Assembly: GCA_038734275.1 (NCBI GenBank)
Contig: JAVYOO010000001.1
Coordinates: 124,001-188,000 of the forward strand
Direction of reading: 5' to 3'
DNA length: 64,000 nt
Origin: Archaeoglobaceae archaeon
Lineage (GTDB): Archaea; Halobacteriota; Archaeoglobi; Archaeoglobales; Archaeoglobaceae
The notes beneath the pieces are model-generated. The model was given only the letters and a program-made list of their open reading frames with translations. It made no database searches and was not told where the DNA came from. How positions within the stretch are numbered: the stretch's first letter is position 1; every line of letters starts with the position of its first letter. This document shows positions 1 through 64,000 of this stretch, one piece after another. The position numbers and the translations under genes were made by a program.

Positions 1-99
1 GTTATCAGCGATCCAGTAATGGCGGGAACTTTGGCAGTTATGCATATAAGTGAGAGAGCGAAATTCGATATCGATCGAGTGAGGGGGAGGAGGGTTTAA
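1..99 (+). CDS. C-terminal fragment of an unidentified protein
   Basis: The frame is open from the first base of the window to a TAA at 97-99 and encodes the last 32 residues of a protein that begins outside the window. The tail is basic and ends in DIDRVRGRRV. Its stop overlaps the stop of the convergent AAA+ gene by a few bases, which is the tight packing seen elsewhere here. Too little is visible to name a family. Confidence 0.5.
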   Translation, partial: VISDPVMAGTLAVMHISERAKFDIDRVRGRRV

Positions 100-1151
100 A
101 CAAACATGTGTTTTGGAGGTTGTTTTGAAGAAATTTTGAGCCTTTCTATAGCGCTCAGCAAATCCACGGTCTCTATAACTTCTTTTCCCTCTGCAATTAC
201 CTTATGGAGCGAAGCCTTGAGGATCTTTTCAACCAGATCTCTCCCGCTAAGTCCTTCAGAAAGTTCTGCAATCAGCTCAAGATTCGCCTTAACCTCGACT
301 GGGAAGTCTTTGACGTTATTTCTCAATATTTGAACACGATCCTCAAAGCTCGGAAGCCTGAATTCGATTTCTTCTTCAAATCTGCTTCTTATCGATAGAT
401 CCAGGAGCTCTATTCTGTTAGTCGCCGCAATTGTGCAAATTCCCTCGTTGCTTTGCATGCCATCAAGCTCCGTTAATAACGCATTGACTATCTCGGATAC
501 GTCTCCACGCAAGTCCTGATAGCTTCTGTCGAGAGCTATTGCATCAAATTCATCGAGAAAGACTATACAGGGCATGAGTTCTCTTGCTCTATCATATAGT
601 TCGTGGATCTTCCTTGCTCCGTCACCAACATGTTCGCCAATTAGCTTAGTCGACTTGACTGAAATGAAAGGTGTATTGGCTTCATTTGCTATCGCCTTTG
701 CGAGCATTGTCTTTCCAGTTCCTGGTGGGCCATAGAATAGAATGTTTTTTGGTGCCCATTTTCCGAATTTTTTGGGGTTTTTGAGATATTCAAGAACAAC
801 TTTGGCTTTTCTTTTTGCTTCTTCCTGTCCTACTACATCCGAGAATCTTATATTTTTAACAATCTCTGTCTCTATAATCTTTGTTTCAGATTCTACTATG
901 ATCTTGGTCGAATCTGAGATATACCCTGACGGAGGGACAGCATCCACGACTTCAAATGCAAAATCTGGAAACATTTTCATGTCAAACATCAGCTTTCCCT
1001 TGTAAACAAGTTCCCCCCTCCATTGATCTTTTGCGTAAGCGTTAAAGACTCTCGGATTATCTACCCTCGGATACTCTACATAGCTTGCTTTCAACGGGTA
1101 TCCAAGGGGTCTGAGGATTACGTATTTAAGCTCAACTTCTCTTTCGCTCAT
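96..1151 (-). CDS. AAA+ ATPase, single AAA domain
   Basis: A 351-residue AAA+ ATPase of the FtsH/Cdc48/PAN-like clade. After a roughly 100-residue N-terminal domain of unknown fold comes the AAA module: Walker A GPPGTGKT at residues 141-148, Walker B CIVFLDEFD near 195-203, and a second region of homology with the TNR sensor and paired arginines of the RSRF arginine finger near 240-255. A helical lid domain follows to the end. The N-terminal domain is not a recognisable protease or coiled coil, so it probably acts as a standalone remodelling ATPase whose substrate cannot be read from sequence. It is a single gene, divergent from nothing, with metG lying upstream on the same strand across about 140 bp of AT-rich DNA that could hold its own promoter. 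Confidence 0.85.
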   Translation of the reverse strand: MSEREVELKYVILRPLGYPLKASYVEYPRVDNPRVFNAYAKDQWRGELVYKGKLMFDMKMFPDFAFEVVDAVPPSGYISDSTKIIVESETKIIETEIVKNIRFSDVVGQEEAKRKAKVVLEYLKNPKKFGKWAPKNILFYGPPGTGKTMLAKAIANEANTPFISVKSTKLIGEHVGDGARKIHELYDRARELMPCIVFLDEFDAIALDRSYQDLRGDVSEIVNALLTELDGMQSNEGICTIAATNRIELLDLSIRSRFEEEIEFRLPSFEDRVQILRNNVKDFPVEVKANLELIAELSEGLSGRDLVEKILKASLHKVIAEGKEVIETVDLLSAIERLKISSKQPPKHMFV

Positions 1152-1292
1152 TTAATTGAACTCAACCAGCGCTTTAATAAGTTTTTCTCGAAGTTGACAA
1201 AAAATTCTATCTTTCAAAAATTTTCAAAAATCATGTTCAAAACGAATTAGTAATTAAAAAATAGTTTTTGTCTTTGTTATTGTATAAAAGCC

Positions 1293-3239
1293 TCACTTGA
1301 TTTTCTCACCGGGTTTAACTTCTTTCTCTGGAGTTAGTAATATTGCTCTCCCGTTAACGTCAACTGCAAGAATCATTCCCCTGCTTTCAATCCCCATTAA
1401 CTTTGCGGGTTTCAAATTTGCCACAACCACCACGAGTTTTCCGCATAACTCTTCGGGAGAGTAATCTTCTGCAATTCCTGCTACTATTTGTCTAATTTCG
1501 TTACCAATGTCGACCATTAGTTTCAGAAGCTTTTTGCTTTTCTCAACTCTCTCTGCGGACACAACTTTTCCGATTCTGAGATCGATTTTCTTGAAGTCCT
1601 CAATTGTAATCTCTGATTCTTTCTTTTCTGAGAACCTTTCGAAGAGGGTTCTTTTTAATGGTTCAATGTCATTGTCCTCTATTTTCTTGAAGGGTAATTC
1701 AGGTTTTCTGATTTCGAGCTCCTTTTCTACCTTAAGAGCGTCTTCAATAGAGCAATCTTCGAGTTTCAGCCCTATTGCAGAGGCAACTTTTTCCATGCTC
1801 TTTGGCATTATTGGATAACCCAGAACAATCAAAGCTTTTGCAATTTGTAGACAATTTGCAACTGCTTTCATAGCCTTTGCCTTATCAGACTTCAAATGCT
1901 CCCAAGCCTTGGAATTCTGGAAGTAAACATTTCCAAAACTTGCTAATTCCATCAAAGCATCACTTGCCGTCTTAAATTCCCATTTCTTTATAGCATCCAC
2001 GATCTTTTCTTTGGTAGCTTTGATTTGTTTTAGAATTTCTTCGTCAACTTCCATCTCAATTTTACCAAAGTTTTTCCAAGCAAAAGAAAGGATCCTGAAA
2101 AGGAAGTTGCCAAGTGTGGCTATAATCTCATTATTTACTTTATCCCTGAAAACATCCCAAGAGAAGTTGAGGTCTTTATCGTGGCTCGTGTAGTTTATGA
2201 TGTAGTATCTCAGATAATCTGGATTAAAACCGCACTTTAAATACTCGTCTTCTACCCATACAACGTATCCTCTGCTCTTCGAGAACGTTTTTCCCTCTAT
2301 CTTAACCATTCCGCTCGCAACGACTGCAGAAGGCAATGAATAGCCTGCACCCTTTAACATGGCCGGCCAGAAAATGCAGTGATGATAAGCTATGTCCAAG
2401 CCGATGAAGTGCACGATTTCGCCTTTCCCTTCAAGCCATATGTCTCTCCAGTCTTTTGTTGCTTTCTCTGTGAAGCTTATGTATCCTATCGGAGCATCAA
2501 CCCACACGTAAAGCACAAGACTTTCGTCGAGCGGAAATCTGACCCCCCACTCAAGATTTCTCGTTATACACCAATCTTTAAGGTTTCCAACCCATTCTCT
2601 TGCATAGTTAAGTGCATTTTCAGTTCCGGAAAGCTTCGAAAGATATTCTTTAAGAAATTCCTGAAAAGCAGTTAGCTTGAAAAAGTAGTGTGTCTGTTTT
2701 CTAAACTGAGCTTTATTTCCGCAGATCTTGCATCTCGGTTCCAGAATCTCGCCAGGCTCAAGATGCCTACCACAGCCCTGATCACACTCATCGCCTCTTG
2801 CCGGGGTTTTGCAATAGGGGCAAATTCCCTCCACATATCTGTCCGGTAAAAATCTATCGCATTTCTCGCAGTATGCAAGTTCTATCTCTTTTTTGTAGAC
2901 GTATCCGTTCTCTATAAGCTTCTTAACAAATTCTTTTGTTCTTTCATGGTGGTATTCGTCCGTTGTTTTTCCAAAGTAATCAAAATGAATGTTCAAAGCG
3001 TTGAAAACTCTCTGAAAGTGCTCATGGTATTTTTCAATAAATTTTTGTGGTTCTATTCCTTCTTTTTCCGCATTCACAACTATCGGTGTTCCATGACAGT
3101 CGCTCCCACAGATGAAAATGACCTTTTCACCCATCATTCTAAGGTAGCGAACATAAATATCTGCTGGAATATAAGTTCGGAGATGACCGATGTGGAGCTT
3201 TCCATTTGCATAAGGAAGTCCACATGTTACGAGCTTCAT
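1293..3239 (-). CDS. metG: methionyl-tRNA synthetase, with C-terminal tRNA-binding domain
   Basis: Class I aminoacyl-tRNA synthetase that charges tRNA-Met in the cytoplasm. The HIGH signature (HIGHLRTY) is at residues 16-23, and a KMSKS-type loop appears as TFSKSRG near residue 320. A zinc knuckle region with several CxxC pairs (CEKCDRF, CPYCKT, CKICGN) lies near residues 125-175, as in archaeal and MetRS1-type enzymes. The last 110 residues form the OB-fold EMAPII/Arc1p-like tRNA-binding domain (IDLRIGKVVSAERV), fused here as in many euryarchaea. The length of 648 residues is normal. It lies divergent to the nickel transporter, with which it shares a 125-bp promoter region. Confidence 0.97.
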   Translation of the reverse strand: MKLVTCGLPYANGKLHIGHLRTYIPADIYVRYLRMMGEKVIFICGSDCHGTPIVVNAEKEGIEPQKFIEKYHEHFQRVFNALNIHFDYFGKTTDEYHHERTKEFVKKLIENGYVYKKEIELAYCEKCDRFLPDRYVEGICPYCKTPARGDECDQGCGRHLEPGEILEPRCKICGNKAQFRKQTHYFFKLTAFQEFLKEYLSKLSGTENALNYAREWVGNLKDWCITRNLEWGVRFPLDESLVLYVWVDAPIGYISFTEKATKDWRDIWLEGKGEIVHFIGLDIAYHHCIFWPAMLKGAGYSLPSAVVASGMVKIEGKTFSKSRGYVVWVEDEYLKCGFNPDYLRYYIINYTSHDKDLNFSWDVFRDKVNNEIIATLGNFLFRILSFAWKNFGKIEMEVDEEILKQIKATKEKIVDAIKKWEFKTASDALMELASFGNVYFQNSKAWEHLKSDKAKAMKAVANCLQIAKALIVLGYPIMPKSMEKVASAIGLKLEDCSIEDALKVEKELEIRKPELPFKKIEDNDIEPLKRTLFERFSEKKESEITIEDFKKIDLRIGKVVSAERVEKSKKLLKLMVDIGNEIRQIVAGIAEDYSPEELCGKLVVVVANLKPAKLMGIESRGMILAVDVNGRAILLTPEKEVKPGEKIK

Positions 3240-3299
3240 AGGTAAAAAGGGGGCCGGGGGAGATAAATATCTTTTTACTTTTCAATTTTATTACGATTA

Positions 3300-3339
3300 A
3301 AACTTTTTTTAATACCCGTTAACAAAAACAAAAAAGTTT
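3300..3339. promoter_or_regulatory. inverted repeat upstream of the nickel transporter
   Basis: A perfect 10-bp inverted repeat, AAACTTTTTT at 3300-3309 and AAAAAAGTTT at 3330-3339, lies in the 125-bp gap between metG and nikMN, 25 bp before the nikMN start. Spacing centre to centre is about three helical turns. It may be an operator for a metal-responsive repressor such as NikR, but it does not match a known consensus that I can name. AT-rich composition makes chance a real possibility. Confidence 0.35.
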
Positions 3340-3364
3340 ATTAATTCAAAGTCAGAAAAAATTT

Positions 3365-4258
3365 ATGCACATTCCCGATGGATATCTCGATCTAAGCATT
3401 GCAGGAACATTCTTTGTTCTGACCATCGTAGTTTTAGGCTACTCCATATATAGGCTAAGAGGGGAAAAGCTTACTTCGTTATTCGGAGTTCTTTCCGCAG
3501 CAATCTTTGCTGCACAGATGCTGAACTGGCCTATTCCTGGAGGAACTTCTGCACACTTCGTTGGCGGATCTCTCGCCGGGATTCTACTAGGTCCCTATGC
3601 TGGAGCTTTGGCAATGGCAATTGTGCTCACAATTCAGACGCTTGTTTTTAACGACGGTGGAATCACGGCTTGGGGGGCCAATGTTTGGAACATGGCTATA
3701 GTCAATGTCTTTGTGGGCTACTATATTTACCGGCTAATCTCAAATAAGAACAGAACTTTAGCAGCCTTCTTAGCTGGCTGGCTTGGAATTACAACCGCAG
3801 CAATCTTTGCTGGGTTAGAAATTGGTCTTTCGACGAGCTTTGCTTACGGGCTGAGCATAACAGTTCCAGTAATGGGATTTTGGCATGCAATTCTTGGCAT
3901 AGTTGAAGGAGTTATCACTGCTGGAGTTGTCGGATATCTTGCCACTCGCAGAGCGGATCTGCTTGAAAAGAAAGAAGTGGGTAAAGCTTCCTTTGTCATG
4001 ATAGCAGTTTTAATTGCAGTTTCACCGATCTTTGCCTACCTTGCTGAAGCGGTGGGTTATTCAGAGCCTCTGGAAAATGCTGCAGAGATGCTTGGGCTTG
4101 AAGAGAATCCAATATATGAGGGATTGCTTCCAGACTACACAATCCCGGGACTCGATCCATACACTGGAACACTGATTAGCGGAGCAATTGGCGTTGTAAT
4201 CGTTTTAGCACTTGCTTACTTAATGAAGTATGCACGTAGTTCTCGAAAAGACGCTTAA
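3365..4258 (+). CDS. nikMN: nickel/cobalt ECF transporter substrate-binding membrane protein, NikM-NikN fusion
   Basis: S-component of an energy-coupling-factor metal transporter. The protein starts with MHIPDGYL, the N-terminal metal-binding signature of CbiM/NikM in which the amino terminus and His2 ligate Ni2+ or Co2+. About six membrane helices fill residues 1-195. The C-terminal part (about 205-297) has two more helices flanking a PDGLE-like stretch (YSEPLENAAEMLGL), the NikN/CbiN-type component, so NikM and NikN are fused. In a window with every F430 gene, Ni2+ is the likelier substrate, although cobalt for the Mtr cobamide cannot be excluded. No Shine-Dalgarno site precedes the ATG, which suggests a short or leaderless mRNA. 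It overlaps the next gene by 29 bp. Confidence 0.9.
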   Translation: MHIPDGYLDLSIAGTFFVLTIVVLGYSIYRLRGEKLTSLFGVLSAAIFAAQMLNWPIPGGTSAHFVGGSLAGILLGPYAGALAMAIVLTIQTLVFNDGGITAWGANVWNMAIVNVFVGYYIYRLISNKNRTLAAFLAGWLGITTAAIFAGLEIGLSTSFAYGLSITVPVMGFWHAILGIVEGVITAGVVGYLATRRADLLEKKEVGKASFVMIAVLIAVSPIFAYLAEAVGYSEPLENAAEMLGLEENPIYEGLLPDYTIPGLDPYTGTLISGAIGVVIVLALAYLMKYARSSRKDA

Positions 4259-4961
4259 AAATGCTTCAGCATATTTTCAAAATTTTTTCCTCCATGAGTA
4301 TTCGTCCAGAGGCGTAATTCATTCAATCGACGCAAGAATTAAACTTTTTAGCACCTTTTTATTCGTTCTTATTGCGGTTTCGACGTTTGATCTGAAAAAA
4401 TTGCTTTTCCTGCTCTTCTCTTTACTTGCAATCTCTGTTACCCTTGGATTGAGCCTTAAAAGTATTCTAAAAAGAGTGTGGCTTTTCTCTCTCTTCTCGT
4501 TCACAGTGGTCTCACCTTTGCTTATTCAGGACATAAAATACCCATTTTTATTCACTCTAAGGGTGCTCATTGCCCTGATTGCAGTTCAAATGCTTGTAAT
4601 GAGCACAAGCTTTGCAGAGATCTGTTCTGCTTTTCGTTCATTTAAAGTTCCAGAGATTTTTGTCCATGGTTTGTGGCTTGCGTATAGATACATTTTGGTA
4701 GTTTTCCAGGACATAATAAACATTCTGCTTGCAAGAGAGAGTAGAAGAGTGGCAAAGGGAAGCCACATGGAGGTATGGAGAAAAGGTGGCGAAGCTATCG
4801 GCCTATTCTTTCTGCGGAGCATTGAAAGAGCAGAGAGAGTTCAGCTTGCTATGGCATCAAGGGGGGATAGAATCCTAAAAGGCAAATCTCAATTTGGAAT
4901 GCTGGAGATTATTTATATAACGCTTACAACCTTTATAGCCTTGTGGTGCATAGTCCTCTAA
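4230..4961 (+). CDS. nikQ: ECF transporter transmembrane component NikQ/CbiQ
   Basis: A 243-residue T-component of the metal ECF transporter. It couples ATP hydrolysis by the NikO ATPase to movement of the NikMN substrate-binding protein in the cytoplasmic membrane. Several hydrophobic helices lie in the first half (near 35-125), and the cytoplasmic coupling helices carry the family's Ala-Arg-Gly type motifs, seen here as LARESRRVAKGSH and QLAMASRGDRIL. The start lies inside the end of nikMN and the stop inside the start of nikO, so the three are translationally coupled. Confidence 0.88.
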   Translation: MHVVLEKTLKNASAYFQNFFLHEYSSRGVIHSIDARIKLFSTFLFVLIAVSTFDLKKLLFLLFSLLAISVTLGLSLKSILKRVWLFSLFSFTVVSPLLIQDIKYPFLFTLRVLIALIAVQMLVMSTSFAEICSAFRSFKVPEIFVHGLWLAYRYILVVFQDIINILLARESRRVAKGSHMEVWRKGGEAIGLFFLRSIERAERVQLAMASRGDRILKGKSQFGMLEIIYITLTTFIALWCIVL

Positions 4962-5653
4962 TAATAAGTGCAAGGGATCTTGACTACGTGTATCCCGACG
5001 GAAGCTTGGGTGTAAAGGATGTCAACATCGACATCTTCGCTGGAGAAAGAATTGGGATCATTGGGCCAAATGGAAGTGGTAAGTCAACTCTGATTTTTCT
5101 TCTCTCGGGCTTGCTAAAACCCACAAAAGGAGAAGTAAGAATATTTGGAATTATTCCCGACAAAAAGAACATCGAAAGTATAAGACGAAAAATAGGTGTT
5201 GTTTTCCAGAATCCCGACGATTTCCTTTTTAATCCAACTGTAAAAGATGAACTTCTTTATGTTCCAAGACAGCTCGAAATGAGCGAGGAAGAAATGCGTT
5301 CTCTGCTTTTAGAGTATTCAAAAACTTTTAATCTTGTAGAGGTGCTTCAAAAACCTCCTTTCAGGCTGAGCGGTGGAGAGAAAAAGAAAGTGGAGATTGC
5401 GAGTGTGTTGATTTACAAACCAGAAGTAATCTTTCTCGATGAGCCAACGGCAAATGTGGACGGCAAAACGAGGCGAATAGTTGCAGAAATGATGAAAAAA
5501 TACGAGGGGACGATAGTTATAACTTCTCACGAGCTTGAAATAATCAGAGAGCTATGCAAACGTGTGATTTTGATGTCAAGAGGTAAAATTGTCGCAGACA
5601 CTAAAATTGAAGACCTGAATGAAGGAATGCTTGAGGAAATAGGCGTAATTTAG
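4943..5653 (+). CDS. nikO: ECF transporter ATP-binding protein NikO/CbiO
   Basis: ABC ATPase that powers nickel (or cobalt) uptake with NikMN and NikQ. Walker A GPNGSGKST lies near residue 40, the ABC signature is LSGGEKKKVEIASVL, and Walker B is VIFLDEPTANVD followed by an H-loop (SHELEI). The length of 236 residues is slightly short but complete. Translation probably starts at one of two adjacent GTG codons (4943 or 4946) inside the end of nikQ. Only one ATPase gene is present, so the ATPase dimer is expected to be a homodimer. The stop overlaps that of the convergent metallo-beta-lactamase gene by 4 bp. Confidence 0.92.
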   Translation: MVHSPLIISARDLDYVYPDGSLGVKDVNIDIFAGERIGIIGPNGSGKSTLIFLLSGLLKPTKGEVRIFGIIPDKKNIESIRRKIGVVFQNPDDFLFNPTVKDELLYVPRQLEMSEEEMRSLLLEYSKTFNLVEVLQKPPFRLSGGEKKKVEIASVLIYKPEVIFLDEPTANVDGKTRRIVAEMMKKYEGTIVITSHELEIIRELCKRVILMSRGKIVADTKIEDLNEGMLEEIGVI

Positions 5654-6609
5654 GCCGAATAGTATATTTTATCTGAAACCTCTTTCCGTATCTTTCCAAT
5701 TCTTTCAAGATAGTTCAGATGAGCGATTGTTTCGCCAACTGCGAACCATTTCTGCATCGTAGGGAGCTCATTCCAGTCTTCATATTTTAAATCCCAAGTT
5801 ATGTGTTTTGCTACCTCCCATGCGGTTCTTGAACCATTTCTGACAGCATTCAAAGCTTCTTTGAGTCTTATTCTGTGGTGTTCCTTAAGCTCATCAATTC
5901 TCTTTCTGTGATCGCCATAGAAATTTCTGTGCCCCGGTAGAGTCATGTTGACTTCGAGCCCATAGACTTTGTCAAGACTTCTCAGATAATCTCCAAGAGC
6001 ATCTTCAAGCGTATCCCAGTGCGTAATATTTGGTGTAATGTCGAACAGGATGTGATCACCAGAGAATAGGATACCCTTTTCTGGTTCATAAAGGCACAGA
6101 TGTCCTGGAGTATGCCCAGGAGTGTGGATGACTTCCAGCAAATAGTTTCCAAACTCCAGCAAATCACCCTCGTATAAAAAATTGAATTGAACCCTCTTGG
6201 GGCTATATTTAACTGCTGGATGGATTTTTGATACCTTCTCAGCCTCACTTTGTGGAAATCCATTTTTTATGTAGAATTCTGCAATTCTTTCCCAATGTTC
6301 TGGGTGAACTGCAGCTTCAACAGCAATCTCTGCGTCTATTTCACTTATGTAAACTTCTCCGCCCAGTTTTCCTGCTAGGCCAATGTGGTCGGCATGCAAG
6401 TGGGTTACAAAAATCTCAGCCTTTTTTAAATCAACTCCGATCTCATTCAGCCCTTTGAGCATCTCTTCGTAACATATATCGAGATTAAAGCCCGTGTCTA
6501 TGATCAAAGCCCTCTCTCCGCTAATTACATAGGAATTTAGAAATTTTAGTGGATTTCTTGGCAGTGGTATCTCTATCCTATAGAGTCCATCTGCAATTTT
6601 TTCGGTCAT
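5650..6609 (-). CDS. metallo-beta-lactamase-fold hydrolase, 319 aa
   Basis: A glyoxalase II-like MBL-fold protein. The dinuclear zinc motif is VTHLHADHIG, with further metal ligands in HTPGHTPGH and SGDH and a late LPGH, in the order expected of the fold. The roughly 80-residue C-terminal helical extension (EHHRIRLKEALNAV onward) is the type found in proteins annotated as beta-lactamase-like or hydroxyacylglutathione hydrolase-like. It is the last gene of an operon with an AbfD-like dehydratase and a MaoC hydratase; its ATG overlaps the MaoC stop by 4 bp. In that setting an acyl-CoA thioesterase or acyl-thioester hydrolase role is plausible, but the substrate is not visible. Confidence 0.85.
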   Translation of the reverse strand: MTEKIADGLYRIEIPLPRNPLKFLNSYVISGERALIIDTGFNLDICYEEMLKGLNEIGVDLKKAEIFVTHLHADHIGLAGKLGGEVYISEIDAEIAVEAAVHPEHWERIAEFYIKNGFPQSEAEKVSKIHPAVKYSPKRVQFNFLYEGDLLEFGNYLLEVIHTPGHTPGHLCLYEPEKGILFSGDHILFDITPNITHWDTLEDALGDYLRSLDKVYGLEVNMTLPGHRNFYGDHRKRIDELKEHHRIRLKEALNAVRNGSRTAWEVAKHITWDLKYEDWNELPTMQKWFAVGETIAHLNYLERIGKIRKEVSDKIYYSA

Positions 6610-7037
6610 TTCTTTTTCTTAACTGCCGTTTTAAAAGTTGCAACCATCACTACTTCCTCGTTCTGGTTAAGTGTTGAAATCTTGAAGGCAACAACTCCGT
6701 AGTCCCCCTTGTCCTCTTTCCCTTCAACCTCCACGACCGCCCTTATGGTATCTCCTATGAAAACAGGTTTTGTGAACCTAAGCTTATCTATGCCGTAGAA
6801 CGCTATGAGGCTGTCTTCTGTTAGTCTTAGCCTCGTTATAAGCCCACTCGTGATGGCAAGAGTCAACAGGCCATGTGCAATTCTTTTACCAAAAATCGTC
6901 TTTTTTGCAAATTCCTCGTCAAGATGGATTCTGTTCCAGTCACCACTAACTCCGGCGAAGTTTACTATGTCTGCCTCAGTTATTGTTTTTCCTGCCGTCT
7001 CTACTCTCATTCCAGGCTCGAAATCTTCAAAAAACAT
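6606..7037 (-). CDS. MaoC-like (R)-specific enoyl-CoA hydratase
   Basis: A 143-residue single hotdog-fold MaoC/PhaJ-type protein. The catalytic Asp/His dyad region reads GDWNRIHLD, followed by the FGKRIAHGLL substrate-site segment typical of (R)-hydratases and MaoC dehydratases. Such enzymes hydrate short trans-2-enoyl-CoA such as crotonyl-CoA to the (R)-3-hydroxyacyl-CoA. It sits 15 bp after the AbfD-like gene, whose known family product is crotonyl-CoA, and overlaps the MBL gene, so the three are probably cotranscribed and sequential in one short-chain acyl-CoA route. The exact substrate is inferred from context. Confidence 0.85.
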   Translation of the reverse strand: MFFEDFEPGMRVETAGKTITEADIVNFAGVSGDWNRIHLDEEFAKKTIFGKRIAHGLLTLAITSGLITRLRLTEDSLIAFYGIDKLRFTKPVFIGDTIRAVVEVEGKEDKGDYGVVAFKISTLNQNEEVVMVATFKTAVKKKK

Positions 7038-7052
7038 AAAAGATCACGGGAT

Positions 7053-8480
7053 TTAATCCCGTATTCCTACAAGGTATTTTGCAATCTTTTTCATTTCTTC
7101 GAAGTTGTAGGAGCGCCAGATGGCAATGTCCTCCATCACAGGGGATCCACCGCCATGAACACCTGCGACTGCACTTGTTCCCCCGAGAGAGGAGCAAAGA
7201 ATGTTCGAAATTCCATAAAGGCAACGATAAACTTTCTCAGGTGGAACATCACTTCTTCTCTTGATGTATTTTTCAATTAAAGGTCTTATTTCTGGATTTA
7301 GATAGTCTTCAGCAAATGGTAAGCAGGCTGGAAGTCCGCCAGCAAGCTCTGCCAAGATTTCGAGATCGTGGTAGTAGTTAAGACCAGCGTGTCTTCTGCC
7401 TACATTTGCATAAATCTCGTTTGGAATAAATGTTCCGGCAGGTGTTTTTGTTCCTTTTACCGCAGAAGCAATACCGGCAGCATAAACGAGTTCTGCAGTA
7501 GCAGCAAGGTCCACAAGCTTCTCTCTTATGTTATGTCTGTCATAAACACCGTTGTATTCCGCTATTAGGGCTCCGAAACCCATCTTAACATCCGTTGCCG
7601 CCGGCTTACAGCCTGTGTAGCTGTGTCTATGGAATAAAGCAAAGAGATGAGCTGCCATTGTGGCCTGTTTGTGCTCTCCACATATGAACACACGATCCCA
7701 TGGAACAAACACGTTGTCGAAGATGATCATGTTCTCATCGTCGCCAATTTCATTAAAAGGCATATTCAATTCAGGTGGAGCTCTGTGGTGGGCAGTTCTT
7801 GCAACAATCTTAACTCCTTCTGTGTCAGCAGGAATTGCAAAAGCTACGCTGTAATCCTTATCTTTTTCAGTCATCGCCCTCGTTGGTACAACGATTATCT
7901 CATCCGCTACTGCAGCCATGGTTATGCAGTTCTTTGCACCTCTAACAACGATTCCGTCGCTTCTCTTTTCAACAACACGAACATACATATCAGGATCGTC
8001 TTGTTCGTGCGGTCTTTTGCTTCTATCTCCTTTTACGTCTGTCTGAGCACATGCAGCGACGAGATCTCTATTCTGGAACTCTTTCAGGTATTCAAGGAAC
8101 CTCTTATGATAGTCTGTTCCGAATTCCTGATCTGCGGCAAATGTGGCAACAGATAATCCGTTAATCGCGTCACAGCCCATACAACGCTGAATACAGCCTC
8201 CAGTTACTCTACAACACTTTCTTATCATTTCTTGCTTCTTTAACAAGTCTTCAGCAGACTGATTTACGTGTGTAAATCTGTTTATTTTCCTACCTGTCAA
8301 ATGGGAGTGTGTCACAAGCAAATCTCTAAATTCCGGGTTGTCCACCAAATCAAAGGTTTTTGAGATTACATTTATCCCTCCAGCAAGCTCAGGAGAATCT
8401 CTTGTAACTTTTTTTCCTCTAACGTATACATTTGGCTTCATTTTAAAAAGATCCTGCTTGTATTCATCCGAAGTTCTCAT
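7053..8480 (-). CDS. 4-hydroxybutyryl-CoA dehydratase/vinylacetyl-CoA isomerase family protein
   Basis: A 475-residue FAD plus [4Fe-4S] enzyme of the AbfD / 4-hydroxyphenylacetate 3-monooxygenase superfamily. The four iron-sulfur ligands of the Clostridium AbfD enzyme can be placed: Cys96 and Cys100 (GGCIQRCMG) and His284 and Cys291 (FHRHSYTGC), with the same Cx3C and Hx6C spacing. That argues for true radical dehydratase chemistry (4-hydroxybutyryl-CoA to crotonyl-CoA) or vinylacetyl-CoA isomerisation rather than a flavin monooxygenase, which lacks these ligands. The gene leads an operon with MaoC and MBL genes and has a clear GGAGGTG ribosome binding site. Archaeoglobus genomes are known to carry several members. 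The role may lie in C4 acid or aminobutyrate breakdown; no CoA-transferase is nearby to decide. Confidence 0.87.
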   Translation of the reverse strand: MRTSDEYKQDLFKMKPNVYVRGKKVTRDSPELAGGINVISKTFDLVDNPEFRDLLVTHSHLTGRKINRFTHVNQSAEDLLKKQEMIRKCCRVTGGCIQRCMGCDAINGLSVATFAADQEFGTDYHKRFLEYLKEFQNRDLVAACAQTDVKGDRSKRPHEQDDPDMYVRVVEKRSDGIVVRGAKNCITMAAVADEIIVVPTRAMTEKDKDYSVAFAIPADTEGVKIVARTAHHRAPPELNMPFNEIGDDENMIIFDNVFVPWDRVFICGEHKQATMAAHLFALFHRHSYTGCKPAATDVKMGFGALIAEYNGVYDRHNIREKLVDLAATAELVYAAGIASAVKGTKTPAGTFIPNEIYANVGRRHAGLNYYHDLEILAELAGGLPACLPFAEDYLNPEIRPLIEKYIKRRSDVPPEKVYRCLYGISNILCSSLGGTSAVAGVHGGGSPVMEDIAIWRSYNFEEMKKIAKYLVGIRD

Positions 8481-8700
8481 TTTAACACCTCCATTTTATT
8501 TTATTCCCAAAAATATTTACACTACCGCGGCTTTTCATTCTATCACCGAAACTTTCTTACATAAACTACTATTAAACTTTTCTGTGTGTTGAAACTCGCA
8601 AAATTTTCGAGGCTGTCTTCAAATTATACGAAAAATTTCATTATGAGGATATTAAAGTCTAAAAGAAGTGTTTTAATACTCTAAATGCAAAGTCAGAAGG

Positions 8701-9273
8701 ATGACGCTAAAAATTGCAAAAGACTTCTATCTCCTAAAACCAGGCAAGGTGGTGTTTGGCGATGATGGAGAGATTTTATATGCCTCATCTTCAGTTAGTC
8801 TTATCCTGGATGAAATTTACGTGGTAGTTGACACGGGCTTACCAACTGATCAGGGAGAAATTGTCCAAGCTCTTTCGGAACTTGGCTTAAGACCTTCTGA
8901 TATAGACATTGTGATCAATACACACCTCCATCCAGATCACTGCGGTGGAAATGAACTTTTCTCTGGCAAGATATTTGCTCATCCTCTTGAAATTCGGCGA
9001 ACTTCTGCAGATTATCTGCCATGTCCTTCAAAAATCTCCGAAAGAATAAAAGTAATCGAAACTCCGGGCCACATCGATGGACACATCTCTGTTGTTTTTG
9101 AGGAGATAGTTGTTGCTGGTGATGCAATTCCAACAAAGGACAATTATTTAAAGAGTTTAATTCCGAGGCTTCATACGAATGCCGAGAAGGCAAGGGAAAG
9201 CATGGAGAAGATAATAAAAATTTCAAAGATAATTATTCCGGGACATGATGAGCCCATTTATGTTTTAAAGTAG
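8701..9273 (+). CDS. small metallo-beta-lactamase-fold hydrolase, 190 aa
   Basis: A compact MBL-fold protein with the metal motif NTHLHPDHCGG, further ligands in TPGHIDGH and AGDA, and a terminal PGHDEP. At 190 residues it has no C-terminal extension, unlike the 319-residue MBL protein 2 kb away, and the two are not close copies. It is monocistronic and divergent from the AbfD operon across 220 bp of AT-rich DNA. The decamer AAAGTCAGAA just before its ATG (8689-8698) also occurs just before nikMN (3348-3357); no function is known for it. The substrate is unknown. Confidence 0.83.
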   Translation: MTLKIAKDFYLLKPGKVVFGDDGEILYASSSVSLILDEIYVVVDTGLPTDQGEIVQALSELGLRPSDIDIVINTHLHPDHCGGNELFSGKIFAHPLEIRRTSADYLPCPSKISERIKVIETPGHIDGHISVVFEEIVVAGDAIPTKDNYLKSLIPRLHTNAEKARESMEKIIKISKIIIPGHDEPIYVLK

Positions 9274-9999
9274 AGTTGCAACTGCTATTGCTCTTGCAAA
9301 ACCTTCAGCGCTCTGATTTCTACTTGTGTCTACGATTCTGTATGGTAATCCGCAGTAGACTGCGCCATACTCTTTTCCGCCCCCGAGATAGCAGAGAGAT
9401 CTGAAAATAAGGTTTCCCGAAATGCCATCTGGAGCAATTACTATCCCTTTTTCAACTGCATCCTCTATTCTTATTTCAAGGTTCTCCCCTCCAGAAACTT
9501 TTGCAACGAGCTCTGCTTCAGCAAGAGATCGATCAACAAGCTCGTATCTTCCAATGTCTCCATATCTTCCTCCAGCAAGCACAGCTACTTTCTTTGGGAT
9601 TCCAAGCATTTCTGCTATTTGCTTTGAATACTCAATTAGCTTTAATTTTTCCGAAATTGTTTTGCCTTCATCAACTCCAACGGGAGAAAGAAGGAAAAGA
9701 ACCCCACTTATCGTTTCAAAAATTCCAACTCTCAGTGGTGAATAGTCCTTTCTTAGAATTTCAAGCATTTTTGAAGCTCTTGCGGTTCCCCGAACTATGG
9801 CATGAACTTCTCCTGAGATGACAAGTCTTGACAACTCTTTTTCAGTTTTTTCTCCTTTATCAACTACCAATACATCTGCAAATTTGGCAAGTTCTACCGC
9901 TTTCAGTATTCGCTCCTCGCTTGTTTCATCGAATCTGTAAAGCCCAATAGCAATTTTTTTTCTTTTTATCCTTTCTTTTATATTTTTATGCAGATACAT
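9265..9999 (-). CDS. mtxX: methanogenesis marker protein 4 (MtxX family)
   Basis: A member of the MtxX family (methanogenesis marker 4), conserved in methanogens and once annotated as a putative methyltransferase. It has Rossmann-like alternation and resembles phosphotransacetylase-type folds: a conserved core VAVLAGGRYGDIGRYE and IVIAPDGISGNLIFRSL near residues 140-210. About 244 residues from the chosen ATG at 9999, which leaves a 7-bp gap to the upstream flavoprotein gene; an alternative ATG at 10026 would overlap that gene. The biochemical function is unproven. It lies beside other marker genes, supporting a role in methanogenesis, and its stop overlaps the convergent MBL gene. Confidence 0.85.
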   Translation of the reverse strand: MYLHKNIKERIKRKKIAIGLYRFDETSEERILKAVELAKFADVLVVDKGEKTEKELSRLVISGEVHAIVRGTARASKMLEILRKDYSPLRVGIFETISGVLFLLSPVGVDEGKTISEKLKLIEYSKQIAEMLGIPKKVAVLAGGRYGDIGRYELVDRSLAEAELVAKVSGGENLEIRIEDAVEKGIVIAPDGISGNLIFRSLCYLGGGKEYGAVYCGLPYRIVDTSRNQSAEGFARAIAVATLL

Positions 10000-10006
10000 A
10001 TTATTT

Positions 10007-10561
10007 CTACCGCAAAGCTTCTGCAATTTTCTTGGCTAAATTTTTGCATGAATTAAGACCGAATTCGTCTCTTTTTACTGCCTCAAGATCTTTCATGGAA
10101 CCAACGAGAGTTCCACCAAATCTCATCGCAACAAGCCTCATCTCATGCGTTAGCATCCACTGGTGTATCTGATCACAAACGATCTCCTGACCACCGTTTC
10201 TTGCCTGTCCTACCGCAATTGCTCCACCCAATTTTCCTTTAAGCTTTCCCCGAATCATTATACTTCTATCAAACAGCGCCTTTACCTGAGCAGAGACGCT
10301 TACGTAATAAACTGGAGAAGCTATGATTATTGCATCTGCCGCGATCATTTTATCAAACACTTCCTTGGCATCATCTTTTATCGGGCATTCTTTTCCTTCT
10401 AAGCATTTACCACAGTGGTTGCAGAACTTAACTTCCTTTTCTGCCAGCGAAATTCTTTCGGTTTCAAAACCAAGTTCTTTAAGTTCGTTTAGTGTAAAAT
10501 TCAGTGCGAATTCGGTATTTGCACCTTTTCTTGGTGATCCACAAATTCCGAGCACTTTCAT
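10007..10561 (-). CDS. iron-sulfur flavoprotein (Isf-like NADPH-dependent FMN reductase family)
   Basis: A flavodoxin-fold protein of the NADPH-dependent FMN reductase family. The N-terminal FMN phosphate loop reads GSPRKGANTE, and a compact cysteine cluster, CNHCGKC with a fourth cysteine five residues on, matches the [4Fe-4S] motif of methanogen iron-sulfur flavoproteins (Isf). Isf proteins pass electrons from ferredoxin and can reduce O2 or H2O2. The start at 10561 gives MKVLGICGSP as expected; ATGs at 10573 and 10612 would add only poor sequence. It lies upstream of mtxX in the same direction with a 7-bp gap, so it may serve as an electron carrier to marker-protein chemistry (inference). 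Confidence 0.87.
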   Translation of the reverse strand: MKVLGICGSPRKGANTEFALNFTLNELKELGFETERISLAEKEVKFCNHCGKCLEGKECPIKDDAKEVFDKMIAADAIIIASPVYYVSVSAQVKALFDRSIMIRGKLKGKLGGAIAVGQARNGGQEIVCDQIHQWMLTHEMRLVAMRFGGTLVGSMKDLEAVKRDEFGLNSCKNLAKKIAEALR

Positions 10562-10643
10562 AGCTAAACTCATGATTTTCTGTATATATCTTTTGCCTTT
10601 CGAGTTCAGCAAGTTTTATCAATTCCGGGTTTCAGACAAGAAT

Positions 10644-11231
10644 ATGAAAAAAAGCTTTGAAGAACTCCTTGAAGGACTTAAAAAGATTCATCCGGATTTT
10701 AAGGTAATCTCCACCGATACTGTGGTAGTCTCGGATTGGGTAAGATGGAAATGCATGTTTGGTTGTAAAGCTTTTGGAAAGCATTTGAATTGTCCACCAT
10801 TCGTTCCTTCAGTGGAGGAGACAAGGAAGTTGCTTAAATGCTATCGCTCTGCAATTCTTGCAAGATTCGAGGCAAAGCCTGATTACTCTCAACCTCCAGA
10901 AAGGATTCATCACTACCTAATGAACACATTGCGGGAATTTTATGATACAATGTTCGAAATGGAACGCTTTGCATACACTTCTGGCTACTACAAAGCATTT
11001 GCTCTATATGCTCTGCCTTGTCCTTACTGCGATCCATGTGTTGCAGAAAAACTCGAAACAATCGATATAGATCCGAAACGCTATTGCAAATTCCAGCATA
11101 AAGTAAGGCCTGCAATGGAAGCAACTGGTATTGACGTTTTTCAGACTGTTAGGAATGCGGGATATGACTTGGAAGTTTTAACGTCTCCATCTGATAAAAT
11201 TCTGTTTTATGGATTACTGCTGCTTGAGTAG
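10644..11231 (+). CDS. DUF2284 metal-binding protein
   Basis: A 195-residue cysteine-rich protein of the DUF2284 family (predicted metal-binding). Visible clusters are CMFGCKAFGKHLNCPP near residues 34-50 and CPYCDPC near 130-137, with another cysteine at YCKF; such spacing suggests an iron-sulfur cluster or zinc. The frame is open further upstream to 10323, but that stretch lies antisense to the flavoprotein gene; the ATG at 10644 fits family length. It leads an operon with mmp8 (9-bp gap) and the A2 paralogue (8-bp gap). Function unknown; the context points to metal or electron supply for a marker-protein machine. Confidence 0.8.
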   Translation: MKKSFEELLEGLKKIHPDFKVISTDTVVVSDWVRWKCMFGCKAFGKHLNCPPFVPSVEETRKLLKCYRSAILARFEAKPDYSQPPERIHHYLMNTLREFYDTMFEMERFAYTSGYYKAFALYALPCPYCDPCVAEKLETIDIDPKRYCKFQHKVRPAMEATGIDVFQTVRNAGYDLEVLTSPSDKILFYGLLLLE

Positions 11232-11240
11232 GGTGGTAGT

Positions 11241-12086
11241 TTGGACGAGCATGTCATGGAACTTCTCGGAAAGGCTAAAGCAGTAGTAAGAGACGGTAAA
11301 ATAGTTGAAATTTCAGAGCCAAAGCTGAGATATTGTCCACTTTTCAGGAAACTTCATGGAATTGAAAGAATAACTAAGGAGGAAGTTTGGAAAAATCTCA
11401 ACTATAGAATCCAGAGCTTCGGACTTTTTACTGCAAATAGAAAGATTTTAGACGATCGAGTTTTTGCAACCTTTGGCGCTTCTGAAATCTTTTACAGCTG
11501 TCTAAAAAGTGGTTTCCTTGATGTGGTTGTAATCGTTGCAGACTGTGCTGGGACAGTTGTAACTTCCAATCCCAAGCTCGTTCAGGGGCTTGGTGGAAGA
11601 ATTTCAGGACTAATAAAGACTTCACCAGTCAAGGAGGTAATAGAGAGAATCGAAAAAGAGGGGGGATTTGTGATAAACAAAAATGCGGAGATAAACCAAA
11701 TAAAGGGTGTAACCTTCGCTGTAGAGAGCGGTTTCAGTAAAATAGGGGTCACGCTTACAACGCCAGAAGAGGCAAAGGCATGTGTGGAGATTGAGAAAAG
11801 GAGTAATGTTAGAATCCTGAAATTCGCCGTCCACACTACTGGAGCCAATTGGAGCGCTGAAGATGCCAAGAACTTTGATCTGATCACTCTTTGCGCCTCA
11901 AGAAGTTTGCGGGAGAATCTTAAGGGAATCATAAAGGCTCAGGCTGGTGAAGCCATTCCAATTGTCGCACTTTCTGAATTTGGAAAATATGCTCTGCTTG
12001 AGAGGGCAAAGGATATGGATGGAATCCTTATAATCTCAAAGCCACTTCCATATCTTAGCCAAAACCAACCAGAACCATTGATATAG
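11241..12086 (+). CDS. methanogenesis marker protein 8 (DUF2099)
   Basis: A 281-residue DUF2099 protein, the family called methanogenesis marker 8. Recognisable features are the N-terminal KYCPLF-like segment (here RYCPLFRKLHGI) and the glycine-rich IVADCAGTVV and NPKLVQGLGGRISGLIKTSPV block. Function is unproven; conservation tracks with MCR. The start is a TTG with a GGTGG ribosome binding site just before it. It sits between the DUF2284 gene and a component A2 paralogue in an operon with gaps under 10 bp, so the three probably act together. Confidence 0.87.
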   Translation: MDEHVMELLGKAKAVVRDGKIVEISEPKLRYCPLFRKLHGIERITKEEVWKNLNYRIQSFGLFTANRKILDDRVFATFGASEIFYSCLKSGFLDVVVIVADCAGTVVTSNPKLVQGLGGRISGLIKTSPVKEVIERIEKEGGFVINKNAEINQIKGVTFAVESGFSKIGVTLTTPEEAKACVEIEKRSNVRILKFAVHTTGANWSAEDAKNFDLITLCASRSLRENLKGIIKAQAGEAIPIVALSEFGKYALLERAKDMDGILIISKPLPYLSQNQPEPLI

Positions 12087-12094
12087 GGATAGAT

Positions 12095-13729
12095 ATGATT
12101 GTCGAAGTCCGAAATCTGGTCAAAAACTACATGCTTAGCAGTGGAAAAACACTAAGAGCTCTTGAAGTAGAGCATTTTGCAGTCGAGAAGGGGGATTTGG
12201 TTGGATTACTTGGCAAAAGCGGTAGCGGAAAAACAACCCTGCTGAGAATTCTCAGAGGTGCGGAGAGTTTTGACGAGGGAGAAGTTTTGATCGATGGGAT
12301 TCGGCTAACTCCTCAATCGAGCAAAGGGGAATTCAGGAGTGTGATGGAGAAAACTGCCATACATCTACAGCGTTCTTTTGGTTTGTGGTCTGAGAAAGTC
12401 ATTGAAAACGTGATTAGAGCCATAGCCTATACCCAATTTGGTGAAGAAATCCTACCAGAATGGGATCCGGTATTGTATGAAGAAATGCAGAGAGAGGCGA
12501 TGAAATTACTGGAAATTGTGGATTTGAAGCATAAAGCGGAGTGCTGGGCTGAGATTCTCAGCGGTGGTGAAAAGCAAAGGTTAATCCTGGCAAGACAAAT
12601 TGCCAAGAAACCGTCAGTTTTGCTTTTAGATGAATTTGGAACCATGACATGTCCCGAAACACGACAAAAGGCGATAGAAATGATTAAAAAAGTGAACAAA
12701 GAGCTTGGAATTACTGTAATTTTCTCTTCTCATATGCCTGAAATTCACAGAGCTCTGGCAAAGAGGGTTGTTTTGATTGAAAGAGGGAAGATCGTTGATG
12801 ATGGAACTCCTGAAGAAATAATTTCGAAATTCCTTTCAGAACTTGAACAACCGATTAACGGTCGGAAGAGGATTGGTGGAGGGGTAGTTCGGCTTGAGAA
12901 TGTCAGAAAGAAGTATTATGTTGTTCCTGGTGGACAGACACTCGATTTGAGAGACGTTTCGATTTCAATTCGAAGGGGCGAAATAGTTGGTTTTATTGGG
13001 AGAAGTGGTAGTGGTAAAACAGTTCTTGCAAGGCTTATTAGTGGGCTTGAACTTCCAGATGAAGGTAGAGTAATGATAAGAACAGAAAGAAAATGGGTTG
13101 ATTTCAGCAAGTTTGGGAGAAAGAACGTTGAGGTCAGGAGAAAGATAGGCATACTGCATCAGGAGTTTGCCTTGCCCTTCTGGGCAAAGGTTAGCGACTT
13201 AATTGCATATAAGATTAGAATAAAAAGAGAAAGTGCTGTTGAAGAAGCAATGAAAAAAGCTGAAGAGCTCGGAATGAGCGAAAGTCTATTCGATGCAATC
13301 TACAGGATGACAGATCTACCCAGAGAGGAGGCAGAAATAAGGTTGAGGAGACTTGGACTGCCGTATGATATTATAAAGGAGCTATTCCCAGAGAGCTCGG
13401 AAGATCTCACAAAGATTTACCCGATTCTTGAGAGGCTTAATCTTCCAGTAGAAATTTTAGATCGGCAAAGTCATGAGCTTTCTGGTGGTGAAGCGGTCCG
13501 TCTTGGTATTGCTTTAGCTTCGATAACAAAACCAAAGATATTAATTCTTGATGAACCCTTCGGAGACATTGATCCGGTAACGCTCAGAAAAGTTGCAAAC
13601 TTCCTAAAGGAAATGAACCTGAAAGACAGAACCACTATAATCGTTATAAGTCATCAGCATGAGCTTGTAAAAGAGCTTGCGGATAGAATAATTCAGGTAG
13701 ACGATGGAAAGGTTCAGGAAGTGAAGTAG
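12095..13729 (+). CDS. component A2 (AtwA) paralogue, double ABC ATPase
   Basis: Soluble ABC protein with two fused nucleotide-binding domains and no membrane helices, 544 residues. Domain 1: Walker A GKSGSGKTT, signature LSGGEKQRLILARQ, Walker B VLLLDEF. Domain 2: Walker A GRSGSGKTV, signature LSGGEAVRLGIALAS, Walker B ILILDEPFGDIDP. It resembles AtwA (29743-31479) along its length but lacks the four-cysteine insertion of that protein, and its first D-loop reads FGTMTCPETR instead of a canonical PTGTLDPE. The true AtwA is the other copy; this one lies with mmp8. It is probably an ATP-driven activator for MCR or another low-potential metal centre. Confidence 0.83.
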   Translation: MIVEVRNLVKNYMLSSGKTLRALEVEHFAVEKGDLVGLLGKSGSGKTTLLRILRGAESFDEGEVLIDGIRLTPQSSKGEFRSVMEKTAIHLQRSFGLWSEKVIENVIRAIAYTQFGEEILPEWDPVLYEEMQREAMKLLEIVDLKHKAECWAEILSGGEKQRLILARQIAKKPSVLLLDEFGTMTCPETRQKAIEMIKKVNKELGITVIFSSHMPEIHRALAKRVVLIERGKIVDDGTPEEIISKFLSELEQPINGRKRIGGGVVRLENVRKKYYVVPGGQTLDLRDVSISIRRGEIVGFIGRSGSGKTVLARLISGLELPDEGRVMIRTERKWVDFSKFGRKNVEVRRKIGILHQEFALPFWAKVSDLIAYKIRIKRESAVEEAMKKAEELGMSESLFDAIYRMTDLPREEAEIRLRRLGLPYDIIKELFPESSEDLTKIYPILERLNLPVEILDRQSHELSGGEAVRLGIALASITKPKILILDEPFGDIDPVTLRKVANFLKEMNLKDRTTIIVISHQHELVKELADRIIQVDDGKVQEVK

Positions 13730-15159
13730 CCCGACTGTAGCTTTATTCTTTCATTGAGCACACATTTGCCGTTTCTTAAGCCTCCAATGGGATTCTTTGG
13801 ATTGCCAAGGGCGTTCATGCACCTTGCCATAACAGCAGCACCCCTTGCTAATCCGTCATCGACGAAAACAATATTTTTTTCAGGCTTTTTATATAATTCA
13901 AGGTCTTTTAGCTCTTCAAGAAAAAGCCATGGTTTCTTTCCTGTTATACCGGCTCTTCCAGTAATTCCAATTGCCATATTTTCCATGAAGAACCCCTCAC
14001 TTTGGATGACTTCAAGTATCCTTCTGAAAATCTTCGCCATTACAACGTCGATCGTTGCAAAGAGCAGGTTTTGATCCCTGATCTCAGCTCCAATCTTTTC
14101 TAACTCATTAAAATTGCTCCCGTTATCGCCCACATCACATCCTACAAGCAAGATCCCTGCATCCTCTGCAGCCCTTGCATTGACAGGTATTTTACCGTAT
14201 CTCTTGCAGTTTGCAGGAACTTTACCTATCCTGATGTGGCGGTGAATCTCTTCTGCAAATTCAAAGGCCTCATCTTTGATGCTGTATTCACATAGCTTAA
14301 GATCGATCGCTGAAACTTCTTTGTTTTTTAGAAATCCCTTGGTTATGACATCAGCTATGGCACCGCCAAGACCGCAAAAGTTGCCTATGGTTCTTGCGTA
14401 AGGCAGATCGTCGTTTGTAATCCTCCCTTTCAGAGTTGTGCCAAAATCCATGGAAATACATGGATTTCTAAAATCAACGTCTGTCCATTTTGCCCCTTCC
14501 TTGATTCCAGCAGTTGATAGCTCACCTTCCATCTCATTTGCTACGATTTCAGCTCCTGTTGAGCCTCTGGGAGGCATAACACCCGCAACGGAACCGTCGA
14601 AAAAGACCTTATCGAGGAGACTGAACTTCCTTATTTTTTCTGGTAAGTTATCCTTTGTAACCGCGGGAACCATCTTGCCTGGCGGAACTCCGGCTAAAAG
14701 GCTTCCATCCGCAAGAGCCTGTATAAAAGTTCCTATATCACTTGGATTTTCAAAATGTGCAACTACTCCAGTAGACCGAACGAGAAAATCAATTTCAGAA
14801 ACGTTTATTCCGGATTTATTGCAAGCTTCCTTTATGGATTCGCTCACGATTTCAGCAATGGATTGCCTTGTAAGCGGGACTCCAAAAATAGTCTCACCAA
14901 AGATGGTCTCACCAAGTCTTGGCTTTCTAACCTCTCGCGTAAGCTTTACAACTTTATTCACGAGGTATGTTTTCCCGCTCGTAAGATCTGTGGCGGTTAT
15001 AATACATTTCGTGGTGGTATTTCCAACTTCAACAGATGCCACGATAAATAACGTTAAACTTCCTGCCTCCATTGAAGCTCCATTGACCTTTCTGTGCAGA
15101 GAGATATATTCACTCTTGGCTATTCGTGGCTTGGAGGATAAAAGAGATAATTTAACCAT
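13714..15159 (-). CDS. methanogenesis marker protein 14
   Basis: A large (481 aa) ASKHA-type ATPase recognised as methanogenesis marker 14. Phosphate-binding strands are visible at VASVEVGNTTTKC near residues 40-52 and CISMDFGTTLKG near 243-255. Glycine motifs such as ITGRAGITG near residue 405 match actin/hexokinase-like ATPases, a fold shared with RACo/RamA corrinoid activators. The ATG at 15159 overlaps the nifB stop and gives an N-terminus of family-like length; an internal ATG at 15072 has a better GGAG site and is an alternative. It is the last gene of the long minus-strand run from mtr through nifB. It meets the A2 paralogue tail to tail with a 16-bp overlap. A role in reductive activation is plausible but unproven. 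Confidence 0.82.
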   Translation of the reverse strand: MVKLSLLSSKPRIAKSEYISLHRKVNGASMEAGSLTLFIVASVEVGNTTTKCIITATDLTSGKTYLVNKVVKLTREVRKPRLGETIFGETIFGVPLTRQSIAEIVSESIKEACNKSGINVSEIDFLVRSTGVVAHFENPSDIGTFIQALADGSLLAGVPPGKMVPAVTKDNLPEKIRKFSLLDKVFFDGSVAGVMPPRGSTGAEIVANEMEGELSTAGIKEGAKWTDVDFRNPCISMDFGTTLKGRITNDDLPYARTIGNFCGLGGAIADVITKGFLKNKEVSAIDLKLCEYSIKDEAFEFAEEIHRHIRIGKVPANCKRYGKIPVNARAAEDAGILLVGCDVGDNGSNFNELEKIGAEIRDQNLLFATIDVVMAKIFRRILEVIQSEGFFMENMAIGITGRAGITGKKPWLFLEELKDLELYKKPEKNIVFVDDGLARGAAVMARCMNALGNPKNPIGGLRNGKCVLNERIKLQSGYFTS

Positions 15160-16018
15160 GGAAGTAGGTGCTACCCACAGCTTTCTCCTTTCCCGGAATT
15201 CCGCATGCGTCAGCCCTGCACTGTCTGCAAAGTCTAAAAACTCTTAAATGCTTTGAAGCAACCTCCCTTGCCTTTTCAAGCTCTTCGCAAGTTGGCTTTC
15301 TCCAGTCCTTAAAGCTGTGGAGCGGGATAAGGGGGATTATATTCATTATAAAAGCTCCTCTTTTCTTAGCCTCAATCGCAATCTTTTCAATCTCGCCTTC
15401 ATTAAGCCCGGGAATTAACACTGTGTTCACCTTCACAGCCATTCCCGCTTCAGCTGAAGCTTTTATTCCTTCAAGCTGTTTCTCGATCAAAAACTTTGCC
15501 CCTTCAACACCACTAAGCCTTTTACCATTGTATTCGACCCATTCATAGATCTTTGCCCCAATCTCTGGATCGAGAGCATTGACTGTCACCGTGACCGTTT
15601 TGACGTTCAATCTCTTAAGCTCTTCAATTTTGTCAGCCAAAAGAAGTCCATTTGTTGCTATGCAGAGAATAAGCTCGGGATATTTTTCGTGAACAAGCTT
15701 GAGAGTCTTAAAGGACTCTTCGTTTGCGAGAACTTCGCCAGGACCAGCAATTCCAACAACCTTAAGCGGATAGTTCTTTCGAGCTTCTTCAACTCTCTTC
15801 AAAGCTTCTTCAGCATTCACAATGCATGCAGAAACTCCCGGGCGATATTCGCATTTGTCAATCTTTCTTGTGCAGTAGCCACACTGGATGTTGCATTTTG
15901 GCGCCACAGGCAGGTGAATTCGTGCAAACTTGAAATGTGCCTCATGGCTGTAGCAGGGGTGAGCAGAGGTCAGATGGGCAAATTTGCTTCCGACTTTGTC
16001 CCACGTCTCTTCTTTCAT
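15152..16018 (-). CDS. nifB: NifB, FeMo-cofactor-type [8Fe-9S-C] cluster synthase
   Basis: A radical SAM enzyme that builds the carbide-centred NifB cofactor (L-cluster) from two [4Fe-4S] units. Diagnostic motifs: HPCYS at residues 20-24, radical SAM CNIQCGYC at 42-49, the ECYRP-like segment (CEYRPGV) near 56, the SAM-binding GIAGPGE near 90, and the C-terminal CRQCRADACG. The length of 288 residues is the stand-alone archaeal form without a NifX domain. No nitrogenase nifHDK genes are in the window; the NifH/NifD homologues here are CfbC/CfbD. The MCR activation complex of Methanococcus has been reported to hold clusters similar to the NifB product, which gives this gene a logical job here. 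It is cotranscribed with DUF169 (5-bp gap) and mmp14. Confidence 0.93.
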   Translation of the reverse strand: MKEETWDKVGSKFAHLTSAHPCYSHEAHFKFARIHLPVAPKCNIQCGYCTRKIDKCEYRPGVSACIVNAEEALKRVEEARKNYPLKVVGIAGPGEVLANEESFKTLKLVHEKYPELILCIATNGLLLADKIEELKRLNVKTVTVTVNALDPEIGAKIYEWVEYNGKRLSGVEGAKFLIEKQLEGIKASAEAGMAVKVNTVLIPGLNEGEIEKIAIEAKKRGAFIMNIIPLIPLHSFKDWRKPTCEELEKAREVASKHLRVFRLCRQCRADACGIPGKEKAVGSTYFHG

Positions 16019-16023
16019 TTCTC

Positions 16024-16758
16024 TCAGCCTTCCTTAGCCTTAAGTGCCTTATAAGCCTTTTTATCTCTTGCACTTGGAATTGCATTCTTTGAGAAGTGCT
16101 TCACGTAGTCTGCAATCTCTTCAAAGAATTTGAATGGAAATCCGAGCAAAGCTTCGTCGTCTGCTATGTCGGTAGCCATTCTACAGCCAAAACAGCCAAA
16201 GCTGAGGTTTATTTTTTGCCTTTTATAGGGAATTGCAGTGCAATCCAAACAAGTTGCTCTCATAACCGCTGTGTTGAGCTCAACTCTTTCGCCCTTAATT
16301 GCGTTAACATAAGCAAGCATGATCCACATTAGCTTCTCAGGCTGGTCTTCAACAATAACAACGTCTGGCTCCATTATTGCGGTTTCAAGCGGGAACAAGT
16401 ATAGGTCCTCAACTTCTCCAGCGGAGAATTTTTCCACATCTCCATAGATCTTTGCTCCAACTTCAGGCTCCTTTGAAATTCCGATCTTGAGCGAATGCTC
16501 TCCAGTCTTAAAACCTTCTGGAAGCTCTTTAAATCCAAATATGTCTGCAGATGCTGCACAACCAATTTCTTCTTTTCCAAGAAGCACATGCTCGCCCTTT
16601 CTTGCCTGCATTAGAGCTTGACAGTATCTGTAGCCCTTTAGCCTTTTGGCATTAACCTCAAGCCTTTTCGGAGAGATTTTAACTCCAACTACATAGCTTT
16701 TCAAACCAAGAATTTCTCTCAGCTCCTTTGCCTTGCTTCTTAGCTCCGCAATCTCCAT
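16024..16758 (-). CDS. DUF169 family protein
   Basis: A 244-residue DUF169 protein, a family common in anaerobic archaea and bacteria and of unknown function. Typical features seen are the N-terminal helical segment followed by VVGVKIS, a YCQALMQAR motif with a conserved cysteine, and C-terminal cysteines in CLDCTAIP and FGCFGCRMATDI. The cysteine pairs suggest metal or iron-sulfur binding. It lies 21 bp after the HdrD-like gene and 5 bp before nifB, in the same direction, so cotranscription is likely. Family members are often found near corrinoid or iron-sulfur enzymes, but I cannot assign a reaction. Confidence 0.82.
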   Translation of the reverse strand: MEIAELRSKAKELREILGLKSYVVGVKISPKRLEVNAKRLKGYRYCQALMQARKGEHVLLGKEEIGCAASADIFGFKELPEGFKTGEHSLKIGISKEPEVGAKIYGDVEKFSAGEVEDLYLFPLETAIMEPDVVIVEDQPEKLMWIMLAYVNAIKGERVELNTAVMRATCLDCTAIPYKRQKINLSFGCFGCRMATDIADDEALLGFPFKFFEEIADYVKHFSKNAIPSARDKKAYKALKAKEG

Positions 16759-16779
16759 TTAGATCACCAAAAATAAAAA

Positions 16780-17946
16780 TTAAGCACAGCGAATGTCATT
16801 GCCTTTATATTCGCCTTTGACTGCAAGGTTGTTAACGACTTCTACGAGATCTACCACCTTTATTGGAATTCCCTGCTCTTCAGCCATCTGCTTGAGATGA
16901 TACTTGCAGAATGGACAGCAGGAAATAAGATACTCTGCGCCAGTTTCCTTTGCCTCCTCAATCCTGTTTTTGCCGATGGCTCCCGCAAGATCCTTGAACT
17001 GCGACTTTACTCCTCCACCAGAACCACAGCAGAACGATTCTCCTCTATTCCTCTCCATTTCAACCAATTCTGCACCTATTGCCTTTATCACTTCTCTTGG
17101 CTCCTCATAAACTTTCGTATGCCTTCCAAGGTGGCATGGATCGTGATACGTCACCTTTGCTGTCAACTTCTGCGGAGTAATCTTTCCCTCTTTTATTAGC
17201 TTGTTCACAAGCTGTGATGTGTGCATAACTTCGAAATTCCACTCCAAGCCAAGCTCCTTTGCGATCTTTGGATAATCTATTAGTATTGTTCTGTAGCATC
17301 CCGCACAGCTTGAAACGATTGTCTTCACACCTCTCTTCTTCCACTCATTATAGTTCTTTTTGAATAACTCGTAAGCCAAATCTCTTTGCCCAGTTCTGAG
17401 GAATGGCGATCCACAGCAATACTCATCCTTGCCCGCATATGCAAATTTAAGCCCCGCTTTATTGAATAAGTCAACAGTGTTCTTTGCAAGCTCAACCGCT
17501 CTGAAGCTTCCTGTGCATCCCGCAAAATACATGATTTCTGCCTTGTCTTCATACTTGTAGCCCTTAATCCACTCCTCTCTCTTTTCTTTTGGCTCTCCGT
17601 AGGGGTTGTCAGTTTTCTGTGCAAGTTCTCTAAGCTTTTTGTGAACTGCAAGTGGTGCAAGTCCTTCTTTAACAAACTCGTGCCTTGCTGCTTCCCAGAG
17701 CTCTACAAGCTTTAGCGCAGTTTGACATTGCTCCTCGCATGCCCCGCAGGTGGTGCACTTGTAAAAGTCTTCTACAAGCTGTGGCTCGAGCTTAATCTTC
17801 TTCTTTAGCAGTCCCTTTAGCATGTAAACTCTTCCTCTTGGCGAAACGCTCTCCCACTTCAATGTTTGAAAAGCTGGACAAACTCTGCAGTAGAAGCACT
17901 GAGCACAAGCTGTTACCATATCGTTTAACTCTTTTTCAAGCTTCAT
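16780..17946 (-). CDS. iron-sulfur protein with two CCG domains (HdrD/GlpC/LldE-like)
   Basis: A 388-residue electron-transfer subunit. The N-terminus has two ferredoxin-type clusters, CAQCFYCRVCP near residues 14-24 and CTTCGACEEQC near 64-74. Two CCG cysteine-rich domains follow (FAGC with DEYCCGSP, and DPCHLG with ESFCCGSGGG), the type that binds the noncubane [4Fe-4S] cluster in HdrD/HdrB. The start overlaps the stop of the FAD-linked oxidase gene by 4 bp, so the two form a complex like archaeal D-lactate dehydrogenase or glycolate oxidase GlcDF. The electron acceptor could be menaquinone or a heterodisulfide-like disulfide; the sequence does not tell. Confidence 0.9.
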   Translation of the reverse strand: MKLEKELNDMVTACAQCFYCRVCPAFQTLKWESVSPRGRVYMLKGLLKKKIKLEPQLVEDFYKCTTCGACEEQCQTALKLVELWEAARHEFVKEGLAPLAVHKKLRELAQKTDNPYGEPKEKREEWIKGYKYEDKAEIMYFAGCTGSFRAVELAKNTVDLFNKAGLKFAYAGKDEYCCGSPFLRTGQRDLAYELFKKNYNEWKKRGVKTIVSSCAGCYRTILIDYPKIAKELGLEWNFEVMHTSQLVNKLIKEGKITPQKLTAKVTYHDPCHLGRHTKVYEEPREVIKAIGAELVEMERNRGESFCCGSGGGVKSQFKDLAGAIGKNRIEEAKETGAEYLISCCPFCKYHLKQMAEEQGIPIKVVDLVEVVNNLAVKGEYKGNDIRCA

Positions 17947-19238
17947 GGGATCACCTTCTGAGCAATTTTCATCATCATAGCCATTGCCCCCTTAGGCAAA
18001 ACTTTACCCGGATTTAGCTGATTTTTCGGATCGACAGTTCTCTTAAATCTCATAATCTCGTCAAGCTCATCTCCAAGCAGAAGCTTTGCCTCAGAACTAA
18101 GATAAAAGCCCGTGGAATAAGGAACACCACGCATTCTTTTCGCAGTCTTCAGAGCTCGGATGCTGTTTAGCCAAGTCATTGTGTAGCCAATGAACTTTCT
18201 CTCGTCGGAGGGTATGAATGTCAGCACCGCCCCTTTCTTACCTTTTGAATACCAGATTTCACTACCATGTGGTTTCTTTATCATCTTGTTAAGCCTGTTG
18301 AGATAAGCGGGAATCGATTCTGCTGGCAGGACGTTCTCAGCAGCAACCAATCCAGGACCAAGTCTTCTAACCCTCATAGGGTAGAATCTCTTTTCCCAGA
18401 TCTCTTCACCAAGGCTTTCGTCTCCGTCAAGCTTTTCTGTCGTTGCTATCATCAAAACATCCTTTTCTGGCATTTCTGTGCCAAAAGCCTCGTTTTTCAG
18501 CTTAACGTAGCCTGCATCGAGGAAAAGACCTGCGTAATGCTCGCCAGCGAAAACGATCTTGTTTGCTTCCTTAGCAGAAACATGGAATCCGTAGTATTTC
18601 ATATCTTCCATTTCCTTAACTTTTACCCATGCCTTCGTTATTAGTCCAGTTATGCCTTCCATTCCGATATAATACTTCAGATCTTTTCCTTCAACCTCTT
18701 TTGCCCCATTGAAGTCAACAATCCTGAGCTTTTCAACATTGTCAGCAATCCCGCCGTATTTGAGGCTTCCAACCCCATAACCGTTTTGAGCGATCCATCC
18801 AGCAACAGTTGAAGAAGGAGCACTTGTTGGATAAACTCTAAGCGTAAGATTTTTCTTGTTCAACTTCTTCTCAATATCCCACCAAACCGCTCCCGGGGAG
18901 CATACAACAATTTGCTTTTCTTCATCAATTTCAAAATCGTCCATCCTCGTGAAATCAATCATTATCGTCTTTCTCTTGGAGAGACGAAACAGTGCTATAT
19001 CTTTTGGGGGTAAAACGCCACCATAACCCGAAGTGCCCGCTCCCCTTGGAACTACCGTTGCTCCCTCCTTTTCAGCGATCCTTAAAACTTCTATTACTTC
19101 TTTTTCGTCTCTTGGCTGGTAGATAACATCAACTTGCTTCAAAAGTAGATTGATCACAGGAGCACTCGAAATGTCTCGAGTATACAGATATCTTTGCAAG
19201 GCCCACTCAGATTTGGGAATTTCCTTAACCTCACTCAT
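17943..19238 (-). CDS. FAD-linked oxidase, D-lactate dehydrogenase/GlcD-like
   Basis: A 431-residue flavoprotein of the VAO/PCMH fold. The FAD-binding domain shows VPRGAGTSGYGG near residue 59 and the PTSAPSSTVAGWIAQNG segment near 140, and the C-terminal cap ends in KRTVDPKNQLNPGK, the FAD-linked oxidase C-terminal motif. It probably oxidises a 2-hydroxy acid such as D-lactate and passes electrons to the CCG protein encoded immediately downstream. It has its own promoter: on the minus strand a TATA-like ACTTATC lies about 30 bp upstream of a GAGGTGAT ribosome binding site, in the 52-bp gap after cfbA. D-lactate growth is a known trait of Archaeoglobus; here the gene sits amid methanogenesis genes. 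Confidence 0.88.
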   Translation of the reverse strand: MSEVKEIPKSEWALQRYLYTRDISSAPVINLLLKQVDVIYQPRDEKEVIEVLRIAEKEGATVVPRGAGTSGYGGVLPPKDIALFRLSKRKTIMIDFTRMDDFEIDEEKQIVVCSPGAVWWDIEKKLNKKNLTLRVYPTSAPSSTVAGWIAQNGYGVGSLKYGGIADNVEKLRIVDFNGAKEVEGKDLKYYIGMEGITGLITKAWVKVKEMEDMKYYGFHVSAKEANKIVFAGEHYAGLFLDAGYVKLKNEAFGTEMPEKDVLMIATTEKLDGDESLGEEIWEKRFYPMRVRRLGPGLVAAENVLPAESIPAYLNRLNKMIKKPHGSEIWYSKGKKGAVLTFIPSDERKFIGYTMTWLNSIRALKTAKRMRGVPYSTGFYLSSEAKLLLGDELDEIMRFKRTVDPKNQLNPGKVLPKGAMAMMMKIAQKVIP

Positions 19239-19290
19239 TTCATCACCTCACAAAAATAAGGTTGCAAAAAAGATAAGTATATCTGGAAAA

Positions 19291-19695
19291 TTACTCCGAA
19301 TTCTCAACCGCTTCCTTCCCCCTTTCAATGAGTATTTCCGCAATTCTATCATCGTAGCCTATGGTTTTTGCATACCATAGCTCAACTTTCACTCCGTTGA
19401 AATCAACTATGCCCTTTCGCATGCCATTTTCAATTCCGAGCTCTCTTGGTATGTCCTCAGTCGTGTGAATGCCGTCAGAAAGAAATACGGGAATAGCTAT
19501 GACCTTTCTATAACCTTTGCTCGCAATCTCGGTCATAGCTTCCCGAATTGTTGGCTTATTGACGTTCATGAAAGCGTAGCATACATCTGCAAAAATTTTT
19601 TTATTCCTTATAGTCTCTGCAAGCCTTTCAATCATTTTTTTCTGAACTTCGAGCTTGCTTCCGTGTCCTATGAGCAAAGCAACAATGTCTTTCAT
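19291..19695 (-). CDS. cfbA: sirohydrochlorin nickelochelatase CfbA
   Basis: A 134-residue small-type CbiX chelatase that inserts Ni2+ into sirohydrochlorin, the first committed step to coenzyme F430 (and can also insert Co2+). Metal-binding histidines are His11 (LLIGHGSK) and His77 (SDGIHTTED), with the FMNVNKPTI segment near residue 42-50. The short form works as a homodimer. It begins 9 bp after the mtrH stop and so is probably the ninth gene of the mtr operon, separate from cfbE-D-B (34.8 kb) and cfbC (45 kb). Confidence 0.92.
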   Translation of the reverse strand: MKDIVALLIGHGSKLEVQKKMIERLAETIRNKKIFADVCYAFMNVNKPTIREAMTEIASKGYRKVIAIPVFLSDGIHTTEDIPRELGIENGMRKGIVDFNGVKVELWYAKTIGYDDRIAEILIERGKEAVENSE

Positions 19696-19704
19696 TCCTG
19701 CACC

Positions 19705-20640
19705 TTACACAAGCCTTTTGATTGGATGGGTCTCGGCTTGCACAGAGATTCCGAGTTCGGAAACAGCTTCTGCCACGATTATGCTGACCATTGCTGTGCT
19801 CGGGAAGATCATTGGTGCATTCTCAATTGGACCATAGAGCAGAAAGTCGGCTCCAAGCATCTGCATGATCAAATTGGAGCCAATGTCTGCTGGTGGAAAT
19901 ACCTCCTTCTTCTCCTTCTTCAGCTTCTTGATCCATGGCCATGCAGAAGGAATATTGTGCGGTGCACCGCCAGCGGGTAATCCAAGTTTTGCCTTGACTG
20001 CCATTACCGCCTTGAAAGTCGCTCCCGCCCCCGCTCCGAGCGGTGTAGCTGCGACGTCGATCAGGATTCTCTTAATTCCGCATTCGTTTGCGATGTCAAG
20101 CAAACCCTTGCTCAATCCTGCACCGCCCTTCTGCAAAATGTCAAGTCTGCCCTTTACCGTGTTGTCAGTCGGGTTGAAAGCAAGAACAATGGCTGAGTCG
20201 ATCTTGCTGTTCTTGAGAGCTTCAACTTCTTGCGGAGTCAAGCTTGGATTTATTGAATTGTAAATCGCTCTTTTGTGAACACCGATTTCAGTTGCAAATT
20301 TGGCTCCATGTATTCTCACATTAGGATCCGTTGAGTCAATAAGGAATGGAGCGTCTGCAATGTTGCTGAACCATTCAATATACTTCTCCATAGCTTCTGC
20401 AGACTCGCCAACGATCTGGAGCATGCATGGGATCCCAGTCAGATCAGAGAATTCCTGTTGCATCTTCCATAGCTCTTCAGCCTTTTGCTTGTCAAATACT
20501 CCCTTGTGGTCATCGCTCACGATCTTGTGCCCCTTATAGAAGATTGTTCCGACAAGCACTGGCGGATATTCGCCCGGCTGACCGCCAACCTTTATCTTTC
20601 CAAATTCAAAAACCTTCTGCTCCTTTTCATATTTGAACAT
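19705..20640 (-). CDS. mtrH: tetrahydromethanopterin S-methyltransferase subunit H
   Basis: Catalytic cytoplasmic subunit of the Mtr complex; it moves the methyl group from methyl-tetrahydromethanopterin to the Co(I) cobamide of MtrA. The protein is a 311-residue TIM barrel related to the pterin-binding domain family (FLIDSTDPNVRIHGAKF and FNPTDNT regions). Full family length. It is the last mtr gene in the canonical order and is followed closely by cfbA. Confidence 0.96.
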   Translation of the reverse strand: MFKYEKEQKVFEFGKIKVGGQPGEYPPVLVGTIFYKGHKIVSDDHKGVFDKQKAEELWKMQQEFSDLTGIPCMLQIVGESAEAMEKYIEWFSNIADAPFLIDSTDPNVRIHGAKFATEIGVHKRAIYNSINPSLTPQEVEALKNSKIDSAIVLAFNPTDNTVKGRLDILQKGGAGLSKGLLDIANECGIKRILIDVAATPLGAGAGATFKAVMAVKAKLGLPAGGAPHNIPSAWPWIKKLKKEKKEVFPPADIGSNLIMQMLGADFLLYGPIENAPMIFPSTAMVSIIVAEAVSELGISVQAETHPIKRLV

Positions 20641-20644
20641 TTTC

Positions 20645-20872
20645 TCACCCCCAAGGTGATTTCAGCAAAAGGTAAATAACTACCAGAATCAGGGCAAAAA
20701 CAAGCCCATAGAGTATTCCTATGTCTCTACCGACTTTCTTTCCAACCTGCTGTGTCACTTCTGCCTGGAAAAATTCTACTTTCTCTTCGACCTTCTTTAT
20801 TCTCTCTAATAGAGCCATGTATTCAGCGGTGTCAACATAAGCTCTCGGAATTTCCTTCTCTTTCTTATCCAT
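20645..20872 (-). CDS. mtrG: tetrahydromethanopterin S-methyltransferase subunit G
   Basis: A small membrane-anchored subunit (75 aa) of the Mtr complex. An amphipathic, coiled-coil-like N-terminal region (LERIKKVEEKVEFFQAEV) leads into a single C-terminal membrane helix (GILYGLVFALILVVIYLLL). It lies 4 bp before mtrH and 6 bp after mtrF, the canonical position. Confidence 0.93.
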   Translation of the reverse strand: MDKKEKEIPRAYVDTAEYMALLERIKKVEEKVEFFQAEVTQQVGKKVGRDIGILYGLVFALILVVIYLLLKSPWG

Positions 20873-20878
20873 TTTCGA

Positions 20879-21079
20879 TCACCCCAGCCAGAGCAATGGG
20901 ATTACAACAAGAAGCACAGCCATCAGGAGTCCAAGAACAAACCCTGTGATTCCTGCCATGTTGATTCCTGACTCGAGCTTCTGAGCTCTTGCAATTAGCT
21001 GTGCACTGTAATCCGTTCTGTTTATAATTTCGTCGATTTTCAAAGCTTTTGGTTTCATGATCTTTGGAAATCCGCTCAT
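20879..21079 (-). CDS. mtrF: tetrahydromethanopterin S-methyltransferase subunit F
   Basis: A 66-residue subunit with one C-terminal membrane helix (FVLGLLMAVLLVVIPLLWL). The ATG at 21079 is chosen over one at 21094 because it follows a strong GGAGGGTGGG site and overlaps the mtrA stop in the usual ATGA arrangement. In some methanogens MtrF resembles the N-terminal part of MtrA-type anchors; here it is the short form. Confidence 0.9.
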   Translation of the reverse strand: MSGFPKIMKPKALKIDEIINRTDYSAQLIARAQKLESGINMAGITGFVLGLLMAVLLVVIPLLWLG

Positions 21080-21804
21080 AAGCCCACCCTCCACATTAAT
21101 AAACCAAGAACAAACATAGCCAGGGTAAATCCAATCCAGAATCCCTGAAATCTGCCCGCATAGACTCCTGCAGAGAACTTGTTTAGCAGAGCAACTTCTT
21201 TGACTTTACCTTCAATGTCTCTTACCCAGGATTCGATGTTTGCAATTTCACCGGGCACTGGGTAAATTTCACCTTCTGCGATCTCTTCTTTTGCCTCCTC
21301 CTTAATTTCCACAACCATTGGTGGTTCAGGATAAGCTCCGGGATCCTTTGAGATACATTCTTTTATCTTTGAGATTATTGCTGAAAGATCTTCGACACCA
21401 ATCATCTCAACGATCTCTACTTGCTTCCTGAATCTCTCTATTGCCTCATTTGGCAAATTTTCAATATACGGTATTGCTCCCTTTGCATCAACGATTCTGT
21501 TGTTCTTTACACCATTTTTGTGTAACTTTACAATTGCATCTCCAGTGAGATGCCCGGTAACTTCAGCTCCGCAGAGGATCAGGAACCTTATGTTTGGATT
21601 TGCAACTATGTTTGCAACCATTTTTTCAATTCCTATGTTCTCTGTTTTGCAGATTCCAGCCATTCCTGCTCCAGCTTCAATGAGCTTCTTTTCATCCAAG
21701 TGGCTTCCAAGAGTTGCTACGACAACACAGCTCTTTGGATCGCCGACCATGTATTCTCCCTTAATCTTCGGCCATCCCGCAGCAGGCTCAACTTTGTTCA
21801 CCAT
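21076..21804 (-). CDS. mtrA: tetrahydromethanopterin S-methyltransferase subunit A (cobamide-binding)
   Basis: A 242-residue subunit that carries the corrinoid prosthetic group whose cobalt shuttles the methyl group to coenzyme M. His85 in EVTGHLTGDA corresponds to the axial cobalt ligand of characterised MtrA. The soluble domain (residues 1-170) precedes a linker and one C-terminal membrane anchor (FWIGFTLAMFVLGLLMW). The longer form with the anchor is typical of the full Mtr complex rather than of the soluble MtrA-like proteins seen in non-methanogens. Confidence 0.96.
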   Translation of the reverse strand: MVNKVEPAAGWPKIKGEYMVGDPKSCVVVATLGSHLDEKKLIEAGAGMAGICKTENIGIEKMVANIVANPNIRFLILCGAEVTGHLTGDAIVKLHKNGVKNNRIVDAKGAIPYIENLPNEAIERFRKQVEIVEMIGVEDLSAIISKIKECISKDPGAYPEPPMVVEIKEEAKEEIAEGEIYPVPGEIANIESWVRDIEGKVKEVALLNKFSAGVYAGRFQGFWIGFTLAMFVLGLLMWRVGL

Positions 21805-21805
21805 A

Positions 21806-22102
21806 TTACATCACCCATGCAATGAGAAATGCGATGATCAACCCAACAATAAGGCCATAGAATACCCCTGTTGTCATGCCAGCATAGTATAGCGTTTTAT
21901 CTCTTCCAGGATATGAGGCTTTGAAGTTCTTCAGTGGATCCAAAGAATTTACGAGATCATCTGCAATCGCTTCGAGCTTCTTCACCGCTTCTTCGACATC
22001 AGACAGCGGGTAGAAGATCAGATCTTCTCTCTCCTCCCCGAGCACACCACGAACCGCGTCGAGCACTAAACCCGGTTCAGAAGAAATTTTTGCGAACGTC
22101 AT
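21806..22102 (-). CDS. mtrB: tetrahydromethanopterin S-methyltransferase subunit B
   Basis: A 98-residue Mtr subunit: a soluble N-terminal part with acidic helices (DVEEAVKKLEAIADDLV) and one C-terminal membrane helix (GVFYGLIVGLIIAFLIAWV). The start overlaps the mtrC stop by 4 bp, and mtrA follows after 1 bp. Confidence 0.93.
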   Translation of the reverse strand: MTFAKISSEPGLVLDAVRGVLGEEREDLIFYPLSDVEEAVKKLEAIADDLVNSLDPLKNFKASYPGRDKTLYYAGMTTGVFYGLIVGLIIAFLIAWVM

Positions 22103-22908
22103 TTATGCTCAACCTCCGGTATAAGTCCTGTGTTGAAAACAATCCCCTCCTCAAACGAGGTTTTCACGAAGATGCTGTAGGTTACGAACCATGCAAGAGT
22201 TCCGAAAAGCAAGGTTACAAATCCTGGTAGCCCTATGAAGTAAAGCGAAGCTATTCCTGCTAAGACCACCTGAGCGCTTCCAGTCGCCAAAGCGAGCTTT
22301 AGAGTTCTTCCTTGCCTTTCGTCCGCTCCAAGACAGGCATTGTATGGGTGAAGAATTCCAAGAGCTCCGACTATAAAGACCATCATTATTATGCCAGTCT
22401 CTGAGATGCTTCTTAAGTGGAAAAGTTCGAATGATCCGGTTATGGTTGTTACATGAGCCAAGATCAGCAAAGCACCCGCTCCGCAGATCTCTGTCATGCA
22501 TCTAACCATTACTGGGATGTTCATCTTCAGAATGTATCTTGCAGAAATGCCTATGAGCAAACCCGTGAGCAATGCAAGGACAAGAGCAACGACAGGTGCA
22601 AGTAGAACGGTTTTACTTGTTAGGTAAATCCCTACAAATACCGCTGCAACCGCACCACCAAGGGCAACCATACCAACCGAAGGGACTCCAGTGCCAATGC
22701 CGTATTTAGCCACAGTTCTTACTCCATTAGCGCCCCAGAGTGTCGCAAGGATTATTGCCACTCCCCCAACGAATGCCAAGAAGTTGAACATCGATGCGAC
22801 ATAGATCCCAGCGAGCGATCCAACGATCCCGAGGACCGCAATAAGGTTGTTTGAGATTTTCTTCTCTTCCACCGCTCCCGCTTTAGCACTGCATGAGGAG
22901 ACGGTCAT
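22099..22908 (-). CDS. mtrC: tetrahydromethanopterin S-methyltransferase subunit C
   Basis: A polytopic core subunit (269 aa) of the Mtr complex. Hydrophobic stretches (about seven) run from residue 18 to near the C-terminus, including NLIAVLGIVGSLAGIYVASM and VVALVLALLTGLLIGIS. MtrC, D and E form the membrane part that couples methyl transfer to Na+ export. The start overlaps the mtrD stop by 4 bp. Confidence 0.95.
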   Translation of the reverse strand: MTVSSCSAKAGAVEEKKISNNLIAVLGIVGSLAGIYVASMFNFLAFVGGVAIILATLWGANGVRTVAKYGIGTGVPSVGMVALGGAVAAVFVGIYLTSKTVLLAPVVALVLALLTGLLIGISARYILKMNIPVMVRCMTEICGAGALLILAHVTTITGSFELFHLRSISETGIIMMVFIVGALGILHPYNACLGADERQGRTLKLALATGSAQVVLAGIASLYFIGLPGFVTLLFGTLAWFVTYSIFVKTSFEEGIVFNTGLIPEVEHK

Positions 22909-23594
22909 AGCTTTACACCTCCAACAGAGCTAAGAACGAGAATTACCGCTATGAAGCCCGAAACGATCAGACTTGAAACAATAGCCTTTGGCAATCTCTT
23001 GAACTTGGGATCATGGAACCCCTCAATTGTTCCCGCAATGTTGTATGCTGCAAGAACCGCATTAGCCAAGAAGAAGCCTATCGCAATGAAAGCTGAAATT
23101 GCTGGCGATATGCCAAGTTCGTTAAGCAACACATAGGTCAAAGCACCTCCAATTCCTCCAAAGAATGCCCCGATGATTCCACTAACGAACGAAACTGTTG
23201 GAACTCCATGTCCTTCTGTGCCTGGAGAAACATAGATGTCCTGTCTGTCTTTTGTTATCGGATCAAACTTAACCTTTGCAGACACTGGCGGAACACCGAC
23301 ACCAAGAATGTAAATGACGTTTCCTATTAGCATCGTAATGCCTAGCATGAGCATGCTTCCGATGGCACCGCTCAACAGAACATAGCTCATTGGAACTCCG
23401 GCGAAGTGATACATGTAGCCCGCGCTAACTAAGCCTGTCAAACCCGCTCCAGTTGCGAGCTGAACCGTTCCTGTTCCAACTCCAGTAGCCATTGCCATCG
23501 CAGCTGGCGCTCCACCGACTGGGATCAAGTGAACACCGATGACGATCAGAATACCCGCAATTATAAGCCCGATAATGATTGTTATTGGATCCAT
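22905..23594 (-). CDS. mtrD: tetrahydromethanopterin S-methyltransferase subunit D
   Basis: A polytopic core subunit (229 aa) with about six membrane helices starting at residue 3 (ITIIIGLIIAGILIVIGVHL). A soluble loop in the middle (KVKFDPITKDRQDIYVSP) faces the cytoplasm. Its start is 2 bp after the mtrE stop. Part of the sodium-translocating membrane module. Confidence 0.95.
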   Translation of the reverse strand: MDPITIIIGLIIAGILIVIGVHLIPVGGAPAAMAMATGVGTGTVQLATGAGLTGLVSAGYMYHFAGVPMSYVLLSGAIGSMLMLGITMLIGNVIYILGVGVPPVSAKVKFDPITKDRQDIYVSPGTEGHGVPTVSFVSGIIGAFFGGIGGALTYVLLNELGISPAISAFIAIGFFLANAVLAAYNIAGTIEGFHDPKFKRLPKAIVSSLIVSGFIAVILVLSSVGGVKL

Positions 23595-23596
23595 CT

Positions 23597-24490
23597 TTAA
23601 GCACCTCCTTCAAGCATTGCAAGCTTCTCAGGATATGGTCCATAATTTTTCCTTGCCCATACTTCGAGAAGCCTATTTGCCACGATCAGCAGTGCAACGA
23701 TCACAAAGCCAGCGATGATTGCCCAGAACGCATCAAAAACGAGTGTTCTCCAGTTATCCAAGAATACGATAAGACCAAACGTTATTCCCGTTGCTGGACC
23801 ACCAAACTTGGCACAGAACCATGCATTGTCTATACTGCTCCTTGTTCCAATTTCTGCTTTGGTAACGATCTTGCCTGAGAGTGCGGCATTCAGACCCGCG
23901 CCGAATGGTTTGTTTTGATACTCTCTCTCAGAACCATAGTGCACGTCTCCAGTGGAGGAACCAATTGCTCCAACCGTTATGCCCCAAATGAATGCAAGCA
24001 ACACAAACGGGAACGGATGCTCAAAGTAAGCCCACAGTATATAAGAGAGCCCGAGAATGCAGAACGTCGCAATAAAGCCATGAGCCATGATTGGCGGTAG
24101 ATGATTGTAGATCACGTCCAAGTAGATTGGTTGTCCATATCTGCGCTGGCTTGCAAGTCTACCCATGTAGGCGGTGCTTGCATAAATTCCATGGAAGATC
24201 GACGCAACAAAGGCTCCAATGGCAAATGCAGCGATTATGTTGAAGTTTGCGTTCATTAAAATCCATGCAACAGTCGCGGCGATGCTCGAGTAGAAGGCAT
24301 AAGCGGGTGGCTCTCCAGAAATTGCTTTGTTGAAAATTCTGTGCAGAACTCCTACCTGTGGAGCTAACTGAACCTGTGAGTTTGGATTGCTCTGAGAACC
24401 GACATCACTTTCAAGATCCTCTGCTGCTCCCGCAATGGTAGCTGCTGCACCCATAAGTGCAACAAGCCCCAATCCCGTGCTTACGTCCAT
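23597..24490 (-). CDS. mtrE: tetrahydromethanopterin S-methyltransferase subunit E
   Basis: First gene of the mtr operon; a polytopic core subunit of 297 residues. MtrE is the subunit for which an intramembrane aspartate has been proposed in Na+ transport. Here the N-terminus (MDVSTGLGLVALMGAAATIAG) is hydrophobic, then an acidic loop (AAEDLESDVG), then about six helices. The ATG at 24490 follows a GGAGGGAT ribosome binding site. The leader upstream carries a strong dyad (separate entry). The order EDCBAFGH is that of methanogens; sulfate-reducing Archaeoglobus lacks the full set. Confidence 0.95.
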   Translation of the reverse strand: MDVSTGLGLVALMGAAATIAGAAEDLESDVGSQSNPNSQVQLAPQVGVLHRIFNKAISGEPPAYAFYSSIAATVAWILMNANFNIIAAFAIGAFVASIFHGIYASTAYMGRLASQRRYGQPIYLDVIYNHLPPIMAHGFIATFCILGLSYILWAYFEHPFPFVLLAFIWGITVGAIGSSTGDVHYGSEREYQNKPFGAGLNAALSGKIVTKAEIGTRSSIDNAWFCAKFGGPATGITFGLIVFLDNWRTLVFDAFWAIIAGFVIVALLIVANRLLEVWARKNYGPYPEKLAMLEGGA

Positions 24491-24526
24491 TTTTATCCCT
24501 CCGTTAAATTCTCTTTTTATTCACTT

Positions 24527-24656
24527 AGTTCCGGAACTTCCCGGAACTGGGGTGCAACTCTACTTCGCCATATATTATGTTTTCTTTTTTTTTTCACAAG
24601 GTAAAATTATTCATTATATATAGATATGAACCTCATTTTTCATGATATAATGAAAA
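24527..24656 (-). promoter_or_regulatory. mtr operon promoter and leader with dyads
   Basis: The 174-bp gap between mmp7 and mtrE. On the minus strand a TATA-like CATAATATATGG lies at about 24568-24579, putting transcription start near 24550. At that point sits an 8-bp stem, AGTTCCGG at 24541-24548 (read on minus) and CCGGAACT at 24527-24534, with the 6-nt loop GAAGTT. It is GC-rich in an AT-rich gap and could be an operator at the start site or an mRNA stem-loop about 37 nt before the mtrE start codon. A second dyad, TTTTCAT/ATGAAAA with a 6-bp spacer, lies at 24637-24656 and may belong to the mmp7 terminator or to the promoter. Confidence 0.5.
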
Positions 24657-24664
24657 CGGAAAAA

Positions 24665-25549
24665 TTAGAAAACTCCTGCAAATTTTACGATCGTGTGTCC
24701 TTCTACCACAGAAGGAAAAACTTCACAAATGTCTCCAAGCTTAAAATCAAGAATTTTTACGTTTTTAATCTTATCTCCAAACTTATCATACGGTAGTTTA
24801 ATTCTGAGGCCGTTGAGCTTAACTGTGATTGGTGCTGGTGAAGTAATCTCGTTTATTTCTGGAATTTGGTTTTCAACTTCGCTTTTTAGATAATACGGCG
24901 GGACTTCAAAGCGATCGAATAGTTTTCTCCTTTTATCGACAATCCTCTCTACAGCTTTTGCAACATTCTCCAAAAGCTCGATATCGCTCTCTTTACTGAA
25001 TTTTCCGACGATTCTACCCAAATTTGGAACGTATTCTATTCCTTCTGGAGCTGTTATCTTTGGGAAACCCGTAGCCACAACGGGAACTGTTATTTCTTTT
25101 AACATTTTAATTTTTTTATTAATACATTCTTTAAAATTTCCAAATAGGAACACTGCCACGTCATGTTCATTTATTAGATCTCTCTCAAATGCGGTAAGCC
25201 TTGCAAGTCTTTTTCCGACACCTCTCGACAAGCCAATCATGTTGGTCTTTGCCCCTTTTCTGCGTAGATATTCCGCTACATCACATGAGTGATGAGGCAA
25301 GTGATAGATCGAAATTGTTGGAACCACTACCGCTATTTCCGAGCCAGCCAAAGGAGCGTTTTTTAGTTCAGCTTTTAATTCTAAAGCTTTCTCCTTTACT
25401 CTATCCAGATCTTCTTCAGGAACGATGAAGAATATTGTTACTTCTGTTTGAGCAAAATTCTTTTGGATTACAAAACCACCAAGGTCATAAACGAGTTCTT
25501 CAAATTCTTGGTGGCCGTAAACACCTCCGTTAAAGATTAGTGGTATCAT
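24665..25549 (-). CDS. methanogenesis marker protein 7
   Basis: A 294-residue protein recognised as methanogenesis marker 7 (Mmp7). The start is set at 25549, where MIPLIFNGGVYGH begins and a GGAGGAG site lies five bases upstream; the 13-residue longer frame to 25588 is unlikely. It overlaps the mmp17 stop by 4 bp. Conserved features include the NGGVY start, the HHSCDVAEYLRRKGAKTNMIGLSRGV-type central block (shown in pieces) and the PVVATGFPK segment. Mmp7 has been purified with McrC, Mmp3, Mmp17 and component A2 in the ATP-dependent MCR activation complex of Methanococcus maripaludis, where clusters resembling the nitrogenase L-cluster carry electrons to F430. Confidence 0.88.
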   Translation of the reverse strand: MIPLIFNGGVYGHQEFEELVYDLGGFVIQKNFAQTEVTIFFIVPEEDLDRVKEKALELKAELKNAPLAGSEIAVVVPTISIYHLPHHSCDVAEYLRRKGAKTNMIGLSRGVGKRLARLTAFERDLINEHDVAVFLFGNFKECINKKIKMLKEITVPVVATGFPKITAPEGIEYVPNLGRIVGKFSKESDIELLENVAKAVERIVDKRRKLFDRFEVPPYYLKSEVENQIPEINEITSPAPITVKLNGLRIKLPYDKFGDKIKNVKILDFKLGDICEVFPSVVEGHTIVKFAGVF

Positions 25550-26100
25550 ATGCTCTCCTCCATCATTCTTATGGCTTTTTCGATCCAATCACTTTTTATA
25601 GGGTCTTCTGACGCAATCACAGCCAGAAGATTATCCTTTCGAATATAACGGCGAATTCTAAACCCTTCGGGAATTATCCGAAGAATTAAATCCATTAAAC
25701 CAGCCATAAGTTCCTTTTCTGGATCATAAACAATTGCGTTGAGAATTTCGTCACTAATTCCATTCCTTACCATGATCTCATATCTACTCAACTGCTCAAC
25801 TTTTTCATTCCCGAATTTTTCCCATAATATCCTCAAGACCTCTGGCATAAATTTATCATTTTCACAAACCGCAATAACACCATCTTTTACGAATTTCAGT
25901 GCGACCGCATCTGAAAATTTAATGACTCCGCTCGACTTAGCGAGCTGTAGGATCAGAATAAAGACAGGTTCTTTGGGGTCCGCATAAACACGCACGCCCT
26001 TTATGGACCCCCTTATCGTTGATTCGCTAAGAACCGTGTTTATAGTCCTCTCGTAAGCGATTCTACCCTCTTCATCAGGCGACTCTACTACTAATCTCAT
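25546..26100 (-). CDS. methanogenesis marker protein 17
   Basis: A 184-residue protein recognised as methanogenesis marker 17 (Mmp17) by position and sequence. The ATG at 26100 (MRLVVESPDEEG) is preferred over 26133 because it has a GGAGGAGAAGG site, even though it overlaps the mmp15 end by 26 bp. No obvious metal motif: only one cysteine (AVCEND). It is a known subunit of the MCR activation complex. Lies between mmp15 and mmp7 in an operon with 4-bp overlaps. Confidence 0.84.
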   Translation of the reverse strand: MRLVVESPDEEGRIAYERTINTVLSESTIRGSIKGVRVYADPKEPVFILILQLAKSSGVIKFSDAVALKFVKDGVIAVCENDKFMPEVLRILWEKFGNEKVEQLSRYEIMVRNGISDEILNAIVYDPEKELMAGLMDLILRIIPEGFRIRRYIRKDNLLAVIASEDPIKSDWIEKAIRMMEESI

Positions 26101-27328
26101 ATCCCTTCTCCTCCCTCGCCCCTGAAGCGACAAAAGCTATTCCAGTGGCGACTGCAAATTGCGAATATTTGGGAACAATTACCTCCATGCCAAGAGCCTC
26201 TCTAACAGCCTTAACAAGCCCTTTAATTAATGAAGTTCCGCCAACTTCTATTATGGGCGCTCTGAGTGTTATTTCTTGAAGCTGTTGCTCAACGATTTGG
26301 TCTATAACACTCCGACATGCTGCAGCGGCAACGTCTTCAGCCTTAGCTCCTCCTGCAAGTGCAGTGGTAAGATCTTGCATTCCGAAGACTATGCAGTAGG
26401 AGTTCATCTTTATTTTTCTGTAATCTCCTCTTGTTGCCATCTCACCGAATTCCATAATATCGACACCAAGTCTTCTTGCAGTTGTCTCCAAAAATCTTCC
26501 AGATGAGCCTGCACAGATTCCACCGAGAGTAAAGCTGTCTGGCAGGCTGTCATGAGCAGTGATTGCCTTGTTATCCATCCCACCGATGTCAAGGATCGTT
26601 GCATCGCCCTTCTGCTTACCTGCAAGGAATGTTGCACCCTTTGCTCCCACAGTTATCTCATCTTGGATTATACCTGCATTTAGATGCTTTCCTATCAAAA
26701 ATCTGCCATAACCAGAAGTTCCAATAACTTCAACTTCTGAAAGCTTAACCCCTGCCATTCTTAGAGCTTCTTCGAGCACTTTGTCTGCGGTCTCTATTAT
26801 GTCAACCGTAGGACGCCAAGCGGCACCAATGATTTCATTATCTCTCATTACCACAACCTTCGTCGTCGTTGATCCTGAATCGACACCAACAGTTAGCCCT
26901 TCATGTTTTGTTCTCGCAAGCAAGTGCTTTCTTCTGACAATATTTACAAGAGCTTCCATTCTGAGCAGGAAATTTCCAGCCTTGCTTCTCTCAGTAAAGG
27001 AATATGCAACAACAGGAATTCGAGCATCCTGAAGATATTTCCTAACCGCGTTTCTAACAAGAGCCCCTTCAGCGCATCTAAAGCATGTTGCAACAAACGC
27101 CGCATCCGCATCACATCGATCTTCAGCAACCGACTTTGCCCTTGCCATCATCAGCTTTAAATCCCCACCTTTCACAATAATCCCAAATTCCTCGTCAACT
27201 TCCTTAACATCCTGAAGATCTGTCTCCGGGATAACGACTTCTCCGCCAACCATTTCAATTGCCCTTTCAATCTCATGGTATACACCGCTGTATTCCGCGC
27301 CGCATGAAATTAAAGCAACTTTTACCAT
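26075..27328 (-). CDS. methanogenesis marker protein 15, BadF/HgdC-type ATPase
   Basis: A 417-residue protein with an N-terminal domain of about 140 residues and a C-terminal ASKHA ATPase of the 2-hydroxyacyl-CoA dehydratase activator family. Phosphate loop VGVDSGSTTTKVVV near residue 146, second loop TILDIGGMDNKAI near 245. Both cysteines that hold the [4Fe-4S] cluster in HgdC-type activators are present (GGICAGSSGRFLE and NSYCIVFGMQD), so it should be able to act as an ATP-driven low-potential electron donor. The N-terminal half has extra cysteines (ATCFRCAEGALVR). It lies in the marker gene cluster next to mmp17, with a 4-bp gap to mmp6/5. Its redox target is not proven. Confidence 0.9.
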   Translation of the reverse strand: MVKVALISCGAEYSGVYHEIERAIEMVGGEVVIPETDLQDVKEVDEEFGIIVKGGDLKLMMARAKSVAEDRCDADAAFVATCFRCAEGALVRNAVRKYLQDARIPVVAYSFTERSKAGNFLLRMEALVNIVRRKHLLARTKHEGLTVGVDSGSTTTKVVVMRDNEIIGAAWRPTVDIIETADKVLEEALRMAGVKLSEVEVIGTSGYGRFLIGKHLNAGIIQDEITVGAKGATFLAGKQKGDATILDIGGMDNKAITAHDSLPDSFTLGGICAGSSGRFLETTARRLGVDIMEFGEMATRGDYRKIKMNSYCIVFGMQDLTTALAGGAKAEDVAAAACRSVIDQIVEQQLQEITLRAPIIEVGGTSLIKGLVKAVREALGMEVIVPKYSQFAVATGIAFVASGAREEKGYEISSRVA

Positions 27329-27332
27329 CTCA

Positions 27333-28112
27333 TCACCCCAAAGTGCTTAAAAATTCATAGATCTTGCCAACAAATTCCTTTGCCTCTTCGTGGGTCTTTG
27401 GAAGGTTAAGCCATACATAAGGAATTTTCTTTGCTTTTATTAAGTAGATCAGAACATCATTATGTGTGCAGCCAGCACAGCCGAATGCGTATTCGTAGTT
27501 GGCAATTATACCTGCCTCAGCATTCTCGATAAGCTCATCCCATACTCCAAGCCTTCCCCTTATGCCAGAAGGCATTTCTATAGATGCATACTTTAGACCT
27601 TTAACCACGTGATCTGTGGTTATGTTTCTCGGTGGTGCATCGATCTCTGGGTTCCTTACGAGCTTTCCGATTTCTGACATCATCGTTAAGGGCTTGTGTC
27701 CACATCTCTCAATTAGATCCGCTAAAATCAGGCTGTTTATAGGATGCACTATAACATTCTTCGGTTTTTTAGCTTTCTCGAATTTAAGATCCTTTATAGC
27801 TTCCGATATGAGCGGTAAAAACTCCAACTCGTATTCAATCTGATAAAAACCTGTTCTCGCTCCCCCTCCGCGTTGGGCTCTGCAGATTCTTTTATCGCCT
27901 ATGGGATAACCTCTCTCCTTGGAAAAGATGTAGTAATATTCTTTTCTTAATGTCTCAGCAATTCTATCAACTTCTCTCTCCTCTCCCTCAACAATTGCTC
28001 CAAAGCATGTCTCCTTGACTGTTCCATCGAAATTCAAATCGAGTATCCTGAAAACGAGTTCTTCGGGGTTCATACCAGCATGGGGAGATAAAACGAGATA
28101 CCGAACTTTCAT
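27333..28112 (-). CDS. methanogenesis marker proteins 6 and 5, fused
   Basis: A 259-residue protein that looks like two marker families joined. Residues 1-110 match methanogenesis marker 6 (LVLSPHAGMNPEEL, KETCFGAIVEGE, CRAQRGGGAR). Residues 120-259 match marker 5 (NVIVHPINSLILADLIERCGH, given here in part, PPRNITTDH, EMPSGIRGRLGVWDELIE, and FGCAGCTHND). The linker is short and lysine-rich (KFEKAKKPK). In many methanogens these are separate neighbouring genes; I see no frameshift here, and a single ATG at 28112 overlapping the mmp3 stop. Family assignment is from memory of the motifs and was not checked by search. Confidence 0.75.
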   Translation of the reverse strand: MKVRYLVLSPHAGMNPEELVFRILDLNFDGTVKETCFGAIVEGEEREVDRIAETLRKEYYYIFSKERGYPIGDKRICRAQRGGGARTGFYQIEYELEFLPLISEAIKDLKFEKAKKPKNVIVHPINSLILADLIERCGHKPLTMMSEIGKLVRNPEIDAPPRNITTDHVVKGLKYASIEMPSGIRGRLGVWDELIENAEAGIIANYEYAFGCAGCTHNDVLIYLIKAKKIPYVWLNLPKTHEEAKEFVGKIYEFLSTLG

Positions 28113-29599
28113 TCTTGCACCTCCATGATATAGATTTCTGAACCTTCTTTGGATTCTTTTATGACTTCAAAATTTTCCACTATTTTACCAACGAGATTTG
28201 TCGACTCAAAACGTTCTGCAGTAGGTCCAAACTCCTTGCTATCGCTAAACCTAACACCAATCAGTCCGGCATGCTTTCTTGACATATTTGTAACCCCGAT
28301 CTCTCCAGCCTTGACCAAATCCCTTGGTAAATTCTCAGGGATCAGGGGTTCCTCAAACGAGATTGTTGGTTTGAAAATAACGAGATCTCTGGTTTTAAAA
28401 TACACGGGAATTTTTCCAACCTTTTTACTAATAAGGCCTGTAGCAATTCTAAAATAAAGTGCTGTCTTTGGAGCTGATTCGTCAAAAATTTTTACTTTTA
28501 CTATTTTATTTGATTTAACTCCGAAAGTAACGACTTCTCCCCTCGAAAAAACTTCAAAAGTCGTTTCTGGAATCTGGGAGACAACGATGGCTTCGTCTTC
28601 TATATCTCCTTCCCTTATATGTTTAAAACCCTTCTGTGCAAGTAAACATTCTGCTTCTTTCTGTGTCAACCCAACTACATCGATTCTCACGGGGTTGGTG
28701 ATAATCTTTACTCTGTCTCCTTTTTGGGCTACATCCAAAAGCTCAAGCCCATTGTTGACAAAACCAACTATACAGTGGTCTTTATGCGGCATTCTATCTT
28801 TCAAATAAACATAAACTGAACCGGCATTTTTTCCATTTCTCCTAACAGTTACCGAACCTCTCAACCTCTTCTCGTTGTTTTCCTCAGTGATACTTAAACC
28901 TTTTATGCCTTTAAATCTGACATACGTGTTTGTAACCTCTTCTACCCAAGAATTTCTCTCAAAAACTTTCATTGAATATTCAGAAGCATAAGGAGTCGAG
29001 CTCAGCAAATTCACCATTACATGGGAGTATATTTCGTCGCCATCCATCAACGGATGATCCAAGGTGGCCCTAATTCTGATTCCCTTGAAACCCTCTTTTC
29101 CAGCTACAGGCTCAATTTTTTCTATTTTTTCACCAATTTCAAGAAGTCGGAGTGCCTTAAATCCTTCTATAACTCTTGCAATCACTCCATCTCCTATTGT
29201 AAAGTGGTTGAGAGTATAGCGAGTGATTGCGAAAATCAAATACGCACTCTCTGCATTTCCGCCGGCGAAGCTAAGAATAACTTCTCCCGGCTCGTAATCG
29301 TGCTGAACTTGAGAACATTTAAGATCACAAGAAAAAGGACCAAAAGCAAGGAGCCTTTTAGTTCTCCATACAATTTCCACTCCGGAAAGCTTCTCTTTAA
29401 TTGCTTCCCATAGTTCCTGATTCTCTATTTTGATAGTTATACTCTCCTTACCAATCTTGAGCTTGAAGGTGTCGAAATGTTTCTCGTAATCCTTTATCTT
29501 TCTGACTATAACCACAAGATGTGCTTCGTCGCCCAACACATCTTTAACGGTTGCATTTTGGGATACTTCAACTTCTTTGCCGTTAACTTTTACTTTCAT
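28109..29599 (-). CDS. methanogenesis marker protein 3 (UPF0288)
   Basis: A 496-residue protein, methanogenesis marker 3. The ATG at 29599 begins MKVKVNGKEVEVS, a ubiquitin-like beta-grasp start typical of the family; the frame is open 31 residues further to 29692, but a minus-strand TATA-like ATTTAAAAG near 29655 places transcription start inside that extension. Few cysteines (ECLLAQKG, FSCDLKCSQ), the latter a CxxxC pair that may hold a cluster. Mmp3 is a subunit of the purified MCR activation complex. First gene of the operon mmp3-6/5-15-17-7 and divergent from atwA across about 140 bp. Confidence 0.87.
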   Translation of the reverse strand: MKVKVNGKEVEVSQNATVKDVLGDEAHLVVIVRKIKDYEKHFDTFKLKIGKESITIKIENQELWEAIKEKLSGVEIVWRTKRLLAFGPFSCDLKCSQVQHDYEPGEVILSFAGGNAESAYLIFAITRYTLNHFTIGDGVIARVIEGFKALRLLEIGEKIEKIEPVAGKEGFKGIRIRATLDHPLMDGDEIYSHVMVNLLSSTPYASEYSMKVFERNSWVEEVTNTYVRFKGIKGLSITEENNEKRLRGSVTVRRNGKNAGSVYVYLKDRMPHKDHCIVGFVNNGLELLDVAQKGDRVKIITNPVRIDVVGLTQKEAECLLAQKGFKHIREGDIEDEAIVVSQIPETTFEVFSRGEVVTFGVKSNKIVKVKIFDESAPKTALYFRIATGLISKKVGKIPVYFKTRDLVIFKPTISFEEPLIPENLPRDLVKAGEIGVTNMSRKHAGLIGVRFSDSKEFGPTAERFESTNLVGKIVENFEVIKESKEGSEIYIMEVQE

Positions 29600-29742
29600 C
29601 TCCAGAATCTTTGTAACTTGGTATTTAACCCATTCGATTGTTTCCCTCTCTTTTAAATTTCGATAACTTAAGCGACTGTAAAAATTTAGCAAAAGATAAA
29701 TACTTCCACGTGAATTGAGCCTGGCACTGGGGGTGAAGAAAA

Positions 29743-31479
29743 TTGGCTGAAGAAATTGTCAGACTTGAAGATGTTTCAAAAAAATTTGACGATAATTTTG
29801 TTCTCAAAAATATCAATCTGAGTATTAAAGAAGGAGAGACTCTTGGCGTTATTGGGGTGAGCGGTAGCGGAAAATCTGTTCTTATTCATCTTATTAGAGG
29901 ATACAAGGACTATCAGCCAACACAAGGTAGGGTTATTTACATATTATCTGTATGTTATAATTGCTACTGGGTAGATCTGCCAAGTAAGAATGGCCAGAGT
30001 TGTCCGAGATGTGGAGGGAAGTTGAAAAAAGAGGAGATAGACATTTGGAAACTTGAAGACAAAGAACTCGCTTCTGCTATTAGAAAAAGAGTTGGAATTA
30101 TGCTACAACGAACTTTTGCCCTTTTTAGCGAAAAATCTGCACTAGAAAACGTAATGGAGGCAATAATCAGCTCAGAAAGCGAGTCAAAAATGCCATTTGG
30201 CGCAACGAGGAGACTTGAAATAATTGAAAAGGCAGGGTATTCTAACAACGCTGTAAACAAAGCTATGGAATTTCTTAAAGCAGTAAATCTTGGACACAGA
30301 CTTTTAACGATTGCAAGAGATCTCAGTGGTGGAGAAAAACAAAGGGTAATACTTGCAAGACAAATAGCCATAGACCCGGTTATATTGTTGGCAGACGAAC
30401 CCACAGGGACTCTTGACCCTGAAAACACGAGAATCATACTCGAGGCATTAAGGAAATACATTAAGAATGCTAAAAAAACACTTATCCTGACTTCTCACAT
30501 TCCTGAAGTCATACAAGAGCTTTCCGATAGAGTGGTCTGGCTTCAAAATGGTGAAATTATTGCAGAGGGAGAGCCAAAAGAGCTCATTCAGAAATTCCTT
30601 GCCCAGGTAAGTGTCGAGGAGCTTAAGCCTCAATTCAAATTGGAAGAGAGCATTCTTAAGCTAAAGGATGTTAGGAAATATTATTACTCTGTGAGCAGAG
30701 GAGTGGTTAAAGCTGTGGACGGCGTCTCTTTCGAAGTAAAAGAAGGTGAAATATTTGGAATTCTTGGTCCTAGCGGTTCAGGTAAAACAACGCTCTCCCG
30801 AATCATTGCAGGAATTGTAGATGTTACTGGTGGTGAAGTTTACGTTAGAATTGGCGATGAATGGGTAGACATGCGAACTCCTGGAATTACAGGCAGGGGT
30901 AGAGCAACTCCTTATATAGGTTTGTTGCATCAGGAATACAGTCTTTATCCTCACAGAACAGTGCTTGATAATCTTACAGATTGCATAAGCCTGGATTTAC
31001 CATCTGAGTTTGCAAGAATAAGGGCTCTTGATATTCTTACCAACATTGGATTTAGGGAAGAAGAGGCGGAATCAATACTCGCAAAGTTTCCAGACGAACT
31101 TAGCGAGGGGCAGAGACATAGAGTAGCTCTGGCACAGGTGATGATTCGGGAGCCAAGAATTCTGATCTTGGATGAGCCTTCGGGAACAATGGATCCTCTT
31201 ACAAAGGTTGAGGTTGCGAAGACACTCAATAGGGTTAGGAGGGACTTCAAGACAACCATAGTAATAATCTCCCATGATATGCAGTTCACAAAGCTGACAT
31301 GCGATAGAGTTGCGATAATGCTTAATGGTAAGCTTGAGGGGATAGGTTCTCCTGAGGACATGATCAAGAGGCTAATTGATTTAGAGCTTAGATTTGCGGG
31401 AACTATTGAAGTTAGTTCAACAACAGAAGAAGAGGGCATGATAGAAAAGGCAGATAGGGGCGGTTGTGGAGTCGGTTAA
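29743..31479 (+). CDS. atwA: methyl-coenzyme M reductase component A2
   Basis: The ATP-hydrolysing component A2 of the MCR activation system, 578 residues with two ABC domains. Domain 1: Walker A GVSGSGKSV near residue 40, signature LSGGEKQRVILARQ, Walker B ILLADEPTGTLDPE. Domain 2: Walker A GPSGSGKTT, signature LSEGQRHRVALAQ, Walker B ILILDEPSGTMDP. An insertion after the first Walker A holds four cysteines (CYNCYWVDL then CPRCGG), a zinc-ribbon-like module. Translation begins at TTG 29743 after a GGGGGTGA site. Divergent from mmp3; the stop overlaps the convergent regulator gene. AtwA drives electron transfer to Ni(II)-F430 together with McrC and Mmp3/7/17. Confidence 0.93.
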   Translation: MAEEIVRLEDVSKKFDDNFVLKNINLSIKEGETLGVIGVSGSGKSVLIHLIRGYKDYQPTQGRVIYILSVCYNCYWVDLPSKNGQSCPRCGGKLKKEEIDIWKLEDKELASAIRKRVGIMLQRTFALFSEKSALENVMEAIISSESESKMPFGATRRLEIIEKAGYSNNAVNKAMEFLKAVNLGHRLLTIARDLSGGEKQRVILARQIAIDPVILLADEPTGTLDPENTRIILEALRKYIKNAKKTLILTSHIPEVIQELSDRVVWLQNGEIIAEGEPKELIQKFLAQVSVEELKPQFKLEESILKLKDVRKYYYSVSRGVVKAVDGVSFEVKEGEIFGILGPSGSGKTTLSRIIAGIVDVTGGEVYVRIGDEWVDMRTPGITGRGRATPYIGLLHQEYSLYPHRTVLDNLTDCISLDLPSEFARIRALDILTNIGFREEEAESILAKFPDELSEGQRHRVALAQVMIREPRILILDEPSGTMDPLTKVEVAKTLNRVRRDFKTTIVIISHDMQFTKLTCDRVAIMLNGKLEGIGSPEDMIKRLIDLELRFAGTIEVSSTTEEEGMIEKADRGGCGVG

Positions 31480-31997
31480 GTTTGTGAAAATCCCTTTTTT
31501 GCAGCGATTTTGATTGACTCAATCAGATCGTTTTTTGGGATAATAGTAACAATTGGAACGCTCAGGATTTTCTCGAGAATTGGGCTCAATATTGGTGCAC
31601 AAACAACCGATTTTGCACCATCTCTTTCTGCTTTAACTGCGGAAGCTACCGCTTCGTCAAATGAGTTTGCGGGATATTCCCTTACTTTTACCTTTTTGGC
31701 TCCAATCTCAACTTCATAGCTCGTTAATTGATTCAGGGCGGATCTGGAGGCTATAACAGCTATGAAGTCCTCAGACTCTTTCGAAATTTTCATTATTGTT
31801 TTTACAATTTTTCTCAACGTGGTCAAATTAGGCTCTCTATCGCCTGAAAGAAGCTTATAAAGAGTGCTTTGTGGAATTCCAGCTTCTTTAGCAAACTCCC
31901 TTATATTCATTTTTAATTTTTTCTTCACTATTTCCTCAAGCTTTTCCCCAAAATTTTCGCTCATGATAAGCGAAGATATCAGAGCATCCACATTCAC
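31476..31997 (-). CDS. helix-turn-helix (XRE-type) transcriptional regulator with C-terminal sensor-like domain
   Basis: A 173-residue DNA-binding protein. Residues 33-75 form a Cro/XRE HTH (NIREFAKEAGIPQSTLYKLLSG, quoted in part). The C-terminal 90 residues (YEVEIGAKKVKVREYPANS, then an alternating beta/alpha segment ending DLIESIKIAAKKG) resemble small-ligand-sensing alpha/beta domains, including the PrpR N-terminal type, but the match is weak. It is convergent with atwA (4-bp overlap) and divergent from the ABC transporter genes, whose upstream region is full of inverted repeats, so it probably controls itself and that transporter and possibly F430 genes. A second ATG at residue 12 is possible. 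Confidence 0.8.
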   Translation of the reverse strand: MNVDALISSLIMSENFGEKLEEIVKKKLKMNIREFAKEAGIPQSTLYKLLSGDREPNLTTLRKIVKTIMKISKESEDFIAVIASRSALNQLTSYEVEIGAKKVKVREYPANSFDEAVASAVKAERDGAKSVVCAPILSPILEKILSVPIVTIIPKNDLIESIKIAAKKGFSQT

Positions 31998-32053
31998 GAA
32001 TACACTCCTGGGTTACAAACTAAAAATTTTTCCTCTTTAGGAAAATTTTCTCT

Positions 32054-32155
32054 TTTATCCTTAAAATTTACACAAAAGGGAACATTGATTACTTAAATTA
32101 GCCTAAATAGGATAAACATATGGTTAAAATGGAAAAAGTTAAATTGACTTTTTCC
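32054..32155. promoter_or_regulatory. regulatory region between XRE regulator and ABC transporter
   Basis: The 180-bp divergent gap holds three dyads. TTTATCC at 32054-32060 pairs with GGATAAA at 32110-32116. AAATTAGCCTAAAT at 32095-32108 is a near-palindrome that matches 12 of 14 bases of a perfect dyad before cfbE (34756-34769). GGAAAAAGT at 32131-32139 pairs with ACTTTTTCC at 32147-32155 (9-bp arms, 7-bp centre) just before the transporter's ribosome binding site. Such density suggests operators for the neighbouring XRE regulator; this is inference. Confidence 0.45.
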
Positions 32156-32177
32156 GCTCTATTTAGAGGTGATGGAG

Positions 32178-33221
32178 ATGAAGGCGGGGACTTATTTGCT
32201 GTTTGCAACAGTGGCCTTTCTGGCGTTATTTGCCTTTTGCCTAACTCAGGAGCAAAAGCCAGCTGAAACTAAATTACAGGAAATAAAGGTGAGTTATCAG
32301 CCAAGTTGGCATCATGTAGCTTTGTTTGTTATCGTTGAGAAGGGTTGGGACGAAAAAGTGCTCGGAGCAAAAATTAAAACAACCCCATTTCCATCTGGAC
32401 CACCACAGATGGAAGCATTTGCTGCAGGTGAGCATACAGTAGCTTATGTTGGTGCTGCACCACCTCTTTCGTTGCTATCCAAAGGCTTTGATGCGAAAAT
32501 CGTTGCGGTTGCAAACACAGAAGGTTCTTCACTAATTGCAATTATTCCTGAAGCAGAATACAGAGGTGCAAAGTCTCTCGAGGGAAAGAAAGTAATGACA
32601 TTTCCACCAGGTTCAATTCAGCATACCATGCTCATGAAATGGCTAAAAGACAGTGGAGTCGAAATCTCAAAAGTGGAAGTTAAATCTGGAGGTCCTGAAG
32701 AAATAAGAGAGGCTCTAAAGGCTAAAGCAGTAGATTTTGGATTTGCTCCAGATCCAAGTGGTTATGTGGCAGAAATTGAGGGTTACGGAAAGATCGTGGC
32801 AACTTCACCAGAAATAGTGCCAAATCACCCATGCTGTGTTGTCTTAATGCGCGGGGACTTCATGAGGGAAAATAGAGAAGTTGCTGTAAAGTTTTTAGCT
32901 CTGCACATTGTTGCAAGTGAGTATGCGAAGGATCCAAAGAACAAGGAGGAAATAAAGAAAATACTTATAAAGTGGCTGAATGTAAATGAACGTGTTGCGG
33001 ATACTTTCCCAGGGAGCACAAATCTGCAAACCGATCCGAGGAATAAAGAGTGGATAAAGGGTCTTGATATGCTTTGTGAAGCCCAATATGAACTCAAGAT
33101 TACGAAGGACGCTTCTGGAAACCCTGCCAGAGTCACTCCAGAAAATGTTGTGGATCCAAGCCTTTACGAAGAGGCTTTGAAATTGGTGCCAAAGCTGAAA
33201 AATGAATTAGGGTTAAGTTGA
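32178..33221 (+). CDS. ABC transporter substrate-binding protein, NrtA/SsuA/TauA type
   Basis: A 347-residue periplasmic-type binding protein (NMT1/SsuA-like fold) attached to the outer face of the membrane. N-terminal hydrophobic segment (TYLLFATVAFLALFAFC) with a cysteine at its end followed by a Thr/Glu/Pro linker, so a lipoprotein-like anchor is plausible although the lipobox (FAFC) is atypical. Core motifs: SYQPSWHHVALFVIVEKGW, AFAAGEHTVAYVGAAPPL, and GSIQHTMLMKWL (quoted in parts). The ATG at 32178 follows AGAGGTGA; GTG 32169 and ATG 32172 lie inside that site. Family substrates are sulfonates, taurine, nitrate, or thiamin precursors. Set between atwA and F430 genes, a sulfonate such as coenzyme M is an attractive substrate, but not shown. 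Confidence 0.87.
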   Translation: MKAGTYLLFATVAFLALFAFCLTQEQKPAETKLQEIKVSYQPSWHHVALFVIVEKGWDEKVLGAKIKTTPFPSGPPQMEAFAAGEHTVAYVGAAPPLSLLSKGFDAKIVAVANTEGSSLIAIIPEAEYRGAKSLEGKKVMTFPPGSIQHTMLMKWLKDSGVEISKVEVKSGGPEEIREALKAKAVDFGFAPDPSGYVAEIEGYGKIVATSPEIVPNHPCCVVLMRGDFMRENREVAVKFLALHIVASEYAKDPKNKEEIKKILIKWLNVNERVADTFPGSTNLQTDPRNKEWIKGLDMLCEAQYELKITKDASGNPARVTPENVVDPSLYEEALKLVPKLKNELGLS

Positions 33222-34015
33222 TGAGGGTCAAAGACTTTTTTATTTTCTTTTTCTCAATTGGGATTTTTTTGGTGCTTTGGGAAGCTTACTACTGGATCTT
33301 TATCAGCAACCCATTTGTCTTGGCTCCACCTTCTAAGGTTATTGTAACTTTTATCCAATTAACCCTTGGAGACCCGAAATTTGCGGATAGTGGATTTCAA
33401 ATGCTTACAGACATGGCATACAGCATTTATCACTATGCTCTCGGATTTGCTTCCGCTATTATTGTTGGATTTTCCATTGGGCTTATTGCGGGGTGGTCCA
33501 AGACTGTGGAGAAACTAATTTATCCGATCGTAGAGCTTATTCGCCCGATACCACCCATAGCTTGGATTCCGATAGCCATATTGCTTCTCAAGCTAACACA
33601 CACAGCTGCGGCATTCATAATCTTCATAGGGGCAGTATTTCCAATATTGCTTAACACCAAGTATGGTGTGTCTTCGGTGGAGAAAAAATACGTGGAAGCT
33701 GCTTTAACGCTTGGAGCTACGAAAACCAGCACAATGCTCAGAAAGGTGATTATTCCCGCTTCGATGCCAGCATTCTTCAATGGATTAAGAGTTGGTTCTG
33801 GGGTTGCATGGATGTGTGTTGTTGCAGCAGAGCTCTTTGGTGTCTCGCAATTTGGTTTGGGCTACAAAATACAGCTTGCAAGACTTTACCATTCCCCTGA
33901 TGTCGTGATTTCCTATATGCTTGCCATAGGGATTATCGGCTTAATACTCGACAGAATTTACAGACTTGCAGAAGATCGGTTGCTGAGTTGGAGGAGGGGA
34001 TTCGTGGTTGAGTGA
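33221..34015 (+). CDS. ABC transporter permease, SsuC/TauC type
   Basis: A 264-residue membrane permease of the binding-protein-dependent transport family. About six helices; the EAA loop that contacts the ATPase is EAALTLGATKTSTMLRKVIIP (in part) near residue 170. A GAIPIAW-like segment reads PIPPIAWIPIAI as in taurine/sulfonate permeases. Start ATG at 33221 shares a base with the upstream stop. Partner of the flanking genes. Confidence 0.92.
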   Translation: MRVKDFFIFFFSIGIFLVLWEAYYWIFISNPFVLAPPSKVIVTFIQLTLGDPKFADSGFQMLTDMAYSIYHYALGFASAIIVGFSIGLIAGWSKTVEKLIYPIVELIRPIPPIAWIPIAILLLKLTHTAAAFIIFIGAVFPILLNTKYGVSSVEKKYVEAALTLGATKTSTMLRKVIIPASMPAFFNGLRVGSGVAWMCVVAAELFGVSQFGLGYKIQLARLYHSPDVVISYMLAIGIIGLILDRIYRLAEDRLLSWRRGFVVE

Positions 34016-34757
34016 GATCTTGCTACAGATCAAAAACATAAGGAAATGGTTCAACAGTCAGGAAAAAAAGCTATTGGTGATAGACGGAGTTAGCTTTGAT
34101 GTTAAAGAAGGTGAGTTTATAAGCATTCTTGGCCCAAGTGGATGTGGGAAAACTACTTTACTTAGGATCATTGCTGGATTGGAAAAGCAGGATGAGGGAG
34201 AAATTCTGCTTCGGGGAAAAAGTATCACGGGCCCGGGACAGGATCGTGCAATGGTTTTTCAGGATTATGCTTTATTCCCATGGAGAACAGTTCTTGGAAA
34301 TATCTTGTTTGGACTTGAAATAAGAAAAACTCCAAAGAAAGAGGCTTTAGAAAAAGCTAAGAAATTCATAAAGTTGGTAGGGCTTGAAGGCTTTGAGAAC
34401 TCATATCCGCATGAGCTTTCTGGTGGTATGAGGCAAAGAGTCGCTCTTGCAAGAGCCCTTGTCTGTGAACCAGACATACTGCTTATGGATGAGCCTTTAA
34501 GTGCTCTCGACGCACAAACAAGGAACCTGATGCAAACAGAGCTTGTTAGAATATGGCAGGAAACAAAAAAGACGATTATTTATGTAACCCATAACATCGA
34601 GGAGGCAGTATACATGGCGGACAGAATAGCTGTGCTTTCAAAAAGACCAGCAAAACTTCTCGACTTAGTTGATGTAGACATTGAAAGACCGCGTGACAGA
34701 TTTTCGAAGGAATTTATTAATCTAAGGGCAAGAATTTTCAAGCTAATTCAGGGTTAA
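34008..34757 (+). CDS. ABC transporter ATP-binding protein, SsuB/TauB type
   Basis: A 249-residue ATPase for the sulfonate/nitrate-type importer. Walker A GPSGCGKTT near residue 44, Q-loop VFQDYALFPW, signature LSGGMRQRVALARAL, Walker B ILLMDEPLSALD, and H-loop VTHNIEEAV. The TTG at 34008 follows a GGAGGAGGGG site, and the gene overlaps the permease by 8 bp. The three genes form one transport operon. Confidence 0.93.
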   Translation: MSEILLQIKNIRKWFNSQEKKLLVIDGVSFDVKEGEFISILGPSGCGKTTLLRIIAGLEKQDEGEILLRGKSITGPGQDRAMVFQDYALFPWRTVLGNILFGLEIRKTPKKEALEKAKKFIKLVGLEGFENSYPHELSGGMRQRVALARALVCEPDILLMDEPLSALDAQTRNLMQTELVRIWQETKKTIIYVTHNIEEAVYMADRIAVLSKRPAKLLDLVDVDIERPRDRFSKEFINLRARIFKLIQG

Positions 34758-34790
34758 TTTAGACTAAATCAGAAATCTTTTATTTCTATG
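34756..34790 (+). promoter_or_regulatory. cfbE promoter with palindrome
   Basis: A perfect odd-centred palindrome, ATTTAGACTAAAT, lies at 34757-34769, ending 35 bp before the cfbE start codon. An AT-rich TATA-like CTTTTATTTC follows at about 34777-34786. With the start codon only about 25 bp beyond, the mRNA is probably leaderless. The palindrome, just upstream of the TATA element, is a good operator candidate and recurs in degenerate form before the ABC transporter. Confidence 0.5.
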
Positions 34791-34804
34791 CGATTAGCCA
34801 TTCC

Positions 34805-36184
34805 ATGCGCCCTCTAACTAATTGCAAAACTCTTGTTGTAGACATGACCCATGGGGGAAAAGTGATATGCGAAGAATTGATCAAAAGAGACTGTGAGGTT
34901 TATGCTTTTGATAATCACAGGACTTTGAAAAAAGATGAAGTTGAAAAATTGATCTCGATCGGAGTTAAGGTTTTTTCTGAAGAAAAAGAACTAAATGTAG
35001 AGGATTTTGACGTCATTGTTGTTCAGCATGCTGATCCTGAAATGAGGATTTTTAAAACCGCACTCGAGCTTGGAATTCCTGTTATTAGCCATGCAAGAAC
35101 TGTCGGGATAATACTTTCAGAGTTGAAGGGCTCAGTTAGGATTATTGAAATAACTGGGACGAATGGGAAAACCACAACTGCGAACATGCTCTCAAAAATA
35201 TTATCCGATTCCGGAAAAACCGTTCTAATCCACGACAGTCTAAGCACGAGGATTGTTAACAGTTCAGGAGAGAAATCACTCGCAAAAGGTCTTAGTATAA
35301 CCCCGGCAAATGCTTTGAGAGCTTACAGAATTGCTCAGGAATTTGATTTTGACAGCGCTATCTTTGAAATATCCCTTGGAGGGACTGGAGCGGGGGACAT
35401 AGGAATTCTAACAGGGATTTATGAAAATTACAGAGCATCTTTTTTTAGAAATGCGTTTAACAGCAAACTGCAAATGGCTATAAACATGAAAAACGGAATC
35501 CTTGTGTTGAACGGGGATAACCTGACAAGAAAATTTTCTCACGCATTTTTTGGCCCATCCAATATTTATGGTATCGAAAGAGGACAAGAGGTTAGGGTGG
35601 AAAAGCTCGGTGATAAAGTAGAAGGTGTGATAGATGGTCTTTCAACAATCTCTGGTAAAAAAATAACTTCATCTTTTGAATTTAGACTTCAAGATTCTCT
35701 TTTTGGTAGATTTCATATACTCAACGCTCTCGCTGCTTTAACTGCGGCAGCTTCTTTGGAGTTAGAAATTGATGAGGTATGCAAGTCTTTAATGGGGTTT
35801 AAAGGAGTAAAGGGAAGAGCAATTGTAGAAAGGGCTGAGAGGGGAATTTTGGTAGATTGTTCCAATAGAGGTATTAATGCGCCAGCGATATTGACAGCAG
35901 TAGAGCAAGCCCTATCTCAACGAGGCAAATATTTTGATGCGTTAGTTGTTGTTCTTTCTGGATCTGAAAAGGCAACTTGCGAAATAATAGACACAAATAG
36001 GCTATCAAATGAGCTAAAAAGTAGAAAAATTGATTTGATCTTGCTTTGTGGAGCCTTGGGGAAGAAGCTTATAGAACTTGGGGTCAATGGCCTTTTCTTT
36101 GAAAAATTAAGTAAAAATGAGGTAGAAAAGCTTTCAGCAAGGTTTAATAATCCCATAATCTTATTTTTCAGTAATGAAGCTTAA
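34805..36184 (+). CDS. cfbE: coenzyme F430 synthetase CfbE (Mur ligase family)
   Basis: A MurF/MurC-like ATP-dependent ligase that closes the final carbocycle of F430 from 15,17(3)-seco-F430-17(3)-acid. ATP-binding loop ITGTNGKTTTANML (in part) near residue 115-128, and the later EISLGGTGAGDIG and LSGSEKATCEIID regions fit the family. The N-terminal domain is Rossmann-like (TLVVDMTHGGKVICEEL). 459 residues. Leaderless-looking start. Overlaps cfbD by 11 bp; together with cfbD and cfbB it forms an F430 operon. Confidence 0.9.
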   Translation: MRPLTNCKTLVVDMTHGGKVICEELIKRDCEVYAFDNHRTLKKDEVEKLISIGVKVFSEEKELNVEDFDVIVVQHADPEMRIFKTALELGIPVISHARTVGIILSELKGSVRIIEITGTNGKTTTANMLSKILSDSGKTVLIHDSLSTRIVNSSGEKSLAKGLSITPANALRAYRIAQEFDFDSAIFEISLGGTGAGDIGILTGIYENYRASFFRNAFNSKLQMAINMKNGILVLNGDNLTRKFSHAFFGPSNIYGIERGQEVRVEKLGDKVEGVIDGLSTISGKKITSSFEFRLQDSLFGRFHILNALAALTAAASLELEIDEVCKSLMGFKGVKGRAIVERAERGILVDCSNRGINAPAILTAVEQALSQRGKYFDALVVVLSGSEKATCEIIDTNRLSNELKSRKIDLILLCGALGKKLIELGVNGLFFEKLSKNEVEKLSARFNNPIILFFSNEA

Positions 36185-37265
36185 AAGCCTACCATATGCA
36201 GTCCATCCGAGGCCAAATCCGATAGCTGCGGCTCTCTACACACTCAGAGACCTTAATTGCAGGCACATAATCTTGCATGGGCCTTCAGGATGCAATTTCA
36301 GGGCTTTGAGATTGCTTGAAAGAGATGGAGTAAAGATCTTTACAACATCAATGAACGATTTCGATGTCGTGCTCGGGGGAAAGCAGAAACTTTTAGAAGT
36401 GCTTGATGCGGTTTACAGCGATTTTAAGCCAGAGATAATCGGCGTTGTAGGAACTTGTTGCACGACAATCATAGGCGAAGACATCGAAGCAGAGGTGTCT
36501 GAAGCAGGAATACCGGCGAAGGTTGTTTGTGCAAACGTTTCAGGATGCGGGGATAACACTGAAGGGGCGATAAGGGTGGTTGAATCCGCATTTAAGCTTG
36601 GTATAATAGACAAAGAGGAACTTGAAAGGCAAATTAGAATCCTTAAAATGGCGAGCAAAGTCGAAAAAGAACGTGGTGTTGCTATTCCCGGATATATTGC
36701 TCCCACTTCAGGTGATGAAGTAAAAGAGGTTGCTGGTGAGATCCTTGAAAAACTAAGGGAAGGTTTGCTCGTCATACTTAACGCAAAAAAAGAAACAGCA
36801 TACCTATATGCGGACATTATTCTTGCAATCAACAGTGCCAGAAAAAGGTTTGGAGGAGAATTTGGCGTGATAGCAAATCTTGAAGACAGCAGAGGGTTGC
36901 CAAAGGTAAGAGAGGATGCGAAGAATATTCTAAAACAACTAAACGAAAATGGTGTAGAGATTGACTATTTCAGCGGATCTCTCGATGAATACGCATACTC
37001 CGCAGACAAAGCGCTTGAATTAGCAGATAGCTTTGATTATACTTCGGCAATTGTTCTCGGAATACCCCAAGCTTTAAAACCAACAAAATTTGAATATTCA
37101 GTCGGTGTATCTTCTGGAGAGAGAACAATGACAAGGCTTAGAGAACTGGGATATAAAAGAACTGTCAATGAGGAGGGCGCTCACATAAACGTTCTTGGCA
37201 AGAGAGAGATTGTGCAATCTCATTTGGGAAATGCAATAAGAGCATTATGCGGATCCCTAGAATAG
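36174..37265 (+). CDS. cfbD: Ni-sirohydrochlorin a,c-diamide reductive cyclase subunit CfbD
   Basis: NifD-like catalytic subunit (363 aa) that with the NifH-like CfbC performs the six-electron reduction and gamma-lactam ring closure in F430 synthesis. Cysteines likely to hold the [4Fe-4S] cluster are in GPSGCNFRA near residue 41 and GTCCTTIIGEDIEAE near 100. No FeMo-cofactor ligands or NifK partner are present. The gene overlaps both neighbours (11 bp with cfbE, 19 bp with cfbB), suggesting translational coupling. CfbC lies 8 kb downstream on the other strand. Confidence 0.92.
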   Translation: MKLKSLPYAVHPRPNPIAAALYTLRDLNCRHIILHGPSGCNFRALRLLERDGVKIFTTSMNDFDVVLGGKQKLLEVLDAVYSDFKPEIIGVVGTCCTTIIGEDIEAEVSEAGIPAKVVCANVSGCGDNTEGAIRVVESAFKLGIIDKEELERQIRILKMASKVEKERGVAIPGYIAPTSGDEVKEVAGEILEKLREGLLVILNAKKETAYLYADIILAINSARKRFGGEFGVIANLEDSRGLPKVREDAKNILKQLNENGVEIDYFSGSLDEYAYSADKALELADSFDYTSAIVLGIPQALKPTKFEYSVGVSSGERTMTRLRELGYKRTVNEEGAHINVLGKREIVQSHLGNAIRALCGSLE

Positions 37266-38605
37266 TAATCTCGGCTTCAAACAGCAGCAGTGGAAAAACA
37301 ATGTTAACATGCGGAATCTCAAGAGCACTCAGGAAGAGGGGTTACAAAGTTCAGACTTTTAAAGTAGGGCCAGACTTTATAGATCCCCAGTATCTAAGTC
37401 TTGCTTCTGGCAGAAAGGCTGTAAATCTTGATTCTTGGCTAATGAGCGAGGAAGCGATTTTGAGAGACTTTGAGAAATACTGTAATGAGGCAGATATAGC
37501 AATAATAGAGGGTGTGAGAAGTTTATACGATTCTTCGGATCCTTTGAGTCTGAAAGGTAGCACTTATTCTGTGGCGAATATACTGAAAGCTCCAATATTG
37601 CTCACGATAGACATTCGGGGATTAAACATGGGTTCAGCAGCAATTGCAAAAGGTTTCGTCTCGCTTTTTAATGCCAACATTAAAGGAGTTATATTGAACT
37701 CAGCAAGAAGTGAAAGTCATGAGTTAAAGGCAAAAAAAGCAGTCGAAGAGCTAGCAAAGATAAAGGTTTTGGGTGTCATTCCAAGAAAAAAGGAGCTCGA
37801 AATCGGAATGAGGCATCTTGGACTTATTACGGTTAAAGAAATCGAAAAAGAAGTTGAAAATAGGATAGAAAAGTGGTCTGAAGTTGTAGAGGAGAAATTG
37901 GAACTTGAAGAACTTTTAAGAATAGCTGAAGAAGCTGAAGAATTATCAGAAGTCGATGAAGAAGCTAAGAATGAGGAATTTGATGTAAATGTGGCAATTG
38001 CATTTGATAAGTGCTTTAACTTCTATTATGCGCAGAATCTGAACTATCTGAAATCTTTTGGAGCGAATCTGAAGTTTTTTAGTCCTCTCGAGAGCGAGTC
38101 ATTTGAAGACATCGACGGCTTCATGATTGGTGGCGGGTATCCCGAGATATACGGAGGAGAGTTTAACAAAGCAACTATGAGGTCTTTAAAAAAGAAAATA
38201 GAAGATGAATGTCCATGTTATGCGGAATGTGGAGGACTTATGTTTTTGTGTAGTAGAATCATTGCCTATGGGAGAGAATTTGAAGGAGTGGGTTTAGTCT
38301 CCGCAGATGTGGTTTTGGACGTTTCAAAAAGATTTCTGGGTTACACTCGAGCAAAAGTTTTACGGGATAATGTAGTCTCACTTAAAAACGACACGATTCT
38401 TGGTCATGAGTTTCATTATTCCTACCTTGATCCGGCAGAGGATTTGAAATACGCTTATGAACTTGAAAGAGGTTATGGGATAGATGGAAAAAGAGATGGC
38501 ATCATCCTACACAACTGTCTTGCGAGCTACATGCATGTGCTGTTTTCCGACCCAAGAATGCCTCGAAGATTCTTGGAAATGTGTAAGAATTATAAAAGAA
38601 AATGA
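37247..38605 (+). CDS. cfbB: Ni-sirohydrochlorin a,c-diamide synthase CfbB
   Basis: A CbiA/CobB-type glutamine-dependent amidotransferase (452 aa) that converts the a and c acetate chains of Ni-sirohydrochlorin to amides. The N-terminal ATPase domain has the P-loop ASNSSSGKTMLT near residues 10-20 and FKVGPDFIDPQYL. The C-terminal class I glutaminase domain has the nucleophile in YAECGGLMFL and the His of HEFHYS. An acidic, charged linker (EELLRIAEEAEELSEVDEEAK, in part) joins the domains. As CbiA homologues also act in cobalamin synthesis, the choice of CfbB rests on the operon with cfbE and cfbD. Confidence 0.9.
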   Translation: MRIPRIVISASNSSSGKTMLTCGISRALRKRGYKVQTFKVGPDFIDPQYLSLASGRKAVNLDSWLMSEEAILRDFEKYCNEADIAIIEGVRSLYDSSDPLSLKGSTYSVANILKAPILLTIDIRGLNMGSAAIAKGFVSLFNANIKGVILNSARSESHELKAKKAVEELAKIKVLGVIPRKKELEIGMRHLGLITVKEIEKEVENRIEKWSEVVEEKLELEELLRIAEEAEELSEVDEEAKNEEFDVNVAIAFDKCFNFYYAQNLNYLKSFGANLKFFSPLESESFEDIDGFMIGGGYPEIYGGEFNKATMRSLKKKIEDECPCYAECGGLMFLCSRIIAYGREFEGVGLVSADVVLDVSKRFLGYTRAKVLRDNVVSLKNDTILGHEFHYSYLDPAEDLKYAYELERGYGIDGKRDGIILHNCLASYMHVLFSDPRMPRRFLEMCKNYKRK

Positions 38606-38606
38606 A

Positions 38607-39548
38607 TTAAATCAACCCAAGAATGCTCTCCTTTCTGAAATCGAAGAAGGTCTTTTGATCTCCTTTATAAGCCAATTTTACGACTCTGCTTGAGTCAACT
38701 TCTCCAACAACTCCAGCATTTAAACCATGTGATCTAAATACCTCTATGACCTCTTCAGGACGATCAGAAGTCACACAAAAACCACATGCAGGATAACTTT
38801 TCAGCCACTGAATTATTTCAACGTTTTCTGGTTTTGGGATTCTCTCTACATCGATCACGGCACCTTTTTTGCTAACTTCCAACATCATTGCAATAGTGCC
38901 AATTATTCCCGCATTGCTGAGATCTTTACCCGCATTTACGAGCTTTTTTTCTGCGAGATAAACCATCGATTCAAGCTGTCTTCTTATTGTCTTAGCATCT
39001 TTTTTCGTGGAATCAAAGTTGTAAATCAGCTTTCTGTGTGGTTCTCCAATAGTATCAACAGCCACAATAATACTGTCTCCTTCTTTTGCAGTATTTGATT
39101 TGATCAGTGTTCCTTTTTTCGCAAAACCGATCATTGCAACTTCTACAGAATTAGATGGTGCGTCAGGATGAACGTGTCCCTTTAAAATTTTGATGTCATA
39201 CTTCTTTGCTGCATCAAACATCCCTTTCTTTATTTTGTCCAAGCAAGCGGGATCTCTAACTGAGAGCACATTGACTGCATACTTTGCTCTTGCGCCCATT
39301 GCGTATACATCGTGCACGTTCACGAGGATCGAGATGAATCCGCCCCAGTAGAGGTCTTCTTCGAGAACTCTATGCCAGATACCGTCAACTGTAAATACAA
39401 TTTCCCAGTCATCGAGAGTGAAATAACCAGCATCTTCTCCAAAGAATTCATCAACGAGCTCAGCAAGCTTTCCTGCAAATTTTTTTCTCGTTAATCCTGG
39501 CCAATTTCTTACTTCAGAGATTATTTGATCGAGATTTGGTGTTGCCAT
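38607..39548 (-). CDS. methanogenesis marker protein 2 (AIR synthase-related)
   Basis: A 313-residue PurM/ThiL/selenophosphate synthetase-like ATP-binding protein, the family named methanogenesis marker 2. Visible signs are the DDWEIVFTVDGIWHR metal-nucleotide segment near residue 40, VNVHDVYAMGA near residue 72, and the C-terminal PACGFCVTSDRPEEV. Its start shares the 250-bp divergent region with mcrB, and its stop lies 1 bp from the cfbB stop. Function is unproven; a phosphorylated intermediate in cofactor or MCR modification chemistry is conceivable. Confidence 0.87.
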   Translation of the reverse strand: MATPNLDQIISEVRNWPGLTRKKFAGKLAELVDEFFGEDAGYFTLDDWEIVFTVDGIWHRVLEEDLYWGGFISILVNVHDVYAMGARAKYAVNVLSVRDPACLDKIKKGMFDAAKKYDIKILKGHVHPDAPSNSVEVAMIGFAKKGTLIKSNTAKEGDSIIVAVDTIGEPHRKLIYNFDSTKKDAKTIRRQLESMVYLAEKKLVNAGKDLSNAGIIGTIAMMLEVSKKGAVIDVERIPKPENVEIIQWLKSYPACGFCVTSDRPEEVIEVFRSHGLNAGVVGEVDSSRVVKLAYKGDQKTFFDFRKESILGLI

Positions 39549-39587
39549 TGGCTTAAATTCTGGTTTAGCTTAAAAAGGTTTTTGGAA

Positions 39588-39796
39588 AAATCTCGGTTTC
39601 ATGGATATTTGGTGCAGTTTAAAATTGAAATCTCGGTGTTAATGACTTGTTAAAATTTAAAACTGAAATAAAATTACAATAATCCCGATTTTACATGAAA
39701 GTCTATTTAAAGGCTGGAAAAAATGAGAAAATATTTAAACTTGTGTGCATTTTTAGAAATGCAGTAAGAGTTGTGAAATCGAAAAAAAGGGGGTGG
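39588..39796 (+). promoter_or_regulatory. mcr operon promoter region with repeats and start-site dyad
   Basis: The gap between mmp2 and mcrB. A TATA-like ATATTTAAAC is at 39731-39740, and a GGGGGTGG ribosome binding site at about 39789-39796. At the predicted start site lies a perfect hairpin, TGCATTT at 39746-39752, loop TTAG, AAATGCA at 39757-39763. Farther upstream are two pairs of direct repeats about 40 bp apart: AAATCTCGGTTT (39588-39599) with AAATCTCGGTGT (39628-39639), and TTTAAAATTGAAAT (39618-39631) with TTTAAAACTGAAAT (39656-39669). These may be binding sites for a regulator shared with mmp2. Confidence 0.5.
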
Positions 39797-39800
39797 ATTT

Positions 39801-41132
39801 ATGAAATATAAGGACAAAATAGACCTTTATGACGACAAAGGGAAATTGCTTGAATCGGGAGTGCCACTCGAAGCGATTAGCCCCTTGCTGAACCCTGCCA
39901 TAGAAGGGATCATTAAGACAGTGCAGAGATCCGTAGCGGTGAACTTGCAGGGAATTCAGAAGGCCTTGGAAACTGGAGCGGTAGGTGGAGAGAAGTGCAT
40001 AATCCCTGGGAAGTCTTTGAAGCTTGATGTTGTTGGCAATGCTGGAGCAATTGCAGACAAGATAAAGAGCATATTGCAGGTTAAGAAAGACGACGATACC
40101 GAAGTGCAGATCCTTGACGAGGGCAGAAGTCTCCTTGTGAAAGTTCCAACAATAAGAGTTCTGAAAGCAGTCGAATATACTGCACCAATTACAGCAACCG
40201 CAGCTGCCGTGACTGAAGCAATCATCGACATATTCAAGGTAGACATGTTCGATGCACCAATGGTAAAGGCAGCAGTCTGGGGCAGGTATCCGCAAACAAT
40301 GGATCTGATGGGTGCAAATGTGCAGTCTTTGCTTTCCGTGCCCCAGCAGAATGAAGGCTTGGGGTATGCATTGAGAAATGTGCCAGTTTCGTATATAGCG
40401 ACAATTGCAAGAAAGAATGCAATGAATGCAGCAAGCTTGGCATCGATCTTTGAACAGACCGCAATGATCGAGATGGGCGATGCGATTGGCTCCTTTGAGA
40501 GATTGCATCTCCTTGGACTTGCCTATCAGGGATTAAACGCTAACAATCTCGTATACGAGCTTGTTAAGGCAAATGGAAAGAATGGATCAGTTGGAACTGT
40601 TGTTGCAAGCCTTGTAGAGAGAGCTGTTGAAGATAAGGTCATTAAGCCCAATGGCAAGGGTGCATCTGGCTACGTGACTTATACTACCGATGATATCGCC
40701 TTGTGGAATGCTTATGCTGCAGCTGGATTCCTTGCAGCGACAATGGTGAACTGCGGTGCCCAGAGAGCAATGCAAAGCATATCTGGTGTTACGATCTACT
40801 ACAACGATCTGCTTGAGAGGCAAACCGGATTGCCGTCCGTGGACTTTGGTAGGGCACTTGGTTTGGGTGTCGAGTTCTCGTTCTTCAGCCACTCGATCTA
40901 TGGTGGTGGAAGCCCAGTAGTGTTCCATGGCAACCACATAGTTACGAGGCACAGCAAGGGATTCGTTGCTCCTGCAATCGCAGCTGCAATAGCATTAGAT
41001 GCTGGAACAGTCTACTACAGCCCGGACAGAATCGCTGGTATCATTGGACGTGTCTTCAGCACAATCCCAGCGCTAAGGGAGCCAATAGTGCACGTCGCAA
41101 AGGGTGCTGCGGAGGTTAAGAAGACGGTGTAA
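39801..41132 (+). CDS. mcrB: methyl-coenzyme M reductase beta subunit
   Basis: A 443-residue structural subunit of the alpha2beta2gamma2 MCR, cytoplasmic. It contributes part of the F430/coenzyme B channel: the block SHSIYGGGSPVVFHGNHIVTRH (in part) near residues 357-378 contains the Tyr, Gly and His that bind coenzyme B in characterised enzymes. Full length. First gene of mcrBDCGA, with a 5-bp gap to mcrD. Base composition is higher in G+C than the intergenic DNA and shows the regular codon use of a highly expressed gene. Confidence 0.98.
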   Translation: MKYKDKIDLYDDKGKLLESGVPLEAISPLLNPAIEGIIKTVQRSVAVNLQGIQKALETGAVGGEKCIIPGKSLKLDVVGNAGAIADKIKSILQVKKDDDTEVQILDEGRSLLVKVPTIRVLKAVEYTAPITATAAAVTEAIIDIFKVDMFDAPMVKAAVWGRYPQTMDLMGANVQSLLSVPQQNEGLGYALRNVPVSYIATIARKNAMNAASLASIFEQTAMIEMGDAIGSFERLHLLGLAYQGLNANNLVYELVKANGKNGSVGTVVASLVERAVEDKVIKPNGKGASGYVTYTTDDIALWNAYAAAGFLAATMVNCGAQRAMQSISGVTIYYNDLLERQTGLPSVDFGRALGLGVEFSFFSHSIYGGGSPVVFHGNHIVTRHSKGFVAPAIAAAIALDAGTVYYSPDRIAGIIGRVFSTIPALREPIVHVAKGAAEVKKTV

Positions 41133-41137
41133 CTATC

Positions 41138-41524
41138 ATGCAACCCTCTCCCAAGGAAGAGGTAGAAATATTTCCTTACAGACTTTTGGGGACAAAAACA
41201 GCTGAAACTCTGCTCAGTAAAATTTCCGAAATAGAAGAAGTTGAAGGTGTGCTCATTCAGGGTCCAAGAGTAAAAAGCGATGTAAAAGAAAAAATTGTAA
41301 TTAAAGGCGAAGAGATGGAGCTATCTGTGGCAATAAGTAGACTAATACTTCGCGCGAAAGATCCTGACAAAGTTGTAGATAAACTCAATGAAATCTGCAA
41401 GAATTTGCTTCCTTTCGGGTATTCAATAAGAATAGGCAAATTCACAAAGGATCAGCCCACACTACATGACTACAAGATGGCATACATAATGCAGATGAGA
41501 GAAAGCAGAGAGGATGAAGAATGA
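41138..41524 (+). CDS. mcrD: MCR operon protein D
   Basis: A 128-residue accessory protein (EIFPYRLLGTKTAETLLSKI, in part), not part of the mature enzyme. McrD binds MCR in methanogens and is thought to help assembly or F430 delivery. It lies between mcrB and mcrC as in class I methanogens and Methanosarcinales, and its stop overlaps the mcrC start by 4 bp. Presence of D and C inside the operon distinguishes this locus from the mcrBGA-only clusters of many alkane-oxidising archaea. Confidence 0.93.
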   Translation: MQPSPKEEVEIFPYRLLGTKTAETLLSKISEIEEVEGVLIQGPRVKSDVKEKIVIKGEEMELSVAISRLILRAKDPDKVVDKLNEICKNLLPFGYSIRIGKFTKDQPTLHDYKMAYIMQMRESREDEE

Positions 41525-42144
41525 AAATCGGCAGACAGACGCAGTTTGTTGATTGCAGAGAGGCGATGGGGATCGGTTTAGGAGGCGGATTGGCTCAGCG
41601 CGGAACAATTTCAGAGGGTTACTGTGGTGAAAAGAAATCCGATGTGATCGTTATATCGATGTCTCCTTCCACAAGACACGTAACAAAGCCTGTTTGCGAG
41701 ATCACGGCTGGATTAAGAAGGGAGGGAATAAATCCCAGTGTTCTCGTGCTCGATGCAGGCTCAAGTGCCCCTCCAGGAGCTTCAGCGTCGAGAGGGGGAT
41801 ATGGTTCACATTTCGGGTTAAAAATCGAGGAAATCGACAGGATTTCGAAGCATAAATTGGCAATAATCCATCTGGGAAATGTCAAGCATCATGTTGTCGG
41901 AAAGGCGAAAGCAATACTGAGGTATGTTCCAATTAAGGCTGTCGTTGTGTGCCAGTGTCCCGTAACCTTTGAAGATTTCGCGAAAGCGGGTGTGAAGACG
42001 CGAGTCATTAGCCCTGAAAAACCCGAAACCTTGGGAGAGGTTGTTGAGATAGTTACCGACGTTGTTAGGGGGCAAAATTGCCCGCCAAAAAAAATCGATG
42101 AGATTTGTATGAAAGTTAAGTCGCATTTAGAGGTGAATGTATGA
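41521..42144 (+). CDS. mcrC: MCR operon protein C, activation complex subunit
   Basis: A 207-residue protein that joins the MCR activation complex with component A2 and Mmp3/7/17. Cysteine-rich: FVDCREAMG near 12, EGYCGEK near 35, KPVCEIT near 59, [10 protein letters not shown] near 143-145 and GQNCPPKK near 187. Several of these could ligate the complex iron-sulfur clusters reported there. A glycine-rich loop ([19 protein letters not shown]) is conserved in the family. Overlaps mcrD and mcrG by 4 bp each. Confidence 0.93.
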
Positions 42145-42935
42145 GCGAGATAAAAGTTAAGGCTGGAAAGTATAAGCCCGCATATCCGGGGCAAACAATC
42201 GTTGCGGAGAACAGAAGAAAATATTTGGACCCCGGATACGAGCTTAAAAAACTGAGATCGATCTCTGACGAGGACGTCGTGAGACTTCTTGGGCATAGGG
42301 TGCCGGGAGAAGCTTATAAGTCTGTGCATCCACCACTTGAAGAACTTGGTGAACCCGCTTGCCCAATTAGGGAGCTTGTAGAGCCAACTCCTGGAGCGAA
42401 GGCGGGAGACAGAATCAGATACATTCAGTTCACGGACTCCGTCTACTTTGCACCGCTTGCTCCATACGTGAGGAGCTGGATGGCCTTCTGGAGATACAGA
42501 GGCGTTGATCCCGGAACACTCTCAGGCAGAGCCCCACTTGAAATGAGAGAACGCGATCTCGAGCTTGTTGCAAAGGAATTGCTTGAAACTGAAGTATTCG
42601 ATCCAGCAAGAGTTGGAGTTAGAGGCGCTACAGTCCATGGCCATTCGCTCAGACTTGATGAGAATGGATTGATGTTTGATGCACTCAGAAGGTATACCTT
42701 TGACAAGAATACTGGCGAAGTGGTCTACGTTAAAGACCAGGTTGGAGTCCCATTGGAGACTCCAGTAAGGGTAGGAAAGCCATTGCCAGAAGAGGAGTTA
42801 AAGAAGATGACAACGATCTACAGAGTGGACGGAGTTTCAACCAGAAATGATCCAGAACTGCTCAACTGGGTAAAGAGGATCCACTTGCTGAGAACTTTTG
42901 CGGGATTTAAGCTTGAAAAAGCTGAAAAGGTGTGA
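42141..42935 (+). CDS. mcrG: methyl-coenzyme M reductase gamma subunit
   Basis: A 264-residue structural subunit of MCR that lines the coenzyme M and F430 site. Conserved features: [11 protein letters not shown], the [16 protein letters not shown] segment near 93-108, the [13 protein letters not shown] block that includes an arginine near the coenzyme M sulfonate, and [12 protein letters not shown] near residue 165. The length is normal. Ends 10 bp before mcrA. Confidence 0.97.
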
Positions 42936-42945
42936 GGTGATTTAG

Positions 42946-44613
42946 ATGGCTGAAAAGAAGTTGTTTATTGATGCTCTGAAAAAGAAATTCAAGGAAGAAC
43001 CAACTGAGAAGCACACAAGATTTTACATCTACGATGGCTGGAAGCAGTCCGCAAGAAAGAGGGAATTTGTAGAGTGGGCTCAAAAAATTGCAAAAGAGAG
43101 GGGAATTCCTGGTTATAATCCAGAAATGCATCTTGGCGGAATTCCTGTGGGGCAAAGAGTTTTGATGCCCTATAAGATCTCAAGCACTGATGTATACTGT
43201 GAAGGCGACGATCTGCACTACATAAACAATGCTGCGATGCAGCAGGCCTGGGATGATATAAGGAGAACTGTGATCGTCGGTCTCGATGCCCCACATGCCT
43301 TGCTTGAAAAGAGATTGGGTAAGGAAGTAACTCCCGAAACGATTAACCAGTATCTCGAAGTTGTTAACCATGCATTGCCCGGAGGTGCGGTTGTTCAGGA
43401 GCACATGGTCGAAATTCATCCTGCACTTGTTTCTGACTCATACGTGAAGGTATTCACTGGCAATGACGAGCTTGCGGATCAAATCGACAAGAAATTCCTG
43501 ATCGACATCAATAAGCTTTTCCCAGCTGAACAGGCTGAGGCTTTGAAGAAGGCAATTGGCAAGTCTTTGTATCAGGTAACGAGAGTGCCAATCATCGTTG
43601 GCAGAGCTGCTGATGGAGGCACAATCTCGAGATGGTCTGCGATGCAGATCAGCATGGCAATGATAGCATCTTACAAGTTGATGGCTGGTGAAGCTGCGAT
43701 TGCTGAGTTCGCATATGCTGCAAAGCATGCCGAAGTTATTCAGATGTCTTCTCTGACACCATGGAGGAGGGCAAGAGGTCCAAATGAGCCTGGTGGACTA
43801 CCATTTGGCTACTTGGCAGACATAGTGCAGACAAACAGAAAGTATCCCGACGATCCAGTTAGAGTTGCTCTCGAAACTCTCGCAATCGGTTCAGTGATCT
43901 TTGATCAGCTCTGGTTCGGAATATACATGTCTGGAGGCGTAGGATTCACCCAGTATGCAACAGCCGTTTATACAGATGATATCCTCGACGACTTCTGCTA
44001 CTACATCGCGGACTATGTAAAGAAGAAATTTGGAGGATTTGCAAAAGCTCCAAGGACGATGGACACAATCTTGGATGTTGCAACCGAAGCTACGCTCTAT
44101 GGACTTGAACAGTATGAGAGATTCCCAGCTCTCATGGAGACACACTTCGGTGGTTCGCAGAGAGCTTCAGTTCTTGCAGCAGCATCTGGCGTTGGAGCTG
44201 CAATCGCAACTGGAGATGCTCAAGCGGGAGTTAATGGCTGGTATCTGTCAATGATCTTGCATAAGGAGCACATGGGCAGACTTGGCTTCTACGGCTACGA
44301 TGCCCAGGATCAGATGGGTGCTTCAAACAGCTTCTCATACAGAAGCGACGAGGGCTTGCCATTGGAGCTTAGAGGTCCGAACTATCCAAACTATGCAATG
44401 AACGTTGGGCACACCGGAGAATATGCAGGTATCGTCGCAGCTGCTCACGCAGCCTGCAGGCATGCATGGTGCGTGAATCCACTGGTTAAGGTTGCATTCG
44501 CAGATCCTTCGCTGAAGTTCGACTGGACTGAGCCGAGGAAGATGATTGCAAAGGGTGCTCTGAGAGAGTTCATGCCAGACGGCGAGAGAGATGCGGTAAT
44601 TCCACCGCACTAA
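42946..44613 (+). CDS. mcrA: methyl-coenzyme M reductase alpha subunit
   Basis: Catalytic subunit (555 aa). Matched to Methanothermobacter numbering: Gln151 (the Ni axial ligand, Q147), His261 (N-methylhistidine 257), Arg275 (methylarginine 271), Phe334 and Tyr337 (F330, Y333 in [11 protein letters not shown]), Gln405 (methylglutamine 400), Tyr449-Gly450 (thioglycine 445) and Asp455 (D450). These are the methane-type residues, with no large insertions of the alkyl-coenzyme M reductases. One notable change: residue 457, in QDQMGAS, is Met where Cys452 is usually found and S-methylated. Last gene of the operon; a T-rich terminator follows. Confidence 0.98.
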
Positions 44614-44614
44614 A

Positions 44615-44630
44615 TTTTTTATACTTTTTT
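44615..44630 (+). terminator. T-rich terminator after mcrA
   Basis: Directly after the mcrA stop come two runs of six T (44615-44620 and 44625-44630) separated by ATAC, with no hairpin. Oligo-T runs are the usual intrinsic terminator in archaea. The ATACTTTTTTAAAA here could also serve as the TATA element of the next gene, whose GTG lies about 20 bp on. Confidence 0.5.
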
Positions 44631-44642
44631 AAAACCCGTTTT

Positions 44643-45119
44643 GTGCAAAAAAGTGAACTGCTAAATGCATTAAAAAAGGAAGCTTTGGCAATTTCTTACC
44701 TCGATCTTGTCCTTGGAAAGAAGTACTTGGAAGAGGAGTTCAAATTTGTTCCCGACAGTTATAGAAAGCCTTGGTTAGACGAGATATTTAGATACTTTGC
44801 AGAAAATCTCTATGAGCTCATAAGAATTGCTGAGGTTGAGGGGGAAATTGACCAGGACAAATACAGAAAATTGATGGAAAGGCTTAACAAATCTCCAGAA
44901 AATGAATACGAAAAGGCATTTCTGAAAGTCTCAAGGGTTGTTGTGCCGTATCTTATATTCATTGCACAAAAGCCTGTGCATTCACCGAATATAATTTTTC
45001 CAGGGGGATTAAGGATTAAGCAGATTGGAAATAAATACTACTGCCCTGCAAAAGAAAAGCAAGAAAACCCCTACTCTTTCTGTGAGTTCTGTGTTTGTGA
45101 AAAGCTCGAAGAGGGGTAA
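44643..45119 (+). CDS. DUF2115 (UPF0305) family protein
   Basis: A 158-residue protein of the DUF2115 family found mainly in methanogens. It begins with helical sequence (SELLNALKKEALAISYLDLVL) and ends in a cysteine cluster (YYCPAKEKQENPYSFCEFCVC, quoted in part), which could bind zinc or an iron-sulfur centre. The start is GTG at 44643 without a ribosome binding site, so the mRNA may be leaderless. The last 49 bp overlap the tail of cfbC on the other strand. Directly downstream of mcrA in the same direction, so read-through is possible. Function unknown. Confidence 0.78.
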   Translation: MQKSELLNALKKEALAISYLDLVLGKKYLEEEFKFVPDSYRKPWLDEIFRYFAENLYELIRIAEVEGEIDQDKYRKLMERLNKSPENEYEKAFLKVSRVVVPYLIFIAQKPVHSPNIIFPGGLRIKQIGNKYYCPAKEKQENPYSFCEFCVCEKLEEG

Positions 45120-45898
45120 AATTTCTCAAAAATTGCAATCAAATCCTCGTCTTCAAGCCCTGAAATTTTCGCAGATGGTTCATTCTTTAGGATTCTTTCG
45201 GCAACATTTTGGAAGATTTCCGCTTCTTTAGAATTCCCTTGGAGCTGAAATACGGTTTTTCCTGCAATTTCACACTCTTTGAGCCTTCTAAGATAAGGAA
45301 TGACTCCTATTATCTTCGTTCCTACAGCTTTGGCAAATTCTTCGACTATTCTGCTCTCAAAATCCAGATCGAACTTTGAATTCAGAATTATACCCCCAAA
45401 TTTGGCTCCCGCATTTTTTGTGCCATTGCAGATGTTGTTTGCTGCGTAAAGCGAGAGATATTCGCCAGAAGTCACAACGTAGACTTCGCTTCCACGCTTC
45501 ATTGGCACAACAAAGCCCCCGCACACAACATCTCCGGGCACATCGTAGATCACGATTTCAGCATCTCTTATAACTCCAAGCCTGTCGATGAGCTCGAAAG
45601 CCAAAAGAAGCCCTCTACCCGCACAACCCACACCCGGCTCCGGACCGCCAATCTCTAAGCACAGGACATCTGCGTAGCCTTTTTCGAAACATTGCTCAAC
45701 CGCTTCATTATTTTTTAAAGCCTGCAGAACTGGTTTCACCCTTTTGTTTCCAGTCAAAAGCAGAGTGGTGTCTCTTTTTGGATCACAGCCAATAAGGGCT
45801 ACCCTATAGCCCTTGAGACCCCAATAGACCGCAAGATGACTTGCAACAGTTGACTTGCCTATTCCTCCTTTTCCATAGATTGCGATGTTTCTCTGCAC
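45071..45898 (-). CDS. cfbC: Ni-sirohydrochlorin a,c-diamide reductive cyclase ATPase CfbC
   Basis: A 275-residue NifH-like reductase that hydrolyses ATP to feed electrons to CfbD in F430 synthesis. P-loop GKGGIGKST at residues 9-17; the two cysteines that bridge the [4Fe-4S] cluster of the dimer lie in GVGCAGRG near residue 93 and DVVCGGFV near 127. NifH motifs such as CDPKRDTT are clear. It could be taken for nitrogenase NifH, but there is no nifDK and cfbD is nearby. The minus-strand promoter region carries AAATTAGCTAA (45911-45921), related to the dyad before cfbE. Confidence 0.92.
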   Translation of the reverse strand: MQRNIAIYGKGGIGKSTVASHLAVYWGLKGYRVALIGCDPKRDTTLLLTGNKRVKPVLQALKNNEAVEQCFEKGYADVLCLEIGGPEPGVGCAGRGLLLAFELIDRLGVIRDAEIVIYDVPGDVVCGGFVVPMKRGSEVYVVTSGEYLSLYAANNICNGTKNAGAKFGGIILNSKFDLDFESRIVEEFAKAVGTKIIGVIPYLRRLKECEIAGKTVFQLQGNSKEAEIFQNVAERILKNEPSAKISGLEDEDLIAIFEKFYPSSSFSQTQNSQKE

Positions 45899-46007
45899 AT
45901 CTTCGCTTTCTTAGCTAATTTTTAAACTTATCGAAGTCAGAAAAAGGATTAAGCATGAAAAATGGTAAGAATGACAAAGTTTTTAACTTCCAAAATAAAT
46001 ACTGAGT

Positions 46008-47282
46008 ATGGCAGTTATCATCGGGGGTGTAAGAACTCCCGTAGGCAGATTTGGTGGAATTCTAAAGGACTTCCAAGCCTACGAACTGGGAGCAATTGCG
46101 ATTAAGGGTTTGCTGAAGAAGCTCGGAATTAAACCAGTTCCAACAAAAGAATCGGTTGAGTTCTATCCGAATAAGCTTCCAAAGGGCAGAATAGAGCTTG
46201 AAAAGGCGTTCGATTACGATGGAATCGAAGTGGCTATAGACGAGGTAATTATGGGGAACGTTTTGCAAGCATCACAAGGGCAGAATCCTGCAAGGCAGGC
46301 AATGATCTACGCTGGAGTTCCAAAGGAAGTGCCCGCTTTTACTGTGAACAAGGTGTGTGCGAGCGGTCTTAAAGCGATCGCTTTGGCTTCACAGAGCGTC
46401 GACTCTGGAAATGCGAAGTTTGTTATCGCTGGCGGAATGGAAAGCATGAGCAACGCTCCTTACGCTTTGCGAAAGGCTCGGTGGGGCTACAGGATGTCTG
46501 TAAATGCTGTTGATGAGATCCTTGATCTGATGGTATTCGACGGTCTCTGGGAGAAGTTCTATGGCTACCACATGGGCTTCACCGCTGAGAACATCGCTGA
46601 GCTTTATGAAATAAGCAGGGAAGAACAGGACAGACTTGCCTACGAAAGCCACATGAGGGCGGTGAAGGCAATAGATGAAGGTAAGTTTAAGGATGAAATA
46701 GTCCCTGTTGAGATCAAGCAAAAGAAAGAAGTAATCAGGCACGAGATCGATGAGCATCCGAGGAGGGACACGAGCATTGAGAAACTCGCAACTCTTCCAC
46801 CAGTTTTCAAGAAAAATGGAACTGTAACAGCGGGAAATGCAAGTGGTGTGAACGACGGGGCTTCAGCTTTGCTTATAGCTGAGGAGAAGTCCGCAAAAGC
46901 TCTTGGACTTGAGCCAAAGGCAAGAATCGTTGCCTATGCCTCAGCTGCGATTGATCCCGCATATATGGGTCTTGGACCGATTGTTGCGGTGCGAAAAGTC
47001 CTTGCAAAGGCAAACATGAAGCTAAGTGATATCGGGCTTGTAGAGCTTAATGAAGCCTTTGCAGCACAGGCTTTGGCTTGCATAAAGGAGCTCGAGCTCG
47101 ACTGGGGTATAACGAATGTGAATGGAAGCGGGATCTCCTTAGGGCATCCGATCGGCGCAACTGGGGCGAGAATCGTTACAACTCTGATCAACGAAATGCA
47201 ACGCAGAGCGGTTGACTACGGATTGGCAACGCTTTGCGTTGGCGGTGGAATGGGAATGGCAATGATTCTCGAAAGAATTTAA
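46008..47282 (+). CDS. acetyl-CoA C-acetyltransferase (thiolase)
   Basis: A 424-residue thiolase with the full catalytic set of the classical enzyme: nucleophile Cys117 (NKVCASGLKA), the active-site His of GHPIGATGA near residue 380, and the second Cys of LCVGGGMGM near 407. An insertion of about 30 residues (near 43-75, KPVPTKESVEFYPNKLP) makes it longer than the usual 390. It interconverts two acetyl-CoA and acetoacetyl-CoA, or acts in beta-oxidation. No HMG-CoA synthase or OB-fold partner protein is adjacent, unlike the archaeal mevalonate thiolase, so a degradative or storage route with the AbfD/MaoC genes is possible. Confidence 0.93.
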   Translation: MAVIIGGVRTPVGRFGGILKDFQAYELGAIAIKGLLKKLGIKPVPTKESVEFYPNKLPKGRIELEKAFDYDGIEVAIDEVIMGNVLQASQGQNPARQAMIYAGVPKEVPAFTVNKVCASGLKAIALASQSVDSGNAKFVIAGGMESMSNAPYALRKARWGYRMSVNAVDEILDLMVFDGLWEKFYGYHMGFTAENIAELYEISREEQDRLAYESHMRAVKAIDEGKFKDEIVPVEIKQKKEVIRHEIDEHPRRDTSIEKLATLPPVFKKNGTVTAGNASGVNDGASALLIAEEKSAKALGLEPKARIVAYASAAIDPAYMGLGPIVAVRKVLAKANMKLSDIGLVELNEAFAAQALACIKELELDWGITNVNGSGISLGHPIGATGARIVTTLINEMQRRAVDYGLATLCVGGGMGMAMILERI

Positions 47283-47368
47283 TTTTAGAATTTTTCTTCT
47301 GGATTCTCCAAGCTTTCGTGGACAATTGTTATGGGTGGAGAGAAGGATTAAAGAACTGAGAGAGAAGG

Positions 47369-48205
47369 ATGGATAACATGGAAGACATAAGAAAGCTCAT
47401 GGAAGAACAGGATAAAAGGATAAAGGAGCGGATGGGCAAAATTAAGCATAAAATTGCGGTGATAAGTGGCAAGGGCGGTGTTGGAAAAAGCACGGTAACT
47501 GTTAACCTTGCAATGGCTTTTGCAATGAAAGGCTACTCAGTAGGAATTCTTGATGCAGATGTTCACGGACCAAGCGTGCCGAAGATGCTCGGGCTTAAAG
47601 GAAGAAGACTTCAGGTTTCTGAAAAAGGTGAGATCATTCCAGTTCTTGGACCGATGAACATCAAGGTCGTTTCGATGGACTTTTTGCTACCCGCAGATGA
47701 GGCGCCAGTTGTCTGGAGAGGTCCGCTAAAGATGTCCGCAATAAGACAGCTACTTGGCGAAGTTGACTGGGGAGAACTGGATTATCTGCTTATCGATCTA
47801 CCACCGGGCACTGGAGATGAGCCATTGAGCATTGCACAGCTTTTGCCTGACATGGATGGAGTTATAATAGTGACAATTCCATCAGAAGTTTCAGAGCAAG
47901 TCGTTAAGAAATCCGTGAAGTTTGCAGAGCTTCTAAAGATGCGGATTATTGGAATAGTTGAGAACATGAGCTATCTGAGCTGTCCGAAATGCGGAGAACG
48001 GATTGAAGTTTTTAATGGTGGAGCGGGTAAAAGAATTGCTAAAAGCTTCGGAATTCCATTGCTTGGCGAAATACCGATGGATCCGAAAATAGCGAAGGAA
48101 GCAGACAGCGGAATGCCTTTCGTTGTTGACTTTAGCTCCAAGACTGCGAAGGCGTTTGAAGAGATCGTCAGTAGGATTGAGAAAGCTCTTGGTAGAGTAG
48201 TATAA
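47369..48205 (+). CDS. Mrp/NBP35-type iron-sulfur carrier ATPase
   Basis: A 278-residue P-loop NTPase (ApbC/Mrp/NBP35) that carries and delivers [4Fe-4S] clusters. Deviant Walker A GKGGVGKST at residues 34-42, Walker B-like YLLIDLPPGTGDE near 145, and the C-terminal CxxC (SCPKCGE) that bridges the cluster in the dimer near 208. No N-terminal ferredoxin cysteines. Two in-frame ATGs (47369, 47378) compete. Probably housekeeping but suits the heavy cluster demand of the enzymes encoded here. Confidence 0.93.
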   Translation: MDNMEDIRKLMEEQDKRIKERMGKIKHKIAVISGKGGVGKSTVTVNLAMAFAMKGYSVGILDADVHGPSVPKMLGLKGRRLQVSEKGEIIPVLGPMNIKVVSMDFLLPADEAPVVWRGPLKMSAIRQLLGEVDWGELDYLLIDLPPGTGDEPLSIAQLLPDMDGVIIVTIPSEVSEQVVKKSVKFAELLKMRIIGIVENMSYLSCPKCGERIEVFNGGAGKRIAKSFGIPLLGEIPMDPKIAKEADSGMPFVVDFSSKTAKAFEEIVSRIEKALGRVV

Positions 48206-48350
48206 GTGATGTGTGTTCAGTTCAAAAGTTTTTATGCTTTAACTTTAAATGAAAAAGTCGATAAATACTGAAAAATTTGTTTTGTTAATTTTTTCTAAAA
48301 ATTAGAAAAGTTAATAAACCACATTTATTTAAGAAATAATAAGGGGAGAG

Positions 48351-50171
48351 GTGGTAGCATTGAAATTTGCACCTCTATTTAAACATGTAAATAAGCCCTT
48401 ATCAATGTCTTTTTCGAAATCTCTGCGAATTTTGGTTTTATTATATTTTCTCTTAGGTGTTACAGGTGTTACAAGCGCTCAGTGGGGATCCGATGTTGTT
48501 GAGCGTTATCGAATTCCATTAGACCTTAGCACAGAAGTTGTGGACACTGTAAGTTACCAAGGTCAAGATTATCAGGTTATCAAATTTAATAATCTTCTTC
48601 CATTTGCAAGCGGTCTCGAGATAATTTCTTTAAATGGAGAACTGGTGGAGGATTCAAAACTTGCAAGAGCAATTCTAACTCAAGTTGCATGGAAAAATGC
48701 TGCCTTGCTACTCTCACCCTCTGACATTGACACCCTAAATGAGATTTTGAGCACATCAAGAAGAATAAACAGTGCTGTTACCCCTGTTTCTTCAGTAACA
48801 AACTCCATTGTCAATTTTATAGATACCTTAAAAAGTTATTGTGTGGATACACTTTTGATTGGTAAAAAATGCGCTTGGGACGTTATAAAGTCCTCTTATC
48901 CAGAAATCTCAACATTTGAAAAAGCTATTGTATCTTTGAACAGCGAGCTGAACGCGTGGAAAAAGGCATCGGCTGACGTTGAGACTTCACTTCCGAGAGT
49001 TATAAGTAGTATTGAAACTCTGAGAGCAGGAGGTGAATTGTCCCCCGAATTGCAGGCAGACATTCGAAAAAGTTTGAGTGCATTTAGCGAACTTAAAACT
49101 AAAACCGAGGAGACTTCGAAAAAACTTTCTAGCTTAATAGACTTATTGTCAAAAGCTGAGAATTCGGTTAGATCTGCTTCTGATGTTCCAGTTCTTGGTA
49201 GTATAATTTCTGAATTTGCAAATCGTATTGCAAATCTAAACGACTATCTAAAATCGCTCAAAGGTCAGGCTTTATCTTTTTCTAGAGAGCTCTCTGAACA
49301 AAGCTCCAAGCTATCCAAAGTTACTAATTATGCCAATAAGATGTCCAATGAACTCTACTCTTCTTGGTATTCTAGAAAAAATGCCCCTATGCTGGTTTAC
49401 ATAACCCTGTGTGGGCTAATTGTTGCGATAGCGTTTGTGTTTGGTTTTAGCGTTTACAAAAAGGGGAGACATGAGAGGATCAAAACTAAGAAGTTTGAAG
49501 AAATAGAGCATAGAGAATTTGAAAAGGCACAAATCAACCTTCGTGACATTATTGGAGCACTAATAGCAATAATTGGGGTATTACTACTCATTCATTCACT
49601 CGTCAAAGTGAATGAGGTCTTTCTTCAAGAAGCAAAAAAAACTTGGCCCAAATTTTTTGCTTTCGTTTTTATGTTTGGTATTAGTAGCTATTTAACAAAC
49701 AAAGGAGTTAGCCTTATAAGTCGGGAGAGGATTAAAGTTCAGCATAAGAGAGAGGTCAGAAAGGAGCAAAGAGTGATTGGGGGGATATTCCTCGTTTCTG
49801 GACTTTTTATACTTATCTTATCATATTTGAGAGCTGAGAACATAATTAATTCAGATTTTTCTAACACAATAGACTTTGCTGACTTCTTTTTTACCAATAT
49901 CCTGGTTTTTATTCTAATGCTTGCGATAGGAGGTTATCTAACTAGTAAAGGGGTCAGTTTAGTGGATTATCCAGAGCTATGTGGTCTTTTGACAATCCCT
50001 ATAGGGGTGGTGATACTCATTCTCTCCTTTAATACAGCAAATAATATTTTAAGTTCTGAGTTTGATCCAGAAGTGTATTTAATTTTGATTAAAATGCTCT
50101 TTATCTTCTTTATGGTTCTCATTGGTAGTTATCTTACTGGGAAAGGGATTCAGGAAATATTAAAAATTTAA
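48351..50171 (+). CDS. large membrane protein with exported coiled-coil domain and three C-terminal repeats
   Basis: I do not recognise this 606-residue protein. An N-terminal signal-like segment (RILVLLYFLLGVTGVTSA, about 26-43) is followed by about 300 residues predicted to be outside the cell, rich in Ser/Lys/Glu heptads (for example ELKTKTEETSKKLSSLIDLL) and likely coiled coil. A membrane helix (MLVYITLCGLIVAIAFVFGF) comes near residue 345. Then three units of about 65 residues each end in a shared motif: SSYLTNKGVSLI, GGYLTSKGVSLV, GSYLTGKGIQEI, each with hydrophobic helices before it. The start is unclear: GTG 48351, TTG 48360 (after AGGTGG) or ATG 48405. Its gap upstream holds a TTTTCTAA/TTAGAAAA dyad (48291-48309). 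Composition is more AT-rich than its neighbours, which may mark a recent arrival. Confidence 0.75.
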   Translation: MVALKFAPLFKHVNKPLSMSFSKSLRILVLLYFLLGVTGVTSAQWGSDVVERYRIPLDLSTEVVDTVSYQGQDYQVIKFNNLLPFASGLEIISLNGELVEDSKLARAILTQVAWKNAALLLSPSDIDTLNEILSTSRRINSAVTPVSSVTNSIVNFIDTLKSYCVDTLLIGKKCAWDVIKSSYPEISTFEKAIVSLNSELNAWKKASADVETSLPRVISSIETLRAGGELSPELQADIRKSLSAFSELKTKTEETSKKLSSLIDLLSKAENSVRSASDVPVLGSIISEFANRIANLNDYLKSLKGQALSFSRELSEQSSKLSKVTNYANKMSNELYSSWYSRKNAPMLVYITLCGLIVAIAFVFGFSVYKKGRHERIKTKKFEEIEHREFEKAQINLRDIIGALIAIIGVLLLIHSLVKVNEVFLQEAKKTWPKFFAFVFMFGISSYLTNKGVSLISRERIKVQHKREVRKEQRVIGGIFLVSGLFILILSYLRAENIINSDFSNTIDFADFFFTNILVFILMLAIGGYLTSKGVSLVDYPELCGLLTIPIGVVILILSFNTANNILSSEFDPEVYLILIKMLFIFFMVLIGSYLTGKGIQEILKI

Positions 50172-50509
50172 TTAATTTATTTAATCTAATGTAATGTATT
50201 TTTTAAGGAATCATCCTTTTGATGAAGTAGGTATTTATTTCAGCAGACTTTTTAAATTTAAAAAGATTAAAGTTACATGGGTAAGACTATCGCAGGCAAA
50301 TCTTTAGCTATACAAACAAGAAGTTCAAACTACTCCAAAGGCTTTAATGATCGAAGAACGCAACAAAAACCTTCAATCTAGCAATAACTAATGAAAAATC
50401 CTTAATTGCAATCTCAATGAGATCTAATGGCCTTCAATCTCGAATTTATGGATTTTAGAACTTTCATCTTTTGCATTTGGAATTCAAAAGTCTTACTTTG
50501 AACAATAAT
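50172..50509. other. 338-bp gap without a recognisable gene
   Basis: AT-rich DNA between the membrane protein gene and tRNA-Leu. No frame of useful length has coding character. The decamer CCTTCAATCT occurs twice, at 50370-50379 and 50431-50440, 61 bp apart; otherwise I see no repeat, dyad or RNA structure that I can support. Confidence 0.5.
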
Positions 50510-50591
50510 GCGGGGGGAGGGATTCGAACCCTCGAACCCCTACGGGATGAGATCTTGAGTCTCACGCCTTTGGCCACTCGGCAACCCCCGC
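50510..50591 (-). tRNA. tRNA-Leu (anticodon CAA)
   Basis: An 82-nt tRNA on the minus strand. Acceptor stem GCGGGGG pairs with CCCCCGC; D-arm GCCGAGTGGCCAAAGGC; anticodon stem TGAGA/TCTCA around the loop CTCAAGA, giving anticodon CAA (codon UUG); a long variable arm with CCC-GTA-GGG; T-arm GAGGG TTCGAAT CCCTC. The long variable arm and A73-less ending before an unencoded CCA fit leucine. No intron is seen. GC-rich against its surroundings, as expected in an AT-rich thermophile-like genome. Confidence 0.95.
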
Positions 50592-50821
50592 TTGAGATAA
50601 GTTATACATTCGTTTTATCTGCTTTTTGGTTTGGAGGCTTTGAAGATGACTTATCGAAATTTCAGATTTGAAAAGATTTGCAAAAAAGAAGAGCTAAGAG
50701 GTTGTGTTAATTTTTGTAAATTGCGATTAGACGTCTTCAGTGAATCTGAAAAGCTACATAGATGCAAAAAGCGGATTTTAAGGTTTAAAAATGCTTATAA
50801 AGACTTTTCCACTTTTTACCG

Positions 50822-50839
50822 AAAACTATATATAGTTTT
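50822..50839 (+). promoter_or_regulatory. palindrome covering a TATA box
   Basis: A perfect 18-bp palindrome, AAAACTATATATAGTTTT, contains an ideal TATA element. Its centre lies 27 bp before the ATG of the AbrB-like gene, so transcription should start close to that ATG. A palindrome over the TATA box is where an archaeal repressor would block TBP; the AbrB-domain product encoded next could be that repressor (inference). Confidence 0.5.
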
Positions 50840-50857
50840 GGTAGCAAATACCAATAG

Positions 50858-51145
50858 ATGGTTCCGAGTTTCGGAGACTTTCAGAAATTCTGGGAAGATG
50901 CACTGAAATGGCAAAGAGAATTCATCGAGTCTCTCTCTTCAGCTATAAAACTCATTTCAGGATTTAGCATAATGAGCAAAGATATCGCGGTTTTCAGGGC
51001 TAAGATTCAGGCTGGCGGAAGAATTTCGATTCCTGAAGCGGAAAAAATCGCTCTCAGGCTTCAGGATGGAGATGTTGTAAAGGTAATTATCGTAAAAGAA
51101 GGAGGTGAAAAGTATGGAAATGAAGGAGTTAATGGAAGCGGGTAG
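50858..51145 (+). CDS. AbrB/SpoVT-type DNA-binding domain protein
   Basis: A 95-residue protein. The N-terminal 40 residues are amphipathic helix (FQKFWEDALKWQREFIESLSS, in part). Residues 43-83 form a swapped-hairpin AbrB domain (AVFRAKIQAGGRISIPEAEKIALRLQDGDVV, in parts). In haloarchaea, an AbrB protein (PhaQ) precedes a phasin gene in polyhydroxyalkanoate clusters, and the helical front resembles granule-associated proteins. It overlaps the next gene by 32 bp. Confidence 0.72.
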   Translation: MVPSFGDFQKFWEDALKWQREFIESLSSAIKLISGFSIMSKDIAVFRAKIQAGGRISIPEAEKIALRLQDGDVVKVIIVKEGGEKYGNEGVNGSG

Positions 51146-51425
51146 GGGTTTCTACAAGATGGGTTTCGGAATTGCAAAGACAACGCTGGATTTGCTAAAG
51201 GTGAGCATGGACAACTACGTGAGCATGTATGAGTTCTATCTTCGACAATTTCTGCCAGGAGAGAGCTTTGAAAGTGTGAAGAAGGCAATCCAGCTTTACA
51301 TGGACTCTCAGGCGAAGGTTTTCGACAACTTCAAGAAGCTTCTGGATCAGCTTGAGAAGCAACAGGACGAAATTTACAACAAGATGCTCGAAGTTGCCCC
51401 GAAGGAGGAGAAGAAGAAGCAGTAA
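51114..51425 (+). CDS. phasin-like helical protein
   Basis: A roughly 103-residue, all-helical protein (GRGFYKMGFGIAKTTLDLLK, LYMDSQAKVFDNFKKLLDQL) with a charged tail KEEKKKQ. The pattern resembles phasins or PHA granule-associated proteins, but similarity of helical proteins is weak evidence. The ATG at 51114 follows a GGAGGTGA site at 51101-51108 within the end of the AbrB gene, so the two are coupled. No PHA synthase (phaC/phaE) is in the window. Function is therefore tentative. Confidence 0.6.
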   Translation: MEMKELMEAGRGFYKMGFGIAKTTLDLLKVSMDNYVSMYEFYLRQFLPGESFESVKKAIQLYMDSQAKVFDNFKKLLDQLEKQQDEIYNKMLEVAPKEEKKKQ

Positions 51426-51454
51426 ATTTTTTATTTTTTTATTAAACCTTTTTT

Positions 51455-51799
51455 GTGGCATCCTACATTGTGATTCTCTACAATCACTGTAGGCAGAGAA
51501 TTGAAGTTGGCAAGCTCGGCTTTTTTGATTTCGAGCCCGGATACTACTACTACGTCGGCAGTGCGGAGAGAATCAGCAGAGTCAGGAGACATTTTGGCAA
51601 GAAGACGAAGAAATGGCATATAGACTACATATCAGAAGTCTTCGAAGTCATTGGAGCAATCCTTGTTAACCTTGAAGAGTGTGAGCTTGCTAAAAAGGTT
51701 AAATTGTTCCCGATTAAGAGATTCGGGTGCTCCGATTGTGACTGCTATTCCCACCTTTTTTATTCCAAAAATTTGACAATCGAATACTTGTTCACGTGA
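51455..51799 (+). CDS. GIY-YIG-related DUF123 protein
   Basis: A 114-residue protein of the DUF123 family, related to GIY-YIG nucleases and sometimes fused to endonuclease III. The motif region reads YYYYVGSAERI near residues 30-40, with an RVRRHF basic segment and WHIDYI. The C-terminus has DCDCYSHLFY. It starts with GTG at 51455 about 30 bp after the phasin-like stop and overlaps the OB-fold gene tail to tail by 40 bp. Nuclease activity is not established for the family. Confidence 0.8.
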   Translation: MASYIVILYNHCRQRIEVGKLGFFDFEPGYYYYVGSAERISRVRRHFGKKTKKWHIDYISEVFEVIGAILVNLEECELAKKVKLFPIKRFGCSDCDCYSHLFYSKNLTIEYLFT

Positions 51800-52116
51800 A
51801 CCTCAATGCCCTTCTTTCCTTCTTTGGCGTATCCGTTGTATATTTCGATTTTCATTCCAATTTCTGCTTTGTAATAAATCTCTTTGTCCCATACCATAAC
51901 TCTAACCCTTCCACTGTCGTCTGAGACATAGAGCTCGTTAGCGAGCTCTGGATCCCCAATCCCACTGACTCTGCCTTTTATATTAACCCTCCCGGGAGTT
52001 ATTTCCGCAATCTTTGTAAACTCCTGTCCATTCGGAGAATACTTTGCAAGTTCTTCAGCAGTTTCATCATCTAATAACTCTCCAAATCTTTCCCTGATCT
52101 CCTTGAGCCTATCCAT
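51760..52116 (-). CDS. OB-fold nucleic-acid-binding protein (RPA-like)
   Basis: A 118-residue single OB fold preceded by a helical segment of 35 residues. The core (AEITPGRVNIKGRVSGIG, LYVSDDSGRVRVMVWD, and KIEIYNGYAKEGKKGIEVHV) matches the RPA/SSB family of archaea. Too short for a whole RPA; it may be an accessory single-strand DNA or RNA-binding protein. Upstream (52117-52182) is a small non-coding gap before dphB. Confidence 0.85.
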   Translation of the reverse strand: MDRLKEIRERFGELLDDETAEELAKYSPNGQEFTKIAEITPGRVNIKGRVSGIGDPELANELYVSDDSGRVRVMVWDKEIYYKAEIGMKIEIYNGYAKEGKKGIEVHVNKYSIVKFLE

Positions 52117-52182
52117 AATACCACCATAGCCAAAACGTCGAAATTAGCCCAAGAAGGAGCATTAAAATTCCAATTCTTTCCC

Positions 52183-52935
52183 TCATTTTACCCACTCTTT
52201 AAGTTCTTCTGGAGCTGAAGCGAAGAGTCTCAGGCATTCGTATTCCATGAAGTGAAGTGTCCTTGCGAGCACAACTATTGAGTGTAGCGGTTCTCCAAAG
52301 TCAAATTCGGGCAGTTTTTTCAGGCAATCGCACTTCACGACCGCATTTTCGCTTCCCGCTCTTGCAATGCCTACAGCAAAGTGCTCTTCAAAGCTTTTTT
52401 CAAAACTTAAAATTCTATTCACAGCTTCTTTTATCGTCATTGGAGGATTTAAGTCAAGAAAAAGCAAAGTGTGAGCTTCTATACTTAGATTTGCCTTTAT
52501 CGTGTCTATAAAAGCTCTGGATTTTTGCCAGCTTATCGTAGCTGATTTGCCAAATCGATAATTCTGCAGCCCAGTAAGCGAGCAAACAGCATTAATAATG
52601 CTTGCATTGTTTATGATTCTCGTTTTAACTCCCGCTTTCTTTGCTTCGAGCACGAGCGAGATATGCGTTGTGGCAATTGTCGGATCACCAGGCACGAGGA
52701 TCGCAATATCTTTTTGCTTAGCTTTCTCAATTATTAACCCACTTTTCTCCTCTAAATCGCTTCTCTTGGCTTCCTTTATCTCCTTACCAAAAAATCTCTG
52801 CAGTTCTTCGAGCGAAGAAGAAATTTTTGAAGTGTAACTGTCTATATAGACTTCTTCCGCAGTTCTTACTGCTTCGTAGCCACGGAATGTAACGTCTTTG
52901 TAATCGCAAAGTCCTAAGCCAATTAGAGTTAGCAT
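52183..52935 (-). CDS. dphB: diphthine synthase
   Basis: SAM-dependent methyltransferase (tetrapyrrole methylase fold, 250 aa) that methylates the modified histidine of elongation factor 2 during diphthamide synthesis, an archaeal/eukaryotic trait. Motifs: LIGLGLCDYKDVT at the start, YIDSYTS, ILVPGDPTIATTH near 85, and SATISWQ. The ATG at 52935 begins MLTLIGLG; an upstream ATG at 52983 adds a non-family leader of 16 residues. The gap to the PQQ lipoprotein gene is a divergent promoter region. Confidence 0.94.
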   Translation of the reverse strand: MLTLIGLGLCDYKDVTFRGYEAVRTAEEVYIDSYTSKISSSLEELQRFFGKEIKEAKRSDLEEKSGLIIEKAKQKDIAILVPGDPTIATTHISLVLEAKKAGVKTRIINNASIINAVCSLTGLQNYRFGKSATISWQKSRAFIDTIKANLSIEAHTLLFLDLNPPMTIKEAVNRILSFEKSFEEHFAVGIARAGSENAVVKCDCLKKLPEFDFGEPLHSIVVLARTLHFMEYECLRLFASAPEELKEWVK

Positions 52936-53009
52936 AAATCCAGTCTTAATGCTAATGTTAAACTTTACGCATTCAGAGCTCATGAGAAAGTTTTTATAAC
53001 AAATAAACT

Positions 53010-54608
53010 ATGTGCCATATGCGATGGTTTTTGCTTGTAGCAATCTTGATTCTGCTTTCATGCTGTGTTCAGGAAGGAACAAAACCAGAAACTCCAGTCC
53101 AAACCCCTGAGACTCCGATTTCAACAACTCCGATGACAACTCCGGAGATGACACCTTCCGAAAAAAAGCTTAAAGAGACTGTGCCATTAAAGGAGATTGA
53201 AAAGATACCAAGTGAGTATTTACTCCAACTTAAACCTTGGAGACTTGTAAAGGGAACAGAAAAAAGCGATTTCTACACTACAGAAATCCCAAGAAAGCCT
53301 TCTGTAGCAAAGCTCATTAATGTCAGTGCAAACCTGCGAGGAGATCTTGCAACTCCAGTAGTTGAGGAGTTAGTTTTCCTTGTTGATAACTATAGAGTCT
53401 ACGCCTACTCTGATGAGCTCGTCTGGAGCTACAATGTCTATGAATCCCTCGAAAAGGACATAAAAGCCTATGGGGTTGGAGATTACCTGTTTGTCGGAAC
53501 TACTTCGGGTAAAAAGGGCTTCTCGCTGATAGCCTTTGAAAAGGAAACTGGCAAGATTGCATGGCATAAAGAAATCAACATCGCAGGGAGCGTTTCAGCC
53601 TTAATCGTTAGCGATCTCGTATGCATTGGAACGGATTACTTGGATCCTTGGGTAATGTGCTTTACTCAGCAAGGAGAACTGAAATGGAGAGCCAAAATAG
53701 ATGGCACGGTTAACGGCTTTGCAGTTGGAAATGGAAAGCTTTTCGTTTCTGCAAACAAGCTTTACGCCTTTGAGCTTCAGAACGGGAAGCTTCTTTGGGA
53801 AATTGAGAAAGGCTATTCTGCACCGCTTTACAAAAACGGAATGATCTTCGTTTCAAAACAGGGCTACGTTTATGCGTTCTCTGAAGAGGGAAAAGAGCTC
53901 TGGAAGAAATACTTTGGTTCTGGAGAAGATCTCAACTATAACCCCCTAATCTCGGCAAGCGATTACGCGCTCTATATCCCGAGAACGATTGGAAAAGAGC
54001 CCTTCGATTTGCAGATCGTTGATTTCGATGGAAATCTAATTGGAACATTTAATCTCAGTTCAAAGGAATTTCCGGGATTTCCTGTTGTTTCTGATAACAT
54101 CGTAATTCTGCCAGTTAAAACTGAAAGCTACGGCAAGATCTACATATTGTGGCGTGGACTTGAAAAACTGTTCGAAATAAAGCACGAAGGTAGCGAGGTG
54201 TTCACACCAAAGGTAGCGGTTTCAAAAGGCACAATTTACGCTATTTTCTCGGACAACAGAAGCTCCCAGAAGCTATATGTCTTAGGCGATTCAAAAGCAC
54301 CCGAGATAATTTCTATCGATATTAAGACTGAAGGGGATGAAATAAGCGTGTCTGCCACAATAAAAGATTCAGGAAGCGCAATTCACAGAGCATTGATCGT
54401 ATATTCAGAAGATAGTGGAAAATGGAACTATAAGGACATGGAACTTGGAAGAAGATACGTTAGAGAGCCCATAGGTGGCTACGGACTCTCAGAAGAGCTT
54501 TACGTTGCAAAGCTTAAAGTAAAGAAGTCTGTGGAATTCTACATAGCTGCTGTGGACAATTCAAACAACGTTGCATATTCTAAGGTTTACGCCTATGCTT
54601 TAACTTAG
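53010..54608 (+). CDS. PQQ-like beta-propeller lipoprotein
   Basis: An exported protein of about 530 residues. N-terminal signal with lipobox (FLLVAILILLSCC) followed by a Thr/Pro/Glu-rich linker (PETPVQTPETPISTTPMTTP), typical of a membrane-anchored surface protein. The body has repeats of the PQQ/YWTD-like propeller type (for example KLLWEIEKGY, GKELWKKYF, GELKWRAKI) that build a seven- or eight-bladed propeller. A C-terminal domain of about 100 residues (ISIDIKTEGDEISVSATIKD) is Ig-like. A TATA-like TTTTTATAAC at 52990-52999 favours the ATG at 53019 over 53010. Its ligand is unknown; assembly or binding of redox partners at the cell surface is possible. Confidence 0.85.
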   Translation: MCHMRWFLLVAILILLSCCVQEGTKPETPVQTPETPISTTPMTTPEMTPSEKKLKETVPLKEIEKIPSEYLLQLKPWRLVKGTEKSDFYTTEIPRKPSVAKLINVSANLRGDLATPVVEELVFLVDNYRVYAYSDELVWSYNVYESLEKDIKAYGVGDYLFVGTTSGKKGFSLIAFEKETGKIAWHKEINIAGSVSALIVSDLVCIGTDYLDPWVMCFTQQGELKWRAKIDGTVNGFAVGNGKLFVSANKLYAFELQNGKLLWEIEKGYSAPLYKNGMIFVSKQGYVYAFSEEGKELWKKYFGSGEDLNYNPLISASDYALYIPRTIGKEPFDLQIVDFDGNLIGTFNLSSKEFPGFPVVSDNIVILPVKTESYGKIYILWRGLEKLFEIKHEGSEVFTPKVAVSKGTIYAIFSDNRSSQKLYVLGDSKAPEIISIDIKTEGDEISVSATIKDSGSAIHRALIVYSEDSGKWNYKDMELGRRYVREPIGGYGLSEELYVAKLKVKKSVEFYIAAVDNSNNVAYSKVYAYALT

Positions 54609-54845
54609 CCTTTCAACGACAAATTTTCCCTTCTCTTTTTTTACTCTCACAGTCATCTCTTCTCTGCCGTCGAATCCTTTTCGCCTAAGCTCCGAAAAAT
54701 CTGCATTCCTAAGAAAATCAATCAAAAATTCCAGCTCTTTTTCCTTTTCTTCATCTTCGTGCCTGAGCAGATGAGAAAGCAGTTCCTCGTATTTTTTCTT
54801 TGCGGAAGTCTCAATGCAGTGCCCTGAAATATGCAAAATTATCAT
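54600..54845 (-). CDS. small conserved-looking protein of unknown function
   Basis: An 81-residue protein, not recognised. Hydrophobic start ([18 protein letters not shown]) followed by charged helix ([19 protein letters not shown]) and a basic C-terminal beta segment ([17 protein letters not shown]). The ATG overlaps the stop of the fumarase beta gene in ATGA fashion, so it is the last gene of that operon and likely real. It overlaps the convergent propeller gene by 9 bp. Confidence 0.65.
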
Positions 54846-55384
54846 AACCTTGACTTAACTTCTCTTTCAACTTCCTCATAAAGATTGTTGCCATTAGAAT
54901 CTATTGCAACAACGCACGGCCCGAAGTTCTCAACCTCGAAAACCCAGACCGCTTCAGCCATGCCTAAGTCTTCCCAGAAAACTCCTTTGATTTTCTTTAT
55001 CTTGCTCGCCGCAAAAGCACCCGCTCCTCCAGTGAATGCAAGATAAACCGCCTTGCCTTTCATCACATTCACGACTTCTTTGCTCATACCTCCTTTTCCG
55101 ATCATTACCATTAAATCAACACTCTCAAGGATTTTGGGAGCGTAGGGGCTCATTCTTTCTGAAGTAGTTGGTCCAGCGGAGATAACTCGATTTCCGCTTA
55201 TTATTGGACCACAATGGTAAACAATGGAGCGATTAAAGCTGAAGGGCAACTCTTGCTTAGATTTAAGCATCTCAACCGCTCTTGCATGGGCCTTATCTCT
55301 TGCAGTTAAGATTTCACCATTTACATAAACAATATCTCCAGCCTTAAGCTTCAGTATGCTCTCGTCAACCGTAGAAATGATCAC
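54842..55384 (-). CDS. fumB: fumarate hydratase beta subunit (class I, C-terminal half)
   Basis: A 180-residue beta subunit of the two-subunit iron-sulfur fumarase that hydrates fumarate to malate. Conserved regions: [23 protein letters not shown] (in part), [27 protein letters not shown] and [12 protein letters not shown]. The start is GTG 55384, just after a GGAGGTGA site and overlapping the alpha stop by 4 bp; the open frame up to 55417 is not used. Pairs with the alpha gene. Confidence 0.92.
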
Positions 55385-56193
55385 AGAATCACCTCCGCCC
55401 TGCGATTTGCCCAGCACTGGATGTTAACAGCGACTGGCAGAGAAGCAGTATGACAGTGGTTCAGTTCTGAAAGCACAGCCAAAGCGGTTGTTTTCCCCCC
55501 AAGACCCATAGGACCTATTCCTAAGGAATTGACCGCTTCGAGAATCTCAAGCTCAAATTCATTCATGCTGTCAAGACTTCTTAGCAAGGCTTTTTTTGCG
55601 AGTTTTGCTGAAACGTCAAAGCTTCCTCCAATTCCCAAACCGATGATTATTGGTGGACACGGCATCCCCATAGCTCTTGCGACGGTTTCAAGAACGAATT
55701 TCTTTATCTTATCCGCTTCCATTGGCAAGAACATTCTAAGCTGGGACATGTTCTCACTCCCTGCTCCCTTTGGCATGTAAGCGATCCGAAGTCTGTCCCC
55801 TTCGACAATGTCAAGATTGACAACAGGAACTCCGATGCCAGTATTATCGCCTGAATTTTTTCTTGTAAGCGGATGGACAGCATTTGGGCGAAGAATAGTT
55901 GGAGTTAGCTTTCGAACCGCATTTGCTATAGCTTTTTTGATATCAAAGTCCAAGCTTAGCTCTCTGCCAATTTCAACAAAGAAAAATGGAATTCCTGTAT
56001 CTTGGCAAATAGGAAGCTTCGATTTTTTTGCTATTTCGATGTTCTCAAGGATCACTTCAAGATTTCTTTTTGCAATTTCGCTCTCTTCAGACTCATAAGC
56101 CTTTTTTAGTGCACTTACTACATCCGAAGGCAGTTCAGTCTGAGCTTTAACTATGATTTCCATAACCGCATTCATAACTTCTTCATAGTTCAT
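55381..56193 (-). CDS. fumA: fumarate hydratase alpha subunit (class I, N-terminal half)
   Basis: A 270-residue alpha subunit carrying the [4Fe-4S] cluster: cysteines in LPICQDTG near residue 60, [14 protein letters not shown] near 175 and NHCHTASLP near 255. It belongs to a partial or full TCA route typical of archaea that assimilate acetyl-CoA. The start overlaps the Toprim gene stop by 11 bp. Complete. Confidence 0.93.
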
Positions 56194-56554
56194 TTCTCTC
56201 CCTCCTAATGAAATTGTTCAGCTCCTCAACCTTTGTAACGTCCTTTTTGATGCAACGAAAGATCTTCTTTTTAAGTTCAACATTTGGCTTGTTCCCATAG
56301 CTTGAAAGTGCTCTCAAAAGCCCTTTCTCGATGTCAAATCCCTTAGAATCGTAGTCGGTGAGTATTATCACCTTTTTGCCATTCAATCTCTCAGCTGTGC
56401 TTGAAAATCCAGAGAAGATCACAATTTCACCCTCAACTCCGATCTCACGCAAAGATTTGACGTCTTTAATCCCCTCAACAACCACGACCCACCCATCTTT
56501 AGAAAGCGCCTTAAGCTCCTCTATTGCATCAAAGAATTCCTTTAGCTCTTCCAT
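56183..56554 (-). CDS. Toprim domain protein (UPF0292-like)
   Basis: A 123-residue stand-alone Toprim domain. The conserved Glu is in VVVVEGIKDVKSL near residue 27, and the DxD-type metal motif is ILTDYDSKGFDIE near 65. Small Toprim proteins of this kind relate to DnaG/RNase M5 catalytic cores and probably act on nucleic acid. It sits between a hydantoinase-like gene (26-bp overlap) and fumarase alpha (11-bp overlap), with no functional link that I can see. Confidence 0.82.
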   Translation of the reverse strand: MEELKEFFDAIEELKALSKDGWVVVVEGIKDVKSLREIGVEGEIVIFSGFSSTAERLNGKKVIILTDYDSKGFDIEKGLLRALSSYGNKPNVELKKKIFRCIKKDVTKVEELNNFIRRERNEL

Positions 56555-58016
56555 ACTTTATTCCCGGTTCGATTTGTAAAGTTAAGTCCGCAATAACTCC
56601 CCTTTTCATACCACCTTTAACGACGGTAAAAGAGTTAAAGTCTAAGAGCTTTATCTCTCCGACATCTTCTTCTCCAAGGCTTTTGGCAATTTCCAAAACC
56701 TTTTTTCTTGCAGTTTCAATTAAATCATCGTCCTTCGGAATGCTACCAGTTCTGAAGGGGCATTTTTCTGGAACTCCGTTGTAGATCGCAATACCCTTTT
56801 CTGTGTCATACCTTGCATGAAGCGTTAAGCTAACCTTAGTAATTGCAGAACCAATTGCACAAACCGCCTCACTGTGCTCTGGAACAACATAATCAACTTG
56901 AGCCCTCTTTGCAATCTCTGGAATCAGATAGGGAGCGAGATAACCGGCACCGATTATTTTATTGCACTCCATAGCTCTAATGTTGTCAGCAACCATCGAA
57001 ACGAAGCTTTCAACAACCGCTTCAGAAATAAAGGCCTTTCCAGCTTCTTTTGAACGTCTGCTTTCACCAATTTCAAAACCAACACAGTTGAGAGCATCTG
57101 TAAGAGTAAAGCTGCTTCCACCAAAAGCCAAAGGAGTAGCACATTCTGGCTTTAGCTTTCCATTCTGAACAATAGAATTTCCGCCTAAAGGAATAGAGAT
57201 TGAATCGACACATCTTATCAGCGTTTTTCTTCCACCTATCTCAACTCCTTCAATTATTATTGGATTGCCGTTTTCAATTCTAACGAGAGAAGTTGAAATA
57301 CCACCGATATTCACAACAACCGCATTCTTCTCCCCAGTCAAAAACATTGCTCCGAATGCAGAGGCAACTGCTGTGGAGCCATACAATTCTGATGGATTCT
57401 CCACGACCATCTGATAACCTGAGATCGCCCCATCTCCCTTGAGGTAATAAAAGTCACCTAAAATCTTTTTTATACTCTCGCTTAAATCCCACACCATTTC
57501 CTTAATTTTTGCATTGATCACCGTGGTGTTAATCCTTGCGGGATAATTCAAGCCCCCAACAAAATAGCTCAGCGCTATTCTCTTATCGCTAACTTTTTCT
57601 CTAACAATTTTTCTAACTTCTTCTTCCAGCACTGGATTTCTTACCGAGAACTTGGATGCTATTGCAACGTTCTGGAACTTTTCCCTTTCGAGGATTCTCC
57701 TCACTTCTGCCTCATCGATCTTTTCGACCACGTCTCCTCTGTGGTTGACGTAACCCTTCAACACGAAACCGTATTGGGAGTAGTTCAAACCGGGCCCGGG
57801 AATAAGTAGAACAAGAGTTTTCATCTCCTCATATCTTGATACCAGCAAATTGATCGGCAAGGAAGTCGCCACAACGACTTTTTCCTTACCAAGATGATCT
57901 TTTATTTCTTTGAGTAAACTTTCAATTCCTAAGTTTGCGGGTTTTTTAAATATCGAGATCTCATCGGAAACAATCGCAGAAACCAAGTTACAGCCACCTA
58001 TATCAACACCAATCAT
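56529..58016 (-). CDS. hydantoinase/oxoprolinase-family ATPase (HyuA-like)
   Basis: A 495-residue ASKHA-fold protein of the hydantoinase/oxoprolinase A group. Phosphate loop IGVDIGGCNLVSAIV at the start, second loop VVVNIGGISTSLVRIENG near residue 240, and ATPase motifs GAGYLAPY near 375. The HyuB partner is not adjacent. The pairing of a stand-alone HyuA-like protein with Toprim and fumarase is seen in compact archaeal operons, but the reaction is unknown here; ATP-dependent opening of a lactam ring is the family activity. Confidence 0.82.
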   Translation of the reverse strand: MIGVDIGGCNLVSAIVSDEISIFKKPANLGIESLLKEIKDHLGKEKVVVATSLPINLLVSRYEEMKTLVLLIPGPGLNYSQYGFVLKGYVNHRGDVVEKIDEAEVRRILEREKFQNVAIASKFSVRNPVLEEEVRKIVREKVSDKRIALSYFVGGLNYPARINTTVINAKIKEMVWDLSESIKKILGDFYYLKGDGAISGYQMVVENPSELYGSTAVASAFGAMFLTGEKNAVVVNIGGISTSLVRIENGNPIIIEGVEIGGRKTLIRCVDSISIPLGGNSIVQNGKLKPECATPLAFGGSSFTLTDALNCVGFEIGESRRSKEAGKAFISEAVVESFVSMVADNIRAMECNKIIGAGYLAPYLIPEIAKRAQVDYVVPEHSEAVCAIGSAITKVSLTLHARYDTEKGIAIYNGVPEKCPFRTGSIPKDDDLIETARKKVLEIAKSLGEEDVGEIKLLDFNSFTVVKGGMKRGVIADLTLQIEPGIKYGRAKGIL

Positions 58017-58056
58017 CGAAATCCTTACAACTAAAAGATATAAAAAATCTTTGTAG

Positions 58057-59088
58057 TTAGTAGTTGAGCAAGCTTTCCAACTCTTCTAATTCTGCATTGG
58101 TTTTTATACAGTGGCCACAATAATGAGCCATCGATGCCTTAAACCCTGCTGACCTTAGCTTTGCAACAAAATCTTTTGTTGGGGGGACTGATTTTTTCAG
58201 TTTACTGCAGATTTTCTGCAAATCGTAGGATAACGGTATGTCTTCTTCTTCCGCAATTTTAACAAGAAGCTTTTTTGCCTCTCCGTCTGCTTTGTTTGCA
58301 AGTTTATTAACAAAGTCTTGGTTCTTTAATTCCCCAATCCAAAGAGGACCGAGAGCAAATACCTTTGTTCCACATTTGCATTTCTTATCTGGCAATTCTT
58401 TAAACACAACAACGCTTTTACGCAGGCACTTTGGACAGAAAACGATGAATCCAATTTTATCAAACATTTTTAGCGATTCTGAGGTTGAGCGTTTGAGTCT
58501 AACATGAACCCTGTAGTAGTGCTCCTTTGTCCATGCAATAAGCGGTTCAATACTCTTCTCGTATCTTGCAGAAGTCCTCGCTATGTATCCCAGCAGAACA
58601 CGAAGCCCGATTTCGTGAGGTGTATCAGTTTTTGAGACAAATGCAGAATACTTCCTAAGTCCTGCGGAATTCTTACAGCATAAAGCCTCAAGATCGGTAG
58701 CAGTGACACTCAGAAATTCTGCATAAATGCAGGCAGATTCAATGTAGTTTGCTGGGCTACCGAATGGATCAATATCTATGTGCCTGAAATTTTTCTCTCG
58801 CATTAAAATACAGGCATCTTTACAATTTACTTCCGCTGATAAACCATTTAGCTCGAGATTTTTTCGGATTATTTCTACAGCCTTAGGATTTGCATCGTTA
58901 AAAACCACTTCGCATTCAGCTTCAAGCATAGCTCTTATTCCCCGAACTCCGGTTGCAGAAAAAGCATCAAGAATTGTATGTTTTTTAAGTTCCGAAAAAA
59001 TAAGCATGTCTATGTCTCTGCAGAGCTTCATTCTTGGGTTGTAGAATATACCATCGGTTATTATTCTGGCTTTTCCTTCAACGATCAT
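58057..59088 (-). CDS. trm1: tRNA (guanine26-N2)-dimethyltransferase
   Basis: A 343-residue SAM-dependent enzyme that dimethylates G26 of tRNA. Methyltransferase motifs: DAFSATGVRGIRAM near residue 40, VVFNDANPKAVEIIRKN near 60-75 and DIDPFGSPANYIES near 105. The C-terminal domain has a four-cysteine zinc site (CPKCLRK and CKCGTK) and a final AHYCGHCIKTNA. Overlaps the THEP1 gene by 11 bp. Typical archaeal length. Confidence 0.95.
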   Translation of the reverse strand: MIVEGKARIITDGIFYNPRMKLCRDIDMLIFSELKKHTILDAFSATGVRGIRAMLEAECEVVFNDANPKAVEIIRKNLELNGLSAEVNCKDACILMREKNFRHIDIDPFGSPANYIESACIYAEFLSVTATDLEALCCKNSAGLRKYSAFVSKTDTPHEIGLRVLLGYIARTSARYEKSIEPLIAWTKEHYYRVHVRLKRSTSESLKMFDKIGFIVFCPKCLRKSVVVFKELPDKKCKCGTKVFALGPLWIGELKNQDFVNKLANKADGEAKKLLVKIAEEEDIPLSYDLQKICSKLKKSVPPTKDFVAKLRSAGFKASMAHYCGHCIKTNAELEELESLLNY

Positions 59089-59575
59089 AGAGCTTCACGA
59101 TTTCTTGCGTGACAAAATTTCTGTTTGCCTCGTCAATCGTATAAAGTCTAAACTCCTTTTTTATTCTTTCAATGAGCCAGTGGTTTGATTTGTAATGGAC
59201 AGTAAAAAGAAGATTTTCTCTATTCATTAGGTTCTGAATCATAAAAATAAATTTCGAGCTTTTCAATTCCATAGGCCCTACTTCGTCAATTATCACTAAA
59301 TCTCCACTTAAATCGAGGTTCTCGAGAAAACTTTCAAACTCTTCTAACAGGACTACGTATTTTCCTACTGTTATCTCTCCTTTTCCAACTTTTGCAAGTC
59401 TTGCCTCGGATTTACTCGAGAGATCCATCAACTTAAAACCAGTTCTTACCCCTCCGACTCTCTCTTCTTGTGTTAAAAAACCAGAAATTCTGAACTTCTC
59501 CTTTAGAGTTTCGTAAACCTTTAGACAGAGAGTAGTTTTTCCGATTCCTGGTTTACCGGTTACAGCAACTTTCAC
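59078..59575 (-). CDS. nucleoside-triphosphatase THEP1
   Basis: A 165-residue P-loop NTPase of the THEP1/NTPase_1 family. Walker A TGKPGIGKTTL at residues 6-16, TQEERVGGVRTGFKL, Walker B LVIIDEVGPMELKS near residue 95-108. It hydrolyses NTPs in vitro; the physiological role is unknown. First gene of the minus-strand run to fumarase. The 260 bp upstream hold a GC-rich RNA-like segment. Confidence 0.92.
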   Translation of the reverse strand: MKVAVTGKPGIGKTTLCLKVYETLKEKFRISGFLTQEERVGGVRTGFKLMDLSSKSEARLAKVGKGEITVGKYVVLLEEFESFLENLDLSGDLVIIDEVGPMELKSSKFIFMIQNLMNRENLLFTVHYKSNHWLIERIKKEFRLYTIDEANRNFVTQEIVKLYDR

Positions 59576-59613
59576 AGCAAAATTTAAAGTTAGTGGATAA
59601 AAAATCTATTGTA

Positions 59614-59700
59614 CCCTGCGGGAGCGAAAGGATAGTCATCGCTCGCATGTGCGAGAGCTCCATCCCGCGGCTGGTCAGGGCCCTCGGTTTTCTCATCGGT
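59614..59700 (-). ncRNA. candidate structured RNA (strand uncertain)
   Basis: A markedly GC-rich island in AT-rich intergenic DNA between THEP1 and the permease. Arms GCGGGA (59618-59623) and TCCCGC (59663-59668) enclose an inner hairpin CTCGC-ATGT-GCGAG (59642-59655). Read on the minus strand the long arm is followed by AGGGTACAATAG, with an ACA about 5 nt after the stem, as in H/ACA guides, and GATGA elements that could form a kink-turn; a CGATGAG and CTGA pair (about 59677-59697) hints at box C/D instead. In AT-rich archaea such islands are usually RNA genes. The class is unresolved. Short frames across it lack coding character. Confidence 0.45.
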
Positions 59701-59814
59701 ATTCTGTGTTGTATTGACAATTTAAGAAGCTTTCCCAAGTCGGCATTATAATGATTATATATTGCAAATATTTTTATATATTCTGTTCATTTTTACTTAA
59801 AGGGTGACCACCCA

Positions 59815-61008
59815 CTGCTAACACTGCTGATCTTCGTGCTCACGTATGTGCTCATAGCGATTCAGAACATAGGGAGGTTTAGCCTTTCTCGTCCAGCAGC
59901 TTCAACCATTGGCGTTGCTCTGATCCTCGCTTTCGAACTTATGAGTTTTGATGAAGCTATAAGAGCAATAGACTTCCACACGATCGTTTTGCTTTTTGGA
60001 ATGATGGTTCTCACTGCCTACCTTGGCATCTCTGGTTTCTTCGATTATCTTGCGATGCGTATCCTTACAGTTTCGAAAAACAGTAAAAGACTTCTTGCGA
60101 TTCTGATCATCTCTTCCGCATTTCTTTCCGCTCTCTTCGTTAATGACACGATCTGTGTTTTCATGACTCCAGTTGTTGTAAGAATAGCGATGGCTTCAAA
60201 TCTTAACCCAATACCATTGCTAATTGCACTTGCAACTTCTGCAAACATCGGGAGTGCTTCAACAATAGTTGGAAATCCTCAAAACATGCTGATTGGCATG
60301 AGCTCCAAAATGAGCTTTATTGAATTTGCCAAGAACATTGCTCCGATCAGTGCTATATGCTTGATTCCGAACTTTTTGCTGATCTACTTGATCTACCGCA
60401 AAGATTTCAGAAACTTCAAAGTTACGAGAACAGAGACCCAGTTAGACAGAAAATTGGCATATAAAACCCTTGCAGTTTTCATTTTTGTTCTAATTCTCTT
60501 CATTCTGGAAGTATATCCGATCTCGATCTCCGCATTACTCGGAGCGGCATTGATCTTCCTGTTTGGCGGAATCGATCCGCGAAAGGCGCTGGCAAAAGTA
60601 GATGGCGGGCTTCTTTTATTTTTCTGCAACCTCTTTATAATTATGCATGCATTCGAGCGAGACTACGGGCACTATTTGGTTTCAGCACTGGCTTTAGAAA
60701 AGGATCTTGCTTCATACTTCCTTGCAAGTTTTGTTACGGTAGCGGGTAGCAATCTCGTGAGCAATGTGCCGTTTGTGATGATGGCTCTGCCAGTTGCAAA
60801 GCTCGATGGCGAATTCTGGCTGATTCTTGCAATGGCTTCAACCTTCGCGGGCAATCTGACTTTGCTCGGAAGCGTTGCAAATCTGATCGTCGCTGAAATT
60901 GCACAGAGATATGGCATAAATCTGAGCTTCGGAGAATACCTTAAAGTTGGTGTTCCACTGACATTCGTAACCGTTATAATCGGGACTCTTATGCTTTACT
61001 ACCTATGA
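59815..61008 (+). CDS. SLC13/ArsB/NhaD-type anion permease
   Basis: A membrane permease of the ion transporter superfamily with about 10-11 helices, two repeats, and the signature VNDTICVFMTPVV near residue 100 and TSANIGSASTIVGNPQNML (in part) near 137, each repeated in weaker form (SNVPFVMMA, GNLTLLGSVANLIV) in the second half. The first in-frame ATG/GTG is GTG 59836, but that would cut the first helix; continuing upstream gives LLTLLIFVLTYVLIAI, the usual start of the family, beginning at CTG 59815, seven bases after a GGGTGA site. I place the start there with caution. Substrate (arsenite, sodium/proton, dicarboxylate) not determined. Overlaps the next gene by 4 bp. Confidence 0.85.
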   Translation: MLTLLIFVLTYVLIAIQNIGRFSLSRPAASTIGVALILAFELMSFDEAIRAIDFHTIVLLFGMMVLTAYLGISGFFDYLAMRILTVSKNSKRLLAILIISSAFLSALFVNDTICVFMTPVVVRIAMASNLNPIPLLIALATSANIGSASTIVGNPQNMLIGMSSKMSFIEFAKNIAPISAICLIPNFLLIYLIYRKDFRNFKVTRTETQLDRKLAYKTLAVFIFVLILFILEVYPISISALLGAALIFLFGGIDPRKALAKVDGGLLLFFCNLFIIMHAFERDYGHYLVSALALEKDLASYFLASFVTVAGSNLVSNVPFVMMALPVAKLDGEFWLILAMASTFAGNLTLLGSVANLIVAEIAQRYGINLSFGEYLKVGVPLTFVTVIIGTLMLYYL

Positions 61009-62099
61009 TTGGTCCAGAGCACGAATTCTCCATAAACGACGAGAATTTCAATGCACTGCCAATAAGTGATCAGATCATAAAGAAGATCGCTGGCAGAATT
61101 GTTAATGAGGTAAAAATAGGCAATGTTTTTGTTGGAAAGGAACTGCAGAAGCACGTAATAGAACTTCGCGCTGATGAACCGTTCGAAAGTTTGTCAGAAT
61201 TTGAAGAAGTGATGCAAAACGGCTTAGAGGAGCTTTTGAGTTATCTTGACAACTACAGACTTCTTGGTTTGGGAATGCATCCTCTTTTAAATTTGAAAGA
61301 GGCAAAGGTGTGGGATCATAGAGATAAACGGCTTTATGAAACCTATGATCGCATTTTTAACATTAGACAACATGGCTGGCTCAACATTCAGAGCTTCCAG
61401 CTAAATATCTCGTTTAGCAACGAAAAAGAGGCAATAGATCTGCACAACAAACTACGGATTCTTTTGCCTTATTTAACTGCAATCGCCTCCGCTTCGCCTT
61501 TTTGTGAAGGAAAGCACTATTTTATTGACACAAGAGTTCATTTCTACCGACTGAACCAGAAGGAGATCCCGCTGATCTGCAACGAAGTGATTCCAGAAAA
61601 GGTGAGCAGTCTGAAAGAGTATAAGCAAATACTAAAGAGGATCTATGCAGAACTTGCTAAAAGAGACGCTTACGTGCTTTGCAGGGAATGGGTGAATTCA
61701 AGAGGAGTTATTTTTAGATTTTCAAGAAATTGTCTCGAAATAAAGATTATGGACGAGCAGGAGTGTATAAAAAGTGACGTAGCACTTTCAGCATTTATAA
61801 TGGGTGTTTTGAGAGCTGAAATAGAGGAAATACCTAGAGAAGAACTTATAAGTCGGCTAAATTCTGCAATAGCTTACGGAACAGCGGAACTGAAGGATGA
61901 ATTAAAGATTTTATTTAAAAAAGCTTGGGAGAACGCTGAAGAGGAAGAGAGAAAATATCTAAAGATAGTTAACGATAGAATCGAAAATGGTAGCTTGGGA
62001 GAAAGACTCCTGAGAGAGTTTGAAAAAAAGCAGGAGAATTTAGTCTCTTTATGCCAAAAGTTATCCAGATGTCTTGAGAGAAATGAAGTATTTACTTAA
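61005..62099 (+). CDS. glutamate-cysteine ligase-like (GCS2-type) protein
   Basis: A 364-residue carboxylate-amine ligase relative. The N-terminus IGPEHEFSI carries the acidic metal-binding residues of the GCS2/YbdK fold, followed by VIELRADEPFES and LLGLGMHPLL segments and HGWLNIQSFQLNIS near residue 125. These enzymes link glutamate or related acids to an amine using ATP. The ATG overlaps the permease stop, so the two may handle the same acid or amine. The product is not known; gamma-glutamylcysteine is one option. Confidence 0.72.
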   Translation: MIGPEHEFSINDENFNALPISDQIIKKIAGRIVNEVKIGNVFVGKELQKHVIELRADEPFESLSEFEEVMQNGLEELLSYLDNYRLLGLGMHPLLNLKEAKVWDHRDKRLYETYDRIFNIRQHGWLNIQSFQLNISFSNEKEAIDLHNKLRILLPYLTAIASASPFCEGKHYFIDTRVHFYRLNQKEIPLICNEVIPEKVSSLKEYKQILKRIYAELAKRDAYVLCREWVNSRGVIFRFSRNCLEIKIMDEQECIKSDVALSAFIMGVLRAEIEEIPREELISRLNSAIAYGTAELKDELKILFKKAWENAEEEERKYLKIVNDRIENGSLGERLLREFEKKQENLVSLCQKLSRCLERNEVFT

Positions 62100-62516
62100 T
62101 TACTTAACGACTTCGAGAATCACTGCAGGGCAAACCCTCTTTACACCACTGATTTTAGCAATTCTTTCATGAAGTTCGTTCATTTTATCGAGGGAGTCGG
62201 TTATTATTTCCGCAAGAATTGTGTGATCACCAGAAGTTAGGTATAGATTGAATATTTCTTCAAAATCCTTAAGTGTGTTCATGACTTTCCACATTTGTTC
62301 TGGTTCAACATCAATGCCTGTAAAAGATGCAAGCAGTCCAGTTTTTTTGTAATCTACCAGAGCACGATAGCCAATAAGTATTCTCTGGTTTTCAAGCCTC
62401 TCAATTCTCTTTCTTATTGCGGTCTCACTTACGCCTAATTTTTCTGCAATCTTCAATTTCGGCATTCTTGCATCTTTTAACAGGCTGAAAATGATTTCTT
62501 TATCTTTTCTGTCCAT
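62100..62516 (-). CDS. Lrp/AsnC family transcriptional regulator
   Basis: A 138-residue regulator: N-terminal winged HTH (DARMPKLKIAEKLGVSETAIRKRIERL, in part; residues 12-42) and a C-terminal RAM/AsnC ligand domain (VEPEQMWKVMNTLKDFEEI through ERIAKISGVKRV). Divergent from the peroxiredoxin gene with a 96-bp shared control region rich in dyads. Its stop abuts the stop of the GCS2-like gene. Probably controls itself and the oxygen-defence genes. Confidence 0.93.
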   Translation of the reverse strand: MDRKDKEIIFSLLKDARMPKLKIAEKLGVSETAIRKRIERLENQRILIGYRALVDYKKTGLLASFTGIDVEPEQMWKVMNTLKDFEEIFNLYLTSGDHTILAEIITDSLDKMNELHERIAKISGVKRVCPAVILEVVK

Positions 62517-62534
62517 ATCAAAATTTTAGATCTA

Positions 62535-62608
62535 TAACTTAATAAGTTATGGTTCGAAATTCGAAAGAAAAAGTTATATATTGAGAATATACACAAATTA
62601 TTGGGTGA
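62535..62608. promoter_or_regulatory. shared control region of lrp and peroxiredoxin genes
   Basis: Contains the dyad ATAACTT/AAGTTAT with a 3-bp centre (62535-62551), two adjacent TTCGAA palindromes (62554-62559 and 62561-62566), a TATA element TTATATATTG (62574-62583) for the peroxiredoxin, and its GGGTGA ribosome binding site (62603-62608). Lrp-type regulators bind such dyads in series. Sites inferred only. Confidence 0.5.
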
Positions 62609-62612
62609 GAGA

Positions 62613-63257
62613 ATGATCTTGTTAGGAGAGAAGTTCCCAGAAGTTGTGGTTAAAACAACCCATGGGGACATGAAATTGCCTGAAAACTATAAGGGAAAGT
62701 GGTTTGTTTTGTTTGCACATCCAGCGGACTTTACACCAGTTTGCACAACCGAATTTGTGGCATTTCAGAAGAGATATGACCAGTTCAGAAAGCTGAACTG
62801 CGAGCTTATTGGGTTAAGCATAGATCAGACATTCAGCCACATAAAGTGGGTTGAGTGGATCAAGGAGAAGCTTGGTGTAAGCATAGAATTTCCGATCATC
62901 GCAGATGATGTTGGCGAAGTTTCGAAGCTACTTGGCTTAATACATTCAGCAAAGGGCACGAACACGGTTCGGTCTGTCTTCGTTGTTGATCCCAACGGCG
63001 TTGTAAGGCTAATAATCTACTATCCGCAGGAGATCGGCAGAAACATGGATGAGATCCTCAGGGCGGTGAAGGCTTTGCAGGTCAGCGACGCAAACAAAGT
63101 TGCTGTCCCAGCTAACTGGCCGAACAATGAGCTAATAGGCGACAAGGTTATAATTCCTCCCGCGAGAACCGTCAAAGATGCAATGGACAGGCTTGAGAAA
63201 ATAAAGAAGGGCGAAATCGAAGGCTACGACTGGTGGTTTGCTTTCAAAAAGCTTTAA
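62613..63257 (+). CDS. peroxiredoxin (Prx6 type), single cysteine pair form
   Basis: A 214-residue AhpC/TSA-family peroxidase. Peroxidatic Cys44 sits in [13 protein letters not shown]. The C-terminal arm keeps the [15 protein letters not shown] and YDWWF motifs of archaeal Prx6, but the usual late cysteines are replaced (DWWFAFKKL), leaving only Cys44 and one in KLNCEL. It may therefore act as a 1-Cys enzyme or use a separate reductant. The ATG at 62613 follows GGGTGA; the TTG at 62601 lies before that site. Lies with a desulfoferrodoxin and rubrerythrin. Confidence 0.92.
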
Positions 63258-63278
63258 TTTAATTTTTGGTGATCCTTT

Positions 63279-63656
63279 ATGACTGAATTGCTCCAGATCT
63301 ATAAGTGTGAAATTTGCGGAAACATTGTAGAGCTTGTTCACGCTGGAAAAGGACAGCTTGTTTGCTGTGGAAGACCAATGAAACTCATAGAAGTTAAGAA
63401 AGCTGAAGAGGGCAGAGAAAAGCATTTACCCGTTGTTGAGAGAACGGGAGACAAGATCACGGTTAAAGTGGGGAGTGTTTTACATCCGATGGAGGAAAAG
63501 CACTATATTGAGTGGATCGAGCTAATCGCTGACGGTTTTGTTTACAGAAAGCATCTTAAGCCCGGGGATAAGCCTATAGCGGAGTTCTGTGTCAAAGCGG
63601 AGAAAATTTCCGCCAGAGAGTATTGCAACCTTCACGGATTATGGCAAAGTGATTGA
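63279..63656 (+). CDS. dfx: desulfoferrodoxin (2Fe superoxide reductase)
   Basis: A 125-residue two-iron superoxide reductase. The N-terminal desulforedoxin-like Fe centre has Cys10, Cys13, Cys29 and Cys30; the catalytic centre II ligands are His49, His69, His75, Cys116 and His119. It reduces superoxide to peroxide using rubredoxin-level electrons, and the neighbouring peroxiredoxin and rubrerythrin remove the peroxide. Typical of anaerobes. 21 bp after the peroxiredoxin gene. Confidence 0.95.
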
Positions 63657-63658
63657 TC

Positions 63659-64000
63659 ATGGCTACGATTGAGAATTTGGTTAAGGCTTTCATCGGAGAA
63701 AGCATGGCAAGAAACCGCTATACATTCTATGCTAAAATCGCAAAGGAAGAAGGCTACGTTTTTCTGCAGAGAGTTTTCTTGGAAACTGCTGAAAATGAGC
63801 GGGAGCATGCGAGCCAGCTTTTCAAGCTCATTCAAAAGCTTAAAAAATCCAGCTCAATCGAAGTCAAAGCGGAAGCGGACTTAACACTCGGCAATACTGT
63901 GGAGAATTTAAGATCAGCCATAAGCGGGGAACACTACGAAAATTCGGAAATGTATCCCAAATTTGCGGAAGAAGCAGAAAAAGAGGGGTATAAAGATATA
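63659..64000 (+). CDS. rubrerythrin, N-terminal part (runs off the window)
   Basis: A ferritin-like di-iron peroxidase reading from ATG 63659 to the window end (114 residues). Helix motifs with iron ligands are visible: FIGESMARNRY near residue 12, ETAENEREHASQ near 43, and SGEHYENSEMYPKFAEEA near 90. The C-terminal rubredoxin domain would lie beyond the window. Follows desulfoferrodoxin after 2 bp, so the three defence genes form one operon. Confidence 0.93.
   Translation, partial: MATIENLVKAFIGESMARNRYTFYAKIAKEEGYVFLQRVFLETAENEREHASQLFKLIQKLKKSSSIEVKAEADLTLGNTVENLRSAISGEHYENSEMYPKFAEEAEKEGYKDI

Follow-up and report, generated by a model that had tools for sequence, protein, structure and literature searches.

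Most biological methane is produced or consumed by MCR, and the mode by which its nickel is reduced was long a mystery. In the published structure of the MCR activation complex, three [8Fe-9S-C]-like clusters are proposed on McrC and Mmp7, with C12, H49, C55 and H118 of McrC and H84, C90 and C143 of Mmp7 as ligands; the carbide of these clusters is itself a proposal, with proof pending (PMC12176620). The same study (Nature 2025) describes NifB as essential in methanogens, with or without nitrogenase, and as probably involved in cluster synthesis for MCR activation, and places nifB after an mmp cluster in M. marburgensis. Two papers on methane metabolism in Archaeoglobi (PMC7380581, PMC10945360) make no mention of NifB, and literature searches on NifB in connection with either alkyl-coenzyme M reductase or methanogenesis markers gave no matches.

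We analysed a 64,000-nucleotide stretch (the window) of Archaeoglobaceae archaeon GCA_038734275.1 (contig JAVYOO010000001.1, forward-strand positions 124,001 to 188,000). We consider it likely, with a probability of about 0.85, that the L-clusters of the MCR activation complex in this nitrogenase-free genome come from NifB, in line with the published proposal for McrC and Mmp7. A sequence-only reading of the window had argued that the placement of nifB supports such a role, and gene neighbourhood, co-loss and co-occurrence across the phylum are all consistent with it. The idea is not new, because it is already in print (PMC12176620). What is added here is co-loss within a genus of Archaeoglobaceae, a counted survey of 394 genomes, and two exceptions: a Polytropus-like lineage without NifB and a clade of orphan NifBs.

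The window NifB is encoded by an intact ORF with an ATG start. It matches the NifB model TIGR01290 with 296 bits (E 3.7e-88), while the runner-up family, MoaA, reaches 78 bits. The score is below the curated cut-off of 343.65 bits because only positions 7-281 of the 441-position model are matched; stand-alone NifBs match about 275 positions, every Archaeoglobi NifB that we found scores under the cut-off, and the cut-off is a naming threshold rather than a property of the enzyme. The protein ends shortly past the CxxCRADA motif and therefore has no NifX-like domain, so the earlier description of a complete, stand-alone nifB is correct.

Among characterized proteins, the nearest is the crystallised NifB of Methanothermobacter thermautotrophicus (PDB 7jmb, 7bi7 and 7jma; phmmer E~1e-99), which is also stand-alone, is about 53% identical and has the same radical SAM motif. 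Using ligand numbering mapped from MaNifB (PMC7145814), we assigned the CxxxCxxC motif to C42, C46 and C49, and the K1 ligands to C22, H35, C56 and C119, equivalent to MaNifB C30, H43, C63 and C129. Compared with MaNifB C63, its equivalent is shifted by one residue away from the SAM motif. We considered whether this is a damaging displacement and dropped the idea, since the M. thermautotrophicus protein has the identical seven-residue step from the third SAM cysteine to the K1 cysteine (C-x6-C..RRPG/YRPG). For K2, the C264/C267 pair matches MaNifB C274/C277. A counterpart of MaNifB C264, ten residues before the pair, is absent from both the window NifB and the crystallised M. thermautotrophicus NifB, and the two proteins share the C244 column. 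The genomic settings differ: M. thermautotrophicus is recorded among the diazotrophs, with nifDK/EN, whereas the window genome lacks nitrogenase and carries nifB within a block of mtr, cfb and mmp genes.

Absence of nitrogenase was assessed by a genome-wide PF00148 search. The genome (1.73 Mb, 99.46% complete) has a single match, CfbD, and no nifDK/vnf/anf-type or NifEN-type protein, which answers a question that the sequence-only reading had posed for the rest of the genome. The NifH and NifD homologues of the window, previously assigned to F430 synthesis, are indeed CfbC and CfbD (Table 1).

Other Archaeoglobaceae do have nitrogenase-like clusters, and their NifBs (e.g. in G036, G040, G042 and G043) are radical SAM proteins of similar length with 46-50% identity to the window NifB. 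Unlike the window NifB, these are encoded inside nifDK-like clusters in genomes without mcrA, and they have the K1 cysteine moved or missing. The existence of such clusters raises the possibility that the window NifB was left behind by a nitrogenase since lost and no longer does anything important. In a NifB tree, however, the window protein falls in a clade of 12 sequences (support 99/94), 12/12 from mcrA-positive genomes and drawn from the window's genus and from families f26, f29, f31, f36 and f11, while the nif-cluster NifBs of the window's own family form two other clades. One genome, G363, has two NifBs (L188, L189), one inside a nitrogenase-like cluster and the other stand-alone and in the mcr-type clade. 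NifB is under strong constraint: in a comparison of five genes of the block it has the lowest dN (0.04-0.09 versus 0.06-0.23; dS is saturated), and nearly all of its mapped ligands are kept. Within the genus, moreover, NifB is missing where mcr is missing. On constraint and tree, we reject the relic as extremely improbable.

The genes around nifB form a minus-strand run of mmp3, an mmp6/5 fusion, mmp15, mmp17, mmp7, mtrEDCBAFGH, cfbA, glcD, an hdrD/tfrB-like gene, DUF169, nifB and mmp14 (Table 1). DUF169, nifB and mmp14 adjoin one another downstream of mtr and cfbA, as had been noted from the sequence, and their spacing suggests that nifB is co-transcribed with DUF169 and mmp14 in an hdrD-DUF169-nifB-mmp14 type of unit. 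The block from mmp15-17-7 through mtr, cfbA, glcD, hdrD and DUF169 to nifB and mmp14 is kept in relatives of the genus as far as their contigs extend, and the position of nifB next to mmp genes recalls M. marburgensis. McrBDCGA, CfbC, CfbD, CfbB, CfbE and AtwA are all encoded in the same 64-kb window. Independent synteny comes from G076 (family f12), where the order is mcrBDGA-..-atwA-mcrC-..-hdrD-nifB-..-cfbAEDCB.

Table 1. Coordinates of nifB and associated genes in the window.
Feature	Position	Strand	Remarks
Mmp14 (TIGR03285 / DUF2114)	13714..15159	-	8 bp overlap with nifB 3' end
nifB, stand-alone radical SAM NifB, 288 aa	15152..16018	-	ORF, profile match, ligands
DUF169 (PF02596)	16024..16758	-	5 bp upstream of nifB
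TfrB/HdrD-like Fe-S protein	16780..17946	-	
GlcD-like FAD-linked oxidase, partner of HdrD-like gene	17943..19238	-	
CfbA, sirohydrochlorin nickelochelatase	19291..19695	-	
mtrEDCBAFGH operon	19705..24490	-	MtrH by model, rest by gene order
Mmp7, proposed L-cluster carrier of activation complex	24665..25588	-	
Mmp17	25546..26133	-	
Mmp3	28109..29692	-	
AtwA, component A2	29743..31479	+	TIGR03269 741 bits, over cut-off
CfbD, PF00148 nitrogenase fold	36174..37265	+	Over model cut-off
McrC, proposed L-cluster carrier	41521..42144	+	
McrA, presumed end target of activation complex	42946..44613	+	
CfbC, NifH-like	45071..45898	-	NF033200 best model, 291.7 bits, under 402 cut-off

Two other genes of the window should be noted. 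The ORF at 12095-13729 was considered as AtwA and rejected, as it scores 291 bits with TIGR03269, under the cut-off, and the true AtwA is encoded elsewhere (Table 1). It is a second A2-like dual ABC protein adjoining Mmp8, and is kept in genus relatives whose contigs cover the stretch, G051 excepted. At 27333-28112, Mmp6 and Mmp5 are fused in a single ORF, whereas G055 and G056 encode them separately.

The presumed recipients of the cluster keep their proposed ligands. By alignment, the window McrC has equivalents of C12, H49, C55 and H118, and the window Mmp7 has equivalents of H84, C90 and C143, so that 7/7 ligands of the published sites are present. The remaining parts of the activation complex, Mmp3, Mmp17 and AtwA, are also found in the window. 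The sequence-only reading had pointed to reported L-cluster-like clusters in this complex, a statement that stands in the published work (PMC12176620). As we infer the cluster chemistry and the transfer route to McrC and Mmp7, NifB, which is predicted to be active, would fuse two [4Fe-4S] clusters and insert a SAM-derived carbide to give the [8Fe-9S-C] L-cluster (NifB-co). Without nitrogenase, the L-cluster would most likely go to the three sites on McrC and Mmp7, and the activation complex (McrC and Mmp7 with Mmp17, Mmp3 and AtwA) would pass low-potential electrons to the Ni-F430 of MCR.

We used the distribution of NifB to further examine its link to mcr. Among 59 Archaeoglobi genomes, NifB is found in 14, mcrA in 7 and PF00148 proteins in 20. 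All five mcrA-positive genomes of the window's genus have NifB, CfbD and Mmp7 and lack nitrogenase, and four others of the genus (G047, G048, G049 and G054; 78-99% complete) have no mcrA, NifB, CfbD, Mmp7 or McrC. Another genome, G050 (73% complete), has NifB and CfbD with no mcrA detected. Elsewhere in the class, eight NifB-positive genomes carry nitrogenase-like PF00148 genes and no mcrA. NifB occurs in 1/40 Archaeoglobi with neither mcrA nor nitrogenase-like genes versus 5/5 with canonical mcrA; because the genomes are related, a p value for this comparison is only a guide.

The phylum sample of 394 genomes, in which counts ignore phylogeny, shows the same pattern. It includes 217 genomes with mcrA and 252 with NifB (both, 207; mcrA only, 10; NifB only, 45; neither, 132), so NifB is present in 207/217 mcrA-positive genomes versus 45/177 without mcrA, and in 178/182 mcrA-positive genomes that are >=90% complete. 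Leaving out nitrogenase-bearing genomes (PF00148 at E<=1e-30), NifB is found in 65 of 72 genomes with mcrA versus 23 of 149 without. About half of these 23 belong to mcrA-bearing families, and their missing mcrA likely reflects genome incompleteness; the remaining ten are the orphan NifB group discussed below. The comparison of nifB with mcr that the sequence-only reading had suggested across archaea gives co-occurrence in this phylum sample, and Mmp7 and McrC were compared in subsets of genomes. Two further well-sampled mcrA-positive genomes without NifB, G109 and G342, probably reflect assembly gaps, since relatives in the same families have NifB and G342 has nitrogenase genes. An Mmp7 search of genome contigs gave no match recognisable as a Thermoproteota or Asgard alkyl-CoM reductase genome. 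That NifB is gained or lost together with mcr, and is kept in a nitrogenase-free genome, favours a role of the nitrogenase cluster core in MCR activation, possibly as its first use.

Co-occurrence by itself cannot tell MCR activation from another mcr-linked use of the cluster, since CfbD, an enzyme of F430 synthesis, co-occurs with mcr too. The cluster could instead serve CfbCD in F430 synthesis, or else the neighbouring set of GlcD, HdrD and DUF169: nifB is close to cfbA in the window and to cfbAEDCB in G076, both have an HdrD-like gene next to nifB, and the NifB-linked DUF169 has extra cysteine residues. Against this, CfbD is stated to have no [8Fe-9S-C] cluster (PMC12176620), and G055 has CfbD and no NifB. 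DUF169 is a widespread multicopy family that several genomes with NifB and mcrA lack. The ligands of a solved cluster site are found in McrC and Mmp7. We therefore judge a different mcr-linked step to be improbable and favour supply to the activation complex.

Two groups of genomes speak against a simple rule: Polytropus-like Archaeoglobi that keep Mmp7, and in one case McrC, with no detectable NifB, and archaea whose orphan NifBs are accompanied by no mcrA, McrC or Mmp7 and no strong nitrogenase match. The first group comprises G055 and G056 (95% and 99% complete; G056 is S009_4), each with two divergent McrA. G055 is the JdFR-42 bin, which we take to be Ca. Polytropus marinifundus; the published completeness of this MAG is 99.84%. 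Mmp7 with its ligands is kept in both genomes, McrC with its ligands is found in G055, and Mmp7/17 are retained at L055 (G055 C29) and L057 (G056 C63). NifB was not detected in either genome, the best radical SAM matches having E-values of 1.8e-4 and 2.8e-6.

The second group consists of 10 NifB-bearing genomes of families f8, f14 and f18, in which we detected no mcrA, no McrC or Mmp7 (E<=0.01) and no PF00148 protein (E<=1e-30). The nine orphan sequences in the tree form a single clade spanning the three families (100/100) and keep the HPC, H35, SAM and CxxC motifs; the clade includes loci L170-L177 (G063, G072, G090, G104, G081, G110, G115 and G130). In f14 and f18, the orphan nifB adjoins Rad50- and Mre11-like genes, and in f14 also HerA/NurA. 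Such NifBs suggest that NifB may have several clients, with MCR activation just one, and that a further [8Fe-9S-C] protein might exist in the window genome too. For the window genome we think this quite unlikely: each NifB-positive genome of the window's class has mcrA, nitrogenase-like genes or, in G050, CfbD, so that no additional client has to be invoked. For archaea more broadly, we tentatively raise the possibility, while thinking it the less likely case, that, besides nitrogenase-like enzymes and MCR activation, one or more other clients receive [8Fe-9S-C] clusters made by NifB, that Polytropus-like archaea with alkyl-CoM reductase fill the McrC/Mmp7 sites without NifB, and that the coupling between source and client is looser than in the published model. 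The NifB-less lineage and the orphan clade offer direct tests of a strict need for NifB and of other clients, respectively.

We also examined the genes immediately upstream of nifB. DUF169 was considered as a general partner of NifB and rejected: it is multicopy, occurs in 56/75 genomes tested, both among those that have mcr or NifB and among those that do not, and is missing from several genomes that have NifB and mcrA. Within the genus, the NifB-linked DUF169 orthologues have six invariant cysteines. C173 of the window copy is found in 0/19 other copies aligned and C192 in 2/19, and together they give two CxxC motifs; this DUF169 is a possible cluster-handling accessory. In other methanogens, DUF169 lies between cfb and mcr in G059 (L230) and beside atwA in G102 (L231). 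Two lineages, G076 (L187, 8213-9517) and that of the window (16780-17946), have an HdrD-like Fe-S gene next to or close to nifB, and its product could possibly act as an electron donor.
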